Part shown: positions 1 to 64,000 of the stretch, in pieces | Layout of the letters: each line of letters starts with the position of its first letter | Numbering within the stretch: position 1 is the stretch's first letter | Origin: Bacteroidetes bacterium HGW-Bacteroidetes-10 | GTDB lineage: Bacteria; Bacteroidota; Bacteroidia; Bacteroidales; UBA932 | DNA: 64,000 nt | Direction of reading: 5' to 3' | Assembly: GCA_002842695.1 (NCBI GenBank) | Contig: PHDT01000001.1 | Coordinates: 62,001-126,000 of the forward strand | Translations under genes and position numbers: made by a program | The notes under the pieces: generated by a model | Seen by the model: only the letters and a program-made list of their open reading frames with translations | The model's database searches: none | What the model was told of the DNA's origin: nothing

Positions 1-298
1 ATACAACAGAGGGGATTCTGGCAACTATTGTAAAGATCTCTGCTATTGCATCATCTGAAAGGGCCAAAATAATTACATCACTTCCATCAAGCGACACAAT
101 ATCCTCAGCATACATAGTATCAGGAAGTAAGTGAGGATTGTATTCATGCTTGTTTAGTATTGAAACAAGCTGAGAAGCACTTTGCCGGCTTCTGTTCCAG
201 ATAAAGGGAATTTCAAAACCGGCAGATTTGAGCGCAAGAGATAATCTGAAAGCAGCATTACCGGCACCTGCAAATGAAATTCTGAGAGTAGAACTCAT
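1..298 (-). CDS. Rossmann-like DUF2520 family protein (partial, 3' end outside window)
   Basis: Reading the minus strand from the ATG at 298 gives an open frame that runs off the left edge (about 99 residues visible). It begins with a beta-alpha-beta dinucleotide-binding signature, FAGAGNAAFRL at residues 8-18, followed by a second Rossmann unit (SDVIILALSDDAI). This N-terminus matches the Bacteroidota Rossmann/DUF2520 family, predicted NAD(P)-dependent oxidoreductases of unknown substrate. The ATG overlaps the TGA of the upstream peptidase gene as ATGA, so translation is probably coupled. The substrate-binding C-terminal half is not in the window. Confidence 0.7.
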   Translation of the reverse strand, partial: MSSTLRISFAGAGNAAFRLSLALKSAGFEIPFIWNRSRQSASQLVSILNKHEYNPHLLPDTMYAEDIVSLDGSDVIILALSDDAIAEIFTIVARIPSVV

Positions 299-1671
299 CG
301 CTGCGCACCTCCTGTTGCATATACAGCCAGACTTTCGTGACCATCAGAATCAACACTTTGAACAGCAAACAGATAATTATCCTTACTTATATCAATATCG
401 AAAGTAGTTGACGTTACAAATATTTTTCTTTCCCAGTTAGATTTATCGGTTTCTCTGATAAGAACATAGTATCCGGCTGGTTTAGCTCCCTTTTCAGGCG
501 CCTTCCAGCTTATTTTTGTACTGCTTGAGAGTCCCGCTATATCAATTTTTACATTTTCAGGCATATCCGGAGCCATTGCAAGGTTCATTACAGAGGTAAG
601 ATTGACTGCAGCATTTTTCCTTACATATTCAAGGTCTACGCCCTTTTTAACATCACCCATCTCCAGCCCGTCAACAACCTCTACAACCTGATGTGTCCTG
701 TCATAATTTTCATGATATTCGCATAACCTTACGGCAGTAAATCCCTCTTTTGTAAAAGGAGTGTGGTCTCCGCCCCTGCCAAATCTGTCATTTCTGTAAA
801 TCAGCTTAACCTCAAGATTGTCTACATATCTCTCACCAATCTCCTTAATGTATCTGGCCAGTTGACGTGATTTACTGTCGTTTTCCGCAGAGTTGAAGAT
901 TCGCTCCTTTTTCATCTGATCGGTTTCAAATACAGGAATATTTTCTGAAAATACTCTGAGTTTTGTATTATTGGAAATTTCGGTTGCACTTGATCTGGAA
1001 TTTCCAATCATGTCGTTGTTCATTACAGCAGTTAAATTCCAGTTATCTTTCCTGGCAACTGCAGCCATATGGGCAGCTCCAAGTAAACCATGCTCTTCAC
1101 CTGAAAGAAACATCAGTTTTACGGTAACCGGAAGTGGGGTTTTCGCAAGAATTCTTGCAATCTCCATCAGAGCAGAAACTCCGCTTCCATTATCATTTGC
1201 ACCAGGGGCAAAAATGAGTGAGTCATTATTGTCAAAGGATCTGCTGTCATAGTGAGCCAAAAGGGCAATCACCCTGTCATCACTTTTATTAGTTCCTTCA
1301 ATTGTAAAAACAATATTCTCCAGAGATATCTCCCTGCCCAGACGTGTCCCTTTTCCTCCGGCCAGAAATTTTACTCTTTCGGCATAACACCTTGAAACAG
1401 AAGATTTAGAATATCTTTCCAGAGAATTAAACAAAAACGATGCAGCGGAACCAATTCCGAAGTCTTTTCCATTTCTGGTACTTAAATTGTGTCTTGTTGT
1501 AAATGATACAAGAGTATCTATTGTTGCTGAAATGTTTTGAACTGAAATTGAAGAGGCAGCCTGAGAAATCTTAATATCCTTTCTGATAATCTGCTGTGAT
1601 AAAGCAGAGCTTGATACTCCTGCAGCAAGAAGCAGTGTACAGGCAAATATTCTTAATCTAAAAGCTGTCAT
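295..1671 (-). CDS. Secreted M28-family zinc metallopeptidase with C-terminal FN3 domain
   Basis: A 458-residue exported aminopeptidase-like enzyme. Residues 1-26 form a signal peptide ending near ALSQQ. The M28 di-zinc site is complete: H140 in LLAHYDSRS, D160 in GANDNGSG, the E192-E193 pair in SGEEHG, D220 in NNDMIGN and H303 in GGDHTPF. Residues of about 370-455 look like a fibronectin type III domain, common in secreted Bacteroidota peptidases. By family it removes N-terminal residues from peptides in the periplasm or outside the cell; specificity cannot be read from sequence. It lies 22 bases after the sugar-isomerase-like gene and overlaps the DUF2520 gene, so the three probably share a transcript, although no obvious functional link joins them. 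Confidence 0.88.
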   Translation of the reverse strand: MTAFRLRIFACTLLLAAGVSSSALSQQIIRKDIKISQAASSISVQNISATIDTLVSFTTRHNLSTRNGKDFGIGSAASFLFNSLERYSKSSVSRCYAERVKFLAGGKGTRLGREISLENIVFTIEGTNKSDDRVIALLAHYDSRSFDNNDSLIFAPGANDNGSGVSALMEIARILAKTPLPVTVKLMFLSGEEHGLLGAAHMAAVARKDNWNLTAVMNNDMIGNSRSSATEISNNTKLRVFSENIPVFETDQMKKERIFNSAENDSKSRQLARYIKEIGERYVDNLEVKLIYRNDRFGRGGDHTPFTKEGFTAVRLCEYHENYDRTHQVVEVVDGLEMGDVKKGVDLEYVRKNAAVNLTSVMNLAMAPDMPENVKIDIAGLSSSTKISWKAPEKGAKPAGYYVLIRETDKSNWERKIFVTSTTFDIDISKDNYLFAVQSVDSDGHESLAVYATGGAQR

Positions 1672-1693
1672 GAGTTTCTTTGGTTAAATGAGG

Positions 1694-2968
1694 TTAATAA
1701 AGTTCAAAGAACGAAGTAATCTCTTTTTTGTGCTTACCCGGAATTAGGATTATATGGTTTCCAAGATGAGAGTTAAGGAAGTTGTCCAAATCCTCAGTTG
1801 ACTTAAAGCGAAACTTCACCTGAGTTCTGCATCTTTCTGTAACATTGGTGTTTTCAATAATTTCACCATGAGCAACAAAGAATTTATCCAGCTTCTCTCC
1901 TCCGCATTTAAAGATCGTATATTTGCCAAGAATAAGTTTTGCAGAAACACCAATTCCCGATTTAGACTCATAATGGGAAGGCAAATTAAATGACTCAGAA
2001 AAAGAAACTGGAGTAGTGCAATGTGCAAAATCTACTGTGTTGTCACCTCTGTCAATAGATGAAGGGTTAGCCATAAAGACTGCCTTGTTCAGTAATGACC
2101 TTGCAATAATCATTGACCAAAGAGTAGGTATGTCACCTTCACAACCAGATACAAGTCCCTTGTCGTTCAAAACAGAGAGAGCAAGGCAAGCTGTAGTATT
2201 ACAAGTTGATATAAGATCAAAACATTTGACAGATATTGCATTAAGCTCATTCTCCTGAACAATTTGTTTAATTGCAATATACATTTTGACTGCATCAACA
2301 ACATCTTTAGATGAACGATCTCCCACGGTTAATCTGGTAAAGCCATCAATAAGCTTAGCAGAATCATCGCTGTTAAGGGAATATTTACCCTTGTAGTTGT
2401 CAATATCCTTATATTTTTCTTCCAGAGAGGATACGGGTATGTCCACGAATTTTGCTCCAAATCTTGAAGTAAGAGAATATTTGTCTACGTCAGATGAGAT
2501 GAGCCATGGAGACGCATCTCCAATAAGACCGATTTTAGTATTTGTAATCTCTTTGAAAGCCTTCTGAATATTACAGAGCATTGAAATATCTTCATGAAGC
2601 TGCTCCATATATCTCTTTGATGGGTCAATCGGAAAGTTAAGATGTTTGTGCTTAATCCCTGAATTGCTGAGCCAGCTTGAAATCTCCAGCGTTGCTGCAA
2701 GAGAGTTATGAAATGAGTCACTTAGAATTACAAGTGGTTTCGAAATCTTTTGCCAGTTATTAAGGAAAAGCTGTTCAGTTCCCCCAGTTGCAATAAATGC
2801 AATGGCAAATTCCTCCTGACCTTTTATTGGCTCATATTCCTGAGCACTTACAACTTTGAGCGAGTAACGCGACTTGAAATCTGAATATAGAGTTTCTCTT
2901 GAACCAGATACAGAGTTACCATCGTGTAGATTGGATGCAAAAACGACAAGAGTGAGATTTAGTTCCAT
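1694..2968 (-). CDS. L-fucose/L-arabinose isomerase-like protein
   Basis: A 424-residue cytoplasmic protein without signal peptide. The N-terminal half alternates strands and helices as in the Rossmann-like domains of FucI/AraA isomerases (ATGGTEQLF, then KPLVILSDSFHNS). The C-terminal half has the family's landmarks: CEGDIPTLWSM with an acidic pair expected to bind metal, and DFAHCTTP with the conserved His-Cys. By family it could interconvert a ketose and an aldose, but it is shorter than FucI (about 590) and divergent, so no substrate is assigned. It starts the operon with the M28 peptidase and DUF2520 protein. A -7 box on the minus strand at 2987-2994 lies just upstream of the ATG, giving a very short leader. 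Confidence 0.65.
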   Translation of the reverse strand: MELNLTLVVFASNLHDGNSVSGSRETLYSDFKSRYSLKVVSAQEYEPIKGQEEFAIAFIATGGTEQLFLNNWQKISKPLVILSDSFHNSLAATLEISSWLSNSGIKHKHLNFPIDPSKRYMEQLHEDISMLCNIQKAFKEITNTKIGLIGDASPWLISSDVDKYSLTSRFGAKFVDIPVSSLEEKYKDIDNYKGKYSLNSDDSAKLIDGFTRLTVGDRSSKDVVDAVKMYIAIKQIVQENELNAISVKCFDLISTCNTTACLALSVLNDKGLVSGCEGDIPTLWSMIIARSLLNKAVFMANPSSIDRGDNTVDFAHCTTPVSFSESFNLPSHYESKSGIGVSAKLILGKYTIFKCGGEKLDKFFVAHGEIIENTNVTERCRTQVKFRFKSTEDLDNFLNSHLGNHIILIPGKHKKEITSFFELY

Positions 2969-2978
2969 AGAATAAGTT

Positions 2979-2986
2979 TAATTTTG
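2979..2986 (+). promoter_or_regulatory. -7 promoter box TAATTTTG for the CDF exporter gene
   Basis: TAATTTTG fits the Bacteroidota -7 consensus TAnnTTTG and lies 42 bases before the ATG at 3029. It directly abuts an opposite-facing box. No clear -33 TTTG was found. Confidence 0.45.
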
Positions 2987-2994
2987 CAAATATA
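2987..2994 (-). promoter_or_regulatory. -7 promoter box TATATTTG (minus strand) for the isomerase-like/peptidase operon
   Basis: The plus-strand CAAATATA reads TATATTTG on the minus strand, matching TAnnTTTG. It lies 18 bases from the ATG at 2968, which implies a leader of about ten bases. It abuts the divergent box at 2979-2986. Confidence 0.45.
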
Positions 2995-3028
2995 GAAATT
3001 TTAATTTGCGGCTTATTAAAAAATATAA

Positions 3029-3943
3029 ATGGCAATAAATATGGAAAACAATACAGATAAAAATCAAAATAAATCATCGGGTAATATAATCACTGCATTT
3101 TTACTCAATCTTGTTTTTGCCCTCATTGAACTTGCCGGGGGACTTTACACAAACTCTGTTGCAATCCTTTCTGATGCAATTCATGATTTTGGGGATTCCC
3201 TCTCTCTTGGCGTGGCTTATTATCTTCAAAAAAAGTCAGAAAAGAGAGGTGATAACAAATATACTTACGGTTACAAACGATTTTCACTTCTTGGATCACT
3301 GTTTATATCAGTTGTTCTGGTCGTAAGCTCGGTATTTATTGTAAAGGAGAGTATTGAGAGGCTTATTTCGCCTCAGGAAGCAAATGCAACAGGAATGCTG
3401 ATTCTCTCCATTCTTGGAATTATCGTAAACGGAGCAGCTGTCCTTAAATTAAAGAAAGGAACGAGCCATAACGAAAGGGCCGTTACTCTTCACATGATGG
3501 AGGACCTGCTTGGCTGGGGTGCTGTTTTGACAGGAAGCATAATAATGATGTTTGCAGATGTTCCCTTTATTGACCCTTTAATGTCAATATTAATTACAAT
3601 ATGGGTGCTGACCAATGTTTACCGCAACCTAAGAGACACAATGCGGATAATGCTTCAGGAGGTACCACGACAGGTAGACATTGAATTAATTGAGAAAAAA
3701 ATAAAGAGTATAGAGGGAGTGGATTCAGTTCACGATCTCCATATATGGACTCTGGATGGTGAAAATCACATTCTTACCTTTCATCTTGTGACAGCAGGGT
3801 CAGCTGGTATGGAGAGCATCTGCAGTATAAAGGAAAGGGTTCGGAATATGTTACAAAAAGAGGGAATTGGGCATGTGACAATAGAAACGGAGAGTGAAGC
3901 AGAAAAGAGATTGTGCAGGGGAGACTTAACCTGCAGAAACTAA
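3029..3943 (+). CDS. Cation diffusion facilitator (CDF) metal exporter
   Basis: A 304-residue inner-membrane transporter that by family exports Zn2+ or similar divalent metals in exchange for protons. Six hydrophobic segments span residues 18-205. The two halves of the transport site are visible: D49 with H52/D56 in SDAIHDFGD, and H155/D159 in LHMMEDLLG. The HxxxD pairs are typical of zinc CDF proteins. The C-terminal 90 residues form the cytoplasmic metal-sensing domain (VDSVHDLHIWTLDGENHIL). The chosen ATG at 3029 and a second at 3041 are both possible. The gene stands alone, divergent from the isomerase-like gene and convergent to the acyl-CoA dehydrogenase, with a shared terminator between. 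Confidence 0.9.
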   Translation: MAINMENNTDKNQNKSSGNIITAFLLNLVFALIELAGGLYTNSVAILSDAIHDFGDSLSLGVAYYLQKKSEKRGDNKYTYGYKRFSLLGSLFISVVLVVSSVFIVKESIERLISPQEANATGMLILSILGIIVNGAAVLKLKKGTSHNERAVTLHMMEDLLGWGAVLTGSIIMMFADVPFIDPLMSILITIWVLTNVYRNLRDTMRIMLQEVPRQVDIELIEKKIKSIEGVDSVHDLHIWTLDGENHILTFHLVTAGSAGMESICSIKERVRNMLQKEGIGHVTIETESEAEKRLCRGDLTCRN

Positions 3944-3944
3944 C

Positions 3945-3978
3945 AAAAAAAAAGGGCTCCTTAAGTGAGCCCTTTTTT
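3945..3978 (+). terminator. Bidirectional intrinsic terminator between CDF and acyl-CoA dehydrogenase genes
   Basis: Perfect 6-bp GC-rich stem GGGCTC (3954-3959) and GAGCCC (3967-3972) with a seven-base loop, flanked by nine A before and six T after. The A and T tracts let it terminate convergent transcripts from both sides. Confidence 0.85.
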
Positions 3979-4002
3979 AAGAAATGTGATTATTTAATCA
4001 GT

Positions 4003-5730
4003 TTATGCTTCAGTTACTGTTTCTCCCTTTACTGCAAGAAAGGAGTTCATTCTGCATTCAGAGAAATTATTAATGTATGAGAATCTCTCATCGTTCCAGG
4101 CTTTAGATTTACCAATAAAGATCTCGGCAGAAGCTGCATAACTTTCATCGCTCTGACAGTCAATAAGGAGCAGATAAGACATAATTATATGGCCGGCCAT
4201 CTCAACAAGTCTTCTGGCGTGGAAATCAATATATTCATTGTCCTTTCCTGCAATCAGCTCCATTGCTTTTGCAAATTGGTCTGTCATTTCTGCAATCTCC
4301 TTTTTGAGAAGTTCGTATTCTGGTTTTACAGCAACTTTCTCATACTCTCTCATCTGAGCGAGATAAGATCCGTTTGTGACATAACGCTGAGCAGCAACAA
4401 CCTGAAGCTGTGATGTTCCTTCGTAAATTGTTGTAATCCTTGCATCCCTGAAGATACGCTCGATAGGATAATCTTTCATAAAGCCAGATCCGCCATGAAT
4501 CTGAAGTGAATCGTAGGCATTCTGATTTGAATATTCAGAAGACATAAGTTTAAGCAATGGCGTAAACATGTCTGCCAGTTTCTGGTACTGCTTTGATTCT
4601 GTTCTCTCTTCCGGAGAGAGCTTTCTATCTTCTGCAATAAAACCATATGCCTTGTATACATCAACAAATCGTGTAGTTTCGTATAAGAGGGTTCTGGAAG
4701 CCTGAAGCTTCGCCTTTATTACTGCAAGCATTTCATATACTGCAGGGAACTGAATAATCGGCTTTCCAAACTGAGCTCTTTCGTGCGCATATTTTAGCGC
4801 CTCCCTGTATGCTGCTTCAGAAATACCAACTGACTGGGCACCTACACCAAGGCGGGCGCCATTCATCAGAGACATCACATATTTGATAAGACCCAATTTT
4901 CTGTCTCCTACAAGTTTTGCAGGAGCATTACTGAATACAAGTTCGCAGGTAGGAGAGCCCTTTATTCCAAGCTTATTCTCAATTCTTCTTACTGTAACTC
5001 CGCCCCAGCTTTTATCGTAAACAAAATAGGAGAGTCCGCGACCATCAGTTGTTCCCTCTTCTGACCTTGCCAGAACGAGCTTAATTTCTGCATCACCATT
5101 GGTAATAAATCTCTTAACACCGTTAAGGTACCACTTGCCGTCCTTTTCACTATATGACGCTTTAAGCATAACAGCCTGAAGATCAGAACCCGCATCCGGC
5201 TCTGTAAGATCCATAGAACAAGTGCTTCCGCATTGAATTCTTGGCAGAAATTCGTTTTTAATCTCTTCAGAAGCATATTCATGAATTGTCTCTGCGCAGT
5301 CCTGAAGACCCCAGATATTTGCAAAACCGGCATCTGCCCTTGCAACCAGTTCTGCGGCCATAACATATGGAACCATTGAGAAATTCAGCCCGCCAAACTC
5401 TCTTGGAAGGGACATGCCATAAAGCCCGGCCTGAGTTAATACATCCTGGTTCTGCTGAGTTCCGCTGGCATAGAAAACTCGTCCGTTTTCATGACGCGGT
5501 CCTGAATGGTCTACCTCTTCTGCATTTACTGCAATAACATCTCCGCATATTTCACCCATTATCTCCATAACCTTCTGGTATGAATCGATGGCATCTTCTG
5601 CAGTGCAGGGAGCATAGTCAAAGTTGCCTGAATCTTTAAAATCCTGCTCCTTGAGAGCTACGATTTTATTCATCAGGGGGTGTGAGAACTGGAACTTCAG
5701 GTCTTTATTATCTTTATAAAAGTTTGCCAT
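4003..5730 (-). CDS. Acyl-CoA dehydrogenase
   Basis: A 575-residue flavoenzyme that oxidises (or, with ETF, reduces) an acyl-CoA at C2-C3. The N-terminal helical domain, middle beta domain (SMDLTEPDAGSDLQ, residues of about 170-185) and C-terminal helical domain are present. The catalytic base lies in TIYEGTSQLQ (E437). It is longer than typical 380-residue short-chain enzymes, with an N-terminal extension of about 60 residues and a C-terminal helical tail after residue 460. The gene follows etfA by two bases, so it probably hands electrons to the adjacent ETF. In anaerobes such a set often serves butyryl/crotonyl-CoA interconversion, but chain length is not readable here. Confidence 0.9.
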   Translation of the reverse strand: MANFYKDNKDLKFQFSHPLMNKIVALKEQDFKDSGNFDYAPCTAEDAIDSYQKVMEIMGEICGDVIAVNAEEVDHSGPRHENGRVFYASGTQQNQDVLTQAGLYGMSLPREFGGLNFSMVPYVMAAELVARADAGFANIWGLQDCAETIHEYASEEIKNEFLPRIQCGSTCSMDLTEPDAGSDLQAVMLKASYSEKDGKWYLNGVKRFITNGDAEIKLVLARSEEGTTDGRGLSYFVYDKSWGGVTVRRIENKLGIKGSPTCELVFSNAPAKLVGDRKLGLIKYVMSLMNGARLGVGAQSVGISEAAYREALKYAHERAQFGKPIIQFPAVYEMLAVIKAKLQASRTLLYETTRFVDVYKAYGFIAEDRKLSPEERTESKQYQKLADMFTPLLKLMSSEYSNQNAYDSLQIHGGSGFMKDYPIERIFRDARITTIYEGTSQLQVVAAQRYVTNGSYLAQMREYEKVAVKPEYELLKKEIAEMTDQFAKAMELIAGKDNEYIDFHARRLVEMAGHIIMSYLLLIDCQSDESYAASAEIFIGKSKAWNDERFSYINNFSECRMNSFLAVKGETVTEA

Positions 5731-5732
5731 GT

Positions 5733-6752
5733 CTACTTACTGTTTTTTTTGTACGATTTAATCATTCTTGGAATAACTTCATTCAGGTCACCAACAATTG
5801 CATAGTCTGCAAGCTGGTTGATAGGAGCGGACGGGTCGTTGTTGATTGAAATTACCATCGCCGACTGGTCCATTCCGGCTGTGTGCTGAATCTGACCTGA
5901 GATACCAACCGCAATGTATAATTTAGGTCTTACAGTGACACCTGTTTGTCCAATCTGTCTTGCATGGTCGGCAAATCCGGCATCTACTGCTGCTCTTGAA
6001 GCACCTACTTCGCCGCCAAGAACATGAGCAAGTTCAAACAGAAGTTTGAAATTCTCCTTTGAGCCTACGCCAAACCCCCCGGCAATAATAACCGGTGATC
6101 CCTTTATGTCAATTTTTCTCTCTTCAATTTGTCTTTCAATAATTTCAACAACAAAATCGACATTGCTTATTACATCAGAAAGATCAATATTGTTTACAGT
6201 ATACTCAACAGGTTTTGAAAGAGGTTCGCGTTTCATAACACCCTCCCTTACAGTAGCCATCTGAGGCCTGCAATCTGGATTGATAATTGTTGCAATAATA
6301 TTTCCTCCAAATGCCGGTCTTATCTGATATAGCAAATTTTCATAGGTTTTACCCGCCTTTGCATCTGTATGAGATCCAATCTCAAGAGATGTACAGTCAG
6401 CCGTTAATCCGCTGCCAAGTGCACTTGATACTCTTGGTGCCAGATCTCTTCCCACACTCGTTGCCCCAAAGAGAGCAATCTGAGGCTGTTCTTTGCGGAA
6501 GAGTGAAATTGCTATTGACGAAAAGGGAAGAGTCAGATAGTTAGAAAGTCTTTTATCCTGTGCCAGGTGAATTCTTGTAGCACCATAAGAGGCAAGTTCC
6601 TGAACGAGGTTATTAACCTCATTACCTATAAGCAAAGCCTCAAGGCTGCATCCCAGCTGAGATGAAAGGCCTCTTGCCTTCGTAAGCAGCTCAAGACTCA
6701 CATCACATATTTTACCGTTTTCGGTCTCTATAAATACTATAATATTGTTCAT
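5733..6752 (-). CDS. etfA: Electron transfer flavoprotein, alpha subunit
   Basis: A 339-residue FAD-binding ETF subunit. The N-terminal ETF domain covers residues 1-195. The C-terminal FAD-binding domain (about 215-335) shows the hallmark run GISGQIQHTAGMDQS followed by INNDPSAPINQLADY, which contacts FAD. It pairs with EtfB (19 bases upstream) and transfers electrons between the downstream acyl-CoA dehydrogenase and a membrane or soluble partner. Gene order etfB-etfA-acd with near-zero spacing supports a single complex. Confidence 0.93.
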   Translation of the reverse strand: MNNIIVFIETENGKICDVSLELLTKARGLSSQLGCSLEALLIGNEVNNLVQELASYGATRIHLAQDKRLSNYLTLPFSSIAISLFRKEQPQIALFGATSVGRDLAPRVSSALGSGLTADCTSLEIGSHTDAKAGKTYENLLYQIRPAFGGNIIATIINPDCRPQMATVREGVMKREPLSKPVEYTVNNIDLSDVISNVDFVVEIIERQIEERKIDIKGSPVIIAGGFGVGSKENFKLLFELAHVLGGEVGASRAAVDAGFADHARQIGQTGVTVRPKLYIAVGISGQIQHTAGMDQSAMVISINNDPSAPINQLADYAIVGDLNEVIPRMIKSYKKNSK

Positions 6753-6771
6753 TGTACTCAGTGGATTAAAA

Positions 6772-7647
6772 TTAGCCGATTGTGTGAGATGAAATTAATT
6801 CTTGCATGAGCAATTCGATATCTTCGGCAGAAGAGGTTAGTTTTTTAGATTCCTTCGCCTGGAAAACGATATTCTCAATCTTTTTCACCTTGGTAGGAGA
6901 TCCTGAAAGGCCGTAATTCTTCTCATCACCTCCAATATCATTAACTCCCCATTCAGGAATTTTAAGATAATCCATTGTATACAAAGGCAGGTATGAATTA
7001 TGTTCATTATCCTGTTCTTCTGTAAGAGTTCTTGCATGTTTAAACTTCATCAGCTGCTTCGCATTTCTTGGTCTGCAGTCTGGGGCTGTTGCATGAACAG
7101 TTATCACAACAGGCATTGTTGATTTAACAATTTCTATACCTCTCTCCAGTCTTCTCTTCACTGTAATTTTCCCGCCTTTAATATCCATGATATCTTCTGC
7201 ATAGGTAATCTGCGGATATTCAAGTTTTTCGGCAACCTGAGGACCAACCTGAGCTGTATCTCCGTCAATTGCCTGTCTGCCTGCAATAATTATATCGGGC
7301 TGAATCTTTCTGATTGCCATTGAAAGGGCATAGGAGGTGGCGAGTGTATCTGCTCCTGCAAATTTTCTGTCAGTCAGAAGAACTCCTCCGTCTGCACCCC
7401 TGAAGAAGCCTTCCCGGATAATATCCGCTGCTCTTCCGGGACCCATTGTAAGAAGAAGAACCTCGGTGCCAGGGAACTTATCTTTAATTCTAAGAGCCTG
7501 TTCGAGTGCATTCATATCTTCGGGATTGAAAATAGCAGGAAGTGCGGCCCTGTTAACCGTCCCGTCTTCCTTCATTGCATTTTTGCCAACATTTCTGGTA
7601 TCCGGCACTTGTTTTGCCAGAACAACAATTTTAAATGCTTTAGTCAT
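6772..7647 (-). CDS. etfB: Electron transfer flavoprotein, beta subunit
   Basis: A 291-residue partner of EtfA with the family's N-terminus (VVLAKQVPDTRNVGK) and the nucleotide-binding run AGRQAIDGDTAQVGPQ near residue 120. The region FAGADTLATSYALS is also a conserved ETF-beta segment. It is longer than the roughly 255 residues of mitochondrial EtfB. Whether this pair bifurcates electrons cannot be decided from motifs alone. It sits 19 bases after the DUF3467 gene, so that small gene may be the first of the operon. Confidence 0.93.
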   Translation of the reverse strand: MTKAFKIVVLAKQVPDTRNVGKNAMKEDGTVNRAALPAIFNPEDMNALEQALRIKDKFPGTEVLLLTMGPGRAADIIREGFFRGADGGVLLTDRKFAGADTLATSYALSMAIRKIQPDIIIAGRQAIDGDTAQVGPQVAEKLEYPQITYAEDIMDIKGGKITVKRRLERGIEIVKSTMPVVITVHATAPDCRPRNAKQLMKFKHARTLTEEQDNEHNSYLPLYTMDYLKIPEWGVNDIGGDEKNYGLSGSPTKVKKIENIVFQAKESKKLTSSAEDIELLMQELISSHTIG

Positions 7648-7666
7648 ACTGTTTATTTATAGTGGT

Positions 7667-7975
7667 TTAAGCCTCGGCTGAATTGTTTCCGAAGCCCATT
7701 GGGATAACACCTTTAGGGTCATTGTGAACTTCAATATCTCCAAATTGCGATTCAAACTTCGCAATATTATCCTGAAGTGCAAGAAGAAGTCTTTTTGCAT
7801 TCTCGGCAGTCATTACTATCCTGTTGTTTACCTGTGGTTTAGGCACCCCGGGCATCATTCTTATAAAATCAATTATAAATTCACTGCTGGAATGTGTAAT
7901 TATTGCAAGGTTGGAGTAGGATCCCTGTGCAATTTCGTTGTTGAGCTCTATATTTAGCTCATTATCAGCGCTCAT
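7667..7975 (-). CDS. DUF3467 family small protein
   Basis: A 102-residue soluble acidic protein. Residues 18-90 match the DUF3467 pattern: a conserved strand (YSNLAIITHSSSEFIIDF), then RMMPGVPKP, NRIVMTAENAKRLL and a C-terminal amphipathic helix. The function of the family is unknown. It leads the etfB-etfA-acd operon with a 19-base gap and is divergent from valS. A minus-strand -7 box at 8002-8009 lies upstream. Confidence 0.8.
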   Translation of the reverse strand: MSADNELNIELNNEIAQGSYSNLAIITHSSSEFIIDFIRMMPGVPKPQVNNRIVMTAENAKRLLLALQDNIAKFESQFGDIEVHNDPKGVIPMGFGNNSAEA

Positions 7976-8001
7976 AGTTTTTAGCTTATTTAATTGGTAC
8001 G

Positions 8002-8009
8002 CAAATATA
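8002..8009 (-). promoter_or_regulatory. -7 promoter box TATATTTG (minus strand) for DUF3467-etfBA-acd operon
   Basis: CAAATATA on the plus strand gives TATATTTG on the minus strand, matching TAnnTTTG, 26 bases before the ATG at 7975. The same octamer occurs at 2987-2994 and 19386-19393. Confidence 0.5.
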
Positions 8010-8055
8010 AGATTTTTTCTGATAAGCGAATTGATGCGCTCTTCACAAAAATATT

Positions 8056-8063
8056 TAACTTTG
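8056..8063 (+). promoter_or_regulatory. -7 promoter box TAACTTTG for the valS operon
   Basis: TAACTTTG matches TAnnTTTG and ends 30 bases before the valS ATG at 8094. A TTG at 8031-8033, 22 bases upstream, could serve as the -33 element. It supports starting ValS at 8094, since the longer in-frame extension would begin upstream of this promoter. Confidence 0.5.
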
Positions 8064-8093
8064 CCGTTTAGATTAAATAGTCAAAAACACTTT

Positions 8094-10748
8094 ATGGAGA
8101 TTCCTGCAAAATACGATCCGGCACTCACAGAGGACAAATGGTACTCATATTGGCTGAAAAACAAATACTTTCATTCTGAACCAGACGAAAGGGAGCCCTA
8201 TACCATCGTCATTCCTCCTCCCAATGTGACCGGAGTCCTTCATATGGGACATATGCTGAATAATACTTTACAGGATGTTCTTGTAAGACGCGCCAGAATG
8301 ACTGGCAAAAATGCCTGCTGGGTTCCTGGAACTGACCATGCATCTATTGCAACAGAAGCAAAGGTAGTTGCTAAGCTACGGGCCGAAGGAGTTGAGAAGA
8401 GTGATATTTCAAGAGAAGAGTTTCTCGCTCATGCATGGGAGTGGAAAGAGAAACACGGAGGAATTATACTGGAACAGCTTAAGAAACTTGGCGCCTCATG
8501 CGACTGGGACAGAACTAAGTTTACCATGGATCCGGATCTGAGCGAGGGGGTTATAAACACTTTTGTACACTATTACAACAAAGGTCTTATTTACCGCGGG
8601 GTGAGAATGGTAAACTGGGATCCGGAAGGCCAGACAGCTGTGAGTGACGAAGAGGTAATCCACAAAGAGACCCCATCCAAACTCTATTACATAAAGTATC
8701 AGATATCTGATAATGGTAGCCCTGGCAAAGATTATATTGTTGTAGCAACAACTCGTCCTGAAACCATTATGGCAGATGCTGCCGTATGTATTCACCCTGA
8801 CGATGAAAGATTTGCCGGAATTAAAGGTAAAAAAGTTTTTATTCCTTTAATTAACAAAGAGATACCAATTATCGAAGATACTTATGTGTCTATGGATTTT
8901 GGAACCGGTTGTCTGAAAATTACACCAGCTCATGACATTAATGACTATGAAATTGGAATTCGTCATAAGCTTCCTGTTAATGACATTCTGGACAAATGGG
9001 GCAAACTCAATGAGAAAGCGGGCATTCTTGTAGGTGAAGATCGTTTCGCTGCAAGAAAAAAGATTGTAAAAATGCTGTCAGCAGAGGGTCTCCTTGAAAA
9101 AGAGGAGTCCTACACTTCTCAGGTAGGTTATTCTGAACGCACAAATGCAGTTATTGAACCTAGATTGTCGCTTCAGTGGTTTATGAAAATGGTAGATGCA
9201 TCAGTTGATGCACTAAGATATGTAGAGGAGGAGAAAATCAAACTTATTCCCGACAAATACAAAAATACATACAGACACTGGATGGAAAACGTAAAAGACT
9301 GGTGTATTTCAAGACAATTATGGTGGGGGCAGCGTATTCCGGCCTGGTATTTACCTGATGGCACTTTTGTTGTTGCTGCAGATGAAGCAGAGGCCTTGTC
9401 TCTGGCCAAAAAAGTTAACCCTGAGCTCACCCTTTCAGACCTGAACCAGGATCCTGACGTGCTTGATACATGGTTCTCATCATGGTTATGGCCAATATCT
9501 GTGTTTGACCCGACTAAACCGGGTTTTCCTGCAAAGGAGCCAAACAGAGATCTTGCATATTACTACCCTACAAATGATCTTGTAACCGCTCCAGAAATTC
9601 TCTTTTTCTGGGTTGCAAGAATGGTAATGGCCGGACATGAATTCTGCGGAGATCTTCCATTCAGAAATGTATACCTGACAGGAACCGTAAGAGACAAACA
9701 GGGAAGAAAAATGTCAAAATCGCTCGGAAACTCACCTGATCCAATTGAGCTGATGAAGCTGTATGGTGCAGACGGAGTAAGGGTAGGAATGCTTCTCTGC
9801 AGCAGTGCCGGTACAGATGTTCTCTTTGATGAAAGTCAGGTTGAACAGGGAAGAAACTTCTCCAATAAAATATGGAACTCATACAGGCTGGTAAAGGGCT
9901 GGACTGCTGATGAAAATGCAGTAACACCTCTTCGTTCAAAGACTGCAGTAAAATGGTTTGACGCTTTACTTTCTCAGTCAATAGAAATAATTAACGATCA
10001 CTTCGAAAAGTTTAGAATTTCAGATGCACTTATGCATTTATATAAACTTTTCTGGGATGACTATTGCGCATGGTATCTGGAAATTGTAAAGCCAGGAATG
10101 GGAGAGTCAATAGACAAAGCAACTCATGAGGCAACTATTGAATTCTTTGACAAGCTGCTCAGAATGCTTCATCCATTTATGCCATTTATTACAGAGGAAT
10201 TATGGCAGAATATTTCAGACAGAAAGGAAAGAGAGAGTGTAATGATAAGCAATATGCCTGCTTCTAAAGAGTATTCTGCAGAATTCCTAGCGAAGGCAGA
10301 GCAAGCAAAAGAGGTAATTGCTGGTATACGCAGTCTCAGACAGGCAAAGAACATCTCGCCTAAAGAACCTCTGACATTATTCATGACTGATAATGCACTC
10401 CCTGAGGATCTTCATACTTTTATTCTCAAGATGGCCAACATTTCTGATATTTTCCCGTTATCTGCCAGGGAATCAGATCTTAATGGCTCATCCTTTATGG
10501 TTGATACAATTGAACTCTTTCTTCCAATAGCTTCGTTTATCAATAAGGATGAGGAGATAGCAAAAATTGATGCCGATATTGCTCACCTTACAGGATTTCT
10601 CTCATCCGTAAACAAAAAGCTTTCAAACGAAAAATTTGTAAGCAGTGCTCCAAAAAATGTTGTTGAGATGGAGTTTAAGAAAAAGAGTGACGCTGAGACA
10701 AAAATTGATAAACTGACAGCAGCCCGTTTAGAGTTGCTTAAGGGATAA
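8094..10748 (+). CDS. valS: Valyl-tRNA synthetase
   Basis: An 884-residue class I aminoacyl-tRNA synthetase that charges tRNA-Val. The HIGH-type motif is HMGH at residues 50-53 (in NVTGVLHMGHML) and the KMSKS loop is at 539-543 (GRKMSKSLGN). The editing (CP1) domain lies between, with TTRPETIMADAA. An anticodon-binding domain and a C-terminal coiled coil (about 815-884) complete the enzyme. The frame stays open back to 7938, but the ATG at 8094 (MEIPAKYDPALTE) matches the usual N-terminus and follows a promoter box. It heads a seven-gene operon; the next gene starts two bases after its stop. Confidence 0.95.
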   Translation: MEIPAKYDPALTEDKWYSYWLKNKYFHSEPDEREPYTIVIPPPNVTGVLHMGHMLNNTLQDVLVRRARMTGKNACWVPGTDHASIATEAKVVAKLRAEGVEKSDISREEFLAHAWEWKEKHGGIILEQLKKLGASCDWDRTKFTMDPDLSEGVINTFVHYYNKGLIYRGVRMVNWDPEGQTAVSDEEVIHKETPSKLYYIKYQISDNGSPGKDYIVVATTRPETIMADAAVCIHPDDERFAGIKGKKVFIPLINKEIPIIEDTYVSMDFGTGCLKITPAHDINDYEIGIRHKLPVNDILDKWGKLNEKAGILVGEDRFAARKKIVKMLSAEGLLEKEESYTSQVGYSERTNAVIEPRLSLQWFMKMVDASVDALRYVEEEKIKLIPDKYKNTYRHWMENVKDWCISRQLWWGQRIPAWYLPDGTFVVAADEAEALSLAKKVNPELTLSDLNQDPDVLDTWFSSWLWPISVFDPTKPGFPAKEPNRDLAYYYPTNDLVTAPEILFFWVARMVMAGHEFCGDLPFRNVYLTGTVRDKQGRKMSKSLGNSPDPIELMKLYGADGVRVGMLLCSSAGTDVLFDESQVEQGRNFSNKIWNSYRLVKGWTADENAVTPLRSKTAVKWFDALLSQSIEIINDHFEKFRISDALMHLYKLFWDDYCAWYLEIVKPGMGESIDKATHEATIEFFDKLLRMLHPFMPFITEELWQNISDRKERESVMISNMPASKEYSAEFLAKAEQAKEVIAGIRSLRQAKNISPKEPLTLFMTDNALPEDLHTFILKMANISDIFPLSARESDLNGSSFMVDTIELFLPIASFINKDEEIAKIDADIAHLTGFLSSVNKKLSNEKFVSSAPKNVVEMEFKKKSDAETKIDKLTAARLELLKG

Positions 10749-10750
10749 AT

Positions 10751-13138
10751 ATGCAATGCCGGATTGGTAAGTTTATTGTTAGCACACTGTTTTATGCGGC
10801 TTCCGGGGTGTTTGTATCCTGTGACAAGGTAAACACCCTTAGCGACAGCAATGAGATTGTAGCAGCAACAGTTAAAGTGACAGAACCTACCGGTATAATA
10901 TTCGATACTCCTGAAGTAGAAGGGGAGAGAATCACTCTTCCTCTGAGATTTGGAAAATATCTTTTCCCTGCAAGGATTTCGCTGGACTTTACTACAGAGG
11001 AGAAGGTCTCTGGAATACTTGGTCGTGAAGAGGATGGCTTCCTTACTTTTGAGGGCACAGACAATCTCAAGTATGTAAATGTAGTTGCAGAGAGCGGTCT
11101 TACTAAAAGATACGAAATCTGCATTGAGGTTCTTCCGTCCAGAGATCTGGCAGAAATTGAGGAGTTTCTTCTGCAAGGCAACTCGGCCAATACTCCAGTA
11201 TCGCTTGAATCATATACTGATGCAACAAAATCTGAAGTAACACTCTATACTCCGGGTTCCGTTTTTCCTGTTTCAATTACACCGTTAATTAAACTTTCTC
11301 CCGGGGCCTCTTTCTCGGGGTATAAACCAGGAGATCCAATTTCCTTTTTATCTGAAAACTCTTTCAAAGAAATTCTGCTTACCAGTGAAAGTGGTCGTTC
11401 TCAAAACTGGAAACTCTTTTTAAAAAATGCAGTGATTATTAATAGCAGCAACTCAGGAACTATTCCTGCAGATGTTGCGGAGAGGCTTAATATGGCAGTC
11501 AAAAGTGCTCTCCCTGCAGTTAAGTCCGGCAGCATAATCATTGATACTATTATGGTTTCCTCTTTGCGCAGAGAGATAGAAATTTATGGTTCTTCCACAG
11601 CTGCTTCCCATATTGAGGTATCAGTTAAAACAGGTGAATATATTACAACAATCTGGCCCGGAAATACTTCATTGCTTAATTTCTCAAACTGGGGAGAGCT
11701 AAAGGAGTTTTATGTTACAGATCTAATAACCGGATATACAAACAGATGGAAGATCCTTTTGAAAAACAGTACAACACTTACAAGAATCAGTAGTTTTTCA
11801 TGGAACAAAATTGTTAGTGTCGGAAACTCGATTGTTACAGGAAATGTCTCAATCAAAGATAATGACAGGAAAATCTTTATCCCTGTTATAAAAGCAGGAA
11901 CTTTTCCAATGGAACTTCAGGAGATTTCAGTTTCTGTTACAAATGGCACTGCTTCTTTTTCCGGAAGCACCATGGTATTTGATTCAATGAACACAATTAA
12001 TGAATTCAGAATTGAGAGAGATGGTTCATCGGAAATATGGCAGGTTTTGCTGCAGGACAACTTCAGTATAAAGAGTAACAAGGCAGATGTCACAGGTTTT
12101 TCAACCGGAAATGTTTCATTTGGATACGAATTATCAGAATGTTACATTGAGAATTCAGGCGGAAAGATTATCGTTGTATCAAAGTCGTTTCCTTCAGATG
12201 GGAAATTGTGGATAACTCCTCTGTTTAATATCTCAGATGGGGCTTCACTCCGTGGTATTGTTTCAGGAGGTGTGCTTGGGCTGACAGAGGGAGAGGAGAA
12301 GAGATTCAGCATAGAAGCAGAAAATGGAGATATTAAAGAGTGGCTTATTAAAATGATTAAGGCTCCTCAGATTCCAGGAAGTGATTTCGAAGAGTGGGGG
12401 ATACATCCTCAGTTCAGCACAATTCCCTTAACAATTGCACCAAGTGACGGGTCCGGATGGAATTCATCAAATAATCCTTCAGTTCAAGGTGTTACAAGAA
12501 CTGCCGGATTTGAATCAGATTATGCTGCACAAATTTCAACTGCTCTTACTACTGTCAGCTTTGGCAGTATTGTGTCTGTTACCTCTCTTACTGCTGGCAG
12601 TCTCTATCTTGGAAAATTCCGATACAGCATTCTAACCAGGGATGTTTACAATCCTTTCAGGATGGCACTGATGGGTATTCCGTTTGACGGAAGCAGAAGA
12701 CCACTCTCATTCAGTTTTATGTATAAATATAACCCGGGCTCGCAACTTGTAAGAACAGCCCCTAAACTATCATCGGTTAATATTCCGGCATTTGAAACTG
12801 CAGTTTATGTTTCAGGCAATGATATGGCTGTAGCCAGAGTAGAGTTGTGGTACCATGATTCCAGCGGAGAGTTTGATATAAATAAAGCTCCTGAAACAAA
12901 CAGAATTGCAACCGGTGAGTTTGTTGTAAGTGCAGGCAGCAATATGTGGTCAAAAGGTTTCTCAGCGATAAATTATATTCAGGGGAGAGAAAATCTTGTC
13001 CCTACTCACATTGCAGTCTCTTTTACATCCAGCAGGGATGGATTACTCTTTACAGGAGCTGCAGGGAGTACCTTTACTGTGGATAATTTCAGGTTGAATT
13101 ACTTTAATCCGTCTGCAGGAGCAATAATTATAAAATAA
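10751..13138 (+). CDS. Lipoprotein with C-terminal PCMD-type (putative carbohydrate metabolism) domain
   Basis: A 795-residue predicted lipoprotein: signal peptide with lipobox GVFVSC (lipid-accepting Cys at residue 24). Residues of about 40-535 are a series of beta-rich repeats of 90-100 residues, each with a tail resembling W-K-I-L-L-K (SQNWKLFLKNA, TNRWKILLKNS, SEIWQVLLQDN, IKEWLIKMIKA), similar to cell-surface Bacteroidota beta-sandwich repeats. From about 540 the sequence GSDFEEWG opens a beta-jelly-roll-like PCMD domain found in putative glycan-binding surface proteins. It starts two bases after valS and ends at the start of the thioesterase gene, an odd place for a surface lipoprotein. 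No enzyme active site was recognised. Confidence 0.72.
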   Translation: MQCRIGKFIVSTLFYAASGVFVSCDKVNTLSDSNEIVAATVKVTEPTGIIFDTPEVEGERITLPLRFGKYLFPARISLDFTTEEKVSGILGREEDGFLTFEGTDNLKYVNVVAESGLTKRYEICIEVLPSRDLAEIEEFLLQGNSANTPVSLESYTDATKSEVTLYTPGSVFPVSITPLIKLSPGASFSGYKPGDPISFLSENSFKEILLTSESGRSQNWKLFLKNAVIINSSNSGTIPADVAERLNMAVKSALPAVKSGSIIIDTIMVSSLRREIEIYGSSTAASHIEVSVKTGEYITTIWPGNTSLLNFSNWGELKEFYVTDLITGYTNRWKILLKNSTTLTRISSFSWNKIVSVGNSIVTGNVSIKDNDRKIFIPVIKAGTFPMELQEISVSVTNGTASFSGSTMVFDSMNTINEFRIERDGSSEIWQVLLQDNFSIKSNKADVTGFSTGNVSFGYELSECYIENSGGKIIVVSKSFPSDGKLWITPLFNISDGASLRGIVSGGVLGLTEGEEKRFSIEAENGDIKEWLIKMIKAPQIPGSDFEEWGIHPQFSTIPLTIAPSDGSGWNSSNNPSVQGVTRTAGFESDYAAQISTALTTVSFGSIVSVTSLTAGSLYLGKFRYSILTRDVYNPFRMALMGIPFDGSRRPLSFSFMYKYNPGSQLVRTAPKLSSVNIPAFETAVYVSGNDMAVARVELWYHDSSGEFDINKAPETNRIATGEFVVSAGSNMWSKGFSAINYIQGRENLVPTHIAVSFTSSRDGLLFTGAAGSTFTVDNFRLNYFNPSAGAIIIK

Positions 13139-13144
13139 GTGAAT

Positions 13145-13555
13145 ATGTATATTTCCGAAACAGAAATTGAAGTCAGGTATTACGAGACAGACCTTATGGG
13201 AATTGTCCACCATTCAAATTACATACGATACTTTGAGGTAGCAAGAAGTAAAGCTCTTAAAGATCTGAATCTTCCGATTGAAAAAATTGAAGAGATGGGA
13301 ATAATGATGCCTGTAATTCATGTAGAATGTGATTACAGAACTCCTGCCAGGGTAGGTCAGGTATTAAAGGTTATTAGCTCAATAAAGGAGGCTCCCAGGG
13401 TAAAAATAGTCATCGATACAGAAATATTCGCACCAACAGGAGAAAAAGTTGCGTCAGGAAGTGTAACTTTGGGCTTTATTCACTCAGACACAAGAAAAGC
13501 TACCAGAGCTCCCGGGTTTGTAGTGGAGGTTTTTGAACCATTTTTTGCTAATTAA
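13145..13555 (+). CDS. Acyl-CoA thioesterase, 4HBT/YbgC-like hotdog family
   Basis: A small hotdog-fold thioesterase. The N-terminal motif RYYETDLMGIVHHSNYIRYF carries the catalytic Asp and the family's HHSNY. By family it hydrolyses short acyl-CoA thioesters in the cytoplasm. ATG at 13145 is preferred; an in-frame GTG at 13139, directly after the upstream stop, would add two residues. It lies inside the valS-rlmB operon and is followed after 18 bases by tatA. Confidence 0.85.
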   Translation: MYISETEIEVRYYETDLMGIVHHSNYIRYFEVARSKALKDLNLPIEKIEEMGIMMPVIHVECDYRTPARVGQVLKVISSIKEAPRVKIVIDTEIFAPTGEKVASGSVTLGFIHSDTRKATRAPGFVVEVFEPFFAN

Positions 13556-13573
13556 TTATTTAAATAATTTATA

Positions 13574-13777
13574 ATGAATCATTTATTATTATTCGGAACT
13601 CTAGGTGCAACTGAAATTATCATTATTGCGCTAATTGTACTTCTTTTATTCGGAGGTAAAAAGATTCCTGAACTGATGAAGGGAATTGGTAAAGGGGTTA
13701 AGAGCTTCAAGGATGGAGTAAAAGGAATTGAAGAGGATATAAAGGATAATAGCGAAGGTAAAGAGGAAAAGAAATAG
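13574..13777 (+). CDS. tatA: Twin-arginine translocase subunit TatA/TatE
   Basis: A 67-residue protein with the TatA plan: a short N-terminal membrane helix ([16 protein letters not shown]), the FGGKKIPEL hinge at about residues 26-34, an amphipathic helix ([17 protein letters not shown]) and a charged tail. TatA oligomers form the pore for folded Tat substrates. The stop codon overlaps the tatC GTG by one base, so the two are coupled. No TatB gene is seen; many Bacteroidota use a TatA-TatC system. Confidence 0.93.
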
Positions 13778-14559
13778 TGAGTGGTGAAATGACTTTCTGG
13801 GAACACCTTGACGAACTTCGCAGGGTACTGTTCCGCTCTGCAATTGCAGTTGCGGTGCTGGTTGTTCCCATATTTCTCTCCAAGGAACTTTTGTTTGGAG
13901 AGATAATCTTTGCACCTGTTGAACCCGGATTCATTATTTACAAATGGTTCGATGCTCTTGCTGCTCTGGTGAATTTACCGCCCACCGGGATGTCGGATTT
14001 TAGCCTTCAGCTAATTAACATTGAGCTGTCTGCACAATTTTTTATACATATCTCTGTTTCTCTTACTCTGGCTTTTATTCTTTCCGTTCCTTACATTCTT
14101 TATCAGATTTGGCAATTCATAAAGCCCGGACTGTATGAGAAGGAGCAGAACTCTGTAAGGAGAGCATTCTACTTTGGTTCTGTACTGTTTTTCATAGGTG
14201 TACTGGTTGGATATTTCTTTGTTTTTCCTCTGACTGTCAGGTTCCTTGGCACATATCAGGTTAGTTCAAATGTTCCTAACCAGATTTCACTTCAGTCATA
14301 TATTTCAATGTTTACAAGACTCATACTGATTATGGGTGTTGTCTTCGAGATGCCGGCGCTTGCGCTGATTCTCTCAAAAATGGGAATTATCAGCAAATCG
14401 CTTTTAAAGAAATACAGAAAACATGCTTTTACTGTTCTTCTGATAATTGCAGCTATTATTACCCCAAGCGGAGATGCCTTCACACTCTTTATTGTTGGAA
14501 CTCCACTTTACATGTTATACGAATTTAGTATTCTTATCTGCCGTGATATCGATAAATAA
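13777..14559 (+). CDS. tatC: Twin-arginine translocase subunit TatC
   Basis: A 260-residue polytopic membrane protein with six predicted helices. The TatC signature TFWEHLDELRRVLFRS at the N-terminus recognises twin-arginine signals, and the loop YQIWQFIKPGLYEKE near residue 110 is the conserved FxxPGL-type segment. The GTG at 13777 overlaps the tatA stop; an ATG at 13789 would remove only four residues. It overlaps the ABC-F gene by 17 bases. Confidence 0.93.
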   Translation: MSGEMTFWEHLDELRRVLFRSAIAVAVLVVPIFLSKELLFGEIIFAPVEPGFIIYKWFDALAALVNLPPTGMSDFSLQLINIELSAQFFIHISVSLTLAFILSVPYILYQIWQFIKPGLYEKEQNSVRRAFYFGSVLFFIGVLVGYFFVFPLTVRFLGTYQVSSNVPNQISLQSYISMFTRLILIMGVVFEMPALALILSKMGIISKSLLKKYRKHAFTVLLIIAAIITPSGDAFTLFIVGTPLYMLYEFSILICRDIDK

Positions 14560-16468
14560 CCTTACAGTGTCGTTTGGAGGTTATGCGCTCTTCAACGATG
14601 TCAATTTTCATATTGGCGACAAAGACAGAATCGGGCTTGTTGGAAAAAATGGATCCGGAAAGTCTACAATTCTAAAGATAATTGCCGGGCTTAATGTGCC
14701 TACTCAGGGAACCGTTATGGTGCCCTCATCAGAAACAATTGGCTATCTGCCTCAGCAGATGGAGCATAACAGAGACAAGTCTGTGATTGATGAAGCAATG
14801 CTAGCCTTTTCACATCTGTTTGAAATGAGAAACGAGATGGAAAGGGTAACCGGTCAGCTTGCAAGCAGGGAAGATTATGAAAGCAGGGAGTACCATAATC
14901 TGATCGTGAAGCTGAATGATCTGAGTGATCAGCTCCACATGCATGAAACTGGAAATCCGCTGGGTGAAGCAGAGAAAACTCTTCTTGGGCTTGGTTTTAA
15001 GAGCAGCGAACTGGATAGAGCGACTTCTACTTTTAGCCAGGGCTGGAACATGAGGATTGAACTTGCAAAGATACTTCTCTCAAAACCCTCTGTTTTACTG
15101 CTTGACGAGCCTACAAATCACCTGGATATCGAATCCATTCAGTGGCTGGAAGATTATCTGGCAGCTTTTGGAGGAGCACTTATCCTGGTTTCTCACGATA
15201 AAAGATTTCTGGACAGGGTTACCAACCGTACTGTCGAGATAATGCTGGGAAAAATTCATGACTATAAGGTTCCCTATACCAAGTATCTGGGTCTGAGGAA
15301 AGAGAGAATGGATCAGCAGAAGGCTGCATTTGACAATCAGCAGAGGCTCATAGAAAAGAGCGAAGAGTTTATTGAACGCTTCCGGTATAAGGCCACAAAA
15401 TCAAATCAGGTTCAGTCCAGAATCAAACAACTGGAAAAAATTGACAGAATTGAAGTAGAAGAGGAGGATCACTCTTCTCTGTCAGTAAAGTTTCCACCGG
15501 CACCTCGTTCAGGCCAGGTTGCAGTTAAGACAAAAAACCTGGCAAAAAGCTTCGGCCCAAAACTGGTATTCCGGGGAGCTGATATTGTTATAGAACGGGG
15601 CGAAAAAATTGCACTTGTGGGGCGTAACGGAGAGGGTAAGACTACATTCATGCGTATGATGTGCGGGGAACTTGAACCAACAGAAGGTTCAATTACACTC
15701 GGACATAATGTCTCACTCGGATACTATGCCCAGAATCAGGAAGAGCTCATGGAGAAAAACGATACCGTATTTGACACTCTTGATAAGGTTGCTGTGGGCG
15801 ATATAAGGACAAAACTCCGTGATATTCTTGGTGCCTTTCTATTCAGGGGGGATGATGTGGAAAAGAAAGTTGCGGTACTTAGCGGAGGGGAGAGGTCCAG
15901 GCTTGCTATGGCCAAGCTGATTCTTAAGCCACATAATCTTCTTGCTCTTGATGAGCCAACTAACCACATGGATATTCGTTCAAAGGAGATATTGAAGCAA
16001 TCCTTAACCAAATACGATGGCACACTTGTTGTCGTTTCCCATGACAGAGATTTTCTTGAAGGGCTGGTAAACAAAGTTTTCGAATTCAGAGATGGCAGGG
16101 TGATAGAACATATTGGTGGAATATCCGAGTTTCTCGAACGGCGTAAAGCGGAAAGTTTCAGCGATATTGAGAGGAAACCTGAAACTCCAAAGGAACAATT
16201 GGCTTCTCATGCGGAGCAGCAAAGAGAATCGGCACAACCTGCTGATTACAGGCAGCAAAAAGAGGAGGAGAGGGAAATAAAGAGGAAGAGACAGGCAATT
16301 GAAAAATGTGAACGCACTATTGAATTGCTTGAAGAGAAGATTGAGGCAACTGAAAAGAGACTCTCTCAGTCGCCCTCAGGGAATGAGCTTGATGAACTTA
16401 TAAAAGAATACGATGTTTTAAAGGCTGAACTCTCTTCCAGGATGGAGGAGTGGGAGCGCCTTCACTAA
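14543..16468 (+). CDS. ABC-F family ATPase (ribosome-associated type)
   Basis: About 641 residues with two ABC ATPase domains and no membrane domain, the ABC-F plan. Domain 1 has Walker A GKNGSGKS, a signature variant FSQGWNMR and Walker B LLLDEPTNHLD. Domain 2 has GRNGEGKTT, LSGGERSR and LALDEPTNHMD. The linker between them (about 240-320) is basic and helical as in the P-site tRNA interaction motif. The C-terminus (560-641) is a coiled coil, as in Uup/YdiF-like members. The start is probably GTG 14543, inside tatC, because the sequence ISINNLTVSFGG right after it is the usual ABC-F N-terminus; the frame is open to 14447 but those 32 residues are a tatC shadow. Likely a translation or ribosome-assembly factor. 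Confidence 0.88.
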   Translation: MISINNLTVSFGGYALFNDVNFHIGDKDRIGLVGKNGSGKSTILKIIAGLNVPTQGTVMVPSSETIGYLPQQMEHNRDKSVIDEAMLAFSHLFEMRNEMERVTGQLASREDYESREYHNLIVKLNDLSDQLHMHETGNPLGEAEKTLLGLGFKSSELDRATSTFSQGWNMRIELAKILLSKPSVLLLDEPTNHLDIESIQWLEDYLAAFGGALILVSHDKRFLDRVTNRTVEIMLGKIHDYKVPYTKYLGLRKERMDQQKAAFDNQQRLIEKSEEFIERFRYKATKSNQVQSRIKQLEKIDRIEVEEEDHSSLSVKFPPAPRSGQVAVKTKNLAKSFGPKLVFRGADIVIERGEKIALVGRNGEGKTTFMRMMCGELEPTEGSITLGHNVSLGYYAQNQEELMEKNDTVFDTLDKVAVGDIRTKLRDILGAFLFRGDDVEKKVAVLSGGERSRLAMAKLILKPHNLLALDEPTNHMDIRSKEILKQSLTKYDGTLVVVSHDRDFLEGLVNKVFEFRDGRVIEHIGGISEFLERRKAESFSDIERKPETPKEQLASHAEQQRESAQPADYRQQKEEEREIKRKRQAIEKCERTIELLEEKIEATEKRLSQSPSGNELDELIKEYDVLKAELSSRMEEWERLH

Positions 16469-17227
16469 ATGAAAATACAATACAAAATGGAAAATAAAAA
16501 TGAGTACTTGTTTGGTATGCACCCGGTTACCGAGGCTGTAGAATCAAATAAGAAAATTGAAAAGGTACTTTTCAGACAAGGACTGGACGGCCTTCAGTTT
16601 CACAAACTGCTTAAGCTGCTGCAGGATAAAGATATCCCTGTACAATTTGTTCCTGAAGAGAGACTTAACAGAGTAACAAGAGGAAGACACCAGGGTGTTA
16701 TTGCACAAATATCACCTGTTGAATATGTTTCAGTTGAGTCAATAACAGAGGCCGCACTTGCATCCGGGCCTGCACCAGTAATCCTTCTTCTTGACGGAGT
16801 GAGTGATGTAAGAAACTTTGGTGCTACAGCAAGAACTGCCGAGTGTGGAGGTGTTAGCGGGATTATTCTTCCTGCAAAGGGAGGTGCTGCCGTAAATGCC
16901 GACGCAATTAAAGCATCTGCAGGCGCATTGCTTAGAGTTCCAACAGCTAAGGTTCCAAACCTTAAAACGGCTCTTTACTATCTTTTAGAGAGTGGTTTTC
17001 AGATTATTGCAGCCACAGAGAAGGCAGAAAAAACCATTTATGAGTTAGACTTCAAACAGCCAACAGCAATAATAATGGGTTCAGAAGAGAAGGGAATTTC
17101 AGATTCTCTGCTTGCTCTCTCAACAGAGCAGGCAAGAATTCCGCTTGGCGGAAAGATTGGCTCTCTAAATGTGTCGGTAGCCGCCTCGGTAATTATTTTT
17201 GAAGCTGTCCGCCAGAAGAGCGTCTGA
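16469..17227 (+). CDS. rlmB: 23S rRNA 2'-O-ribose methyltransferase, TrmH/SpoU family (RlmB-like)
   Basis: A 252-residue SPOUT methyltransferase. The N-terminal L30e-like substrate-binding domain begins with YLFGMHPVTEAV. The three SPOUT motifs are present: DGVSDVRNFGATARTAE (motif 1), IMGSEEKGIS (motif 2) and IPLGGKIGSLNVSVAASV (motif 3), together forming the knotted SAM site. By family it methylates G2251 of 23S rRNA. It starts directly after the ABC-F stop (an ATG at 16487 is an alternative) and its last 35 bases overlap the end of a convergent second TrmH-family gene. Confidence 0.88.
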   Translation: MKIQYKMENKNEYLFGMHPVTEAVESNKKIEKVLFRQGLDGLQFHKLLKLLQDKDIPVQFVPEERLNRVTRGRHQGVIAQISPVEYVSVESITEAALASGPAPVILLLDGVSDVRNFGATARTAECGGVSGIILPAKGGAAVNADAIKASAGALLRVPTAKVPNLKTALYYLLESGFQIIAATEKAEKTIYELDFKQPTAIIMGSEEKGISDSLLALSTEQARIPLGGKIGSLNVSVAASVIIFEAVRQKSV

Positions 17228-17921
17228 ATTCAGAACAAACAACAGCAGTTGCAATAGCGACATTTAATGATTCTCCCCTTGCAGATTCTGCAGGATACGG
17301 GGGAATCATTATTTTACGGGTGACCAGCTTTTCAATTTCAGGCGATATCCCTTCAGATTCATTTCCCATAACAATAATTCCACCTTTGTCAAGAGATGTT
17401 TCATATATGGATGGGGCTCCAAGAAATGTTCCGTATATATTTACAATTTCCCGGTTCTTATTTAAGAGTTTTGCAAGATCAGTATAGAAAACCTTAACTC
17501 TGAACAATGCCCCCATAGTAGCCTGGACACACTTTGGATTATAGAGTTCAACACTATCTTCTGATGCATAGATTGTATCAATACCAAACCAGTCCGCAAT
17601 CCTGATTATTGTTCCCAGGTTACCGGGATCCCTTACAGAATCAAGAGCAAGAGTCAGTTTTGACCTATCAGGTGCTGTCATCTCCCCTGAGATGGGTATT
17701 TTCCCAACAGCAAGTACCGGCGAAGGAGAGGAGAGAAGAGATATTCTTGACATGGCATCTTCTCCAATCTGATCCTTTGTGTATTTGCATACTAACTCAA
17801 AATCAGAAGAGAGAAGCTCGGAAACGAGTTTCTCTCCCTCTGCAATAAACATGGAGTTTTCCTCCCTGTACTTTTTCTGAGACAGCGATCTGATAAATTT
17901 TATCTCCTGCTTTGAAAGCAT
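17193..17921 (-). CDS. RNA 2'-O-methyltransferase, TrmH/SpoU family
   Basis: A 242-residue SPOUT methyltransferase, paralogous to the convergent RlmB-like protein. Motifs: ALDSVRDPGNLGTIIRIAD, VMGNESEGISPEI and IPPYPAESARGESLNVAIA. The N-terminal 80 residues form the SpoU substrate-binding domain. The target nucleotide is not readable from sequence. The ATG overlaps the TGA of speA as TGATG, so it is the second gene of the speA operon. Confidence 0.85.
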   Translation of the reverse strand: MLSKQEIKFIRSLSQKKYREENSMFIAEGEKLVSELLSSDFELVCKYTKDQIGEDAMSRISLLSSPSPVLAVGKIPISGEMTAPDRSKLTLALDSVRDPGNLGTIIRIADWFGIDTIYASEDSVELYNPKCVQATMGALFRVKVFYTDLAKLLNKNREIVNIYGTFLGAPSIYETSLDKGGIIVMGNESEGISPEIEKLVTRKIMIPPYPAESARGESLNVAIATAVVCSEFRRSSGGQLQK

Positions 17922-19315
17922 CAGTATCCCAGAATTTTAAGCATTGATTTATATGTCTGCTCCTTACTGAAAAGTTTAGTATAATACTCTCCGTTTTCGT
18001 CAAGATCAATAATAATGTGCTTTGGTGCAGGCTGAAGGCAATGCTGAATTCCTCCAAAACCAGCAATAGACTCCTGATATGCTCCTGTATGGAAGAAACC
18101 AATATACAGAGGCTCTTCACTGCCGTTTATTGTTGGAAGGAAAATCGCATTAGCGTGAGCCTCTGCATTATAATAATCCTGACTGTCACATGTTAGCCCG
18201 CCCAGGAAAACTCTCTGGTATTCATCGTTCCATTTATTAATTGGAAGAAGGATAAATCTCTGCTTAATACCCCATGTGTCAGGCAATGTTGTCATAAAAG
18301 AGCTGTCAACCATATACCATCTCTCCCTGTCATTCTGCTGTTTCTGACCCATAACCTGATAAATGGTAGCGCCGCTCTCTCCGACTGTAAAGCTTCCAAA
18401 TTCAGTAAATATATGAGGTTCTGGAGTATTTCTCTGCTGACAGATACTCTTTATCTGGGCAATAATCTCTTCTGCCATGTATTCATAATCATAATCATGC
18501 ATCAGGGAATTCTTGATAGGAAATCCACCGCCAATATTCAGTGAATCAAGTTCAGGGCAGAGCGCCTTAAGGTCACAATATACAGAGACACACTTGCTGA
18601 GTTCATTCCAGTAATATGCATTGTCTCTCATACCGGTGTTAATAAAGAAGTGGAGCATCTTAAGTGAAAACTTTTTGTTTCCCTTTATTTTGCTTTCATA
18701 AAAAGGAAGAATATCGCTGTATCTGATACCAAGTCTTGAAGTATAGAATTCGAATTTTGGCTCCTCCTCTGCGGCAATCCTGATTCCTATTTTGGTTGGT
18801 TCGGTTATAACTGCATCCAGCTGATCGAACTCATTCATATTGTCAAGAACAGGAATGGTGTTTTTCCACCCATTGTTAATGAAATTTGAAATATTTTCAA
18901 TGTAAATATCCTTCTTGTATCCGTTGCAGATGATATAATGCTCCTTATTAATTATATTTTGCTCGCTGAGAGATTCAATAAGATTCAGGTCAAATGCAGA
19001 AGAGGTCTCAATGTGAATGTCATTTTTAAGAGCCTCCTCCATAACAAACGAAAAATGAGAACTTTTAGTGCAGTAACAGTAGTTGTAATCTCCGTTATAA
19101 TCTACTTTGGCCATTGCTACATTGAACATGCGTTTGGCTCGCTGTATCTGAGAAGATATCTTTGGCAGATAGGTTATTTTAAGAGGAGTTCCGTACTGCT
19201 CAATCAGATCCATTACCGGAATATTGTGAAAGTACAGTTCACCATCTTCTACACGAAATTCATCCTGTGGAAATTCGAATGATTGCTCTATTAAGTCAAT
19301 GTATTTATTCTTCAT
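17921..19315 (-). CDS. speA: Arginine decarboxylase, short Bacteroidota type (fold III PLP enzyme)
   Basis: A 464-residue alanine-racemase-fold PLP decarboxylase. The PLP lysine is K84 in YCYCTKSSHF. The glycine-rich phosphate-binding loop is LNIGGGFPI, and the catalytic Cys-Asp is in GGLTCDSQDYY. The pattern and length match the compact flavobacterial/Bacteroidota arginine decarboxylases rather than the roughly 650-residue enterobacterial SpeA. The product, agmatine, would feed polyamine synthesis. A minus-strand -7 box lies at 19386-19393, and an exact 9-bp inverted repeat (19353-19380) sits at the expected start of the transcript. Substrate assignment rests on family resemblance; a related diamino acid is possible. 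Confidence 0.82.
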   Translation of the reverse strand: MKNKYIDLIEQSFEFPQDEFRVEDGELYFHNIPVMDLIEQYGTPLKITYLPKISSQIQRAKRMFNVAMAKVDYNGDYNYCYCTKSSHFSFVMEEALKNDIHIETSSAFDLNLIESLSEQNIINKEHYIICNGYKKDIYIENISNFINNGWKNTIPVLDNMNEFDQLDAVITEPTKIGIRIAAEEEPKFEFYTSRLGIRYSDILPFYESKIKGNKKFSLKMLHFFINTGMRDNAYYWNELSKCVSVYCDLKALCPELDSLNIGGGFPIKNSLMHDYDYEYMAEEIIAQIKSICQQRNTPEPHIFTEFGSFTVGESGATIYQVMGQKQQNDRERWYMVDSSFMTTLPDTWGIKQRFILLPINKWNDEYQRVFLGGLTCDSQDYYNAEAHANAIFLPTINGSEEPLYIGFFHTGAYQESIAGFGGIQHCLQPAPKHIIIDLDENGEYYTKLFSKEQTYKSMLKILGY

Positions 19316-19352
19316 TGTTCAAATGTAACTCAGTTAGATTTTAAAAATAATT

Positions 19353-19380
19353 CCAATGTAAGTCACCCGGATTACATTGG
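19353..19380. repeat. Perfect 9-bp inverted repeat in the speA leader/operator
   Basis: CCAATGTAA (19353-19361) and TTACATTGG (19372-19380) are exact complements separated by ten bases. The element lies 5-33 bases downstream of the speA -7 box, so it covers the predicted transcription start and the first bases of the mRNA. It could be a repressor site or a 5' mRNA hairpin. Confidence 0.7.
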
Positions 19381-19385
19381 GGTTG

Positions 19386-19393
19386 CAAATATA
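19386..19393 (-). promoter_or_regulatory. -7 promoter box TATATTTG (minus strand) for speA
   Basis: CAAATATA on the plus strand; TATATTTG on the minus strand fits TAnnTTTG and is 71 bases from the speA ATG. It leaves a leader of roughly 60 bases containing the inverted repeat. Confidence 0.5.
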
Positions 19394-19436
19394 TTTCATT
19401 TTTTACTTTATATTCCAAAAAAAATAGAATTTAAGT

Positions 19437-19444
19437 TATTTTTG
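19437..19444 (+). promoter_or_regulatory. -7 promoter box TATTTTTG for tamL
   Basis: TATTTTTG fits TAnnTTTG and lies 19 bases before the preferred tamL ATG at 19464. It argues against the upstream TTG start at 19452, which would fall at the predicted transcription start. No clear -33 box. Confidence 0.45.
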
Positions 19445-19463
19445 TAAAAAATTGAAACACTCA

Positions 19464-21734
19464 ATGAAACAAGGTCCCGTACAATTTATCAAAGTAGCGG
19501 TTTTCGCATTGCTTGTATCCTCTTGCAGTACGGTAAAAGTCGTGCCTGAAGGTGAGTACCGCCTCAAGAAAAACAGCATTGAGGTTCTCAACACCGGAAG
19601 AATTAAGGAGGCCGACCTTCTTTCATATGTAAGACAAAAGCCCAACAGCGAATTTCTGCTTGGGTGGAACCCATTTCTGAGTATTTATAACTGGAGCAAC
19701 GGAACAGGAAACGGTTGGGACAGGTTTGTGACTAAACTCGGGCAGGCACCTGTAATTTTTGACAGTTCCCTCGTTAAGAAAAGCAATGAAAACATTGCAA
19801 ATCATCTTCAGTCTCTGGGTTACTACGGAACAATCGTTGATGACAGCATTACTACAAAGGGCAAGCTTGCATATGTTAAATATACTGTGACACCCGGAAA
19901 AAGATATATTATTTCTGACATTTCATACTCGGTCAACGATAATGCAATCAGAGACAATATTCTTAAAGACACTTCAGCTTCCCTCATAAGAACCGGAAAG
20001 TATCTTTCTGAGAAATTGCTTGAGGAGGAGAGCGTCCGGGTTACAGCACTTTTAAGAGACAAGGGCTTTTACAATTTCTCCAAGAACTACTTTTTCTTTG
20101 AGGCAGACACTCTTAAGTATCCTTCAAGGGCCAGCCTGATTGTCAAGGTTGAAAATTATACCAGAAATGAGAAACCGGAGGACTCAAGAGTGCATTCAAG
20201 GTACAAAATCAGAAATGTGAGTATCTATCCATCATACGACCCTACCGGGACTCAGGAACAGATAAAAGGAAATGACACAGTCAGCTTCAGGGGCATTGAC
20301 ATAATTTCACCGCTCAGACCTATTGTTAAACCTTCCGTTCTTGCATCAATGAACAGGATTATTCCCGGAGACATTTACAGTGAGAGCAAGGTAACAAGTA
20401 CATACGACAGACTTGTTTCGTTAAGGTTATTCTCTGGTGTAAACCTCCAGTTTGACGAAATTGAACAGGAACCTGGAGACACTTCATCGCTTAGAGAGGT
20501 TGATCTAACTGTAAGACTAACTCCATCCAAGACACAGGGATATAAAATCAATATTGAGGCTTCAAGCAATTCTAACGGTCTGCTGGGTGTATCCCCTGCG
20601 GTTTCCTATTATCATAAAAACATCTTCAGGGGAGGAGAGTGGCTCAATCTTGGATTTATGGGAAATTTTCAGTTTAAATTCAATGATCCGGTGAAATCTA
20701 CAGAGCTTGGAGTCTCTGCAGGAATCTCAACTCCAAATTTTCTGCTTCTTCCCGACAGAATATTCAAATATTCAGTTCCCAGAACAGATATAAATCTGAG
20801 CTACAACTATCAGAACAGGCCTGAATTCACAAGAAATCTTATATCACTTAACTATGGTTATAACTGGAGCAGCGGAAAGTTTTTCTACAGAGTCAACCCA
20901 ATGCAGCTTAACATTGTTAAACTCAATAATATATCTCCTGATTTTTTTGAGAACCTTACCGACCCATTCCTTAAAAACTCATACAAAAACCACTTTGACA
21001 TGGGTGCCGGTGCTACAATATACTATACTACAGACCCCTCTCCATACCCAAAGAACTCTTTCTTTTATGTAAGATGGACAAACGATCTTTCCGGAAATCT
21101 TCTGAGTTTGTTCAATTCCGGACTTCCAACAGATACTACCGGAGCCAGAATGGTATGGAATACACCATATTCACAGTATTTCAGATCTGATTTAACTGTA
21201 TCAAAAACCTGGAGAATTGATCAGAACAACTCATTTGCTGCCAGATTTAATGGTGGAATCGGACTCTCTTACGGTAACTCCAAATCACTTCCATTTGAAA
21301 AACTCTTTTATGCAGGAGGTGCAAACAGCTTAAGGGGCTGGCAGGCCAGATCTGTTGGTCCTGGCTCAGCTCCAATGGACACAACTTTCTCGATACCTAA
21401 TCAGACAGGTGATATTAAACTGGAAATCAATGCCGAATACCGCTTTCTTATGTTCTGGAAGGTTGAGGGTGCGCTCTTTGCAGATGCTGGCAACATCTGG
21501 ACTCTTAAAGCAGAAACGGGAAGAGAAGAGGGGAGGTTTGACATCAGGAATTTTTACAAGAGTATTGCTTTTAACTGGGGCTTTGGAGCCAGGCTAAACC
21601 TTGATTTTGTTATACTCAGACTTGATCTTGGAATGGTTGCCTATGATCCGGTTCAGAAAGCATGGATAAAACCATTTAACTGGTTTCAGAAGAATACTTA
21701 CAGCCTGCAGTTTGGTGTCGGATATCCTTTCTGA
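19464..21734 (+). CDS. tamL: TamL-type outer-membrane assembly lipoprotein (BamA/TamA superfamily)
   Basis: About 756 residues. The signal peptide ends in lipobox LVSSC, unusual for BamA-family barrels and typical of Bacteroidota TamL. The N-terminal half contains POTRA-like modules (YTVTPGKRYIISDISYSV, then RIIPGDIYSESKV). The C-terminal half from about residue 370 is the 16-strand Omp85 barrel, with the conserved GGANSLRGWQARSVGPG (the L6-type loop) and a terminal aromatic residue (GVGYPF). By family it inserts or assembles outer-membrane or surface proteins together with TamB, which is not next to it here. ATG 19464 is preferred over TTG 19452. Confidence 0.85.
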   Translation: MKQGPVQFIKVAVFALLVSSCSTVKVVPEGEYRLKKNSIEVLNTGRIKEADLLSYVRQKPNSEFLLGWNPFLSIYNWSNGTGNGWDRFVTKLGQAPVIFDSSLVKKSNENIANHLQSLGYYGTIVDDSITTKGKLAYVKYTVTPGKRYIISDISYSVNDNAIRDNILKDTSASLIRTGKYLSEKLLEEESVRVTALLRDKGFYNFSKNYFFFEADTLKYPSRASLIVKVENYTRNEKPEDSRVHSRYKIRNVSIYPSYDPTGTQEQIKGNDTVSFRGIDIISPLRPIVKPSVLASMNRIIPGDIYSESKVTSTYDRLVSLRLFSGVNLQFDEIEQEPGDTSSLREVDLTVRLTPSKTQGYKINIEASSNSNGLLGVSPAVSYYHKNIFRGGEWLNLGFMGNFQFKFNDPVKSTELGVSAGISTPNFLLLPDRIFKYSVPRTDINLSYNYQNRPEFTRNLISLNYGYNWSSGKFFYRVNPMQLNIVKLNNISPDFFENLTDPFLKNSYKNHFDMGAGATIYYTTDPSPYPKNSFFYVRWTNDLSGNLLSLFNSGLPTDTTGARMVWNTPYSQYFRSDLTVSKTWRIDQNNSFAARFNGGIGLSYGNSKSLPFEKLFYAGGANSLRGWQARSVGPGSAPMDTTFSIPNQTGDIKLEINAEYRFLMFWKVEGALFADAGNIWTLKAETGREEGRFDIRNFYKSIAFNWGFGARLNLDFVILRLDLGMVAYDPVQKAWIKPFNWFQKNTYSLQFGVGYPF

Positions 21735-21738
21735 TAAA

Positions 21739-23172
21739 TTACTTTCCAATACAGAATTTACTGAAGATATTTCCAAGTATCTCCTCCGTATTGATTTCTC
21801 CCACAATTTCACCAAGGTGAAACAAAGCATCCCTGATATCCTGAGTCAGAAGATCAGTTGGAATTGAATTATCCATTCCATCTTCAACACGATTAAGTGC
21901 TTCTAATGCAAGCAAAAGAGCCTGATGGTGTCTTACATTTGACACAAGAAGGTCATCGGAACCGGAAAAAGTGAGATTCTGACCAGAAACAAGTGCTTTT
22001 TTAAGCTCTTTAAGACCTTTGTCAGATTTTGCAGATATTCCCATTACTACGTATGGGTTAAGGCCGGATTCAAGGGATAAGCTGCGAGCAACTGAACATA
22101 AACGGTCCATCTCTGCTTTACCTCCTTCAATTGAATCGGTTTTATTGACAAGAATGAAGAGAATCTGGTCAGAAAAAGCCGGACTATCTGCAATCTTCAT
22201 AATGCTCTCCCTAAATGAGTCCTCCTTTTCAGAGTCAAGCATCAACATTACCACAGATGCTTTTCTAATCTTTTCATATGTTCTCTCAATACCAATTAGC
22301 TCTATGGACTCTTCGGTCTTTCTTATGCCGGCAGTGTCAATAAACCTGAATGCAGTCCCGTCAATATTCACAACATCTTCAATAAAGTCCCTGGTAGTAC
22401 CGTGAATATCTGAAACAATTGCCCTCTCTTCGCCTAAAATTGAGTTCAAAAGAGTACTTTTTCCGGTATTTGTTGCACCTACAATAGCCACAGGTACACC
22501 ATTTTTAATTACATTACCTAATTTAAAAGAGTCGATAAGAGTTTCAATATGTGTTCTGACTCCGTCAAGCATGATTCTAAGCCTTGTCCTGTCTGCAAAC
22601 TCAACATCTTCTTCACTGAAATCGAGTTCCAGTTCCATCAGGGATACCAGATTAAGCAATTCGCTCCTCATTTCGGAAAGTTTCCTGGAAAATCCACCCT
22701 TCATCTGTTGCATTGCAATTCTGTGAGCAGCTGAAGTTTCAGATGAGATGAGATCTGCAACCGCCTCTGCCTGTGCAAGGTCCATCTTTCCATTGAGAAA
22801 TGCCCTCATTGAAAATTCACCTGGGGCAGCCTGCCTTGCTCCTGAAGCAAACAACAGCATAAGAATCTCTTTCTGAATGTATGTAGATCCGTGACAAAAA
22901 ATTTCAGCTGAATCTTCACCGGTATAAGAAGCCGGTGAATTAAACAGTGCAACCAGTACTTCGTCAATTACGGAATCACCTTTTTTAATTGTACCTAAGC
23001 GCATGGTACGGCTTTTCCCGGCCATCAGAGAGGGACCGCTCAGAGGTGTGAATATGCTGTCAACAATGGAAATAGCTTTTGACCCACTAACTCTTATTAC
23101 AGAGATAGCAGATGAAATACCCGGTGTTGCAAGTGCGCAAACAGTATCATTTTTATCGTCCATATGTCTCAT
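21739..23172 (-). CDS. mnmE: tRNA modification GTPase MnmE
   Basis: A 477-residue GTPase that with MnmG builds 5-carboxymethylaminomethyl-U34 in tRNA anticodons. The N-terminal folate-binding domain starts with DTVCALATPGISSAISVIRV. The central G domain has G1 GATNTGKST, G3 DTAG and G4 NKTD. The C-terminus ends in FCIGK, the diagnostic CxGK tail. The start is 23172 or the in-frame ATG at 23163. Either overlaps the end of the AlkD-like gene, so the two are coupled. Confidence 0.95.
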   Translation of the reverse strand: MRHMDDKNDTVCALATPGISSAISVIRVSGSKAISIVDSIFTPLSGPSLMAGKSRTMRLGTIKKGDSVIDEVLVALFNSPASYTGEDSAEIFCHGSTYIQKEILMLLFASGARQAAPGEFSMRAFLNGKMDLAQAEAVADLISSETSAAHRIAMQQMKGGFSRKLSEMRSELLNLVSLMELELDFSEEDVEFADRTRLRIMLDGVRTHIETLIDSFKLGNVIKNGVPVAIVGATNTGKSTLLNSILGEERAIVSDIHGTTRDFIEDVVNIDGTAFRFIDTAGIRKTEESIELIGIERTYEKIRKASVVMLMLDSEKEDSFRESIMKIADSPAFSDQILFILVNKTDSIEGGKAEMDRLCSVARSLSLESGLNPYVVMGISAKSDKGLKELKKALVSGQNLTFSGSDDLLVSNVRHHQALLLALEALNRVEDGMDNSIPTDLLTQDIRDALFHLGEIVGEINTEEILGNIFSKFCIGK

Positions 23173-23833
23173 AATCTCTCTCTTTTCTGTTAATTACTTT
23201 CAATGCCTCTCTTTTGCTCAAATTACTCATTTCATTTTTGCTTACAAAATCTTCAACCCATCCGGCATCTGTTTTCGAATACTCTCTTAAAGCCCATCCT
23301 ATAGCTTTATTAATAAAGAATTCTTTTGTCTTACTGTTCTGAAGTATTGCTTTGGTTAAAACCTCCAAATTAGTATCTTTCTTATATTTAAGCTGAAATA
23401 TAATTGAAATTCTCACAAGCCACTTTTCGTCAGATGTCATCCATGGAACAATGTATCTTTCAATAAGACCGGGGTATTTTTTGCATACAAAGCCTACAAC
23501 AGGTGCAATTGAATCAATGCTGTCCCACCATGGTTTCACAAGTGCAATTTTCTCAAACCATCCAAAATCTTTTTCAAGTATATCATTTCTTCGCCTGAAT
23601 AAGTATTCGCAGGCAAGGTAAGCAAATTCACGTTCATCTTTCTGAAAGCAGTCCAGCACAAAACGCCAGTCTACCGGAGCGGTTTTATCCAGACTTCTGA
23701 AGAAAGGTCCGGATAGTTCCCTTCTTCTTACAGAACCAATACCCAGGTAAGAAAACTGATTTCTCATATAGGCAGACATCTCTCTGCCTCTCTGAAGGTC
23801 TGCATTTTCATGAAACAGAGCAAAGATGTCCAT
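23153..23833 (-). CDS. AlkD-like DNA alkylation repair HEAT-repeat protein
   Basis: A 226-residue all-helical protein of tandem HEAT-like repeats matching the DNA_alkylation family. The catalytic/binding face residues of AlkD have counterparts: WWDSIDS (Trp and Asp) and KAIGWALREYSK (Arg). By family it excises N3- and N7-alkyl purines without base flipping. It lies between rlmD (28 bases downstream of that gene's start strand end) and mnmE, which it overlaps by up to 20 bases. Confidence 0.85.
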   Translation of the reverse strand: MDIFALFHENADLQRGREMSAYMRNQFSYLGIGSVRRRELSGPFFRSLDKTAPVDWRFVLDCFQKDEREFAYLACEYLFRRRNDILEKDFGWFEKIALVKPWWDSIDSIAPVVGFVCKKYPGLIERYIVPWMTSDEKWLVRISIIFQLKYKKDTNLEVLTKAILQNSKTKEFFINKAIGWALREYSKTDAGWVEDFVSKNEMSNLSKREALKVINRKERDYETYGR

Positions 23834-23861
23834 ATTTCAGTTTTTTAACAAAGTAAATTTA

Positions 23862-25277
23862 TTATTTTATCAACTCAAGAAGAGCAACATTCTCCAGATG
23901 ATGTGTATGCGGGAACATATCAACCGGCTGAATTGCAACTACCTTATAGAACTCTTTCATAAGGGAAATGTCTCTTGCCTGAGTAGCCGGATTACAACTC
24001 ACATACACTATTTTAGATGGCCTTGCCTCAATAATTACTTTAGCAACATCAGGATGAATTCCGGCTCTTGGAGGATCGAGTATTATAACATCAGGTTTGC
24101 CGTTTTCTGCGATAAAATCAGAGGAGAGTACATCTTTCATGTCTCCGGCATAAAACGAACAGTTCTCAATCTTGTTCATCTCTGCATTTGAAAACGCATC
24201 CTCAATAGCTTCCGGAACATACTCAACTCCAATTACTTTTTTGGCATTTCCTGCAAGAAAAAGTGCAATAGTACCTGTACCTGTATAAAGATCATAAACG
24301 ATCTCTTCACCTGTAAGTGAAGCATAATCTCTTACAATTGAGTAGAGTTTGTATGCCTGGTGAGAATTGGTCTGATAAAAAGATTTCGGACCTATTCTGA
24401 AACTTAACTCCTCCATCTTTTCGTATATGGCATCAGCTCCGTAGCAGTTAAGAACAGGCAAGTCAGAGATTGTATCATTTCGCTTTCCGTTGATTACATA
24501 ATTAAGTGATTTAATTACAGGAAATGTTTCGGTAAGAGATGACATTAATTTGTCAATCTTTTCTTTATCATTATATGCAAAGACCACAATAACCATGGTC
24601 TCGGCAGTTGAAGTGGTTCTTATAATAAGTGTTCTGAGGAAGCCGCTTTGCTCTCGCAGGTCAAAGAAATCATATTTGTGTTCGAGGGCAAACTTCCTGA
24701 TAAAATTCCTTATTTCATTTGAGGGATCATCCTGAAGGTAGCACTTATGAATATCCAGAACCTTGTCAAACATTCCCGAAATATGAAATCCCAGACCCTG
24801 TCTTTCTTCAGCGGGTATATCACCGGCTTCGGAAAGTGACTCTATCCATCTTTTATTGGAAAATGTGAATTCTAGTTTGTTCCGGTAATATGTTGTTCTT
24901 TCTGAACCCAAAATTGGAGAAATTTCCGGCAAATCCAGGGAACCAATCCTGCTGAGCTGATCTTCTACCTGCTGCTGCTTGAACTTAAGCTGCATAGAGT
25001 AGGGAAGAGGCTGCCATTTGCATCCTCCGCAGGTACCATAATATGAGCAAAATGGCTCAATTCGGTCAGGGGAGGGGGTTGTAATCTGTTTTACAACACC
25101 TTCCATCCACCCACTCTTCTTTCTGTGAACCTCTACATCCACGATATCACCGGGAATTGCAAAGGGAACGAACAAAACTTTGCCGTTAATTTTTGCAATT
25201 GCTTTACCTTCAGCTGCAATAGACTCAATAACAACGTCATGCAGAATTTCTCTCTCTTTTCTTCTCATTTGTTTCAT
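23862..25277 (-). CDS. rlmD: 23S rRNA (uracil-5-)-methyltransferase RlmD/RumA
   Basis: A 471-residue SAM-dependent m5U methyltransferase. The N-terminal TRAM domain (residues 12-65) is followed by the four iron-sulfur cysteines C77, C83, C86 (CSYYGTCGGC) and C179. The methyltransferase domain shows DLYTGTGTIALFLA (SAM), DPPRAG and the nucleophile Cys in VYVSCNPATQARD; HHLENVALL near the end carries the general base Glu. By family it makes m5U1939 of 23S rRNA; other RumA-like paralogues modify tRNA. It is the first gene of the rlmD-alkD-mnmE set. Confidence 0.9.
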   Translation of the reverse strand: MKQMRRKEREILHDVVIESIAAEGKAIAKINGKVLFVPFAIPGDIVDVEVHRKKSGWMEGVVKQITTPSPDRIEPFCSYYGTCGGCKWQPLPYSMQLKFKQQQVEDQLSRIGSLDLPEISPILGSERTTYYRNKLEFTFSNKRWIESLSEAGDIPAEERQGLGFHISGMFDKVLDIHKCYLQDDPSNEIRNFIRKFALEHKYDFFDLREQSGFLRTLIIRTTSTAETMVIVVFAYNDKEKIDKLMSSLTETFPVIKSLNYVINGKRNDTISDLPVLNCYGADAIYEKMEELSFRIGPKSFYQTNSHQAYKLYSIVRDYASLTGEEIVYDLYTGTGTIALFLAGNAKKVIGVEYVPEAIEDAFSNAEMNKIENCSFYAGDMKDVLSSDFIAENGKPDVIILDPPRAGIHPDVAKVIIEARPSKIVYVSCNPATQARDISLMKEFYKVVAIQPVDMFPHTHHLENVALLELIK

Positions 25278-25374
25278 AATTCAGCTGCGAAATTAGCTTT
25301 TTTCCTCCTAATGAATGATTCTGTCTCCCTTTTTTCTTAAATTCGCACTGGTATCACCAATAAATTTTTTGGTT

Positions 25375-26619
25375 ATGAAAACACTATCCAGACTTCTAGT
25401 TTTAGTTTTGATGCTAAGCATCAACACTCTAGTAGCTCAGGAGTTCTACTCCGTTTCGGGCAGGGTACAGGATGCCTCAAACAGAAAGAATTTAAGCTAC
25501 GCAAGCATCCAGTTATTATCTACCAGCATAAGCAATGTTTCAAACTCCGACGGTTATTTTGTCCTTAAGGTTCCAAAACATATAACAGCAGATACAATTT
25601 TAGTCTCTTACCTGGGATACAGAACCCAGAAAATTGCAATAACTCCTAAATTAAATCAGGAGATCTCTGTTAAACTCTCTCCGTCAGAAATTAACCTTAA
25701 ACCAATAACCATTAGGCCACAGGATGCAGATCTGCTTATAAAACTTGCAATAAGCAGAATTGACAACAATTATCCTGTTGACCCAAAACAAATGACAGCC
25801 TTTTACAGAGAAATGATCAAGAAGGGCAGTAGTTATGTTTCTATAAACGAGGCCGTTTTAGATATTAATAAAGCTCCTTATACTGGTTACAGGGCAGATC
25901 AGCTTGGGATCTACAAAGCCAGAGGAAACTATGACGAAAATCGTGTTGACACACTTATGGTTAAGTTTCAGGGCGGACCAAACTCCGCAATTGAAATTGA
26001 TGTTGCAAAGGATCCGTTCCTTGGTGTTGATCCGTTTACAATGGATCAGATTTACAGGTTCTCATTCGGTCCTCCGGTGACTATTGGAGACAAGTTCTTT
26101 TATGTGATTGAATTCAATGAAAAAGAGGGACTTGAAGAGATTTATTTCCGTGGCAGAGTATATATTGAGTCTGAATCTATGGCAATTGCCAGAATTGAAT
26201 TTAACATGAATGTAGAGGGCAGGGAGAATGCAAACAGCTATTTTGTCAAGAAAAAACCGGCCAATCTCAAAATGGACGTGATTTCTGCCTCATATCTGGT
26301 AAATTATAAGGAGCTAAAAGGTATCTGGTATTTTGATTATTCCCGGACAGAAGTGAAATTTCAGGCTAAATGGGATAAAAAATGGTTTAAAAATAATTAT
26401 ACAGTCTATTCAGAACTTGCTACAACCGACATTTCTGACAGACAAAGGAAAATTGAAACAGAAAACAGAATCCGCCCTAAGGATATTATATCAAACAAGG
26501 TTAAAGATTTTACAGATGATAATTTTTGGGGAGGGTACAATATAATCGAACCTGACGAGTCTATAGAGAACGTTATTTCACGTATAGTCAAGCAGTTAAA
26601 GAAAAGAAGCCAGGAGTAA
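25375..26619 (+). CDS. Secreted protein with CarboxypepD_reg-like domain, unknown function
   Basis: About 414 residues. A signal peptide ends near NTLVAQ. Residues of about 25-105 form a carboxypeptidase-regulatory-like beta-sandwich (VSGRVQDASNRKNLSYASIQ ... SYLGYRTQKIAI), as found at the N-terminus of TonB-dependent receptors and many surface proteins. The remaining 300 residues are beta-rich and lack a TonB-receptor barrel; a function was not recognised. ATG 25375 is preferred over 25315 because it places a normal signal peptide at the N-terminus. It is followed after 45 bases by rarA. Confidence 0.75.
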   Translation: MKTLSRLLVLVLMLSINTLVAQEFYSVSGRVQDASNRKNLSYASIQLLSTSISNVSNSDGYFVLKVPKHITADTILVSYLGYRTQKIAITPKLNQEISVKLSPSEINLKPITIRPQDADLLIKLAISRIDNNYPVDPKQMTAFYREMIKKGSSYVSINEAVLDINKAPYTGYRADQLGIYKARGNYDENRVDTLMVKFQGGPNSAIEIDVAKDPFLGVDPFTMDQIYRFSFGPPVTIGDKFFYVIEFNEKEGLEEIYFRGRVYIESESMAIARIEFNMNVEGRENANSYFVKKKPANLKMDVISASYLVNYKELKGIWYFDYSRTEVKFQAKWDKKWFKNNYTVYSELATTDISDRQRKIETENRIRPKDIISNKVKDFTDDNFWGGYNIIEPDESIENVISRIVKQLKKRSQE

Positions 26620-26664
26620 TTACAATAGACAAGGAGTAGACATTATAACAAGACAATTTATATT

Positions 26665-27975
26665 ATGTTAAATAGCACAGAAGAGCAAGAAAGAGGCACC
26701 CCCGTTCCACCGCTTCCGGAAAGGCTCAGACCCCGTACACTTGATGAATATGTCGGACAAGAGCACCTTGTTGGAAAAGATTCAGTCCTGAGAAAAATGA
26801 TTGAGAGTGGCAACATCTCATCATTTATTCTCTGGGGCCCTCCCGGTGTCGGCAAAACAACGCTTGCAAAAATTATTTCAAATCAGCTTGACAGGCCGTT
26901 TTATATATTGTCTGCTGTTAGTTCCGGTGTTAAAGATGTACGTGAGGTTATTGAAAAATCAAGATCAAGGTCAATTTTTTCCAAAGGAAGACCAATTCTT
27001 TTTATTGATGAAATTCACCGCTTTAGCAAATCTCAGCAAGATGCCCTGCTGGGAGCCGTGGAGGATGGTACTATTGTTCTGATAGGTGCAACAACAGAAA
27101 ATCCCTCCTTTGAAGTTATCACTCCACTCCTCTCCCGCTGTCAGGTTTATATCCTTAAATCACTTGATATTGAGGATCTTGACAAGCTAACTCAAAGAGC
27201 TGTAAAAGAGGATTCTGTACTCAGCAAAAGAGATATTGAAATTTCAGAAAATGAAGCATTATTCAGATTTTCCGGCGGAGATGCAAGAAAATTACTGAAT
27301 ATTATTGAGTTAATTGTATCTTCTCATCTTCCTGGTGAGAAAATCGTAATTGACAATAAAACTGTTACTGAAAAGCTTCAGGAGAATATTGCAATCTACG
27401 ACAAGAATGGCGAACAGCACTATGATATTATATCGGCATTTATTAAAAGCATAAGAGGATCAGACCCCAACGGAGCAGTTTACTGGCTTGCCAGATTGAT
27501 TGCTGGTGGTGAGGATCCTCTCTTTATAGCCAGGCGAATGGTCATTCTTGCATCTGAGGATATCGGTCTGGCAAATCCCAATGCTCTTTTGCTTGCAAAC
27601 TCTTGTTTTGATTCCGTTCACAAAATTGGCAATCCTGAATCCAGAATAATATTGTCTCAGGTTGCTGTTTACCTTGCAACATCACCTAAAAGCAACGCAT
27701 CATACATGGCAATTGATGACGCGATTGCAGAGGTTGAAAAAAGCGGCAACCTCCCTGTTCCGCTTCATCTGAGAAATGCTCCAACAAAACTCATGAAAAG
27801 CCTGGGCTACGGAAAGGAGTACAAATATGCCCACTCCTTTGAAGGGAATTTCACGGATCTCGAATTTTTGCCGGACAAGTTATCGGGGACAAAATTTTAT
27901 AACCCCGGTAACAATGCAAAAGAGAGCGAGATAAGGCGCTACATCGCCAAACTATGGAAAAAGTACAATTATTAA
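26665..27975 (+). CDS. rarA: Replication-associated recombination protein RarA/MgsA (AAA+ ATPase)
   Basis: A 436-residue AAA+ ATPase of the RarA/WRNIP1 family, acting at stalled replication forks. Walker A is GPPGVGKT (58-65), Walker B is LFIDEIHRF, and sensor 1 lies in IGATTENPSFE. The C-terminal tetramerisation region contains SDPNGAVYWLARLIAGGEDP and ASEDIGLANP, both typical of RarA. It is followed by an AT-rich hairpin and the NagB-LmbE fusion. Confidence 0.92.
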   Translation: MLNSTEEQERGTPVPPLPERLRPRTLDEYVGQEHLVGKDSVLRKMIESGNISSFILWGPPGVGKTTLAKIISNQLDRPFYILSAVSSGVKDVREVIEKSRSRSIFSKGRPILFIDEIHRFSKSQQDALLGAVEDGTIVLIGATTENPSFEVITPLLSRCQVYILKSLDIEDLDKLTQRAVKEDSVLSKRDIEISENEALFRFSGGDARKLLNIIELIVSSHLPGEKIVIDNKTVTEKLQENIAIYDKNGEQHYDIISAFIKSIRGSDPNGAVYWLARLIAGGEDPLFIARRMVILASEDIGLANPNALLLANSCFDSVHKIGNPESRIILSQVAVYLATSPKSNASYMAIDDAIAEVEKSGNLPVPLHLRNAPTKLMKSLGYGKEYKYAHSFEGNFTDLEFLPDKLSGTKFYNPGNNAKESEIRRYIAKLWKKYNY

Positions 27976-27996
27976 ATAGTTTTTTTAACTATTTTT
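27974..27996 (+). terminator. Weak AT-rich hairpin after rarA
   Basis: AAATAGTT (27974-27981) and AACTATTT (27987-27994) pair perfectly around a loop of five T. The stem has only two G-C pairs and no long T tract, and it overlaps a -7 box, so terminator function is uncertain. Confidence 0.3.
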
Positions 27997-27997
27997 G
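27990..27997 (+). promoter_or_regulatory. -7 promoter box TATTTTTG for the NagB-LmbE fusion gene
   Basis: TATTTTTG matches TAnnTTTG, 52 bases before the ATG at 28050. An imperfect inverted repeat follows at 28005-28030, spanning the predicted transcript start. Confidence 0.4.
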
Positions 27998-28004
27998 CAG
28001 CTCG

Positions 28005-28030
28005 ATTGTTACCTGTCAATGGTAATCAAT
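28005..28030. repeat. Imperfect inverted repeat upstream of the NagB-LmbE fusion
   Basis: ATTGTTACC (28005-28013) pairs with GGTAAtCAAT (28021-28030), nine pairs with one bulged T and a seven-base loop. It begins eight bases after the -7 box, the usual place for a repressor site or leader hairpin. Confidence 0.5.
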
Positions 28031-28049
28031 AATTATAAATTGTAATATT

Positions 28050-29948
28050 ATGATAGTTCACAGTGATTTCACAAAACGTTACGAGAAGATCCCGGTAGAC
28101 ATATACGAGGACTCATCTGCGGCCTCTGCGATTGTTGCGGAAAGCATTTCGGAGTTAATCAGAGCAAAATCCCGCAAAGGACAAAATTGTATTATTGGTG
28201 TAAGTGCCTCATCTTCTGCGATACAGGTTTACGAAGAACTTGTTGCAATTCATCAGAGGAAAGAATTGTCATTCAAAAATGTTCATCTCTTCTCTGTAGA
28301 CGAATACTGGCCACTGAACAAGAATGAACTTCAGAGCCATTACCGGTTCCTGAAGGAGTATCTTATAGATTTTATAGACATCCCTGCAGAAAACATCCAT
28401 TTTCTTGATGGTGAGGTTGCTAAAGAGAAAATTCACGACTATTGCGTTGAATACGAAAACAAAATCGTGAAGCTTGGCGGAATTGACGCACTTATTATTG
28501 GAGGAATGGGCTTCAACGAGCCAGGATCTGCCTACAACTCACGCACAAGGCTCATTACCCTCAACTACTCTTCACGAGTATCTTCAGCATCTGAATTTTT
28601 TGGTGTTGAATATGTTCCTTTCCACGCTCTGACAATGGGTATTGAGACAATCCTCTCGGCAAAGAAGATATTCTTCCTTGCCTGGGGAGAAGGAAAGGCA
28701 TCTTCAATTGCCAAGATGGTAGAGGGCCATGTTAACGAGCAGACCCCTATCTCCTATCTCCAGCAACATGACAACCTGGAAGTAATTATTGATTATGCTG
28801 CAGCAGCTGAGCTTACAAGAGTAAAAACCCCATGGTTAACCGGCACTGTTGAATGGAATGATTTCATGATTCGCAAGTCTGTTTTCTGGCTTTGCAAAAA
28901 ACTGGACAAACCCATACTGAAGCTTACAGACAGAGACTATAATGATAATGGTATGAGTGACCTGGTTACTGAAAAAGGACCGGCGAGCAAAATCAACATT
29001 AAAGTTTTCAATGACCTGCAACATACAATCTCCGGATGGCCGGGCGGAAAACCGAATTCTGATGACTCTACCCGTCCTGAAAGAGCAAAGCCTTTCCCTA
29101 AAAAAGTTATCATATTCAGTCCTCACCCGGATGATGATGTTATCTCTATGGGCGGAACAATGGCAAGGCTTTCTGAGCACGGCCACGAAGTTCACATTGC
29201 ATATCAGGTATCTGGCAATATTGCAGTATTTGATCATGATGCAATCAGGTTCCTTGACTTTTTGAGAGATAGTTCAAAAATCTTTGAACTTGATATGTCA
29301 AAAAGCGAAAATATTTATGCTACTGCACAAAAGGAGCTCAGCACAAAGCATCCGGGAGAGCCGGACACTCAAAGCATCAGGGCTGTCAAGGCTGCAATCA
29401 GACGCGGAGAGGCAAAAGCTGCCTGCCGTTATCTGAAGATTCCTGAAAACAGGGTACACTTCCTTGATTTGCCTTTCTACGAGACAGGCGGAGTAAAGAA
29501 AAAACCAATCAGCAAAGCAGATATTGAGATTGTTAAAGAACTTCTTCAGAAAGTTAAACCTCATCAGGTTTACGCCGCAGGTGACCTGAGCGACCCTCAT
29601 GGCACACATAGAGTTTGCCTTCAGGCAATATTTGCTGCTCTTGAGGAGCTTAAGGAGGAAAAATGGATTAAGGACTGCAGAGTCTGGCTGTACAGAGGTG
29701 CGTGGCAAGAGTGGGATGTTGCCGATTCAAACATGGCAGTTCCGTTGAGTCCGGAAGAGGTTATCATTAAACGTGAAGCTATCTTCAAACACCAGTCTCA
29801 GAAAGACAGACCGCTCTTCCCTGGTTCTGACAAACGGGAATTCTGGCAGCGTGCAGAGGAGAGAAATCACAATACAGCTGTTCTTTTTGACAAGCTTGGA
29901 ATGGCAGAGTATCAGGCAATAGAGTTATTTGTAAGATACGATATCTAG
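28050..29948 (+). CDS. NagB-like / LmbE (PIG-L) fusion protein with a degenerate NagB active site
   Basis: A 632-residue fusion. Residues 1-265 resemble glucosamine-6-phosphate deaminase (NagB); residues of about 345-600 are an LmbE/PIG-L zinc deacetylase. The plan matches the NagB-LmbE fusions of Bacteroidota. The deacetylase looks intact: HPDDD at 359-363 and HGTH at 517-520. The NagB half keeps D84 in SVDEYW, E157 in GFNEP and SRTR. However, the loop that in E. coli NagB carries Asp141 and His143 is missing: a GIGxxGHI-like segment is replaced by IIGGM, about five residues shorter. The phosphate loop is also altered (GVSASSSA instead of a GLxTGSSP-like sequence). Deaminase activity is therefore doubtful; a role in amino-sugar sensing or deacetylation is possible. 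Confidence 0.82.
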   Translation: MIVHSDFTKRYEKIPVDIYEDSSAASAIVAESISELIRAKSRKGQNCIIGVSASSSAIQVYEELVAIHQRKELSFKNVHLFSVDEYWPLNKNELQSHYRFLKEYLIDFIDIPAENIHFLDGEVAKEKIHDYCVEYENKIVKLGGIDALIIGGMGFNEPGSAYNSRTRLITLNYSSRVSSASEFFGVEYVPFHALTMGIETILSAKKIFFLAWGEGKASSIAKMVEGHVNEQTPISYLQQHDNLEVIIDYAAAAELTRVKTPWLTGTVEWNDFMIRKSVFWLCKKLDKPILKLTDRDYNDNGMSDLVTEKGPASKINIKVFNDLQHTISGWPGGKPNSDDSTRPERAKPFPKKVIIFSPHPDDDVISMGGTMARLSEHGHEVHIAYQVSGNIAVFDHDAIRFLDFLRDSSKIFELDMSKSENIYATAQKELSTKHPGEPDTQSIRAVKAAIRRGEAKAACRYLKIPENRVHFLDLPFYETGGVKKKPISKADIEIVKELLQKVKPHQVYAAGDLSDPHGTHRVCLQAIFAALEELKEEKWIKDCRVWLYRGAWQEWDVADSNMAVPLSPEEVIIKREAIFKHQSQKDRPLFPGSDKREFWQRAEERNHNTAVLFDKLGMAEYQAIELFVRYDI

Positions 29949-29975
29949 TATTCTGTTCTTAGATTTTATTAATTT

Positions 29976-30009
29976 AAAGAGTTCTCTTTCAAAGGGAACT
30001 CTTTTTTTT
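29976..30009 (+). terminator. Intrinsic terminator after the NagB-LmbE fusion
   Basis: AAAGAGTTC (29976-29984) pairs with GAACTCTTT (29996-30004); adjacent T-G and C-G pairs can lengthen the stem, and it continues into a tract of eight T. It separates this gene from the dehydrogenase operon. Confidence 0.85.
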
Positions 30010-30103
30010 GTTCAGAAATTTGAATAACCCAATTCTGAAATTCTGCTGCTCAACAAAATGACATATTGTTTGTTTTAAGTAATAAATCAACAAAACAATC
30101 AAG

Positions 30104-31195
30104 ATGTTCAACGAATATAATCCAATAGATAAGAAGGTGTTTCAGGTTATTGACGACAAAGGAAAGGTCGTTAATAAAGCAATGATGCCTTCAATTTCAG
30201 ATGAAAAACTGATTAAGGCATACAAGGATATGCTTTTTGCAAGAACAGCAGACTTACAGATTGTCTCATATCAGCGCCAGGGCAGAATCTATACCTATCC
30301 TCCAAACTATGGTCAGGAGGCAATTTCCGGAGCTGTTGGAGCTCTTATAGGTGAAAATGACTGGCTTGTCCCTGCTTTCAGGGAGATGGGTGCAATGCTG
30401 GCCAAAGGAGTTACTCTTAAGGAGCTATTCCTCTATTTTATGGGATATGAGGATGGGTCGAAATTCCAAAAAGCAAAGAAGACACTTCCTATAAGTGTTC
30501 CAATTGCTTCTCAGTTGCTTCATGCAGCAGGAATAGGATATGAAATCAAATACAACAAAAAAAGTGAAGTTGTATTTGCTTTCGTTGGTGACGGCGGAAC
30601 TTCTGAGGGAGACTTTCACGAAGCGGTTAACTTTGCCGGAGTCTGGAAAGTACCTGTTGTGTTTATCATCCAGAATAACCAATATGGTATCTCCACTCCT
30701 ACCCGTATGCAAACGGCATCCGAATCTCTTGCAATTAAGGCTGTTGCATATGGTGTAAAGGGGATAAAAGTAGACGGCAATGACTATTTCGCAATGTATA
30801 AAGCTGTTGAAGAATCAATTAAAGCATGTCAGAATGGCGAAGGGCCGGTCCTTATAGAGGCTGTAACCTACAGAAAGGGGGCTCACACAACCTCAGACGA
30901 CCCTACAAAATACAGGACTAAGGAGGAAGAGCAGCAGTGGGAATTAAAGGACCCTCTTAAAAGGCTAAAGCTCTATCTGGAATCAAAGAAGTTATGGAGC
31001 GACAAGGAGGAGGAGAAGATTCTTCCGCAGTATAAGGAGGAGGTAGACCGTCAGTTTATTGAAGCAGAAAATTACGGACCATATCCAAAGGAAGATGTAT
31101 TTAAGTACCTCTACGCAGAGATGCCTGATGATCTTAAGGAACAGGAGAAGGAGTATGAAAGATTCCTTCAGTGGAAAGCCTCGAAGGTTAAATAA
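30104..31195 (+). CDS. pdhA: 2-oxoacid (pyruvate) dehydrogenase E1 component, alpha subunit
   Basis: A 363-residue thiamine-diphosphate enzyme subunit. The ThDP motif is GDGGTSEGDFHEAVNFA through IIQNNQYG, the classic GDG-X(26-30)-NN. The phosphorylation-loop region YRKGAHTTSDDPTKYR is also conserved. The heterotetrameric alpha2-beta2 E1 type resembles Gram-positive PDH and branched-chain enzymes. With the next three genes it forms a full complex oxidising pyruvate (or branched 2-oxoacids) to acyl-CoA with NADH formation. Confidence 0.87.
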   Translation: MFNEYNPIDKKVFQVIDDKGKVVNKAMMPSISDEKLIKAYKDMLFARTADLQIVSYQRQGRIYTYPPNYGQEAISGAVGALIGENDWLVPAFREMGAMLAKGVTLKELFLYFMGYEDGSKFQKAKKTLPISVPIASQLLHAAGIGYEIKYNKKSEVVFAFVGDGGTSEGDFHEAVNFAGVWKVPVVFIIQNNQYGISTPTRMQTASESLAIKAVAYGVKGIKVDGNDYFAMYKAVEESIKACQNGEGPVLIEAVTYRKGAHTTSDDPTKYRTKEEEQQWELKDPLKRLKLYLESKKLWSDKEEEKILPQYKEEVDRQFIEAENYGPYPKEDVFKYLYAEMPDDLKEQEKEYERFLQWKASKVK

Positions 31196-31222
31196 TTTTA
31201 CAAACTAAAGAAATTTACAGGA

Positions 31223-32200
31223 ATGAAAATAATGAATATGGTCAATGCAATCAATGATGCATTGGATATTAAACTGGCTGAGGATAAGAACGTCATAGTT
31301 TACGGAGAGGATGTGGGTGTTGAAGGCGGAGTGTTTAGGGTGACTGAAGGTCTGCAGCAAAAATATGGAGCCGAGAGAGTTTTTGACTCTCCTTTGGCAG
31401 AGTCAGGAATAGTTGGAACAGCAATTGGAATGGCTGTTGCAGGAATGCGTCCGGTTGTTGAAATGCAGTTTTGCGGATTTGTATATCCGGCATTTAATCA
31501 AATTATCAGCCATGCATCCCGAATGAGAAACCGCTCTCGCGGACAATTTGAAACTCCTATTGTTATAAGAATGCCATATGGAGGAGGTATAAATGCCCTT
31601 GAGCACCACAGTGAGAGTATGGAGGCAATTTTCGGCCACATACCGGGACTGAAGGTAGTTGCACCATCGACACCTCATGATGCCAAGGGAATGCTTATTT
31701 CGGCCATTGAGAGCAATGATACAATACTGTTTATGGAACCGAAAAGAATCTACAGGGCCATAAAGCAAGAGGTAGCTGACGGGAAGTTTACAATTCCACT
31801 TGGAAAAGCAAATGTAATCTCTCAGGGTAAGGATGTTACCATAGTCTCGTTTGGAGCTATGATACGGGAGGTCCAGAAAGCAATGGTGATGGCAAAGGAG
31901 GCAGGAATCAGCGTAGAGCTGATAGACCTTCGCTCCATCTACCCTATCGACAGGGAAACCATAGCAAAATCTGTGAAGAAAACAGGAAGGATCATTACCG
32001 TTACTGAAGGACCTAAATCATTCGGACTTGGAGCCGAGATAAGTCAGATTGCAATTGAAGAGGCTTTTCTGCACCTTGAAGCTCCACCTGCAAGAGTATC
32101 CGGATTCGATGTTATAGTTCCTCTTCCTAAAGGAGAGCATCACTATATGCAAGATCCTTACAAAATTTTCTACGAAATTGAAAAAATAGTAAAATATTAA
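31223..32200 (+). CDS. pdhB: 2-oxoacid (pyruvate) dehydrogenase E1 component, beta subunit
   Basis: A 325-residue partner of E1 alpha. The N-terminal pyrimidine-binding domain contains YGEDVGVEGGVFRVTEGLQ with the ThDP-activating Glu and the region DSPLAESGIVGTAIG. The His-rich loop ALEHHSESMEAIFGHIPGLK is conserved in E1 beta proteins. The C-terminal transketolase domain (about 195-320) completes the fold. It lies 27 bases after pdhA and four before the E2 gene. Confidence 0.88.
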   Translation: MKIMNMVNAINDALDIKLAEDKNVIVYGEDVGVEGGVFRVTEGLQQKYGAERVFDSPLAESGIVGTAIGMAVAGMRPVVEMQFCGFVYPAFNQIISHASRMRNRSRGQFETPIVIRMPYGGGINALEHHSESMEAIFGHIPGLKVVAPSTPHDAKGMLISAIESNDTILFMEPKRIYRAIKQEVADGKFTIPLGKANVISQGKDVTIVSFGAMIREVQKAMVMAKEAGISVELIDLRSIYPIDRETIAKSVKKTGRIITVTEGPKSFGLGAEISQIAIEEAFLHLEAPPARVSGFDVIVPLPKGEHHYMQDPYKIFYEIEKIVKY

Positions 32201-32204
32201 AAGC

Positions 32205-33488
32205 ATGAGATATATATTCAAATTTCCGGACATTGGCGAGGGTCTCGAAGAGGGAACAATCGTTGAATGGCACGTTGAAAAAGGTCAGTCAGTTAAAATG
32301 GGAGACTCTCTGGTTACCATGGAGACAGATAAAGTTGTAACAGCAATCCCTTCGCCCAGAGATGGTGTGATTGCTGCAAAGTTTGGCAAGGTTGGAGAGA
32401 CTATACATGTTGGTTCTGCGCTTGTTGAAATTGACATGGAGGGAGTTGAAGGAGAAGCAGCTGTTGCTGAGGTTAATAAACCTGAACCAGTTGAAGAAGA
32501 GGGAGCAGGTGTTGTGGGAACTCTTGAAGTTGCAGGTAACAATGCTGTACTCTCTGCAAGTAAGGAGGGCGTGAGCCAGTCGTCTGCACAGGGTGAGAAG
32601 AGTGCCAGAGTGCTGGCTACTCCTGTTGCCCGTTCTTTAGCCAAAGAGAGTGGTATTGATATAAACAATGTGAAAGGTACAGGTCCGGCAGGTCGTGTTA
32701 CCAAAGATGATATTATCAGGTTTACTTCTGATTCAGCCAGAACATCTCAAAAATCTGCTTCTTATGTTGCCCCGTCTCAGACAGGAGAAAATCTGACAGA
32801 GATAGAGCCACTTTCTCAGATGCGTAAAACTATTGCCAGAAACATGATTCAAAGCAAGCATAATGCTGCTCACATGACTGTTTTCGAAGAGGTTGAAATT
32901 TCAGAACTGGACAGAATCAGAAAGAAATACAAGGAGATTCTTTCACAAGACGGTATCAAATTTACATATCTGGCATTCATTGTTAAGGCTGTGGCATTGT
33001 CTCTGAAAAAATTCAGGGCCCTGAATGCAGAGATTGACATGGAGAGAGGTAACATGATCTATAAAAAGTACTACAATATTGGAATAGCTATTGACACTCC
33101 AAAAGGTCTGGTTGTTCCTGTTATCCGTAATGCCGATAAGATATCTGTTAAGGAGATTGCTTCTCAGATTCAGATTATTTCTGACAAGGCAAGGGATGGA
33201 AAACTTACTCTTGACGAAATGAAGGACGGGACATTTACAATTACCAGTTATGGAAGCATAGGCGGTTTGTTTGCTGTGCCGGTAATCAACTATCCTCAGG
33301 CAGCAATTCTTGGTGTGGGCAGAATTAATAAAAAGCCTGTTGTGCTAAATGATCAGGTGGTTCCGGGACTAATACTTCCTCTCTCTCTGAGTGTAGACCA
33401 CAGAATAGCCGACGGCGGTGAAACGGCCCGGTTTGTTAACTCTGTAATGGAGTATCTGGCAGATCCTGTTAGTATAATTATGGATTAA
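32205..33488 (+). CDS. pdhC: Dihydrolipoyl acyltransferase, E2 component
   Basis: A 427-residue E2. One lipoyl domain (1-80) with the lipoylated lysine K43 in METDKVVT; a linker; the peripheral subunit-binding domain near 140-175 (ATPVARSLAKESGIDI); and the catalytic acyltransferase domain from about 195, with the active-site motif LSVDHRIADGGETA. A single lipoyl domain is typical of Gram-positive/BCKDH-like E2 proteins. Its lipoyl group could be attached by the LplA-like protein encoded just after this operon. Confidence 0.9.
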   Translation: MRYIFKFPDIGEGLEEGTIVEWHVEKGQSVKMGDSLVTMETDKVVTAIPSPRDGVIAAKFGKVGETIHVGSALVEIDMEGVEGEAAVAEVNKPEPVEEEGAGVVGTLEVAGNNAVLSASKEGVSQSSAQGEKSARVLATPVARSLAKESGIDINNVKGTGPAGRVTKDDIIRFTSDSARTSQKSASYVAPSQTGENLTEIEPLSQMRKTIARNMIQSKHNAAHMTVFEEVEISELDRIRKKYKEILSQDGIKFTYLAFIVKAVALSLKKFRALNAEIDMERGNMIYKKYYNIGIAIDTPKGLVVPVIRNADKISVKEIASQIQIISDKARDGKLTLDEMKDGTFTITSYGSIGGLFAVPVINYPQAAILGVGRINKKPVVLNDQVVPGLILPLSLSVDHRIADGGETARFVNSVMEYLADPVSIIMD

Positions 33489-33490
33489 TC

Positions 33491-33498
33491 AAGGAGGA
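33491..33498 (+). promoter_or_regulatory. Strong Shine-Dalgarno sequence before lpdA
   Basis: AAGGAGGA lies seven bases before the ATG at 33506. Most genes in this window have AT-rich leaders with no such match, so this is exceptional here and fixes the lpdA start. Confidence 0.7.
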
Positions 33499-33505
33499 AT
33501 AAAAA

Positions 33506-34858
33506 ATGTATGATTTAATAATAATAGGCTCGGGACCTGCCGGTTATGTGGCAGCAATAAGGGCTGGACAAGTTGGCCTTAAAACCGCAATTATTGAGAA
33601 AAATGTAATTGGCGGAATGTGCCTTAACTGGGGATGCATTCCTTCTAAATCCATGATGGAGAGCGTAAAACTCTACCAGAGAATTGTAAAAGATTCAGCA
33701 CGGTTTGGAATTGAAGGCATTGACCGCAAAGCTGTCTCTTTTAACTGGAGTAAGGCTGTTAAACGTGCCGATACAATAGTGAAACGACTCACAGGGGGCG
33801 TGGAATTTCTTCTTAAGAAAAACGGAGTTGACATCATTATTGGTGAGGCAAAGATTGTAAGCGCAAACAGTGTACTGGCAGATAACCGTCTGCTTGAGAC
33901 AAGAAACATAATAATTGCTACCGGCTCGTCATCTCAAAAAATTCAAAATCAGATTGAGGGACTGGTTGTCGAACCAAAAAAATTATTTACTGAAAGAGAA
34001 GTTCCCCAGAACATTGTTGTTTTAGGTAAGACTCCAGTTGCAATAGAACTTGGACAACTGTTCAGCATGATGGACAGAAATGTTACAATTGTCTCAGATA
34101 GTTCACTAATTATGCCCAAGGCCGATTCTTATGTCCGTAACTACATGGCCGCAAGACTTAAAAAAGAGAAGATTGATATAATTTACAATGTTTCAATTAC
34201 TTCTACTGAAAATATCTGGAATGAAGGCATCCTTAATCTTTCCGGAAAAGAGGTGCCATGTGATATTATCATCAATGCAGGAGACAGAAAAGGTAATCTT
34301 ATCAAATCTGATATTGACATAGAAGTTGAAAATGGGTATATCAAGGTTGATGATGACTGCGAAACATCTGTTAAAGGAATTTTTGCAGTTGGAGATGTAA
34401 ATGGCGTCTCAATGTTTGCCCATATTGGATCTGCCCAGGGACTTCATGTGATTAACAAGCTTAAGGGTATTGAAGCAAAGCTTGATATAAGCAAGCTTCC
34501 AATGAACATGTATACAGTTCCTGAAGCCGCTCAGATTGGATTAACAGAGGACGAGTTAAAAGAGGGAAACTACGATTATAAGGTAAGTGAATTCCCGCTC
34601 TCTGCCAACGGAAAAGCACAGACAGAAGGAGCTGCAGAGGGATTTGTCAGAATTCTTTCAGATAATAAAATCGGAGAGGTACTTGGAGTTCAGATTGTAT
34701 CCCAGAATGCTACAGATATGATTAACGAAGCTGCTGCATATATTCAGCTGGAATCTACAGTTTACGATATTGCACACACTGTTCACACCCACCCAACTGT
34801 TTCAGAAGTTTTTATGGAAGCTGGATTTGAAGCTGTTGATCAGGCAATACACAAATAG
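33506..34858 (+). CDS. lpdA: Dihydrolipoamide dehydrogenase, E3 component
   Basis: A 450-residue FAD/NAD disulfide oxidoreductase that reoxidises the lipoyl group and makes NADH. The N-terminal FAD site is IIGSGPAGYVAAIRAG; the redox disulfide is C39/C44 in GMCLNWGCIPSKS; the second FAD motif is GIFAVGDVNG; and the C-terminal catalytic His-Glu pair lies in HTHPTVSE. The NAD-binding region is degenerate compared with classical GxGxxG (VVLGKTPVAIELGQL). It ends the dehydrogenase operon ahead of a strong terminator. Confidence 0.92.
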   Translation: MYDLIIIGSGPAGYVAAIRAGQVGLKTAIIEKNVIGGMCLNWGCIPSKSMMESVKLYQRIVKDSARFGIEGIDRKAVSFNWSKAVKRADTIVKRLTGGVEFLLKKNGVDIIIGEAKIVSANSVLADNRLLETRNIIIATGSSSQKIQNQIEGLVVEPKKLFTEREVPQNIVVLGKTPVAIELGQLFSMMDRNVTIVSDSSLIMPKADSYVRNYMAARLKKEKIDIIYNVSITSTENIWNEGILNLSGKEVPCDIIINAGDRKGNLIKSDIDIEVENGYIKVDDDCETSVKGIFAVGDVNGVSMFAHIGSAQGLHVINKLKGIEAKLDISKLPMNMYTVPEAAQIGLTEDELKEGNYDYKVSEFPLSANGKAQTEGAAEGFVRILSDNKIGEVLGVQIVSQNATDMINEAAAYIQLESTVYDIAHTVHTHPTVSEVFMEAGFEAVDQAIHK

Positions 34859-34867
34859 AGCAATTCA

Positions 34868-34898
34868 GGGGGTACATTAATTTGATGTACCCCTTTTT
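34868..34898 (+). terminator. Intrinsic terminator after the dehydrogenase operon
   Basis: Nine-bp perfect stem GGGGTACAT (34869-34877) and ATGTACCCC (34885-34893), seven-base loop, five T following. It separates lpdA from the lipoate ligase gene 20 bases further on. Confidence 0.9.
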
Positions 34899-34917
34899 AA
34901 TTACCCAAAATCTTTAA

Positions 34918-35556
34918 ATGGAAAATACCATAAATGTTGAGGCATATAATCTGCCCGACTCAGAAATAATAAACTCCCCTGCCCCGCTGGATTTTTGTAT
35001 CTGGAGGCCGGACGACATATATATTGTACTGGGAAGAGCGAACAATGCAGATTCTGCACTTCATACAGATTTGGTTGAGAGAGACAGAATCAGGGTTCTT
35101 AAAAGACCCTCAGGAGGCGAAACAGTAATATTATCGCCATCTATGTCTGTCTTCTCCATTAAGTTTTCACAAATATCCCGGGAGCGTCCAAGATCTGTTT
35201 TTAACATGATCAATTCCCATCTTATTACCTCTTTCGAAAATGCTGGTATAAAGAATCTTAATACTAAAGGAATATCTGATATTTCTATTGGAAACCTTAA
35301 GATAATGGGATCTTCCATGTATTTGAAAAACAATATCTTATTTTATCACGCCGTACTTAATGTAGGTGAAGATATCTCTTTAATTTCAAAATATCTGAAG
35401 CATCCGGGTAAAGAGCCCGATTACAGAAACGGAAGGTCTCATGACGAGTTTGTAACCTCTCTGCATAAAGAGGGTTATAATTTTTCTGTAGATGAAGCAG
35501 AGTTTTTAATTTCAAACGCTTTTCATTCACTCCAAAAAGAGATAAATAAAATCTGA
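34918..35556 (+). CDS. lplA: Lipoate-protein ligase A-like protein
   Basis: A 212-residue BPL/LplA/LipB-fold protein. The N-terminal half has LGRANNAD and the substrate-loop motif KRPSGGETVIL (an R-R-x-S-G-G-type sequence). The adenylate-binding segment is GISDISIGNLKIMGSSMYLK, with its conserved Lys positions. It lacks the C-terminal accessory domain of E. coli LplA (337 residues), like short LplA or LipM-type transferases. Placement right after the E1-E2-E3 genes suggests that it loads lipoate on the E2 lipoyl domain. Whether it activates free lipoate or only transfers octanoyl groups cannot be read. Confidence 0.78.
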   Translation: MENTINVEAYNLPDSEIINSPAPLDFCIWRPDDIYIVLGRANNADSALHTDLVERDRIRVLKRPSGGETVILSPSMSVFSIKFSQISRERPRSVFNMINSHLITSFENAGIKNLNTKGISDISIGNLKIMGSSMYLKNNILFYHAVLNVGEDISLISKYLKHPGKEPDYRNGRSHDEFVTSLHKEGYNFSVDEAEFLISNAFHSLQKEINKI

Positions 35557-35580
35557 GATTTTTTTCTGAAATAGGTGTTG

Positions 35581-35619
35581 AATTGAATAAATGCATAAAT
35601 TTGAAGATATTATTCAATT
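35581..35619. repeat. Perfect 10-bp inverted repeat enclosing the hybrid-kinase promoter box
   Basis: AATTGAATAA (35581-35590) and TTATTCAATT (35610-35619) are exact complements separated by 19 bases. The -7 box TAAATTTG (35596-35603) lies between them. The left arm is upstream of the predicted transcript, so a DNA-binding site is more likely than an RNA hairpin. Confidence 0.7.
35596..35603 (+). promoter_or_regulatory. -7 promoter box TAAATTTG for the hybrid histidine kinase gene
   Basis: TAAATTTG fits TAnnTTTG, 22 bases before the ATG at 35626, inside the 35581-35619 inverted repeat. Confidence 0.5.
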
Positions 35620-35625
35620 TCAATT

Positions 35626-38340
35626 ATGATTGGAGAACATCCTTCAGGAGTATTGTTGTCTGAATTCATAAATTTAAGTCCTCAGGCTATTTGCATTACC
35701 ACGATGAGCGATATTCGCTTTGTCGAGGTTAACTCTAATTTTGAAAAATTTATCGGTTTAGGAAGAGATCAAATCATAAATAAAAAGCTTACAGAGCTGA
35801 ATATCAAGTTCTCCTCTGAATGGGTAGACAAAATTCTCGAAGAGGCTATGGCATTTGGTCGTATAGTCCACAAAGAGACTGAAATTGAACTTCCCGGAAC
35901 CGGCAAGCGGGCAGTAATTGTTACAAGCCATATAATTCAGATTGAAAATGAAAAATGTCTCATAACATTCGCCGATGATATCACTGAAATCAGGAAAGTA
36001 AAGGAGGAACACGAGGAGACGTTTCAGTATGTCAAAATGTTTTTTGAACAGGCTCTGGAAGGAATATTCTTTTTTGAGATTGAGGAACCTGTTGTCTGGA
36101 ATGAATTTTCGAATAAAGATAAGCTTATTGATCTTGTCTTCTCCAAAGCTAAAATTGTCGATGCAAATGATGCCTTCCTTAATCAGTACGGGATGAAAAG
36201 AGAGGAGGTACTGGGAATGACACCCTCTGATTTTTTTTCACATGATCTGGAACATGGTAAAAAAGTCTGGCGGGATTTTTTCGACAAAGGCAGGCTACAT
36301 ACAGAAACAACAGAAGTTCGAAAGGATGGTACCTTAATTCATATAGAAGGAGATTATATTTGCCTTTACGATTCAACCGGAAGAATTACCGGGAACTTCG
36401 GGATTCAGAGGGATGTTACAATTAATAAACAGTCAGAAGAGGCATTACGGGAGAGCGAAGAGAGGTTCAGACTTCTTTTTGAAAATAACCACACAGTAAT
36501 TCTTCTGGTTGATTCTGAAAGTGGTAACATTATTGATGCAAATATTGCAGCAACACTTTTTTATGGCTATTCCCATGAGGAAATTATTAAGCTGAATATT
36601 AATGTGATTAACATGCTGCCATTGGAATCGCTTAAAAATGAAATGTATAAAGCTGCATCCAACGAAAAAAGGCGCTTCCAGTTTAAGCATCGGCTTAAAA
36701 GTGGAGAAATCCGCGATGTTGAGGTTTATTCCGGAGGATTTCTTCAGGATGGAAGAACAATTCTATATTCTATTGTTCATGATGTTACAGAGTACAAAAA
36801 GAACGAAGACCTCCTCTCAAAGCTATCATCTGCAGTCAGCCAAAGTTCAGCAAGTGTGCTTATTACAGACAGTAATGGTCTGGTTGAATATGTTAATCCT
36901 GCTTTTACTGCTATAACAGGATATTCCTTTGAAGAAATCAGGGGTAAAACTCCTTCTTTCATTAATTCGGGAGTACAGAATGATGATTTTTATAATCAGT
37001 TGTGGAAAACTATCAGCAGTGGACAAACCTGGCATGGAGAGATTGCAAACAAAAAGAAAAACAATGAGATTTTTTGGGAGAGGGAGACAATTTCACCTAT
37101 CGAAAATGCATCCGGAGAGATCACAAATTTTGTAGCCATAAAAGATGATATTACAAAAGAGAAGCAATTAATTCAGGATCTGATTAATGCAAAAGAGACC
37201 GCAGAAGAGAGCGACAGACTTAAATCTACTTTTCTGGCTACAATGTCTCACGAACTACGAACTCCTCTTAACGCAATAATTGGCTTTTCCGATTTACTCA
37301 TGGATGATATTCCTAAAGAAGATATTGACTCATTTGCCTCTACAATTAACAAAAGTGGCAAACACCTGCTTGGACTGATAGAGGAGATTTTTGACATAAG
37401 CCTTATTGAAACAGGACAGATAAAACTTCACAACGAAGTTTATGATGCAACAGATATTCTCAACGATGTTTTTGCCGTTATCTCAAGGGAGCAGGCAATG
37501 ATGAATAAACAACACATAAGGCTCATAGTTAAGCATCCCGATAATCAATCTCCTCAGCATATAAAAATATCTACGGATATTAAGAGACTAAAACAGATTC
37601 TTGTTAACTTGCTCAAGAATGCACTTAAGTTTACAGATCACGGAACTATTGAATATGGGTATACCATTGTAATTATAAATGGGCAGGAAAATTTAAAATT
37701 CTTCGTTTCTGATACTGGAATTGGAATTGCAAAAGATAAACAAGAGATTATTTTTGATCAGTTCAGACAAGTTGATGATTCTCTAACACGCACATATGGG
37801 GGCACAGGGCTTGGATTATCAATTTGCAGGAAGTTGCTACAAAAGATGGGAGGTGAAATATGGGTTGAATCCGAACAGGATAAAGGAAGCATTTTTTATT
37901 TCAATCTACCCGTTGGAATTGAACTTCAACAAAAAGCTAAAACAGGAATAATAATTATGGACGAACCAATTATTGACTTCAGTGGCAAAATTCTTCTTCT
38001 GGCAGAAGATGATGATCCAAGTTATTTGCTTTTAAAAGCCATTCTGAAAAAGACTGGAATTGAAATAATCAGGGCGAAAAATGGTGTAGAAGCTGTTAAA
38101 TTTGCTCTTGAAAGAGAAGATATTAACATGATTCTGATGGATATTAATATGCCGGAGATGAATGGTCTTGACGCAACCAGATTAATAAAGGAGAAAAAGC
38201 CCCATCTTCCAATAATTGCTCAGACTGCTTATTCAATATCAGGTGACAAGGAGAAAACACTCGAAGCCGGTTGTGATAATTATATTTCTAAACCAATCAG
38301 GAAGGCTGAATTGTTTAGTATGATAGAAAAGTACTCCTAA
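35626..38340 (+). CDS. Multi-PAS hybrid sensor histidine kinase with receiver domain
   Basis: A 904-residue cytoplasmic kinase with no clear membrane segment. About four PAS domains occupy residues 5-515 (PAS/PAC ends such as GNFGIQRDVT, RTILYSIVHDVTEY, NFVAIKDDITKEK). The dimerisation domain has the phosphorylated H542 in SHELRTPLNAIIGFS. The ATPase domain (about 645-765) shows LLKNALKFT, SDTGIGIA and GGTGLGLSI. The C-terminal receiver (about 785-904) has the acidic pair EDDD, the phospho-acceptor D839 in MDINMPEMNG and K in ISKPI. By family it senses an intracellular or redox/ligand signal. No response regulator with an output domain is adjacent, so its output partner lies elsewhere. Confidence 0.9.
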   Translation: MIGEHPSGVLLSEFINLSPQAICITTMSDIRFVEVNSNFEKFIGLGRDQIINKKLTELNIKFSSEWVDKILEEAMAFGRIVHKETEIELPGTGKRAVIVTSHIIQIENEKCLITFADDITEIRKVKEEHEETFQYVKMFFEQALEGIFFFEIEEPVVWNEFSNKDKLIDLVFSKAKIVDANDAFLNQYGMKREEVLGMTPSDFFSHDLEHGKKVWRDFFDKGRLHTETTEVRKDGTLIHIEGDYICLYDSTGRITGNFGIQRDVTINKQSEEALRESEERFRLLFENNHTVILLVDSESGNIIDANIAATLFYGYSHEEIIKLNINVINMLPLESLKNEMYKAASNEKRRFQFKHRLKSGEIRDVEVYSGGFLQDGRTILYSIVHDVTEYKKNEDLLSKLSSAVSQSSASVLITDSNGLVEYVNPAFTAITGYSFEEIRGKTPSFINSGVQNDDFYNQLWKTISSGQTWHGEIANKKKNNEIFWERETISPIENASGEITNFVAIKDDITKEKQLIQDLINAKETAEESDRLKSTFLATMSHELRTPLNAIIGFSDLLMDDIPKEDIDSFASTINKSGKHLLGLIEEIFDISLIETGQIKLHNEVYDATDILNDVFAVISREQAMMNKQHIRLIVKHPDNQSPQHIKISTDIKRLKQILVNLLKNALKFTDHGTIEYGYTIVIINGQENLKFFVSDTGIGIAKDKQEIIFDQFRQVDDSLTRTYGGTGLGLSICRKLLQKMGGEIWVESEQDKGSIFYFNLPVGIELQQKAKTGIIIMDEPIIDFSGKILLLAEDDDPSYLLLKAILKKTGIEIIRAKNGVEAVKFALEREDINMILMDINMPEMNGLDATRLIKEKKPHLPIIAQTAYSISGDKEKTLEAGCDNYISKPIRKAELFSMIEKYS

Positions 38341-38350
38341 TTATGGAATA

Positions 38351-39016
38351 ATGTGTTTTTATTCTCGTCAGTCAAAGGAGGCTCTGCTCGCAGCAAAACG
38401 TTTCAAAGCAGAGGTAAGGGATCCGGAACAGTTCCTGACCAGTGATTTTATTAACGGATTCTCACATCCCTCCTGCCCTGTCATAACATCTGATAATCCC
38501 GGACTGATTTCAAACTTCACCTGGGGACTAATTCCTCAATGGTCAGATAAAGACTCTGTTTCTAATTATACTTTAAATGCGAGAATTGAAACGCTAAATC
38601 AGGTTAACTCTTTCAGGGACTATGTTAATAACAGATGCCTGGTTGTTGCTGACGGTTTTTATGAATGGAGACATGAAAGGAGAGCCGGCAGAACCTTTAA
38701 GGATAGATACCTGATAACGCTTCCTGATAATGACCTTTTCGCTTTTGCAGGACTCTACTCACACTGGAGAGATCCGGCTACAAATATTTTAAAAGGTACA
38801 TTTACAATCCTGACAACAACTGCCAGTGACTTAATGAGCAATATCCACAATACCAAAAAGAGAATGCCTGTAATTCTGAAGAAGGAAGACGAAAATTCAT
38901 GGCTTGAAGGATTTCCTGTTAACAACTTTGCTTATCCTTACAGTATTGAACTGAGTGCTTTTTATTCCCCTGAGTCTAATGAAAAAAGAGGAGACCCTTC
39001 AAGCCTCCTCTTTTAA
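38351..39016 (+). CDS. SRAP/HMCES-family DNA-crosslink protein (YedK-like)
   Basis: A 221-residue SOS-response-associated protein. Cys2, exposed after Met1 removal, is the residue that crosslinks to abasic sites in single-stranded DNA. The other active-site elements are NARIETL (Asn), DGFYEW (Glu) and MSNIHNTKKRMPVIL (His). By family it shields abasic sites at replication forks. The last 33 bases of the gene also form a terminator hairpin, so the coding end and terminator overlap. It starts ten bases after the kinase gene. Confidence 0.9.
   Translation: MCFYSRQSKEALLAAKRFKAEVRDPEQFLTSDFINGFSHPSCPVITSDNPGLISNFTWGLIPQWSDKDSVSNYTLNARIETLNQVNSFRDYVNNRCLVVADGFYEWRHERRAGRTFKDRYLITLPDNDLFAFAGLYSHWRDPATNILKGTFTILTTTASDLMSNIHNTKKRMPVILKKEDENSWLEGFPVNNFAYPYSIELSAFYSPESNEKRGDPSSLLF
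38984..39014 (+). terminator. Bidirectional terminator hairpin overlapping the end of the SRAP gene
   Basis: Perfect 10-bp stem AAAAGAGGAG (38984-38993) and CTCCTCTTTT (39005-39014) with an 11-base loop. It lies within the last codons (S-L-L-F-stop) of the SRAP gene and 20 bases before the end of the convergent Hsp20 gene, so it can serve both. Confidence 0.8.
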
Positions 39017-39033
39017 CATAATAACTTATACAA

Positions 39034-39480
39034 TTATTGTATCTCAATCATTCTTACAGGCTTTGGTTTTGCCTCATCTCTTTTAGGTATTGAAACAGTG
39101 AGGATTCCATTTTCATACTTAGCCTCAATTTTGTCGCTCTCGACTGTTACCGGAAGATTGAATGAGCGGCTGAATGACTGGTAGCTAAATTCTTTTCTGC
39201 TGTATTTTCCCTCTTCTTCTGATTCTCTCTCTTCTTGTTTTTCTGAAGATATCTTCAGAGTTCCCTGGTTAACTTCAATTTTAAAGTCATTTTTGTTTAG
39301 TCCGGGTGCCGCTACTTCGATTTTGAATCCATCCTGATTTTCCAGAATATTTACAGAAGGTATTGTTGTATTTGTATCTGAATAGTTTCTGTGGGTCCAG
39401 TCAATCCAGTCGTGATTCAAAAATTCGTTAAACAGGTTGGACCATGCAGGGTAGTTTTCGGTTCTTCTGATTAGTGTCAT
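39034..39480 (-). CDS. Hsp20/alpha-crystallin small heat-shock protein
   Basis: A 148-residue ATP-independent chaperone. The alpha-crystallin domain covers about residues 45-138, with the conserved strand KIEVAAPGLNKNDFKIEV, the late AxxxNGILTVSIPK consensus as AKYENGILTVSIPK, and a short C-terminal extension. It holds unfolding proteins as an oligomer. An unusually clear Shine-Dalgarno AGGAGA lies seven bases before its ATG (plus-strand 39488-39493). Confidence 0.93.
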   Translation of the reverse strand: MTLIRRTENYPAWSNLFNEFLNHDWIDWTHRNYSDTNTTIPSVNILENQDGFKIEVAAPGLNKNDFKIEVNQGTLKISSEKQEERESEEEGKYSRKEFSYQSFSRSFNLPVTVESDKIEAKYENGILTVSIPKRDEAKPKPVRMIEIQ

Positions 39481-39487
39481 AGTCTTG

Positions 39488-39493
39488 TCTCCT
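39488..39493 (-). promoter_or_regulatory. Shine-Dalgarno AGGAGA of the hsp20 gene
   Basis: Plus-strand TCTCCT is AGGAGA on the minus strand, seven bases from the ATG. One of only two strong matches noticed in the window. The remaining DNA from 39494 to 39717 is AT-rich with no recognised gene or clear promoter box. Confidence 0.6.
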
Positions 39494-39717
39494 TTTTATT
39501 TAAGTTAATATTATATATAATGTGTTTTACATATTTATATCAAACAAAATACCGAAGCTATTTATCCTGTATTTTCAAGACAATATGTCAGTTATTTTCC
39601 TGATATCCAGACTACATATGAAATTTTGTCAGAAAAAATGAGGCCATTATATTATCCAGAATGATTTTGGTTTACCTTTACTAATCAAATCTTAACTGTA
39701 AAATAGACTTAACAATT

Positions 39718-41217
39718 ATGAAACCCTGCTTTTCAATTACAAAACTGATTAAAGCATCGCTGTTTGCATTATTATTCCTGGTAGCTTCGTGTACTAAAGA
39801 GATTATTCCGCCTGTTGATCCCAAGCCTGATCCACCAGTAAACAATGATCCATCCAAAATTTTCAATCCTGCAACTGACAACATAGTAATAAACCATGAG
39901 ATAAGAGCTGCATGGCTGACCACAGCATGGGGTCTTGACTGGCCTGCAGGCGTTACGGGAGCAGCTGCCCAAAAAGCCTCCCTAATATCGTTGATTGAAA
40001 GACTTAAAAACCTGAATATTAATTTGATATATTTTCAAGTGAGGTGCTCTTCTGATGCCTTTTATAAATCGCTTATTTCTCCCTGGTCATCATATTTGAC
40101 AGGTACTCAGGGTATAGATCCAGGATTCGATCCACTTGAGATAGCAATTGAAGAGGCTCATAAAAGAGGTATCGAACTTCATGCATGGATGAATCCATAC
40201 AGAATTGGAACAACGGCACAATATTATGCTCCCGGGCACCCTGCACTACTCCACCCGGAATGGTACGTTACATTTGATGGTTCACGCTACTGGAATCCCG
40301 GAATGCCTGAGGTAAGAGAACACATTAAAAGTGTTGTAAAAGAGGTTGTAGACAACTATGATGTTGACGGAATTCATTTTGATGACTATTTTTATCCGAG
40401 CGGAGCAAAATCAACTACTGACCCATACAAATTCAATGACAAGGCCCAGTTTGATTTATATAATGCAGGAATGACTCTTGACAAATGGCGGGAATACAAT
40501 ATTGATGAGCTTGTTAAGGGTGTCTCACAAACCATTAAAGCTTCAAACGATACTCTCATATTTGGAATTTCTCCATCCGGCAGAATTGAAAATGCCCTGG
40601 CTCTATATGCAAATCCTCTTACATGGCTTCAGAATGGCTGGGTTGACTATCTGGCACCCCAAATCTATTGGGAAATTGGACACTCAACTGCAGATTTTGA
40701 CAGGCTTGCCAGATACTGGAACACAAATTCATATTCCAAACCAATTTTCCCAGGAGTAGCAGCCTATAAATTTGCTGATTCTCAGTATCCTGCATTCGCA
40801 TCAATGACTCAATTCCTTAACCAGGTTGAACTATGCAGATCGTTACCTAATATAAAAGGTGTATGCTGGTACAGAACACAGAATATACTTGGAGGAAGCT
40901 TTTCATCTTATCTTCTCTCTTCAATTTACCCATCATTGAGTCTGGTTCCGGAAATAGGATCTAAAACATATGCAGTCCCCGGAACTCCTGTAATCTCACA
41001 TTCATCTAACACAATAAACTGGAGCGCATCAACCAGCGCAACTCACTATGCTGTCTACGAATTAAAAAGAAGAGGCAATACAGGCACATGGGATGCACTT
41101 GGCAGGCAAACAGGATCACAAACAACATTCAATGCTTCTGCTCAAAAGAATTATATGGTAATAGCTGTTAACGGAAGAAAACCTTCACCGGCAAGCAATG
41201 TTGTTTATATCCAGTAA
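39718..41217 (+). CDS. GH10-like (DUF187/YngK-type) glycosidase lipoprotein
   Basis: A 499-residue lipoprotein; signal peptide with lipobox LVASC (Cys at about 24) then a Pro/Asp-rich tether. The glycosyl-hydrolase-like 10 domain spans about 60-390: IRAAWLTTAWGLDWP, ELHAWMNPYRIG, DGIHFDDYFYPSG, and WLQNGWVDYLAPQIYWE, all typical. Members of this family act on cell-wall or surface glycans, with YngK a characterised neighbour in name only. The C-terminal about 80 residues look like an FN3-type beta domain. Likely faces the periplasm or the cell surface. Confidence 0.85.
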   Translation: MKPCFSITKLIKASLFALLFLVASCTKEIIPPVDPKPDPPVNNDPSKIFNPATDNIVINHEIRAAWLTTAWGLDWPAGVTGAAAQKASLISLIERLKNLNINLIYFQVRCSSDAFYKSLISPWSSYLTGTQGIDPGFDPLEIAIEEAHKRGIELHAWMNPYRIGTTAQYYAPGHPALLHPEWYVTFDGSRYWNPGMPEVREHIKSVVKEVVDNYDVDGIHFDDYFYPSGAKSTTDPYKFNDKAQFDLYNAGMTLDKWREYNIDELVKGVSQTIKASNDTLIFGISPSGRIENALALYANPLTWLQNGWVDYLAPQIYWEIGHSTADFDRLARYWNTNSYSKPIFPGVAAYKFADSQYPAFASMTQFLNQVELCRSLPNIKGVCWYRTQNILGGSFSSYLLSSIYPSLSLVPEIGSKTYAVPGTPVISHSSNTINWSASTSATHYAVYELKRRGNTGTWDALGRQTGSQTTFNASAQKNYMVIAVNGRKPSPASNVVYIQ

Positions 41218-41236
41218 ATATTGAACCTGCGGAAAA

Positions 41237-42619
41237 TTATTTACTTTTTGAAATAATCCAGGAGGCCATCTTTTCCATAACTTCGGGAGAGATGGTCTCT
41301 TCTATTTTCTGATATTCTGTTGTATTCCCTGTTTCAGAGTGCTGAAACAGATGATTTAAACCGGGAAATTCAACTATTTCAACAACTTTGCTAAATGAGT
41401 CTAAATTATTTCCGTGCGCTTTCATCAAGGATTCCCGGATTGCGCTTAGATTCGTTTTGGCCGGAACCTGCATATCATTGCTACCATTCATTGCCAACAC
41501 AGGTAAAGTAAGTTTCTTGAGTGCATCAGATGGATCATATGTCAAAAAAGTAACCATCCAGGGATTTGCAACAGCATAAATCTGACTTTCAAGTTGCTTT
41601 TCAGTGGCTTCAGGAGCATTCAGCTTAAAGAAATCCATTAAGATCTTTTTCATGTCCGGATTATTTTTCTCTCTGGCAATAATTGAATGCAACTCTCGTG
41701 TAATTTTCTCAAATTCGTCCAGAGAAGCAGCATCCAGCCCAGACCTCTCACCACTTAATCTTTGCTGAAACAAAATGATTTCTGCACCTGTAACTCCAGG
41801 AGCAGCCATAAGAATGACGAATCCCAGCTTGTCGTCCATATTAGCAACTAAAGGAGCAATAATGCCACCCTCGCTATGCCCTATAAGACCTATTTTAATA
41901 TCATTAAACTCCTCCCTGCTCCTAAGGAACTGAACTGCGGAATATGTGTCCTGAGCAAAGTCAAATGTTGTTGCTGTTGCATGGTTACCTTTGGATTTTC
42001 CAACCCCTCTGTCATCATACCTCAGGACAGCAATACCTCGTTTTGTCAAATAATCCGAAATTACAAGAAAGGGTTTATGTCCAAGTATCTCTTCATCTCT
42101 GTTTTGAGGTCCGCTTCCGGAAATCAATATTACAGCTGCAGATGGCTTGCCGGTTGAAGGCATGGTCAAGGTTCCTGAGAGTTCTATGCTATCTTTAGCG
42201 TTGAGAAAAGTAACATCTTCTGTAGTATACGGGTACGGTTTCCGTGGTTCCTGAGGTCTTTTTGGCCCTGCCGGGGCCCTTCTTGAAAGATTCATAGGCA
42301 ATGACATTGAACCTTGTCTGAATGTTCCAAGAATTGATTCTCCGGTAAAAACACCAGTATATTCAACTGATGCATTTGCAATTACAATCTTAACCATAGG
42401 ATTGTTAAAACTGACAGAAGTAACTGGTATGCCTGTAACCCCCTGATCCGGGCTATCCATAGTTGCAGTGTACAGAGAGTCTGTCTGTGAGATGTTGAAT
42501 ACAACACGAAGGTTAATTGACTGCATGTTGAGATTACCATACCAGCTTCCTGCGAAGTTCTGGGCATTAACTCCTGAATTAAGAATTAACAGAGCAATTG
42601 CTAGAATAATTTTTTTCAT
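41237..42619 (-). CDS. Secreted alpha/beta-hydrolase (serine esterase/peptidase-like)
   Basis: A 460-residue exported enzyme: signal peptide ending near GVNAQ; a lipocalin-like beta domain (20-115, FAGSWYGNLN ...); and an alpha/beta-hydrolase domain from about 135. The catalytic triad is Ser in GHSEGGI, Asp in MNGSNDMQVP, and His in GLNHLFQ. The oxyanion region is ILISGSGPQNRDEE. Similar Bacteroidota proteins are annotated as S9-type or DLH-like hydrolases; substrate unknown. A terminator separates it from the YjbH unit upstream. Confidence 0.82.
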   Translation of the reverse strand: MKKIILAIALLILNSGVNAQNFAGSWYGNLNMQSINLRVVFNISQTDSLYTATMDSPDQGVTGIPVTSVSFNNPMVKIVIANASVEYTGVFTGESILGTFRQGSMSLPMNLSRRAPAGPKRPQEPRKPYPYTTEDVTFLNAKDSIELSGTLTMPSTGKPSAAVILISGSGPQNRDEEILGHKPFLVISDYLTKRGIAVLRYDDRGVGKSKGNHATATTFDFAQDTYSAVQFLRSREEFNDIKIGLIGHSEGGIIAPLVANMDDKLGFVILMAAPGVTGAEIILFQQRLSGERSGLDAASLDEFEKITRELHSIIAREKNNPDMKKILMDFFKLNAPEATEKQLESQIYAVANPWMVTFLTYDPSDALKKLTLPVLAMNGSNDMQVPAKTNLSAIRESLMKAHGNNLDSFSKVVEIVEFPGLNHLFQHSETGNTTEYQKIEETISPEVMEKMASWIISKSK

Positions 42620-42633
42620 ATGATATTAGAAAT

Positions 42634-42661
42634 AAAAAAAAGCTTGTAATTGATTACAAGC
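42634..42661 (-). terminator. Intrinsic terminator (minus strand) ending the YjbH/lipoprotein unit
   Basis: On the minus strand GCTTGTAAT and ATTACAAGC (plus coordinates 42642-42661) pair perfectly, with two bases between the arms, and are followed by eight T. It lies 26 bases after the stop of the 241-residue YjbH-like gene and upstream of the hydrolase gene. Confidence 0.85.
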
Positions 42662-42687
42662 CGCAATTTAATAAAAATCTCTGCTAC

Positions 42688-43413
42688 TTAAATCGTAAAC
42701 TGTGCATGTATACCAATTACAGGATATTTAAGCTGGTTCATAAGCAGCTGTAAATAGAGATGTTTAAAAAGAATAATATTTGCTCCCAGGTTGAAATGCT
42801 TGGTATCATATTCTGCAATAATATTCAACTCTTTGTAAAACTTAGGAGAGAAACTGATTCCGCCGGAAACAGGAAATTGCTGATTTACATGCACGCTAAC
42901 GGGAATATTGTATGCTGCATGTACTCCAAGTTCATTCCCTCCAAGATCGAAATGCTTTGTAAGTGCAAGATATGTCGTTCCGAAATATTTATTTCCGTCT
43001 GCATATCCCAATAAAGATGAAGTAGATATAACATCATTAGATCCAATTACAACGGCGGGCCAATACTTTCCCTCCTTAATTGGTCTGATTCTGAGGGAAA
43101 TTGATCTGTCAACATTGCTGAAACGACCCTGATTCCATAAGTCGAATGCTGTATTTGTCATTGCAATCTCTGCAAATGAAACAAATGTAATATTAACAAA
43201 GAAATTGAAAGTATGGTAATCCCAGGTATCCGGTGTAAACTGCTTTGGAAGGAAGTTACCCCCAATCTTAACAGTTTTATCCTCGGACATCTCTGCATTT
43301 GGACTGTTCAAAAGTCCGGTTACTCCCAGCGTACTCTGGGCATATATAAAAGAAGATGTCAGGAGCAGCAAAGCTACTCCCAACATCCTTTTAATTAGTG
43401 CATCAAATCTCAT
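42688..43413 (-). CDS. YjbH-like outer-membrane protein, short form
   Basis: A 241-residue exported beta-rich protein; signal peptide ends at IYAQ. The mature N-terminus TGLLNSPNAEM resembles the start of YjbH, the outer-membrane component of an exopolysaccharide system in E. coli. Alternating strands (YHTFNFFVNITFVSFAEIAMT, ISLRIRPIKEG) suggest a small barrel. E. coli YjbH is around 700 residues, so this covers only its N-terminal type of sequence. It is the last of three genes between a promoter box (46102) and a terminator (42634). Confidence 0.65.
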   Translation of the reverse strand: MRFDALIKRMLGVALLLLTSSFIYAQSTLGVTGLLNSPNAEMSEDKTVKIGGNFLPKQFTPDTWDYHTFNFFVNITFVSFAEIAMTNTAFDLWNQGRFSNVDRSISLRIRPIKEGKYWPAVVIGSNDVISTSSLLGYADGNKYFGTTYLALTKHFDLGGNELGVHAAYNIPVSVHVNQQFPVSGGISFSPKFYKELNIIAEYDTKHFNLGANIILFKHLYLQLLMNQLKYPVIGIHAQFTI

Positions 43414-43440
43414 TCAGAAATTTATTTTTTCCGAAATTGA

Positions 43441-44775
43441 TTAGATTGTACCACCGCCACCAAGACCGTGGTCATGACCATGAAGGTGTGCGTGAGCGTG
43501 GTCGTCATAAATAAGGTCTTCAAACATCAGGTCAACCTGTCCGGCCATAATAGTTCTGACTTCAATAGTCTTGGTAACTGTACCGGCTGTATTGGTTACT
43601 TTGATTGAAAATTTCTTAGCTGTGAAAGTCTGATTTGCAGAAGCTACCTGATAGTACATCGGCTGAATTGTTCTTTCAATAGCTTTTGTATAAGTTGCTG
43701 TTCCAAAATCAGCCAGTGGCGCAATACCATTGAAGTGATTTCTAACCAATTCAGTGATTGAAGCAATAAGTTCTGTCTGATCTGCTCCGGTTATACCCAG
43801 ATTTGTTAGAGTTGTAGCCAAAGGCTCGGCAAACTTGTAGCCTTGTTTCTCAATGTATCTGATTCCGGTTACATTATAAGGAGTAAGACCTCTGTTAATC
43901 ATGAGACTGTCAAGTACCTTAATACTTTCAGTTGATGAAGCCTCTTCAACAACCGGTGCCTGAAATGACACTTTATAAAGTGAGAAGTGGGTAATTGAAG
44001 TAAGATAATCATTTGAAGCAGCATTGAAAGTTACAGGAGTTGCCTGTACTTCCCATTTGCTAAGAGTATTGTTGAAATACTCAAGCTGAAGTTCTGAATA
44101 TTTGTATGTAGTAAGCGGATTGTCAACTGTAATTGTCAAAGGCTTGCTGAATACCAGTCCAGATGGTTCAAAACGAAGTGTCATGATTCCAGGATTGTTA
44201 ACCAAACCTGTAATTACGATATCGTTTACTTCAACAGCAGTAATGTTAATAGGACCTGAAACAGTTGCACCGTTTGCATCTTTTACAGTTGTTCCTGATG
44301 TGAAGGTAAGTGTTGCATCGTTGGCTCCTCCTTCAATATTTATCGTTCCACCTGCAAGTGGATCAAGAGGAGTGATTCCAGGTACATAAGGAACCATTGT
44401 CATTGTAATGCTGTATACAAGGTTGTGGTTAAGGCCAGCTGTAGGGAACTCAAGTGAGTACTGAGCAGAAAAGAAATCGGCCTTTGTAAGAACAATGTTG
44501 TATTTGCCTGCAGTTGTCAGATTAGCAAATTCAAACTTACCAAAACTGTCAGTAGTTGCTGTTTTGGTTCCCATTGTAACGGTAACGCCAGGCAGATATG
44601 CCTTGGTTGTGTTGTTGAACACCTGTCCCTTGATTGTGTAGGTAGCTGGCTGAGGCTCCGGTGTAGGAGTTGGCTCAGGTACTTTAGTACATGAGGCTGC
44701 ACCTACGAGTGCAGCAACCAGAAGAGTGGCAGAAGCCGCTCCAATAAGTCTTGAAAAGATTTTGCTTGCTTTCAT
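43441..44775 (-). CDS. Lipoprotein with regulatory-like beta domain, ZU5-like domain and His-rich tail
   Basis: A 444-residue lipoprotein (lipobox VGAASC, Cys near 29) with a Pro/Thr/Glu linker. Residues of about 45-125 are a carboxypeptidase-regulatory-like domain (YTIKGQVFNNTTKAYLPGVT). Residues of about 145-280 resemble a ZU5-like beta-sandwich (RFEPSGLVFSKPLTITV ... THFSLYKVSF). The C-terminus carries six His in eleven residues (HAHAHLHGHDH) followed by glycines, probably a metal-binding tail. It lies 11 bases after one YjbH-like gene and 27 before another. No known function was recognised; surface attachment or metal-linked assembly with the two barrels is inferred from order only. Confidence 0.7.
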   Translation of the reverse strand: MKASKIFSRLIGAASATLLVAALVGAASCTKVPEPTPTPEPQPATYTIKGQVFNNTTKAYLPGVTVTMGTKTATTDSFGKFEFANLTTAGKYNIVLTKADFFSAQYSLEFPTAGLNHNLVYSITMTMVPYVPGITPLDPLAGGTINIEGGANDATLTFTSGTTVKDANGATVSGPINITAVEVNDIVITGLVNNPGIMTLRFEPSGLVFSKPLTITVDNPLTTYKYSELQLEYFNNTLSKWEVQATPVTFNAASNDYLTSITHFSLYKVSFQAPVVEEASSTESIKVLDSLMINRGLTPYNVTGIRYIEKQGYKFAEPLATTLTNLGITGADQTELIASITELVRNHFNGIAPLADFGTATYTKAIERTIQPMYYQVASANQTFTAKKFSIKVTNTAGTVTKTIEVRTIMAGQVDLMFEDLIYDDHAHAHLHGHDHGLGGGGTI

Positions 44776-44786
44776 AGAATTTTTGG

Positions 44787-46010
44787 TTAATTATTAGTTG
44801 AATTTAAGATTATTTGATTTAAGCGCATTTTGGTAAAAAAGTTGTACGACGAATTCTCGTCGGGTGAAGTCGTGAAATATCTGCCATGTTCTGTATAAGG
44901 TCTGGCGATATATTCGAGCGGGAAATAGTTTCCGGCTGAAACTCTAACAAATTTGTTTCGTTTATGTTTATATGGTGGTAAAGAAATTGCAAAATAAAAC
45001 CCTCCGTTTACAGGAAAATCAGGAATATCCATTGTCTGTACATAAAATCCAACTGCTGCGTTTCTGAAATATCTGGTTACCTCTCCCCTCACAGATAAAT
45101 CGTTCCCGAGATATTTTGCCAGGTTTAGGTTAAACATTAAATTCCAAGGCTTTACAATATAGTTTGCACCAACTTTCCAGGTAAATTTATCCGGATTTGT
45201 ATAGTACCAGTCGTTGAAAAAAGGTACAGAATATGCTGTATAACTTAACTGAGCATATACGCCTGTTCTTGAACCAACCGGTTTATACAATTTTAAATCT
45301 GCACCGGCCCTGAACATATTAAAATTCCCTACTGTAGCCATTGCATGGATATTGAACGGAAGTCTGAATTGCTGGGAAAGGGTGAGAAAGCCGGGTCTGA
45401 TTCTTCCCTCTTCAGTTGAATAGTCATTTAGCAGTGGAAAAATTACCTGTGCTGTAGCGGTTGCTCCTCTCCACAATGAAATTTCCAGAGTTGGATTAAT
45501 GTTTAGCTGTAAAAGATACATTACATCAAGCCTCGAATTTTTAAAGCGAAAAATTGGATAAAACTTCAAATCAACCTTTCCAAATGAAGAGTTTTCAAAT
45601 TTTTTTCCATCGATATCGTTAAGTGCAGCAATTCCCTCTTCAACGTTAAAATCCGAATACCAGCGAGAACTTGAAGGATCATCTGCAAGTGTCGAGTACA
45701 ATCTGAATTTTGGTATTCTTTCCTCCATGAGAATAACTTCTATATTTTTCGATTTAAACTCTGGAATGAGGGTTTCAACTGCATTTTTAACAGATTCAAC
45801 AACTCTGTCTCCATGAGTAAACGACTCGCTTTCAATAAAAATAATCTCTTTGCCTGCCTTGGATATATGCCTTACATTTTCGAATCCATTTGCAAATAAT
45901 GCCTCTTCAATTGCGCTCTGAGCAAAAATTCCAGTGCCAACAAGCAAGAGAGAGAGAACAGCAGCTAAGGAGCGAAATGCATGTTTTATGTTTGAAAGCA
46001 TTGATTTCAT
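44787..46010 (-). CDS. YjbH-like outer-membrane protein, long form
   Basis: A 407-residue exported protein; signal peptide ends at GIFAQ. Residues of about 27-115 form a periplasmic alpha/beta segment (NGFENVRHISKAGKEIIFIE; AVETLIPEFKSKNIEVILME), and residues 120-407 are barrel-like strands (NINPTLEISLWRGATATAQV). The mix resembles the C-terminal part of YjbH, while the short gene at 42688 resembles the N-terminal part; together they are about YjbH length. It is first in the three-gene unit, with a minus-strand -7 box at 46102-46109. Confidence 0.65.
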   Translation of the reverse strand: MKSMLSNIKHAFRSLAAVLSLLLVGTGIFAQSAIEEALFANGFENVRHISKAGKEIIFIESESFTHGDRVVESVKNAVETLIPEFKSKNIEVILMEERIPKFRLYSTLADDPSSSRWYSDFNVEEGIAALNDIDGKKFENSSFGKVDLKFYPIFRFKNSRLDVMYLLQLNINPTLEISLWRGATATAQVIFPLLNDYSTEEGRIRPGFLTLSQQFRLPFNIHAMATVGNFNMFRAGADLKLYKPVGSRTGVYAQLSYTAYSVPFFNDWYYTNPDKFTWKVGANYIVKPWNLMFNLNLAKYLGNDLSVRGEVTRYFRNAAVGFYVQTMDIPDFPVNGGFYFAISLPPYKHKRNKFVRVSAGNYFPLEYIARPYTEHGRYFTTSPDENSSYNFFTKMRLNQIILNSTNN

Positions 46011-46101
46011 TAAGTTTAGGCAACAAAGTTTTTCACTCTGCGAATGTAACTAATTTTTCTAACCTAATCAAATTAATTTGAATTTATTATGATTTTTTAT
46101 T

Positions 46102-46109
46102 CAAACTTA
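46102..46109 (-). promoter_or_regulatory. -7 promoter box TAAGTTTG (minus strand) for the YjbH/lipoprotein unit
   Basis: CAAACTTA on the plus strand reads TAAGTTTG on the minus strand, matching TAnnTTTG, 91 bases from the ATG at 46010. The leader would contain an AT-only palindrome (46068-46081). Confidence 0.4.
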
Positions 46110-46161
46110 ACTTATTAACCATAAGAGAGTAAAATCAAAGTGCATTGTAGAATTATTAAAT

Positions 46162-46169
46162 TAAATTTG
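46162..46169 (+). promoter_or_regulatory. -7 promoter box TAAATTTG for the umuD-vanZ-umuC operon
   Basis: TAAATTTG fits TAnnTTTG, 32 bases before the ATG at 46202. A tandem repeat at 46177-46198 follows directly. Confidence 0.5.
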
Positions 46170-46176
46170 CAGAAAG

Positions 46177-46198
46177 TTCAAAATTTATTCAAAATTTC
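46177..46198. repeat. Tandem 11-bp direct repeat at the umuD promoter
   Basis: TTCAAAATTTA and TTCAAAATTTC are adjacent copies differing only in the last base, starting eight bases after the -7 box. The 11-base period places both copies on the same DNA face, as expected for a cooperative operator. Confidence 0.5.
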
Positions 46199-46201
46199 TC
46201 T

Positions 46202-46633
46202 ATGAAAGTAAAAAGTCTCGAAATATTCAAGCCCGACGAAGGAACACCACTATATTTAACAATCACAGATTCACCTGTTTATGCAGGCTTCCCATCACCA
46301 GCAGACGATCATCTTGAAAACAAGCTTGATCTTAACAAGGCGCTTGTAAAAAATCCATCTTCAACCTTTTTTGCAAGAGTCAAAGGAGAGAGCATGATTG
46401 AGGACGGCGTTGAGGAGGGAGATCTGCTTGTTATCGATAAATCTGCAGAACCTCATGAAGATTGCCTTGCCGTATGCTTTCTGGAGGGAGAATTTACACT
46501 TAAGAGAGTAAAACTTGATGGAGATGATCTGCTTCTTATGCCTGCAAACCCAAAATACAAACCAATAAGAGTCAAAAAAGAAAACGACTTTTACATCTGG
46601 GGAATTGTAAAATATCTGATAAAAAAAGTATGA
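46202..46633 (+). CDS. umuD: UmuD-type S24 self-cleaving protein
   Basis: A 143-residue LexA/UmuD-like peptidase without DNA-binding domain. The self-cleavage site is A28-G29 in VYAGFPSPADD. The Ser-Lys dyad is S64 (KGESMIEDG) and K101 (FTLKRV). RecA-stimulated cleavage would give UmuD' for DNA polymerase V. Its stop overlaps the VanZ-like start as ATGA. Confidence 0.92.
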   Translation: MKVKSLEIFKPDEGTPLYLTITDSPVYAGFPSPADDHLENKLDLNKALVKNPSSTFFARVKGESMIEDGVEEGDLLVIDKSAEPHEDCLAVCFLEGEFTLKRVKLDGDDLLLMPANPKYKPIRVKKENDFYIWGIVKYLIKKV

Positions 46634-47043
46634 TCAAGTCTTTTGTACAACTCTTCCGTTATCTGTTTGCAATTTATATTGCACTTGTATTGTTTTTCTG
46701 CTTATACACATTCAGCAATACGGGGATTAACCTATCTGAATATATTTTCGGAATCCGTGCAGATCGTATTGCTCACTTTATAATGTTTTTCCCATATCCT
46801 GTCTCGGCATGGCTTGCTCTTAAGGAGAACTTCAGAAAAAGCTTTCCTAAATATCCGGTGCTGATGCTTATGTTAACAGGAGCAGCCCTGGCGCTTACAG
46901 CAGAAGTTCTTCAAAAATTTAATCCGGCCAGAGAGTCAGATATATATGACCTTGCAGCCAATGTTGCCGGTATTGTTGCCGGTACATTACTGACACTCCT
47001 TTTCAGAAAAATAATTGATAATGTTTGGCCTGACAGATTGTAA
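46630..47043 (+). CDS. VanZ-like membrane protein inside the UmuDC operon
   Basis: A 137-residue protein with four predicted membrane helices. The VanZ-like pattern is visible: [13 protein letters not shown] between helices 1 and 2, and the conserved [19 protein letters not shown] at the last helix. The biochemical role of VanZ-like proteins is unsettled; one member gives teicoplanin resistance. Overlap by four bases with umuD and by 23 with umuC makes co-translation likely, but no SOS function is known for the family. Confidence 0.8.
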
Positions 47044-48283
47044 TAATTTTTATGTAAGCTGCGAGAGATTGTTCAATCCCTCACTTGAAGGCAGACCTGT
47101 AGTTGTTTTAAGTAATAATGACGGGTGTGTAATTTCTCGCTCCAATGAAGCTAAAGCGCTGGGAATTGGAATGGGTGAGCCAATTTTTAAAATGAAAGAG
47201 ATTGTCAGCAGAGAAAGAATAGCCTGTTTTTCTGCAAACTTCTCTCTTTATGGAGATTTATCTGCCAGGGTAATGGATAAACTGAGGTCATATTCGCCGG
47301 GTATTGAAATATATTCTATAGATGAGGCATTTCTTGATCTGTCTGGTGTTCCTGAAAAGGAAATCAAATCCCTTGGGCCGGAGATTGTAAGAAGAATAAA
47401 GAAAGATATTGGAATTCCTGTTAGTCTTGGTGTTTCACATACCAAGACACTTGCAAAGGTGTCAACAAGACTTAGTAAAAAGTACCCGGCAACAAAGGGT
47501 TTCTGCTTTATGCAAAAGAAGGAAGATATTGCCAGGGTACTTGTAAAGTTCCCTGTGGATGATATCTGGGGCGTAGGAAGAGCCTATTCCAAAATGCTTA
47601 AGTCTTATGGAATAATGACAGCTATGGATTTCACAAAGAAATCACCTGAGTGGGTTAAATCAAAAATGGGAGTGCCGGGAGTAAAAAGCTGGAGAGAACT
47701 AAATGGTGAAGCTTGTATAAGACTAGAGGACAGAGTACTGGATAAAAAGCAGATTTGCACAAGCAGAAGCTTCTCCCGGGATCTTTATGATTTTGAAGAG
47801 ATTTGCAAAGCAGTGGCAACATTTGCAGCCTCGTCTGCAGAAAAGCTCAGGCAGCAGAGAGGAGGGTGTAAGGAGATAATTGTCTTTATTCTTACCAATC
47901 CATTCAAGGATAATGCAAAACAACACTATCAAAGTGCAGTTGTCACACTTGTCAGTCACTCAGACAGCACATTCACTATTGCCGGAGCAGCATGCAATGC
48001 TCTAAGAGATATTTTCAGGCAAGGTCACGGTTATAAGAAAGCCGGGGTAATATTGTCAGATATTTCAAGAAAATCAGATTTGACAATGTCACTTTTTGAA
48101 GATCCCTTACAAGCAGAAAAAGAGAGTTCTGTGATGTCTGTTATGGATGAGATAAACTCTCGATATGGCAGACATTCTATATATACAGCTGCTGCAGGGG
48201 TTGAGAGAATTCAATCAAATCAGAATTTGTTATCTAAAAGATATACAACATCATGGGATGATATTATTGAAGTAAAAGTTTAA
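47021..48283 (+). CDS. umuC: Y-family DNA polymerase V catalytic subunit
   Basis: A 420-residue translesion polymerase. Catalytic motifs: [17 protein letters not shown] (first Asp) and [10 protein letters not shown] (Asp-Glu pair). The helix-hairpin-helix segment [17 protein letters not shown] and a little-finger domain follow. A UmuC-type C-terminal tail is present. ATG 47021 is preferred; a TTG at 47015 would add two residues. The gene starts within the VanZ-like gene, and its last 20 bases overlap the end of a convergent GH13 gene. Confidence 0.93.
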
Positions 48284-49913
48284 GAATAATACAGCCATAT
48301 TCCGGCACTTTTAAATCAATTGGCACTGAACTGCCCAGTACAATACTTTCATCTTTTCCGTTCACAAGATTAACTGCTGGCAACTCTATACCATCTGAAA
48401 TTCCAAAGAATTCAAACATATGTGCGGGAAGAATTAACTTAGCAGAAACAGCTGTTTTCGAGAAATTTACAATCACAATGATGAGCTCTTGCCCAAGTTT
48501 CCTTACAAAAGAGAATAAAATGTCAGGATTATAGCAGGAATTTGACTGGTTTGCATATTGAAGATCGAATGAATCTCCTGAATGAAATGCACTCTCGGTT
48601 AAAGCAAGATTAAGAAGTATCCTGTATCTGTCTCGTAAATGCGAATCGTATTTATCATTCAACCAATTTCTTATAGTTTCAACAGACCAGTAGTCAAAAA
48701 TTGAAGTTCTCCCATCTGCAGAGCTGTAACCCTCATTGTCCATGCCTTTTTCCCCAAGCTCCTGACCAGAATAAATCATAAAGGGAGCCCTGTTTAAAAG
48801 GAGAGAGACAGCAAATGCAGGTAATGCCTTCAATGGGTCACCTGCAAAGTAAGGAGATGCAATGCGTTGTTCATCATGGTTTTCCAGAAAATTAAGCATT
48901 TTATCCTGAATTCCGGAAAGTGACTGCCAGCATCGAGTTATTTCAGAAGCAGGAAGTGTTCCGCGGACAATTTTCTTCAGGGTATCGTATAACCCAACTT
49001 TATCGTAAAGATTATCAAATCCTGCATCAAGGTATGCGTGGTAAAGGTCCGGCCTGTATATTTCTGCAATAAAAAGAGTAAAGGGATAGCTCTTTTTAAT
49101 TATTGATATTGCATACCCCCAGAACTCCACAGGAACCATCTCTGCCATATCACACCTGAAGCCGTCCACACCTTTTTCACACCAATAGAGAAGTATGTCT
49201 GTCATCTTAACCCATGTGTCAGGGATTGGGTCAAAATACTTAATCCCATTTTGGTAATTAACACCATAGTTTAGTTTTACGGTATCATACCAGTCATTGC
49301 TTGAAGGATTCTCTTTAAAGCAGTCGTTTCCTGTTGCTTTTGCAGGATATTCAGTATAAGTATCCGAAGTATGCTCAGGAGGAATAAAATCTTTTCCAGG
49401 TATGTAATAGAAATTATTTGAAGGATGAAAAGCAACCGAATTATCATCATTTGCTCCAAACTCTCCTACTCTACCGGGATTTGAATCAGACACATAAACC
49501 CTTGAAATATGGTTAGGTACATAATCTATTAAAACTTTTACTCCAAGTTTATGACACCTGTTTGCAAGTTCACTGAACTCCTCTAACCTCTTTTCCGGAA
49601 CAAGAGCAAGGTCGGGTGAAATATCATAATAGTCCTTAATTGCATAAGGAGAACCGGCTTTTCCCTTAACGACAGAGTGAGGATCGGGGGGGGCTCCTAT
49701 ACTTGAATGATCTGTTTGAGTAGCATGTTCTAATATACCTGTAAACCAAATATGTGTACAACCCAAATCTTTTATTGAGAGAATAACATCGTTTGTAAAA
49801 TCTGCTAGCTTACCACAACCGTTAGTCTCAGAAAAAGAATTGGGAATACAAACATCGTTCGTATTCCCAAACAATCTGGGTAAGACCTGATATATAATAA
49901 ACTTGCGATTCAC
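48264..49913 (-). CDS. Cytoplasmic GH13 alpha-amylase family enzyme
   Basis: A 549-residue glycosidase with no signal peptide. All four GH13 regions are visible: [10 protein letters not shown] (D130-H135); [10 protein letters not shown] with nucleophile D255 and R253; III, FIAEIY with acid/base E284; [11 protein letters not shown] with D347. The C-terminal about 100 residues form the small beta domain. A role in glycogen or maltodextrin breakdown is likely. It starts four bases after the PPi-type phosphofructokinase gene, so sugar release and glycolysis are co-transcribed. Codons near residue 74 contain a run of eight C (plus-strand G 49686-49693). Confidence 0.88.
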
Positions 49914-49916
49914 AGC

Positions 49917-51152
49917 CTACCAGTTAAGTATCTTTCTGAAGTCGTACTCTTCAGGATTCTTCAGATACTCTTTAGCAGCCTCGTAATCATCTTTTGTTAT
50001 ATAGTGCATGATATTGTTTATGATAGCCTGTACACGGTCTGAGTGAAGGCTTACAAGTCTTGGCGGAATCTTTCCTGTTACAGGATCCTGGATATCTTTA
50101 AGGTAAAGGGGCTCTACCTTGCCAAGATTGTCGATATAAACCATACATCCTGTTTTGCCTTCATCAAATAACTGATGAACAGCTATTCCCAACTCTGTAC
50201 AGTAAACAAGGTCATATGCACTTGGTGACTGACACCTTAACTCATAACCAAGTTCAACCGGCCTCGATTTAACCTTAATTCCAAGTTCTTTAATTTTCTT
50301 CTCAACCAGCTCATTGAAAATGTGTGCTTTTGAGACCTTTCCAAGTTCTGGATGACCATGTTCATCATAAGAAAAAGTAACACCTGACATTTTCAGCTCT
50401 TCTTCATTCAGTTCATGGAACACACCCTCAGAGATCATAACAGCACCATAATTGATACCTAATGTTAATCTCTTAACTATTGAAGATACTGCGAGTTTAA
50501 CAATCTTATCTATAGTAATAGTTGTTTTGTCAAACATCTCAGGAATAACAATCATCGGGTAGTGAGCCGCAGAACCAATACCAAAGGCCAGGTGGCCGGC
50601 AGAACGTCCCATAGCACAAACTACAAACCAGTTATTGCTGGTTCTTGCATCTTCATATACTGTTGTTGCAAGTCTGGCTCCTTCTGATTTTGCCGATTCG
50701 TATCCGAAAGTAGGACGCGCTAGAGGCAGAGGTAGATCATTATCAATAGTTTTTGGTACGTGGATGTTGGAAATCGGGAAGTTGTGTTCTGACAGGAACT
50801 TTGCTACTCTGTTTGCTGTTGATGCAGTGTCGTCTCCTCCAATGGTAACTAATAGTTTAATATTGTTTTCCTTGAAGAATTCCAGATTAAAGTTTTGTTC
50901 AAAATCAACCGGAGTAGGTTTATATCGGCTCATAATAAGGTATGATCCTCCTCTGTTGAATATGGAATCTGCCATTAAGAAGTCGATTTCAGTAAAATTC
51001 GGGTTCTTTGAAAAGATACCCTTGTACCCTCCATGAAATCCTAAAACACGGTATCCGTTTGAAATGAAGGTTTTTGCGATACTGCCAACTACAGTATTCA
51101 TTCCAGGTGCGGGTCCTCCACCCGTCAAAATTACAATTGATTTTTTCATCAC
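49917..51152 (-). CDS. 6-phosphofructokinase, probably PPi-dependent
   Basis: A 411-residue PFK. The nucleotide/PPi loop is ILTGGGPAPGMN. Two diagnostic positions point to pyrophosphate as donor: GGDD at 105-108 (ATP enzymes have GGDG) and K134 in PKTIDND (ATP enzymes have G). The fructose-6-phosphate segment MGRSAGHLAFGIG is also present. By family it phosphorylates fructose-6-phosphate, reversibly if PPi-linked. It is first in the operon with the GH13 enzyme; a minus-strand -7 box lies at 51171-51178. Confidence 0.87.
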   Translation of the reverse strand: MMKKSIVILTGGGPAPGMNTVVGSIAKTFISNGYRVLGFHGGYKGIFSKNPNFTEIDFLMADSIFNRGGSYLIMSRYKPTPVDFEQNFNLEFFKENNIKLLVTIGGDDTASTANRVAKFLSEHNFPISNIHVPKTIDNDLPLPLARPTFGYESAKSEGARLATTVYEDARTSNNWFVVCAMGRSAGHLAFGIGSAAHYPMIVIPEMFDKTTITIDKIVKLAVSSIVKRLTLGINYGAVMISEGVFHELNEEELKMSGVTFSYDEHGHPELGKVSKAHIFNELVEKKIKELGIKVKSRPVELGYELRCQSPSAYDLVYCTELGIAVHQLFDEGKTGCMVYIDNLGKVEPLYLKDIQDPVTGKIPPRLVSLHSDRVQAIINNIMHYITKDDYEAAKEYLKNPEEYDFRKILNW

Positions 51153-51170
51153 GTTACTTTATTGAGCCCG

Positions 51171-51178
51171 CAAAGTTA
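51171..51178 (-). promoter_or_regulatory. -7 promoter box TAACTTTG (minus strand) for the PFK/GH13 operon
   Basis: CAAAGTTA on the plus strand reads TAACTTTG on the minus strand, the same octamer as the valS box, 18 bases before the ATG at 51152. No clear -33 element. Confidence 0.5.
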
Positions 51179-51197
51179 ACAATAATTAAAAAATATG

Positions 51198-51205
51198 TAA
51201 ATTTG
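51198..51205 (+). promoter_or_regulatory. -7 promoter box TAAATTTG for the ligA-ispG operon
   Basis: TAAATTTG fits TAnnTTTG, 11 bases before the ligA ATG, implying a nearly leaderless transcript. The same octamer occurs before the hybrid kinase and umuD. Confidence 0.45.
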
Positions 51206-51216
51206 TATAGAAAATT

Positions 51217-53244
51217 ATGAAAAAAAACCTGGAAAATATCGCCGCAAGGATTGAGCAGCTGCGTAATGAACTGGAAGAGCATAACAGGCGTTATTATGTA
51301 GATAATCAACCTGTTGTTTCTGATTTCGAATACGATTTGCTCATTAATGAATTACAAACCCTTGAGAAAAAATATCCTCAGTTTCTAACAGATTCATCTC
51401 CTACAGTAAGGATTGGAAGCGATCTGGGTCAGTCCGGAACACAAAGTGAGTTTCTTCAGAAGCTTCACAAATACCCTATGCTTTCTTTAAGTAATACTTA
51501 CGATAAAGGAGAGTTATCAACATTCCACGAGAGAGTTATAAAGCTTGCTGGAATAGATGTAGAATACGTTTGCGAACTTAAAATTGATGGTTCTGCCATA
51601 TCCCTTACATATCATAAGGGAATGCTTCAGGACGCAGTTACCAGAGGAGATGGTGAAAAGGGCGATATTGTTACTGAAAACATATTAAAAACTAATTCAG
51701 TTCCAAGATTTTTAAAAGGAAGCGGTTACCCGGAAGAATTTGAAATTCGTGGCGAAATATTTATGCCCTGGAGTGCTTTTGATAATTTGAATAAAATTCG
51801 GGAAAATAATGAAGAGCAACTTTTTGCAAATCCCCGAAATGCAGCTGCCGGTTCACTAAAGCTGCTTGATTCAAGTTTAGTTGCAGGAAGAGGCCTGAAG
51901 GCAATATTATATCACTATATATCGGACTCAAATAATTTCACAACTCATTCTCAGGCTATTGAAGCTGTAAAATCCTGGGGACTGCCTGTATCCGGCTACT
52001 CAAAAACTTGTAAATCAATTGAAGAGGTTTTTGAATTTCTCGATTACTGGGACTCCGAACGGAAGAGTCTTCCCTATCCAACGGACGGAGTTGTTATTAA
52101 AGTCAACAACCTGCAGCTTCAGTCAAGGCTTGGATATACTGCCAAGTCTCCAAGATGGGCAACAGCTTACAAGTTCAAGGCTGAACGTGCATTAACCCGA
52201 TTACTATCTGTTGATTATCAAGTTGGCAGAACAGGAGCCATAACACCTGTTGCAAATCTTGAACCGGTATTGTTATCAGGGACTATTGTTAAAAGAGCGT
52301 CTCTTCATAACCTCGACCAAATACAGTTACTTGACATACACATTGATGACTATGTATATGTGGAAAAGGGTGGGGAAATCATTCCAAAAATAACCGGTGT
52401 TGAGCTTTCCCGCAGAGATATTAATGCAACTGTACCCTCTTTCCCGTCTGAATGCCCGGATTGCGGAACTCTGCTGACAAGAGTTGAGAGTGAAGCCAGG
52501 CATTATTGTCCCAATTTCAAATCTTGTCCCACACAACTAAAGGCCGGACTACTCCACTTTTGCGGGAGAAAAGCCATGAATATTCTTGCTGGAGATGCCA
52601 CAATTGAACAGCTTTATAATAAGGGTTTTGTGAAAAGCGTTTCTGACTTTTACAAATTATCTGCAAATGAACTTCTTCAGCTGGACGGCTGGAAAGAGAA
52701 ATCAGCAGAGCGATTTCTTAAAAGCATTGAAGAGTCTTTGAAGGCTCCTTTTCATAAGGTTCTTTTTGCTCTTGGCATAAGACATATTGGAGAGACTACA
52801 GCCAAAACCCTTGCCTCTCATTTTGAAAACATAGATAACCTCATCTCTGCAACAAAAGAAGAACTAACACAGGTTGACGATGTAGGAGAGATTATGGCCG
52901 ATTCAATAGCGGGTTATTTTGCAAATCAATCTGCCTTGAAATTAATCGAAGAATTAAGAGCAACCGGGATGAAGTTTTCTCAGGCTGAAAGTCAAGCCAG
53001 AATAAAATCTGGATCTCTGATCAATGAAGTCATTGTTATTTCGGGAAATTTCTCAATATCGAGAGATGATATTAAAAAAATGATCGAAGAGCATTCAGGT
53101 AAAAATACAGGTTCAGTCAGTTCTAAAACAACCCTGCTGCTGGCCGGTGAAGATGCTGGCCCTTCAAAGCTGCAAAAAGCAAAAACACTAGGAATTAAGA
53201 TTATCAATGAAGCGGAATTCATGAGGCTAATTGAAAATAATTGA
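51217..53244 (+). CDS. ligA: NAD-dependent DNA ligase
   Basis: A 675-residue ligase. Domain Ia (1-70) with NRRYYVDNQPVVSDFEYD binds NAD. The adenylated lysine is K122 in CELKIDGSAI. The OB domain, a four-Cys zinc finger (CPDCGTLLTRV ... HYCPNFKSC), the helix-hairpin-helix region (about 500-590) and a C-terminal BRCT domain (about 600-675) follow in order. The length matches the family. First gene of a long operon. Confidence 0.96.
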   Translation: MKKNLENIAARIEQLRNELEEHNRRYYVDNQPVVSDFEYDLLINELQTLEKKYPQFLTDSSPTVRIGSDLGQSGTQSEFLQKLHKYPMLSLSNTYDKGELSTFHERVIKLAGIDVEYVCELKIDGSAISLTYHKGMLQDAVTRGDGEKGDIVTENILKTNSVPRFLKGSGYPEEFEIRGEIFMPWSAFDNLNKIRENNEEQLFANPRNAAAGSLKLLDSSLVAGRGLKAILYHYISDSNNFTTHSQAIEAVKSWGLPVSGYSKTCKSIEEVFEFLDYWDSERKSLPYPTDGVVIKVNNLQLQSRLGYTAKSPRWATAYKFKAERALTRLLSVDYQVGRTGAITPVANLEPVLLSGTIVKRASLHNLDQIQLLDIHIDDYVYVEKGGEIIPKITGVELSRRDINATVPSFPSECPDCGTLLTRVESEARHYCPNFKSCPTQLKAGLLHFCGRKAMNILAGDATIEQLYNKGFVKSVSDFYKLSANELLQLDGWKEKSAERFLKSIEESLKAPFHKVLFALGIRHIGETTAKTLASHFENIDNLISATKEELTQVDDVGEIMADSIAGYFANQSALKLIEELRATGMKFSQAESQARIKSGSLINEVIVISGNFSISRDDIKKMIEEHSGKNTGSVSSKTTLLLAGEDAGPSKLQKAKTLGIKIINEAEFMRLIENN

Positions 53245-53293
53245 TTACTTTTACACTCTTAAAAACAGGATTAACCAACCATTTATTCCATTT

Positions 53294-54469
53294 ATGAAAC
53301 AGATTGTTATAAGCAACAAAATCAACTATCTGGGAACAAACGACCGTAAAAAGGAGTTATTCGAAAACAACTGGCCACTGCCTAACGGTGTGGCATATAA
53401 TTCCTACCTCATAAACGACGATAAAACTGCACTGGTTGATACTCTGGAATTTGGATCAAAGGACGACTATCTGGACGTAATTGCCAGCCAGCTTGGCGGA
53501 AAACCCCTGGACTATATTATCGTAAACCACATGGAACCTGACCATTCCAGTATGATTGGGGTACTACTTAAGTTTTACCCGGAAGTAAAGGTGGTATCAA
53601 ACATCAAGGCATTCAAAATGCTTGAAGCATATTTTAAGATATCTCCGGATAATTTTCTGGAGGTTAAGGAGGGTGAAGTTCTTGATCTGGGATATCATAA
53701 ACTTACTTTTTACATAACTCCGTGGGTTCACTGGCCGGAAACAATGATGACATATGACAAAACAGACAAAGTGCTCTTTTCATGTGATGCATTTGGAAGT
53801 TTCGGAACACTTGATGGAGGAATATTTGATGACGAGATTAATTTTGCCTTCTATGAAGATGAAATGAGACGTTATTACTCAAACATCGTTGGGAAGTACA
53901 GCAATATGGTTCAAAAAGCATTTGCCAAACTCAAAGAGGTAGATATCAAAGTTATATGTCCTTCTCACGGACCAATATGGAGAACAAATCCGGCGAAAGC
54001 TGTAGAACTGTATGACAAGTGGAGCAGGCATGAATCAGAGGAGGGAGTTGTAATTGCCTATGCTTCAATGTACGGCAATACTGAAAAGATGGCCGACTAT
54101 CTTGCAAGGCTGATTGCTGAGAGGGGTATTAAGAACATCCGAATATACGACGTATCCAAAACACACGCATCATTCATTATTAGTGAAATCTGGAAATACA
54201 GGGGCGTTGTCCTTGGATCCAGCGCATACAACGCAGGAATGCATCCAATGATGGAGCATCTCTGTCATGAACTCTCAGTAGTAGGACCAAAAGATAAAAA
54301 TTATGCATTGTTTGGTTCATACAGCTGGAACGGCGGCGGACTAAAGTCGCTGATTGCATTTTCAGAAAAAGTATCCTGGAATAAAATTGCCGAACCGGTT
54401 GAACTCATAGGTGCGCCAGATGAGAAGAAGATGGAGGGATTCAGCTCTGTTGCAGAAAACATATTATAA
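53294..54469 (+). CDS. Flavodiiron protein (FprA-type A-type flavoprotein)
   Basis: About 391 residues: an N-terminal metallo-beta-lactamase-like domain with the di-iron ligands H79, E81, D83, H84 (NHMEPDHSS), H146, D165 and H225, and a C-terminal flavodoxin domain from about 250 with FMN loop YASMYGNTEKMA. By family it reduces O2 to water and/or NO to N2O, protecting anaerobes. The frame opens at TTG 53231 inside ligA, but ATG 53294 (MKQIVISNKINYLG) matches the usual start. Confidence 0.93.
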   Translation: MKQIVISNKINYLGTNDRKKELFENNWPLPNGVAYNSYLINDDKTALVDTLEFGSKDDYLDVIASQLGGKPLDYIIVNHMEPDHSSMIGVLLKFYPEVKVVSNIKAFKMLEAYFKISPDNFLEVKEGEVLDLGYHKLTFYITPWVHWPETMMTYDKTDKVLFSCDAFGSFGTLDGGIFDDEINFAFYEDEMRRYYSNIVGKYSNMVQKAFAKLKEVDIKVICPSHGPIWRTNPAKAVELYDKWSRHESEEGVVIAYASMYGNTEKMADYLARLIAERGIKNIRIYDVSKTHASFIISEIWKYRGVVLGSSAYNAGMHPMMEHLCHELSVVGPKDKNYALFGSYSWNGGGLKSLIAFSEKVSWNKIAEPVELIGAPDEKKMEGFSSVAENIL

Positions 54470-54471
54470 TC

Positions 54472-54843
54472 ATGGAAATCGGGAAAAAGCTAAAGATTGA
54501 AAAAGTTGTAACCAAAAGTGACACTGCCGCTTACTACGGTTCAGGTTTACTTGAGGTTTTTGCCACTCCTGGCATGATTGCTCTTATGGAGCAAACTGCT
54601 CACCTTCTTGCTAAATCATTTCTTCCTGAATATCAGGACACCGTTGGTGTTGAGGTAAATATTAAACACTTGAAGGCAAGTCCTCTGGGAGCAAAAGTTT
54701 ACGCCGAAGCTGAGCTTATATCTGTTGAGGGAAAAATCCTGACATTTAAAGTTACAGCATACGACGAAAAAGGAGCAATCGGTACAGGTACTCATTTGAG
54801 ATACATAATTAATCCGGCAAAGTTTCTTAATAAAATATCTTGA
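54472..54843 (+). CDS. FlK-like hotdog thioesterase family protein
   Basis: A 123-residue hotdog protein of the fluoroacetyl-CoA-thioesterase-like group. Typical segments: TPGMIALMEQTAHLLAKSFL near 35-50, VGVEVNIKHLKASPLG near 60, and GTGTHLRYII at the end. The physiological acyl-CoA substrate is unknown; metabolite repair has been proposed for such proteins. It starts two bases after the flavodiiron gene. Confidence 0.82.
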   Translation: MEIGKKLKIEKVVTKSDTAAYYGSGLLEVFATPGMIALMEQTAHLLAKSFLPEYQDTVGVEVNIKHLKASPLGAKVYAEAELISVEGKILTFKVTAYDEKGAIGTGTHLRYIINPAKFLNKIS

Positions 54844-55775
54844 AAAGGAATAAGGTAAATCATACATATCAGAGAGTCCTCAAATTTTTAATTACGGATA
54901 TCTGGCACCTCGATTTGTCTGAGCTTAGCATTATGAAAGCGCGGATGATTCGTTATCTTAAGGTGCTGATAATTACAATGCGGGGATTTAACAGTGACAA
55001 AATTGGGCTTCAGTCTGTAGCACTTAGTTTTTTCTCTGCCATGTCTCTTGTGCCATTTGTTGCTTTGATGTTTGCAATAACAAAGGGATTTGGACTAGCA
55101 CAAAAACTTGAGACACTTCTAAGAACTTATTTTGCCGAAAATGAAGATATTATTGAATATTTACTCCAGTTTGCAAATAATGTAATCAAATCTGCAGAGA
55201 ATGGGTTATTTGGAATATTTAGTTTTCTCTTCCTCTTGTGGACAGTAATTTGGCTGATGTTAAGCATTGAAAAATCTTTCAATGACATATGGAAAGTAGA
55301 GAGATACCGCTCCTTTGGTAAAAGGGCGCTCTACTACCCTCTCCTTCTGCTGGTCTCACCACTTATTGTTGTGATCTTCATGTCACTCAGCCTGATATAC
55401 ACAAATACATTAAAGTCTGTTGGTTTGCAAATTGACAGTATAATTCCCTTAACTTCTATTTTTACCTGGCTCACTTTTTATGCAATTGTGGCGGGAGTAT
55501 TTACCGTAATGTACTACTTCATTCCAAACATCAAGGTTAAAATGGCGGCGGCATTTAACTCTGCACTAGTAGTAGCCTTTGCATTTGTAGTGGTACAATT
55601 CTTTTATCTTGAGACACAATTACTTGTGTCCGGGCTGAATGCCGTATATGGTGTATTCGCAGCAATTCCACTTTTCCTTGTCTGGATGAATATTAGCTGG
55701 ACATTGATTCTGTTTGGAGCAGAACTCTCCCACGCATACCAAAATGTAGATAAATACAATATTAGCAATGAATAA
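54840..55775 (+). CDS. YihY/BrkB-family membrane protein (TTG start)
   Basis: A 311-residue inner-membrane protein with about six helices, matching YihY (once called ribonuclease BN; enzymatic role not supported). The N-terminal segment FLITDIWHLDLSELS and MRGFNSDKIGLQSVALSFFSAMSLVPF are family hallmarks. The start must precede residue 18, and there is no ATG before the internal one at residue 32, so TTG 54840 is the likely start; it overlaps the previous stop as TTGA. Confidence 0.83.
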   Translation: MKRNKVNHTYQRVLKFLITDIWHLDLSELSIMKARMIRYLKVLIITMRGFNSDKIGLQSVALSFFSAMSLVPFVALMFAITKGFGLAQKLETLLRTYFAENEDIIEYLLQFANNVIKSAENGLFGIFSFLFLLWTVIWLMLSIEKSFNDIWKVERYRSFGKRALYYPLLLLVSPLIVVIFMSLSLIYTNTLKSVGLQIDSIIPLTSIFTWLTFYAIVAGVFTVMYYFIPNIKVKMAAAFNSALVVAFAFVVVQFFYLETQLLVSGLNAVYGVFAAIPLFLVWMNISWTLILFGAELSHAYQNVDKYNISNE

Positions 55776-57183
55776 TTACGAACTTACCAAAGATGCAGTC
55801 GATTTTATTGACGACGAAAAGCTTCATTCACTAATTAACAATACAGTTGAAGACAAAGCACGCATAAGGGATATCTTCCAGAAGAGCAAATCAAAACAGG
55901 CTCTTACAGTTGAAGAGACAGCCCAGCTTCTGGCAATTAAATCACCAGAACTACTGGAAGAGCTGTATGAGACCGCCAGAGAGCTTAAACGTTCAATATA
56001 TGGTAACCGCATTGTTCTCTTTGCTCCGCTTTACATAGGTAACTATTGTATTAACAATTGTCAGTACTGCGGATTCAGGAGCTCTCTTTCTGCTGCAGTA
56101 AGAAGGACACTCTCTGAACAGGAGTTGGTTGCAGAGGTTGCGTCTCTTGAAAAAGAGGGACACAAAAGACTGATTCTTGTTTACGGCGAACACCCGAAAT
56201 ATACTCCTGAATACATTGCCCAGACTGTAAAGACATGTTACAATGTTAAAGTTGGAAACGGAGAAATAAGAAGAGTAAATATTAATGCTGCACCGCTCAG
56301 CATCGAAGGATTCAGGACTGTAAAAGAGGCCGGAATTGGTACTTTCCAGGTTTTTCAGGAGACATACCACAAAGAGACATATAAGAAATTTCATCCCGGC
56401 CCCGGAACTAAAAGTAACTACATGTGGCGTCTGAATGCTATGGACAGAGCATTCGAGGGAGGACATGACGATGTGGGAATTGGAGCTCTTTTTGGTCTGT
56501 ATGACTGGAGATTTGAAGTGCTTGGACTTGTTGAACATGCCCATCACCTTCAGGACAGATATGGCGTTGGCCCGCACACAATAAGTTTCCCAAGAGTTCA
56601 GCCGGCCTACGGTCTGGATCTTCATCTTCCCTACCAGGTTACAGATGATCAGTTCAAGCAGCTTGTTGCTATCTTAAGGATGGCAGTACCATACACAGGT
56701 CTCATTATGACAGCCAGAGAGACTGCCGAGGTAAGAGATGCTGTTATAGAATTTGGTGTTTCACAGATTGATGCCGGCACAAGGCTCGAAATTGGAAGTT
56801 ATCAGGAAGAGAGAGGAAAAAATCAGGAACTGAACCGTGAACAGTTTAAGGTCGGGGACCAGAGGGAACTTGATTCAGTAATTCAGTGGCTGCTTACAAG
56901 AGGATTTATACCAAGCTTCTGCACCTCTTGTTACAGGGTGGGAAGAACAGGAGAACATTTCATGGAGTATGCAATTCCGGGCTTTATTGGCCGTTTCTGC
57001 ACACCTAATGCAATGCTGACTCTTGCAGAATATATTGAAGATTACTCATCTGAGGCAACAAAGAAGGCCGGTTACGAACTAATTGAGCGTGAACTTGGTT
57101 ATATCAAGGATGAGAAGAAGCGTGAAGATGTTTCTGCAAAACTTGACCTGATAAGGAACGGAAAGAGAGATTTGCTATATTAA
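55768..57183 (+). CDS. hydG: [FeFe]-hydrogenase maturase HydG (radical SAM tyrosine lyase)
   Basis: A 471-residue radical SAM enzyme. The SAM cluster is C94-C98-C101 in YCINNCQYCGFR. The auxiliary cluster site, the HydG-specific CX2CX22C, is C385, C388 and C411 (CTSCYRVG ... GRFC). By family it cleaves tyrosine to p-cresol and releases CO and cyanide for the H-cluster. It implies that the genome encodes HydE, HydF and an [FeFe]-hydrogenase, none of which is in this window. It overlaps yihY by eight bases and is followed after seven by rel. Confidence 0.94.
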   Translation: MNNYELTKDAVDFIDDEKLHSLINNTVEDKARIRDIFQKSKSKQALTVEETAQLLAIKSPELLEELYETARELKRSIYGNRIVLFAPLYIGNYCINNCQYCGFRSSLSAAVRRTLSEQELVAEVASLEKEGHKRLILVYGEHPKYTPEYIAQTVKTCYNVKVGNGEIRRVNINAAPLSIEGFRTVKEAGIGTFQVFQETYHKETYKKFHPGPGTKSNYMWRLNAMDRAFEGGHDDVGIGALFGLYDWRFEVLGLVEHAHHLQDRYGVGPHTISFPRVQPAYGLDLHLPYQVTDDQFKQLVAILRMAVPYTGLIMTARETAEVRDAVIEFGVSQIDAGTRLEIGSYQEERGKNQELNREQFKVGDQRELDSVIQWLLTRGFIPSFCTSCYRVGRTGEHFMEYAIPGFIGRFCTPNAMLTLAEYIEDYSSEATKKAGYELIERELGYIKDEKKREDVSAKLDLIRNGKRDLLY

Positions 57184-57190
57184 GAAGCAT

Positions 57191-59485
57191 ATGTTTACAG
57201 AAAAAGATAATGAACTTATAGACAGGGAATTCGAAGAGCTTAGGCTGGCAAGTCTTAAAAGATGTGCCAATCAGTCTGAATATGAGATAGTTTTAAAAGC
57301 ATTCGATTTCGCCAGAGCGGCCCATAATGGTGTAAGGCGGCGCTCTGGTGAACCATATATACTTCATCCAATTTCTGTAGCAAAAATTGTTGTTCAGGAG
57401 ATAGGACTTGGATACAAATCAATTGTATCTGCCCTGCTTCATGATGTAGTTGAAGACACTGAATACAATGTTGAGGATATTGAGCGTCTTTTTGGGGCCA
57501 AGATTGCATCTCTTGTAGACGGACTTACCAAAATCAAGAGCGCATTTGACAGCAACTCCAGCAGTCAGGCAGAGAACTTCAAAAGAATTCTTCTGACTCT
57601 TAATGACGATGTCAGGGTGATTCTCATTAAGCTTGCTGACAGACTGCACAATATGAGAACAATTGAGTACATGCCAGAGCACAAGAGATCAAAGATTCTC
57701 AGCGAAACCATGTACATTTTTATCCCTCTTGCACACAGACTCGGACTTTACAGCATTAAATCAGAGCTTGAAAATATCTGGCTGATGCATACTTTGCCCT
57801 CTGAATATGAGAGTATTCAGGCTAAAATATCTCAGACAGTTATCGAGAGAGGGTGTGCAATGGATGTCTTTATGGAGCCTATTTCCGAGAGTCTTAATCA
57901 GGCTGGATTTAAGTTCACCGTCTCAAAGAGGACTAAGACCCCCTACTCCATATGGAGAAAAATGAACACCAAATCTATTCCTTTTGAACAGATTTATGAC
58001 CTTCATGCCGTTAGAATAGTTTTTGAGGCAAAACCTGAACAGCCTGAACGAATTCAGTGCTGGCACATATATTCACTTATCACAGAGCTCTATCTTTCAA
58101 AAACTGACAGGATAAGAGACTGGGTCAGCACACCTAAAATTAACGGGTATGAGGCCCTGCACTGTACAGTGATGGGGCCTCAGGGAAACTGGATTGAGGT
58201 TCAGATAAGGTCTGTCAGAATGGATGAACTGGCAGAGAGAGGTGTTGCTGCTCACTGGAGCTACAAAGGACAGTCACCATCTGAGGGAGAAATGGATAAA
58301 TGGCTAAATATGGTCAGGGAAGTTCTTGAAAACCCAGATGTCAATGCACTTGAGTTTCTTGACAAATTCCATACAGGCCTCTTATCTTCAGAGATATATG
58401 TCTTTACACCTAAAGGAGAATCGAAGGCTCTTCCAAAAGGTTCTACAGCACTTGACTTTGCTTACGCTATACATACTGAGGTTGGCAATAAATCTATTGC
58501 AGCCAAGGCAAACTTCAAACTGGTACCCCTTACTTATGAATTAAGGAACGGAGACCAGATTGAAATAATAACTGCTGAATCTCAGAAACCTCAAAGAGAG
58601 TGGCTGGAATTTATTAAAACACCTAAGGCAAAGAGTCTCATTCTTGACGCTCTTAAATCTGAAATAAAGGATTCTCAGAAAAAGGGACAGGAGATGCTCG
58701 ATGAAAAGCTTAAGGGAATGGGGATTAAACCTCAGTCCAGAGTTTACAAGAAGTTGTCCGAGAGTTATAAGCTGAATAACAGAGAGGAGCTGTTTAGCAA
58801 AATTGGGGCAGATCTTATTGACCTCACAGATCTTTCAAAAGTTCTTAAGAAAAACACTACCAGCAAATTTGTAAGGTACTGGAATCTTCAGTTTTCAAGA
58901 ATCACCGGAGGCGACTCAGATCATAATTACGACTGGGACAGTGAGGAGGATTTACCTGAGGAGAGTGTAGCCAAAAGTGAAGAGGGATCTAAAGAGACTC
59001 ATTCCCGTATTGATATTAAGAAAGATTTTCTTCTCAAGGAGAATCCAATTGATAAAACTCTCTCCTATCAGGTGGCAACCTGCTGCCGGCCAATTCCCGG
59101 GGACAAGGTAATTGGATTCATTGACAAGGATGATATAGTTATCGTGCATAAGAACAGCTGTCCTGAGGCAATTCTGCTGGCTTCCAGAGACGGAGAGAAA
59201 ATTGTCAAGGCAAAATGGAGCAAACATACTGTCCTCTCTTTCCTTGCAAGGATTAACATGAGAGGTATTGACAGACTCGGAATCCTCAATGAGCTTACCC
59301 AGTATATTACTCTGGTTCTGAGTGTAAACATTCGCAAGATTTTCATTGAAACCCACGACGGAATTTTCGAGGGTTATATTGATTTATATGTACACAGTGT
59401 AGAAGACCTTGAAAAACTCATGAAGCAAATGTCTAATGTTAAAGGCGTTATGAGCGTTGTGAGATCTGAAATCAAGGAAAATTAA
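57191..59485 (+). CDS. rel: Bifunctional (p)ppGpp synthetase/hydrolase (Rel/SpoT)
   Basis: A 764-residue stringent-response enzyme. HD hydrolase domain (about 45-200): LHPISVAKI, ALLHDVVEDT, LADRLHNMRT. Synthetase domain (about 240-360): YDLHAVRIVF, STPKINGYEALHCTVMG and VEVQIR-type WIEVQIRSVRM. TGS domain near 400-460 (EIYVFTPKGESKALPKGSTALDFAY, cut here for length). The helical/zinc and ACT regions end the protein. Both active domains keep their catalytic residues, so it is bifunctional by sequence. Confidence 0.93.
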   Translation: MFTEKDNELIDREFEELRLASLKRCANQSEYEIVLKAFDFARAAHNGVRRRSGEPYILHPISVAKIVVQEIGLGYKSIVSALLHDVVEDTEYNVEDIERLFGAKIASLVDGLTKIKSAFDSNSSSQAENFKRILLTLNDDVRVILIKLADRLHNMRTIEYMPEHKRSKILSETMYIFIPLAHRLGLYSIKSELENIWLMHTLPSEYESIQAKISQTVIERGCAMDVFMEPISESLNQAGFKFTVSKRTKTPYSIWRKMNTKSIPFEQIYDLHAVRIVFEAKPEQPERIQCWHIYSLITELYLSKTDRIRDWVSTPKINGYEALHCTVMGPQGNWIEVQIRSVRMDELAERGVAAHWSYKGQSPSEGEMDKWLNMVREVLENPDVNALEFLDKFHTGLLSSEIYVFTPKGESKALPKGSTALDFAYAIHTEVGNKSIAAKANFKLVPLTYELRNGDQIEIITAESQKPQREWLEFIKTPKAKSLILDALKSEIKDSQKKGQEMLDEKLKGMGIKPQSRVYKKLSESYKLNNREELFSKIGADLIDLTDLSKVLKKNTTSKFVRYWNLQFSRITGGDSDHNYDWDSEEDLPEESVAKSEEGSKETHSRIDIKKDFLLKENPIDKTLSYQVATCCRPIPGDKVIGFIDKDDIVIVHKNSCPEAILLASRDGEKIVKAKWSKHTVLSFLARINMRGIDRLGILNELTQYITLVLSVNIRKIFIETHDGIFEGYIDLYVHSVEDLEKLMKQMSNVKGVMSVVRSEIKEN

Positions 59486-59493
59486 GACCTGAA

Positions 59494-61287
59494 ATGCAAA
59501 AAACAAGACTCCCATACATATTAGTTTATCTGTTAACTGCAGTTATAGTCAGTCAGTCATGTGCAAACACAACTGCGCCTCCGTCAGGAGGCCTGAAGGA
59601 TACGCTTGCCCCTGTACTTGTAAAGGTTTCTCCGGATTCAAACAGTGTTAATTTCCCAAGAGAAAAAGGGAAAATCGAACTCAGATTCAACGAATATACA
59701 GTCCTTAAAGAGCCTGAAAAACACATAGTTGTATCTCCTCCTCAAAAAAGACGTGCCGAGACTAAAGTCCGGGGTAAGAGCATAATAGTAGAGTTTAAAG
59801 AGACTCTTGAAGAGGCCAGAACCTATTCCGTATCTTTTGGTAATTCCATTGTGGATAATAACGAGGGAAATATTTTTCCTCAGTACAGATATACTTTCTC
59901 AACCGGAGAAACAATTGATTCCATGCTTGCAACAGGGAGCATTGTTGATGCTAAAACACTGCTGCCCATTCCGGGTGCAACAATTGCTTTTTATGAAAAT
60001 CATGCCGATTCTGCTTTGTACAGCCTTCTGCCGTCTGCTGTAGCAAAAAGTGACAAATGGGGCTATTTCCTGCTTACCAATATAAAACCTGTAGAATACA
60101 GAGTTATAGCCTTTGTAGATGGAAACAGCAACAATATTTACAACCCGGAAAACGAGAAACTTGCTTTTCTTGATACTCTCTATCGTCCAGGTATTGTAAT
60201 GAAAAAAGATATGGAACAGCTGAAATATGTTGATCCTATGGACACAACAGCTTCTCTTGCAAGGAGTACTGAGATACAGCTATACCTCTTCAGGGAAGAG
60301 GCTGGCAAGCAGATGATCCGTACTTACGAAAGACCACTTGACCGAATGTCATTCATAAAATTCAACGTACCTTATGTTCAGATTGATTCAGTTGGGTTCG
60401 AAAATATTGACTCATCTTTTGTAATAAAACAATTTAACATTAAGCGAGACAGCCTGGTTTTATGGCTTGGTGACAGCATAAAAAGGGTACCTGATACACT
60501 CTTTCTTAACATTAAATATATGAAGAGTGACTCTCTGGACAATCTGGTTTCAACCAGGGAGAGATTAAAACTAACTGCACCCAGAAAGAAAAGGGAAGAG
60601 AATCAGCCTTCAAGAAACACAGATATCAGGGCTGACCTTATGAAAATGAAAGTTGAGGCAAACCCCGCCCTTCTTGAAAAAGATGGATATGTACTGGATT
60701 TCCCTGCTCCCCTGTCGGAAATTAAATTTGAGGAGATTAAGTTCAAGTCTGTAACTCCTAAAGGAGTAGAGGCATCTGAAGAGTTTTCATTAGAGAGAGA
60801 CTCAGTCGAACTTAGAAAGTATTACATTAAGCCAAAGTCAAAATTGCTTACGGGTCACGATTATGTATTAACTCTTAATCAGGCTGCTTTTAAAGATATT
60901 TACGGTCATACTAATGATACAATCATCAGCAAAAGTATGCTGCCAAAAAACGAAAGGCTTGCAAAAATTGATGTTACCGTCAAGGGCACAAAAGGGGCTA
61001 CATATGTTATTGAGCTTACCAATCAAAGCAGGGAGAGAGTTTACAGATCATACAAAGTAATGTACGATTCTGAACTCGCATTTCCATATCTTGAACAGGG
61101 AAAATACTCCATCAGAATTTTCAGGGACGAAAACAGCAATGGAATTCTTGACTCAGGAAACCTAAAAGAGCGCAGACAGCCGGAGATGGTGCGACTATAC
61201 CTTCTTCCTTCAGGGTCATCTGTCATCGAGCTTAAAGAGGGAATGGAACTATCTCAGAATATTAATCTTGAGGAAATTTTCAAATGA
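59494..61287 (+). CDS. Ig-like domain lipoprotein
   Basis: A 597-residue lipoprotein; lipobox VSQSC (Cys near 23), then the stretch TTAPPSGGLKDTLAPVLVKV typical of a Bacteroidota Big_5-type family. A first Ig-like domain occupies about 35-145 (PRETYSV-like EEARTYSVSFGNSIVDNNEG), then a CNA-B-like beta domain (LPIPGATIAFYENHAD). The remaining 350 residues are beta-rich, unrecognised. It lies eight bases after rel and overlaps the barrel gene by ATGA. Confidence 0.75.
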   Translation: MQKTRLPYILVYLLTAVIVSQSCANTTAPPSGGLKDTLAPVLVKVSPDSNSVNFPREKGKIELRFNEYTVLKEPEKHIVVSPPQKRRAETKVRGKSIIVEFKETLEEARTYSVSFGNSIVDNNEGNIFPQYRYTFSTGETIDSMLATGSIVDAKTLLPIPGATIAFYENHADSALYSLLPSAVAKSDKWGYFLLTNIKPVEYRVIAFVDGNSNNIYNPENEKLAFLDTLYRPGIVMKKDMEQLKYVDPMDTTASLARSTEIQLYLFREEAGKQMIRTYERPLDRMSFIKFNVPYVQIDSVGFENIDSSFVIKQFNIKRDSLVLWLGDSIKRVPDTLFLNIKYMKSDSLDNLVSTRERLKLTAPRKKREENQPSRNTDIRADLMKMKVEANPALLEKDGYVLDFPAPLSEIKFEEIKFKSVTPKGVEASEEFSLERDSVELRKYYIKPKSKLLTGHDYVLTLNQAAFKDIYGHTNDTIISKSMLPKNERLAKIDVTVKGTKGATYVIELTNQSRERVYRSYKVMYDSELAFPYLEQGKYSIRIFRDENSNGILDSGNLKERRQPEMVRLYLLPSGSSVIELKEGMELSQNINLEEIFK

Positions 61288-61931
61288 AAAAAAATATAAT
61301 ATCTCTGATAATCATATTCTTTGCAATTCAACTAAATGCACAGAACAGAGAACATATGGCAGGAGTTAAATGGGGATACAATCTTAGCAATGTATCCTTT
61401 ACTCCTGAAGTAGCTCATGAGGGAATAAGAACTCTCCGAAACTACTCAGTTCTTTATACCTATTATCACGATATCTGGCAAAAGTCTCCCTATTTCGGAT
61501 TCCAGACCGGGTTATCTCTTAATGAAACAGGATACAGAATGGCCAATTCACAATATACAACTGATCTCTACTCCATACCTCTGGTCTCTCAGTTTCACGT
61601 GAATTTCTGGAAAATGAGAGTGCTGATTAATCTTGGGGCGTATGGCGGATACCGTACAAATCTAATGCTAACAGACTATTCTTCATCTGAACCGGTCCCG
61701 GTGAAAATGGAGTTTGACGAAGAAGATTACAGACTGGAGTTCGGGGTCATTGCCGGAGGAGGACTGGCCTTTGTTCTCAGACCATTTGAGCTTCACCTTG
61801 AGGCCAACTATAATTACTCATTGACGCACCTGAGCGATCCAAGAAAGGGAGGCGCAACCAGGCCTGTTTACTCTTATCCTAATAACCTGGTTTTTAGTGC
61901 GGCAATATATTTCCATTTAAAAGACAAATGA
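61284..61931 (+). CDS. Outer-membrane beta-barrel protein, PorT-like
   Basis: A 215-residue exported protein; signal peptide ends at QLNAQ. The mature part resembles the OMP_b-brl_2/PorT-like family: alternating amphipathic strands (HMAGVKWGYNLSNV, PYFGFQTGLSLNETGY, FELHLEANYNYSLTHL) ending in a strand IYFHLK. It is coupled by ATGA overlaps to both neighbours, the Ig-like lipoprotein and ispG. The function is unknown; PorT in related bacteria serves type IX secretion, but this one lacks the neighbours to support that. Confidence 0.72.
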   Translation: MKKNIISLIIIFFAIQLNAQNREHMAGVKWGYNLSNVSFTPEVAHEGIRTLRNYSVLYTYYHDIWQKSPYFGFQTGLSLNETGYRMANSQYTTDLYSIPLVSQFHVNFWKMRVLINLGAYGGYRTNLMLTDYSSSEPVPVKMEFDEEDYRLEFGVIAGGGLAFVLRPFELHLEANYNYSLTHLSDPRKGGATRPVYSYPNNLVFSAAIYFHLKDK

Positions 61932-63286
61932 ATAAAATCATAGTAAAAGCAGGGAATGTCACCTTCGGAGGTGACAATCCTATAGTTGTACAGACAATGT
62001 GCAACACTCCTACCCAGGATATTGATGCATCCTTTGAACAGTGTATGAGACTTTCAAAGGCCGGAGCACAGCTTATCAGACTGACAACTCAGGGAATGAA
62101 AGAGGTGGCTGCGCTTAAGATAATCAAAGAGAGACTTCGTGATGCAGGAATAGAAACTCCCCTCTCAGCTGATGTTCATTTCACCTCAGATGTGGCTATT
62201 GCTGCGGCTGAGGTTGCAGATAAGGTCCGTATAAACCCGGGAAACTTTGCAAGAGATCACGAAACTGCAAGAGAGCAGTTTCGCAGGCTTACTGAGGTCT
62301 GCAGGGAAAGGAATTGTGCCATAAGAATTGGTGTCAATCACGGTTCCCTTGGTGAGAGGATAATTGATAAGTATGGCGACTCTCCCCTGGGGATGAAAGA
62401 ATCTGCTCTCGAGTGGATAAATATGGCTCAGGAATTTAATTTCGATCAGATAATTGTCTCTCTGAAGGCTAGCAACACCAGAGTGATGACCGATGCATAC
62501 AGGTTACTGTATAAAGAGTTTGAAAGCATGGGAGTTGCGTATCCGCTTCACCTTGGAGTTACAGAGGCTGGAAATGGTGAGTCAGGCAGGATTAAATCTG
62601 CAGTAGGGCTTGCAACGCTACTCTCTGACGGAATTGGGGACACAATTCGTGTTTCCCTTACTGAAGATCCTCAGAAAGAGATACCTGTTGCTTCATACAT
62701 TGCAAGTTATTTCTCAGACAGAAAGAGAAACTTCATAATACCAAATATCTACAGAAAAGGCTCAGATCCAGCCGTTATTGAGGCTTCATATTCAGAACCG
62801 GACTGGCAAAGTTTTATACTCAGGGCAGCGTGTGACCTGGGGCCTTTAATGCTTGACAATATTGCCGATGATGTAACTCTGAAAGTTACAATTGGCGGTT
62901 CTGCAGCAAAAGATGAGGATATCTCCCGTTTTCGTGATGAGCTTCTGCAGGCTTCAAGAAGAAAGTTCACCAAACCTGAGTATATTGCCTGCCCGGGCTG
63001 CGGCAGAACTCTGTTTGACCTTGAGACTGTATTTGAAGAGGTTAAGAAAAGGACTTCACACCTTAAGGGCTACAATATTGCCGTTATGGGGTGCGTGGTA
63101 AACGGCCCCGGTGAAATGGCAGATGCAGATTACGGATATGTGGGAGAAGGCAGAAACAAGGTTAGTATATACAGAGGGAAAACTCCTGTATACAGATCTG
63201 TTCCGCAGGATGAGGCAATTGACAAACTACTCTCCCTTATTGAGGAAGATGCTCGCAATAAAGTCTTCCGCCCCCGGCTCGGATAA
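61928..63286 (+). CDS. ispG: 4-hydroxy-3-methylbut-2-enyl diphosphate synthase (IspG/GcpE) with shortened insertion
   Basis: A 452-residue [4Fe-4S] enzyme of the MEP isoprenoid pathway. The TIM-barrel domain occupies about 1-245, ending in VSLTEDP (242-248). The C-terminal cluster domain has C355 and C358 (ACPGCGRTLFD) and C389 (MGCVVNGPGE) with the catalytic Glu next to it. Between these, about 100 residues (253-354) replace the roughly 24-residue link of E. coli-type IspG. Many Bacteroidota have an insertion of about 260 residues (domain A*). Here only the last part (CDLGPLMLDNIADD) is recognisable. Enzymatic residues are all present. Confidence 0.9.
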   Translation: MNKIIVKAGNVTFGGDNPIVVQTMCNTPTQDIDASFEQCMRLSKAGAQLIRLTTQGMKEVAALKIIKERLRDAGIETPLSADVHFTSDVAIAAAEVADKVRINPGNFARDHETAREQFRRLTEVCRERNCAIRIGVNHGSLGERIIDKYGDSPLGMKESALEWINMAQEFNFDQIIVSLKASNTRVMTDAYRLLYKEFESMGVAYPLHLGVTEAGNGESGRIKSAVGLATLLSDGIGDTIRVSLTEDPQKEIPVASYIASYFSDRKRNFIIPNIYRKGSDPAVIEASYSEPDWQSFILRAACDLGPLMLDNIADDVTLKVTIGGSAAKDEDISRFRDELLQASRRKFTKPEYIACPGCGRTLFDLETVFEEVKKRTSHLKGYNIAVMGCVVNGPGEMADADYGYVGEGRNKVSIYRGKTPVYRSVPQDEAIDKLLSLIEEDARNKVFRPRLG

Positions 63287-64000
63287 CTATTAACTTATCT
63301 CCTGTTCCGGCCATTCCAATTTCCATTGTGGCTTCGTACCACTTGCCTTCAATTTCGATTTTTCCTGATGGTCTCATCGAACTTTTTGCAGTTGCTATCT
63401 TTCCAACAAGATGGTCAAGAGATCCGTCAACACTTACGTAACCTTTGCTTGATGAAAGGCTGGTATTAAGGGCCAGACCAGAGAAACTTCTCCCGGGTAT
63501 AAGCCTCCCGGCCAGCCAGATTGAGAGCACCAAAGAGCTGAAACCAGACAATAGTACAATTGAGAGAGGTTTAATTATTACAAGAAAATTGTACTCTCCC
63601 TTCATATAGAATAAATCATTATCAATCATGGCAAAAGAGAGTCCGGTTACTGTAAGTATAATTCCTGAAATTCCGGCAACACCAAACCCAGGAATAACGA
63701 ATATCTCTGCCATTATCAGAAGAATCCCCAGGATAAAGACTATCAGCTCCCAGTTTTCTGCCATACCCTCAAGATATAGAGGTGAAAAATACAACACTGC
63801 ACCAATAATTGCCGCAGCCGATGGGAAACCTATCCCGGGACTCTGAAGCTCGAAGTAGATTCCTCCAATTATCAGCATCAGTAACAGCCCCTGAATGTAT
63901 GGCTTTAAAAAGAAAGAGATAATTTTATCAAGAGTTGTAACTCTCTGCTTTTCTAGTTTATATACCTCTTCCGGTGATACAGCCATGGCAACCTCATCAA
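63237..64000 (-). CDS. nfeD: NfeD family membrane protein (partial, 5' end outside window)
   Basis: The minus-strand frame is open through the right edge; the ATG at 63986 is internal, since codons continue upstream to 64000 (DEVAMAVSPEEV). The visible 254 residues contain four membrane helices (PYIQGLLLMLIIGGIYFELQ, then IFVIPGFGVAGISGI) and a C-terminal OB-like NfeD domain (LVGKIATAKSSMRPSGKIEI). The upstream portion outside the window should be the ClpP-like serine protease of long NfeD proteins. By family it works with a stomatin/flotillin partner in membrane quality control. The final 50 bases overlap the end of ispG. Confidence 0.85.
   Translation of the reverse strand, partial: DEVAMAVSPEEVYKLEKQRVTTLDKIISFFLKPYIQGLLLMLIIGGIYFELQSPGIGFPSAAAIIGAVLYFSPLYLEGMAENWELIVFILGILLIMAEIFVIPGFGVAGISGIILTVTGLSFAMIDNDLFYMKGEYNFLVIIKPLSIVLLSGFSSLVLSIWLAGRLIPGRSFSGLALNTSLSSSKGYVSVDGSLDHLVGKIATAKSSMRPSGKIEIEGKWYEATMEIGMAGTGDKLIVIRAGGGRLYCEHLPQ

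What the first reader, a model, noticed from the sequence alone, without database searches (positions are those of the whole stretch)
42688..46010. Self-contained unit: two YjbH-like outer-membrane proteins around a His-tailed lipoprotein
Three minus-strand genes with gaps of 11 and 27 bases lie between a -7 box at 46102-46109 and a strong terminator at 42634-42661. The outer two look like the two halves of YjbH, split and in swapped order (407 plus 241 residues, against about 700 in E. coli). Between them is a lipoprotein with regulatory-like and ZU5-like beta domains that ends in HAHAHLHGHDH. I know of no described system with this composition. Inference: an outer-membrane assembly or export unit in which the His-rich tail binds metal. 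No yjbE/F/G-like or glycan-synthesis genes are adjacent, so exopolysaccharide export is only a guess.
Basis: partly seen in the sequence, partly recalled or inferred. Interest (0 to 1): 0.62.

Follow-up and report, generated by a model that had tools for sequence, protein, structure and literature searches.

The report
Split capsule-export barrel with partner lipoprotein
Three neighbouring genes encode the two parts of a known outer-membrane sugar-polymer export protein as separate proteins, plus a lipoprotein that accompanies them widely in the Bacteroidota; the arrangement is real and conserved, was partly noticed in 2015, and still has no tested function.

Summary
Genes A (407 aa), B (444 aa) and C (241 aa) lie at 42688-46010, minus strand. 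C matches the N-terminal barrel of YjbH/GfcD, and A its periplasmic-plus-C-terminal barrel part, so YjbH/GfcD is split here and the operon order is swapped. In 296 genomes of the phylum no listed YjbH match spans both parts.

A and C co-occur even when unlinked: of 393 genomes, 20 have A, 22 have C, 18 have both (1.1 expected). C loci away from A carry polysaccharide genes (10 of 15; control 2 of 20); A-B loci without C do not (0 of 15).

B is a lipoprotein with transthyretin-like, ZU5 and toxin-fold-like domains. Its conserved feature is a C-terminal H-x(1-3)-G end (37 of 38), not the histidine run, which 3 of 10 near loci lack. This argues against metal binding as the main role.

A 2015 paper already noted His-tailed lipoproteins of this kind beside DUF940 (= YjbH/GfcD) and OmpA-like genes, so the composition is not new. 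Best reading: a split GfcD-type export complex for an exopolysaccharide, with B as dedicated partner. Rival: B is itself the cargo.

The parts
44787..46010 (-). Gene A, 407 aa: signal peptide, YjbH/GfcD middle domain and C-terminal barrel
   Evidence: hhalign to YjbH 315-655 E 1.6e-9; PF06082 14.8 bits, below cut-off; relatives up to 66.4 bits on profile 271-597
45681..45914 (-). A residues 33-110: alpha/beta periplasmic domain, counterpart of GfcD-M
   Evidence: AlphaFold2 model, block pLDDT 56-83; alignment
44889..45581 (-). A residues 144-374: beta-barrel region, about 13-14 strands, low confidence
   Evidence: best fold matches are membrane beta-barrels, Z up to 11.9
43441..44775 (-). Gene B, 444 aa lipoprotein (lipobox ...GAASC29)
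   Evidence: Cys29 invariant in the seven sequences
44392..44646 (-). B residues 44-128: transthyretin/carboxypeptidase-regulatory-like domain
   Evidence: PF13620 E 1e-7, 32.6 bits against a cut-off of 32.3; pilin BcpA match Z 4.8
43957..44379 (-). B residues 133-273: ZU5 domain
   Evidence: ankyrin-B ZU5 6m3q Z 10.7, rmsd 2.8, 114 aligned; UNC5b Z 7.7; GAIN domain of CD97 Z 8.1
43981..43989 (-). B residues 263-265, HFS at the end of the ZU5 domain; possible autocleavage site (not tested)
   Evidence: H[FL][ST] at residues 200-330 in 20 of 38 B proteins
43501..43956 (-). B residues 274-425: elongated beta domain resembling the fold of aerolysin-family proteins and Bacteroides 3kog
   Evidence: Z 4-7 only; Foldseek 3kog E 2.2e-4
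43444..43500 (-). B residues 426-444: His/Gly-rich C-terminal tail; conserved core H-x(1-3)-G
42688..43413 (-). Gene C, 241 aa: YjbH/GfcD N-terminal barrel
   Evidence: PF06082 profile 2-119, 40.7 bits; hhalign to YjbH 4-279 E 1.5e-19
42641..42662 (-). Terminator-like hairpin, 9 pairs, followed by seven T
   Evidence: 3 such sites found against 2.6 expected in shuffles, so only its position supports it
46102..46109 (-). TAAGTTTG, Bacteroidota -7-like box
   Evidence: consensus recalled

Best explanation
The unit is a split GfcD/YjbH-type outer-membrane export complex with its dedicated lipoprotein. C is the N-terminal barrel and A is the periplasmic gate plus the C-terminal barrel that in GfcD is predicted to have a lateral exit. 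They are made as two proteins and should act together. B is anchored by its lipid, binds A through its folded domains or its H-x-x-G-type C-terminal tail, and takes the place that lipoprotein GfcB (with GfcC) has in E. coli. The cargo is most likely an exopolysaccharide, perhaps lipid-anchored, made by genes elsewhere in the genome. Shown here: homology of both halves, the split, the A-B pairing, A-C co-occurrence, and the glycan neighbourhood of C. Inferred: assembly of A with C, binding of B, nature of the cargo, direction of transport.
For: Homology; L101 A 64.8 bits. A-B pairing: of 42 A loci with complete flanks, 38 have a B nearby. Co-occurrence in 393 genomes of the order: A 20, C 22, both 18, against 1.1 expected (hypergeometric p 2.6e-25, genomes treated as independent). 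In 8 of those 18 the two genes are on different contigs. Glycan genes (initiating sugar transferase, Wza, Wzc, Wzx, WecA-type, MBOAT, AlgX) lie in the fetched stretch for C away from A in 10 of 15 loci (8 of the 10 within 2.2 kb of C), for A with C in 5 of 16, for A without C in 0 of 15, and in 2 of 20 control regions. L115 reads B-barrel-C-A-Wza-Wzc, matching gfcD next to gfcE-etp-etk in E. coli. L031 reads A-B-C-MBOAT-AlgX. In enteropathogenic E. coli His-tagged lipoprotein GfcB pulls down GfcC and GfcD (PMC8592465, passages). The own genome has two Wza/Wzc-type sets and a Wzx-type gene on another contig.
Against: A-B loci without C show no glycan enrichment at all (0 of 15), and in a first count with fewer gene types A loci did not exceed control (4 of 41 against 2 of 20). 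The A profile A5 was seeded partly from loci found through C, so it may miss A genes of genomes without C; this would inflate the co-occurrence. B is not related to GfcB or GfcC (hhalign probabilities 0.4% and 0.2%). The barrel part of the A model has low confidence (mean pLDDT 57.5), so the lateral gate was not seen. C was not modelled. No glycan gene of the types searched lies in the 20 kb around the window locus. Genus member G206 lacks both A and C.
Confidence: 0.58

Rival explanations
1. B is the cargo: A (with C or another barrel) is a dedicated exporter that puts lipoprotein B on the cell surface, and the conserved C-terminal H-x-x-G tail is the export or docking signal.
For: B has conserved ends and a variable middle: in 20 loci that I chose of the 28 outside the genus, B is 157-504 aa long with mean identity 0.17, A 380-447 aa with 0.26. 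The tail is in 37 of 38 B proteins. In G272 the remnant of a second A lies beside an intact second B. FapF, a polypeptide exporter, is among the best folds for A (Z 11.6).
Against: A-C co-occurrence and the glycan neighbourhood of C are unexplained. One duplication only. No export signal of this kind is known to me.
Confidence: 0.25
2. One reading: the His-rich tail binds metal and this is the point of the unit.
For: Six His in the last 25 residues of window B. PMC4387736 also speculates on metals or charged groups.
Against: The His-rich insert is missing in 3 of the 10 near loci with a complete tail. In 20 of 38 B proteins there is a single His in the last 25 residues.
Confidence: 0.07
3. B is a membrane-active effector: its ZU5 domain self-cleaves at HF/S and releases the toxin-fold-like C-terminal domain, with A and C as its secretion channel or immunity partner.
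For: ZU5 fold Z 10.7, HFS at its end, and aerolysin-family fold for residues 274-425. Autocleavage at a conserved SF/S motif in CARD8 and NLRP1 through a ZU5-like domain is reported (PMC3210808, title and abstract start in the listing).
Against: H[FL][ST] is in only 20 of 38 B proteins, and some B proteins look too short for these domains (157 aa in L055). Z 4-7 can be a common arrangement. I saw no conserved immunity-type gene.
Confidence: 0.05

Closest known systems
GfcD / YjbH (PF06082, formerly DUF940) of Escherichia coli
   Same: Both parts are homologous: C to residues 4-279, A to 315-655. A lipoprotein gene lies next to it. In relative L115 Wza and Wzc follow directly.
   Different: Two proteins instead of one, in swapped operon order. 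The lipoprotein is unrelated to GfcB and GfcC. No Wza/Wzc found beside it in the window.
BVU_4064 (3kog) and BF1687 (3g3l) type lipoproteins, DUF3869/DUF3870 (PMC4387736)
   Same: Lipobox, transthyretin-like N-domain, toxin-fold-like C-domain, His-rich end, neighbours DUF940 and/or OmpA-like. The B profile hits 3g3l at E 2.1e-6, and the B of relative L094 hits it at 4.5e-28 including its tail.
   Different: Window B has an added ZU5 domain and does not match PF12985.
FapF amyloid exporter and PgaA-type polysaccharide porins
   Same: Barrels that PMC9603273 (passages) likens to the N- and C-halves of GfcD/YjbH; FapF Z 11.6 for the A model
   Different: Resemblance of fold only; different partners

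Membership tests
YjbH/GfcD (PF06082) | Curated score reached | tested here: inconclusive
   C 40.7 bits over the cut-off of 24; A 14.8 bits, under it; A relatives up to 66.4 bits
YjbH/GfcD (PF06082) | N-barrel, middle domain and C-barrel in one chain | tested here: not met
   Two genes. None of the 42 matches listed spans both parts; those over the cut-off lie in ORFs of 236-450 aa.
YjbH/GfcD (PF06082) | C-barrel with lateral gate between first and last strand | tested here: inconclusive
   Model pLDDT 57.5; barrel-like but too poor to judge
gfcABCD / yjbEFGH operon | The lipoprotein next to the barrel is GfcB/YjbF, or a GfcC/YjbG partner | tested here: not met
   B against GfcB and GfcC profiles: probabilities 0.4% and 0.2%; only B was compared
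Group 4 capsule export locus | Wza and Wzc next to it | tested here: not met
   None found by my profiles in window 34501-54500; met in relative L115
DUF3869-type lipoproteins (3kog/3g3l) | PF12985 domain | tested here: not met
   Window B hits CarboxypepD_reg instead; L094 B hits PF12985 with 46.2 bits
DUF3869-type lipoproteins (3kog/3g3l) | Lipobox, His-rich C-terminus, DUF940 neighbour | tested here: met
   definition
DUF3869-type lipoproteins (3kog/3g3l) | Pore-forming-toxin-like C-terminal domain | tested here: inconclusive
   Z 4-7; 3kog Foldseek E 2.2e-4
Autoprocessing ZU5/FIIND domains | ZU5 fold | tested here: met
   Z 10.7, rmsd 2.8, 114 aligned
Autoprocessing ZU5/FIIND domains | Self-cleavage at HF/S or SF/S | not testable with these tools
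   Motif only, 20 of 38 B proteins

The most novel reading that the evidence does not exclude
The H-x(1-3)-G tail is a C-terminal recognition signal, not described as such in what I saw, for a Bacteroidota-wide lateral-gate exporter: A (with C, an OmpA-type or another small barrel) recognises the tail of lipoprotein B and moves B, or a glycan attached to B, to the cell surface. In ZU5-bearing members, B then self-cleaves at HF/S into a lipid-anchored and a released-but-bound fragment.
Probability: 0.15. Interest if true: 0.8.

Novelty: new variant of a known kind. Interest (0 to 1): 0.5.

Why it matters
The proposed export of lipid-anchored polysaccharide through the lateral gate of GfcD rests on models and simulation (PMC11494523). 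A natural split of GfcD into two separately encoded parts lets each part be deleted, tagged or swapped on its own. The A-C co-occurrence gives a genome-wide test of which partners belong to the machine. The conserved tail gives a concrete handle on what a widespread, structurally known but functionally unknown class of Bacteroidota lipoproteins does.

Tried and rejected
Metal binding as the conserved function of the tail: rejected, because the His run is limited to part of the genus and its nearest relatives. B as a GfcB or GfcC relative: rejected. A simple 'capsule locus' reading of A-B: weakened, because A loci as a whole were not enriched for glycan genes in the first count (4 of 41 against 2 of 20); only C is enriched. 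The glycan profiles were built from few sequences, several of them from the tested loci (L020, L022, L026, L031, L057, L097, L113-L115), and MBOAT and AlgX were added after I had seen them in L026 and L031, so the counts lean towards those loci. Leaving out the source loci L020, L022 and L026, C away from A is 7 of 12; leaving out the five A-with-C loci that gave profiles and hits, A with C is 0 of 11. Pfam confirmed genes in these loci.

Rows dropped before the counts. L046 (same locus as L052), L050 (contig ends inside A) and the A remnant of G272 were left out. Of 45 A loci examined, L044, L030 and L104 are cut by contig ends before the tail of B, and L100, L116, L117 and L118 have no B that I could find. 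That leaves 38 B proteins. L112 was missed by the first ORF picking and recovered. The B genes of L112, L114 and L115 gave no hit with the B profile and were taken as B by position, lipobox and tail, which is circular for the tail count; without them the count is 34 of 35 (loose) and 29 of 35 (strict). In one search I left out the own-genus loci other than the window, and L030, L104, L117 and L118.

Others. NCBIfam TIGR04134 (radical-SAM-associated lipoprotein) matches 8 of 14 B proteins weakly (best 1.9e-6; window 0.0016 with 18.5 bits, cut-off 39.8); I take it as shared transthyretin-like sequence. A PF12985 search over 149 genomes hit mostly long ORFs (24 of 26 rows 591 aa or more) and did not help. 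Sequence search of solved structures with the genus profile alone found nothing better than E 0.22. Among the top 50 fold matches of A a few are not membrane barrels (an alpha-mannosidase, a ribosomal chain). The HFS contexts printed are mis-indexed (a script slip); those are right.
Full report
What is there. The window lies in a 2.41 Mb draft genome. Its nearest named relative found is an uncultured Bacteroidetes MAG (A 88% identical; records very near the window may be left out there). Three minus-strand genes, A 44787-46010, B 43441-44775 and C 42688-43413, are separated by 11 and 27 bases. A TAnnTTTG box (46109-46102) precedes them without a well-placed second box. A hairpin with a T run (42662-42641) follows them; hairpins of this kind are about as frequent in shuffles.

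What A and C are. C hits Pfam YjbH over profile 2-119 with 40.7 bits; A hits 479-599 with 14.8 bits, under the cut-off of 24. That alone would leave A open. Profile-profile comparison settles it: A aligns to E. coli YjbH 315-655 and C to 4-279. A proteins of other genomes hit the YjbH profile over 271-597 with up to 66.4 bits, and that of L101 over 479-603 with 64.8. GfcD is modelled as an N-barrel (19-278), a periplasmic domain (279-423) and a C-barrel with a lateral aperture (424-698) (PMC11494523: first of five parts and passages read). A is therefore the middle domain plus C-barrel, and C is the N-barrel. The model of A has a fair alpha/beta domain at 33-110 and a poor barrel region (mean pLDDT 57.5). 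Its best fold matches are membrane beta-barrels, KdgM Z 11.9 and FapF Z 11.6 among them. C was not modelled.

The split is general in what was searched. A search of 296 genomes of the phylum with Pfam YjbH found matches in 31. None of the 42 matches listed spans both parts, and those over the cut-off lie in ORFs of 236-450 aa. Gene order varies: A-B-C here and in L025, L031, L106, L107 and L112; B-A-C in L019; C-A-B in L097 and L102; B-C-A in L114 and L115.

The halves belong together. Among 393 genomes of the order, 20 have A, 22 have C and 18 have both; 1.1 are expected (relatedness of genomes ignored). In 8 of the 18 (G031, G069, G073, G145, G165, G177, G335, G430) they lie on different contigs. 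Two genomes have A only (G040, where A runs into a contig end, and G196) and four have C only (G029, weak; G160; G352; G364). One caution: several rows of the A profile came from loci first found through C, so A genes of genomes without C may be under-detected.

Link to polysaccharides. C loci away from A have an initiating sugar transferase, Wza, Wzc, Wzx, MBOAT or AlgX gene in the fetched stretch in 10 of 15 cases, 8 of these within 2.2 kb of C. A loci with C have one in 5 of 16; A loci without C in 0 of 15; control regions in 2 of 20 (C away from A against control p 0.0009). The first, smaller count gave 4 of 41 A loci, 4 of 7 C-only loci and 2 of 20 control. In L115 the order is B, small barrel, C, A, Wza, Wzc, with Wzx further on. 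In L031 A-B-C is followed by MBOAT and AlgX-type acetylation genes. In L020 C stands beside Wzc and Wza. The window genome has two Wza/Wzc-type sets and a Wzx-type gene on contig C37. The window locus itself has no such gene within the 20 kb tested and sits in a neighbourhood that is largely kept in the genus loci read.

What B is. B has a lipobox, a carboxypeptidase-regulatory-like domain (PF13620) and a ZU5 domain at 133-273 (ankyrin-B Z 10.7). Residues 274-425 resemble aerolysin-family folds at Z 4-7, and the tail has pLDDT under 50 from 433 on. The ZU5 domain ends in HFS; H[FL][ST] is found at residues 200-330 in 20 of 38 B proteins. Autocleavage at SF/S through a ZU5-like domain is reported for CARD8 and NLRP1 (PMC3210808, title and abstract start in a listing); HF/S in PIDD is recalled. 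The B profile matches the solved Bacteroides fragilis protein 3g3l (E 2.1e-6), and the B of L094 matches it over domain and tail (4.5e-28).

The tail. Of 38 B proteins, 37 have H-x(1-3)-G in the last 20 residues and 29 have H-x(1-3)-G[GC] in the last 22. In control regions the figures are 17 and 3 of 306 ORFs, and 1 and 0 of 31 lipoproteins. Internal 22-residue pieces of B give 2 of 537 for the stricter form. Three of the 38 (L112, L114, L115) were taken as B partly because of the tail; without them 34 and 29 of 35. With the nine other near loci removed, 28 and 21 of 29. Examples: CHDQGGGK (L095), CHEGGGGE (L106), PHNQGGITQGPF (L111), NCHQGCN (L098). The histidine run of the window is an insert that L048, L049 and L054 lack. 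So the conserved feature is the terminal H-x-x-G-type end, not histidine richness.

Prior knowledge. PMC4387736 (parts 1 and 2 of 4 and passages read) describes lipoproteins BVU_4064 and BF1687 with a transthyretin-like domain, a toxin-like domain and a His-rich end. It says that such genes are often accompanied by OmpA-like and/or DUF940 genes and that they may form membrane complexes. It does not use the name YjbH. DUF940 is the GfcD/YjbH family (PMC8592465, passages). I saw no report of the split of GfcD/YjbH, the A-C co-occurrence or the H-x-x-G tail. My searches for this were made, in open-licence papers only, and the supplements of PMC4387736 (which hold its neighbourhood table) were not read.

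Mechanism. The simplest model is a GfcD machine made of two proteins with a lipoprotein partner. GfcB, the E. coli lipoprotein, binds GfcD and GfcC (PMC8592465, passages), so B would be an unrelated protein in the same place. The weak points are that A-B without C is not found near glycan genes, and that B has conserved ends and a variable middle, as a cargo would. I therefore keep 'B is the cargo' as a serious rival.

Noticed in passing
43981-43989 (B residues 263-265): HFS at the end of a ZU5 domain, the sequence type at which eukaryotic ZU5/FIIND domains cut themselves (partly recalled); H[FL][ST] in 20 of 38 B proteins.
   Followed up: partly
L053:8040-12869 (genome G272): Order A-B-C, then a decayed remnant of a second A and an intact second B: a tandem duplication in which B but not A was kept.
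   Followed up: partly
L031:6683-8146: The C gene is fused to an OmpA peptidoglycan-binding domain.
   Followed up: yes
L098, L099, L100, L103, next to A: A gene of 951-959 aa stands divergently beside A in four genomes; in L099 it is an M14 carboxypeptidase with a type IX secretion tail, and each of the four loci has one match to a profile of it.
   Followed up: partly
L021, L023, L055, L057, L095, L096, L097, L105, L115: A further small gene (216-250 aa), by its ending a small outer-membrane barrel, sits near B; those of L055, L095 and L097 match OMP_b-brl, those of L023, L057 and L115 matched nothing. L108 and L111 have a 366 aa gene there, OmpA-type by Pfam in L108.
   Followed up: partly
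46202-48283: Divergent UmuD-like, VanZ-like and UmuC-like genes (names from reading the sequence, not searched), kept next to A in most genus loci read.
   Followed up: no
G206 (same genus as the window): This one-contig genome, rated 99% complete, lacks both A and C, which suggests the halves are lost together.
   Followed up: no
G000:C37:12000-31900 (L216): Two Wza/Wzc-type sets with Wzx- and CapD-type genes in the window's own genome; searches with A, B and C found no copy there.
   Followed up: partly
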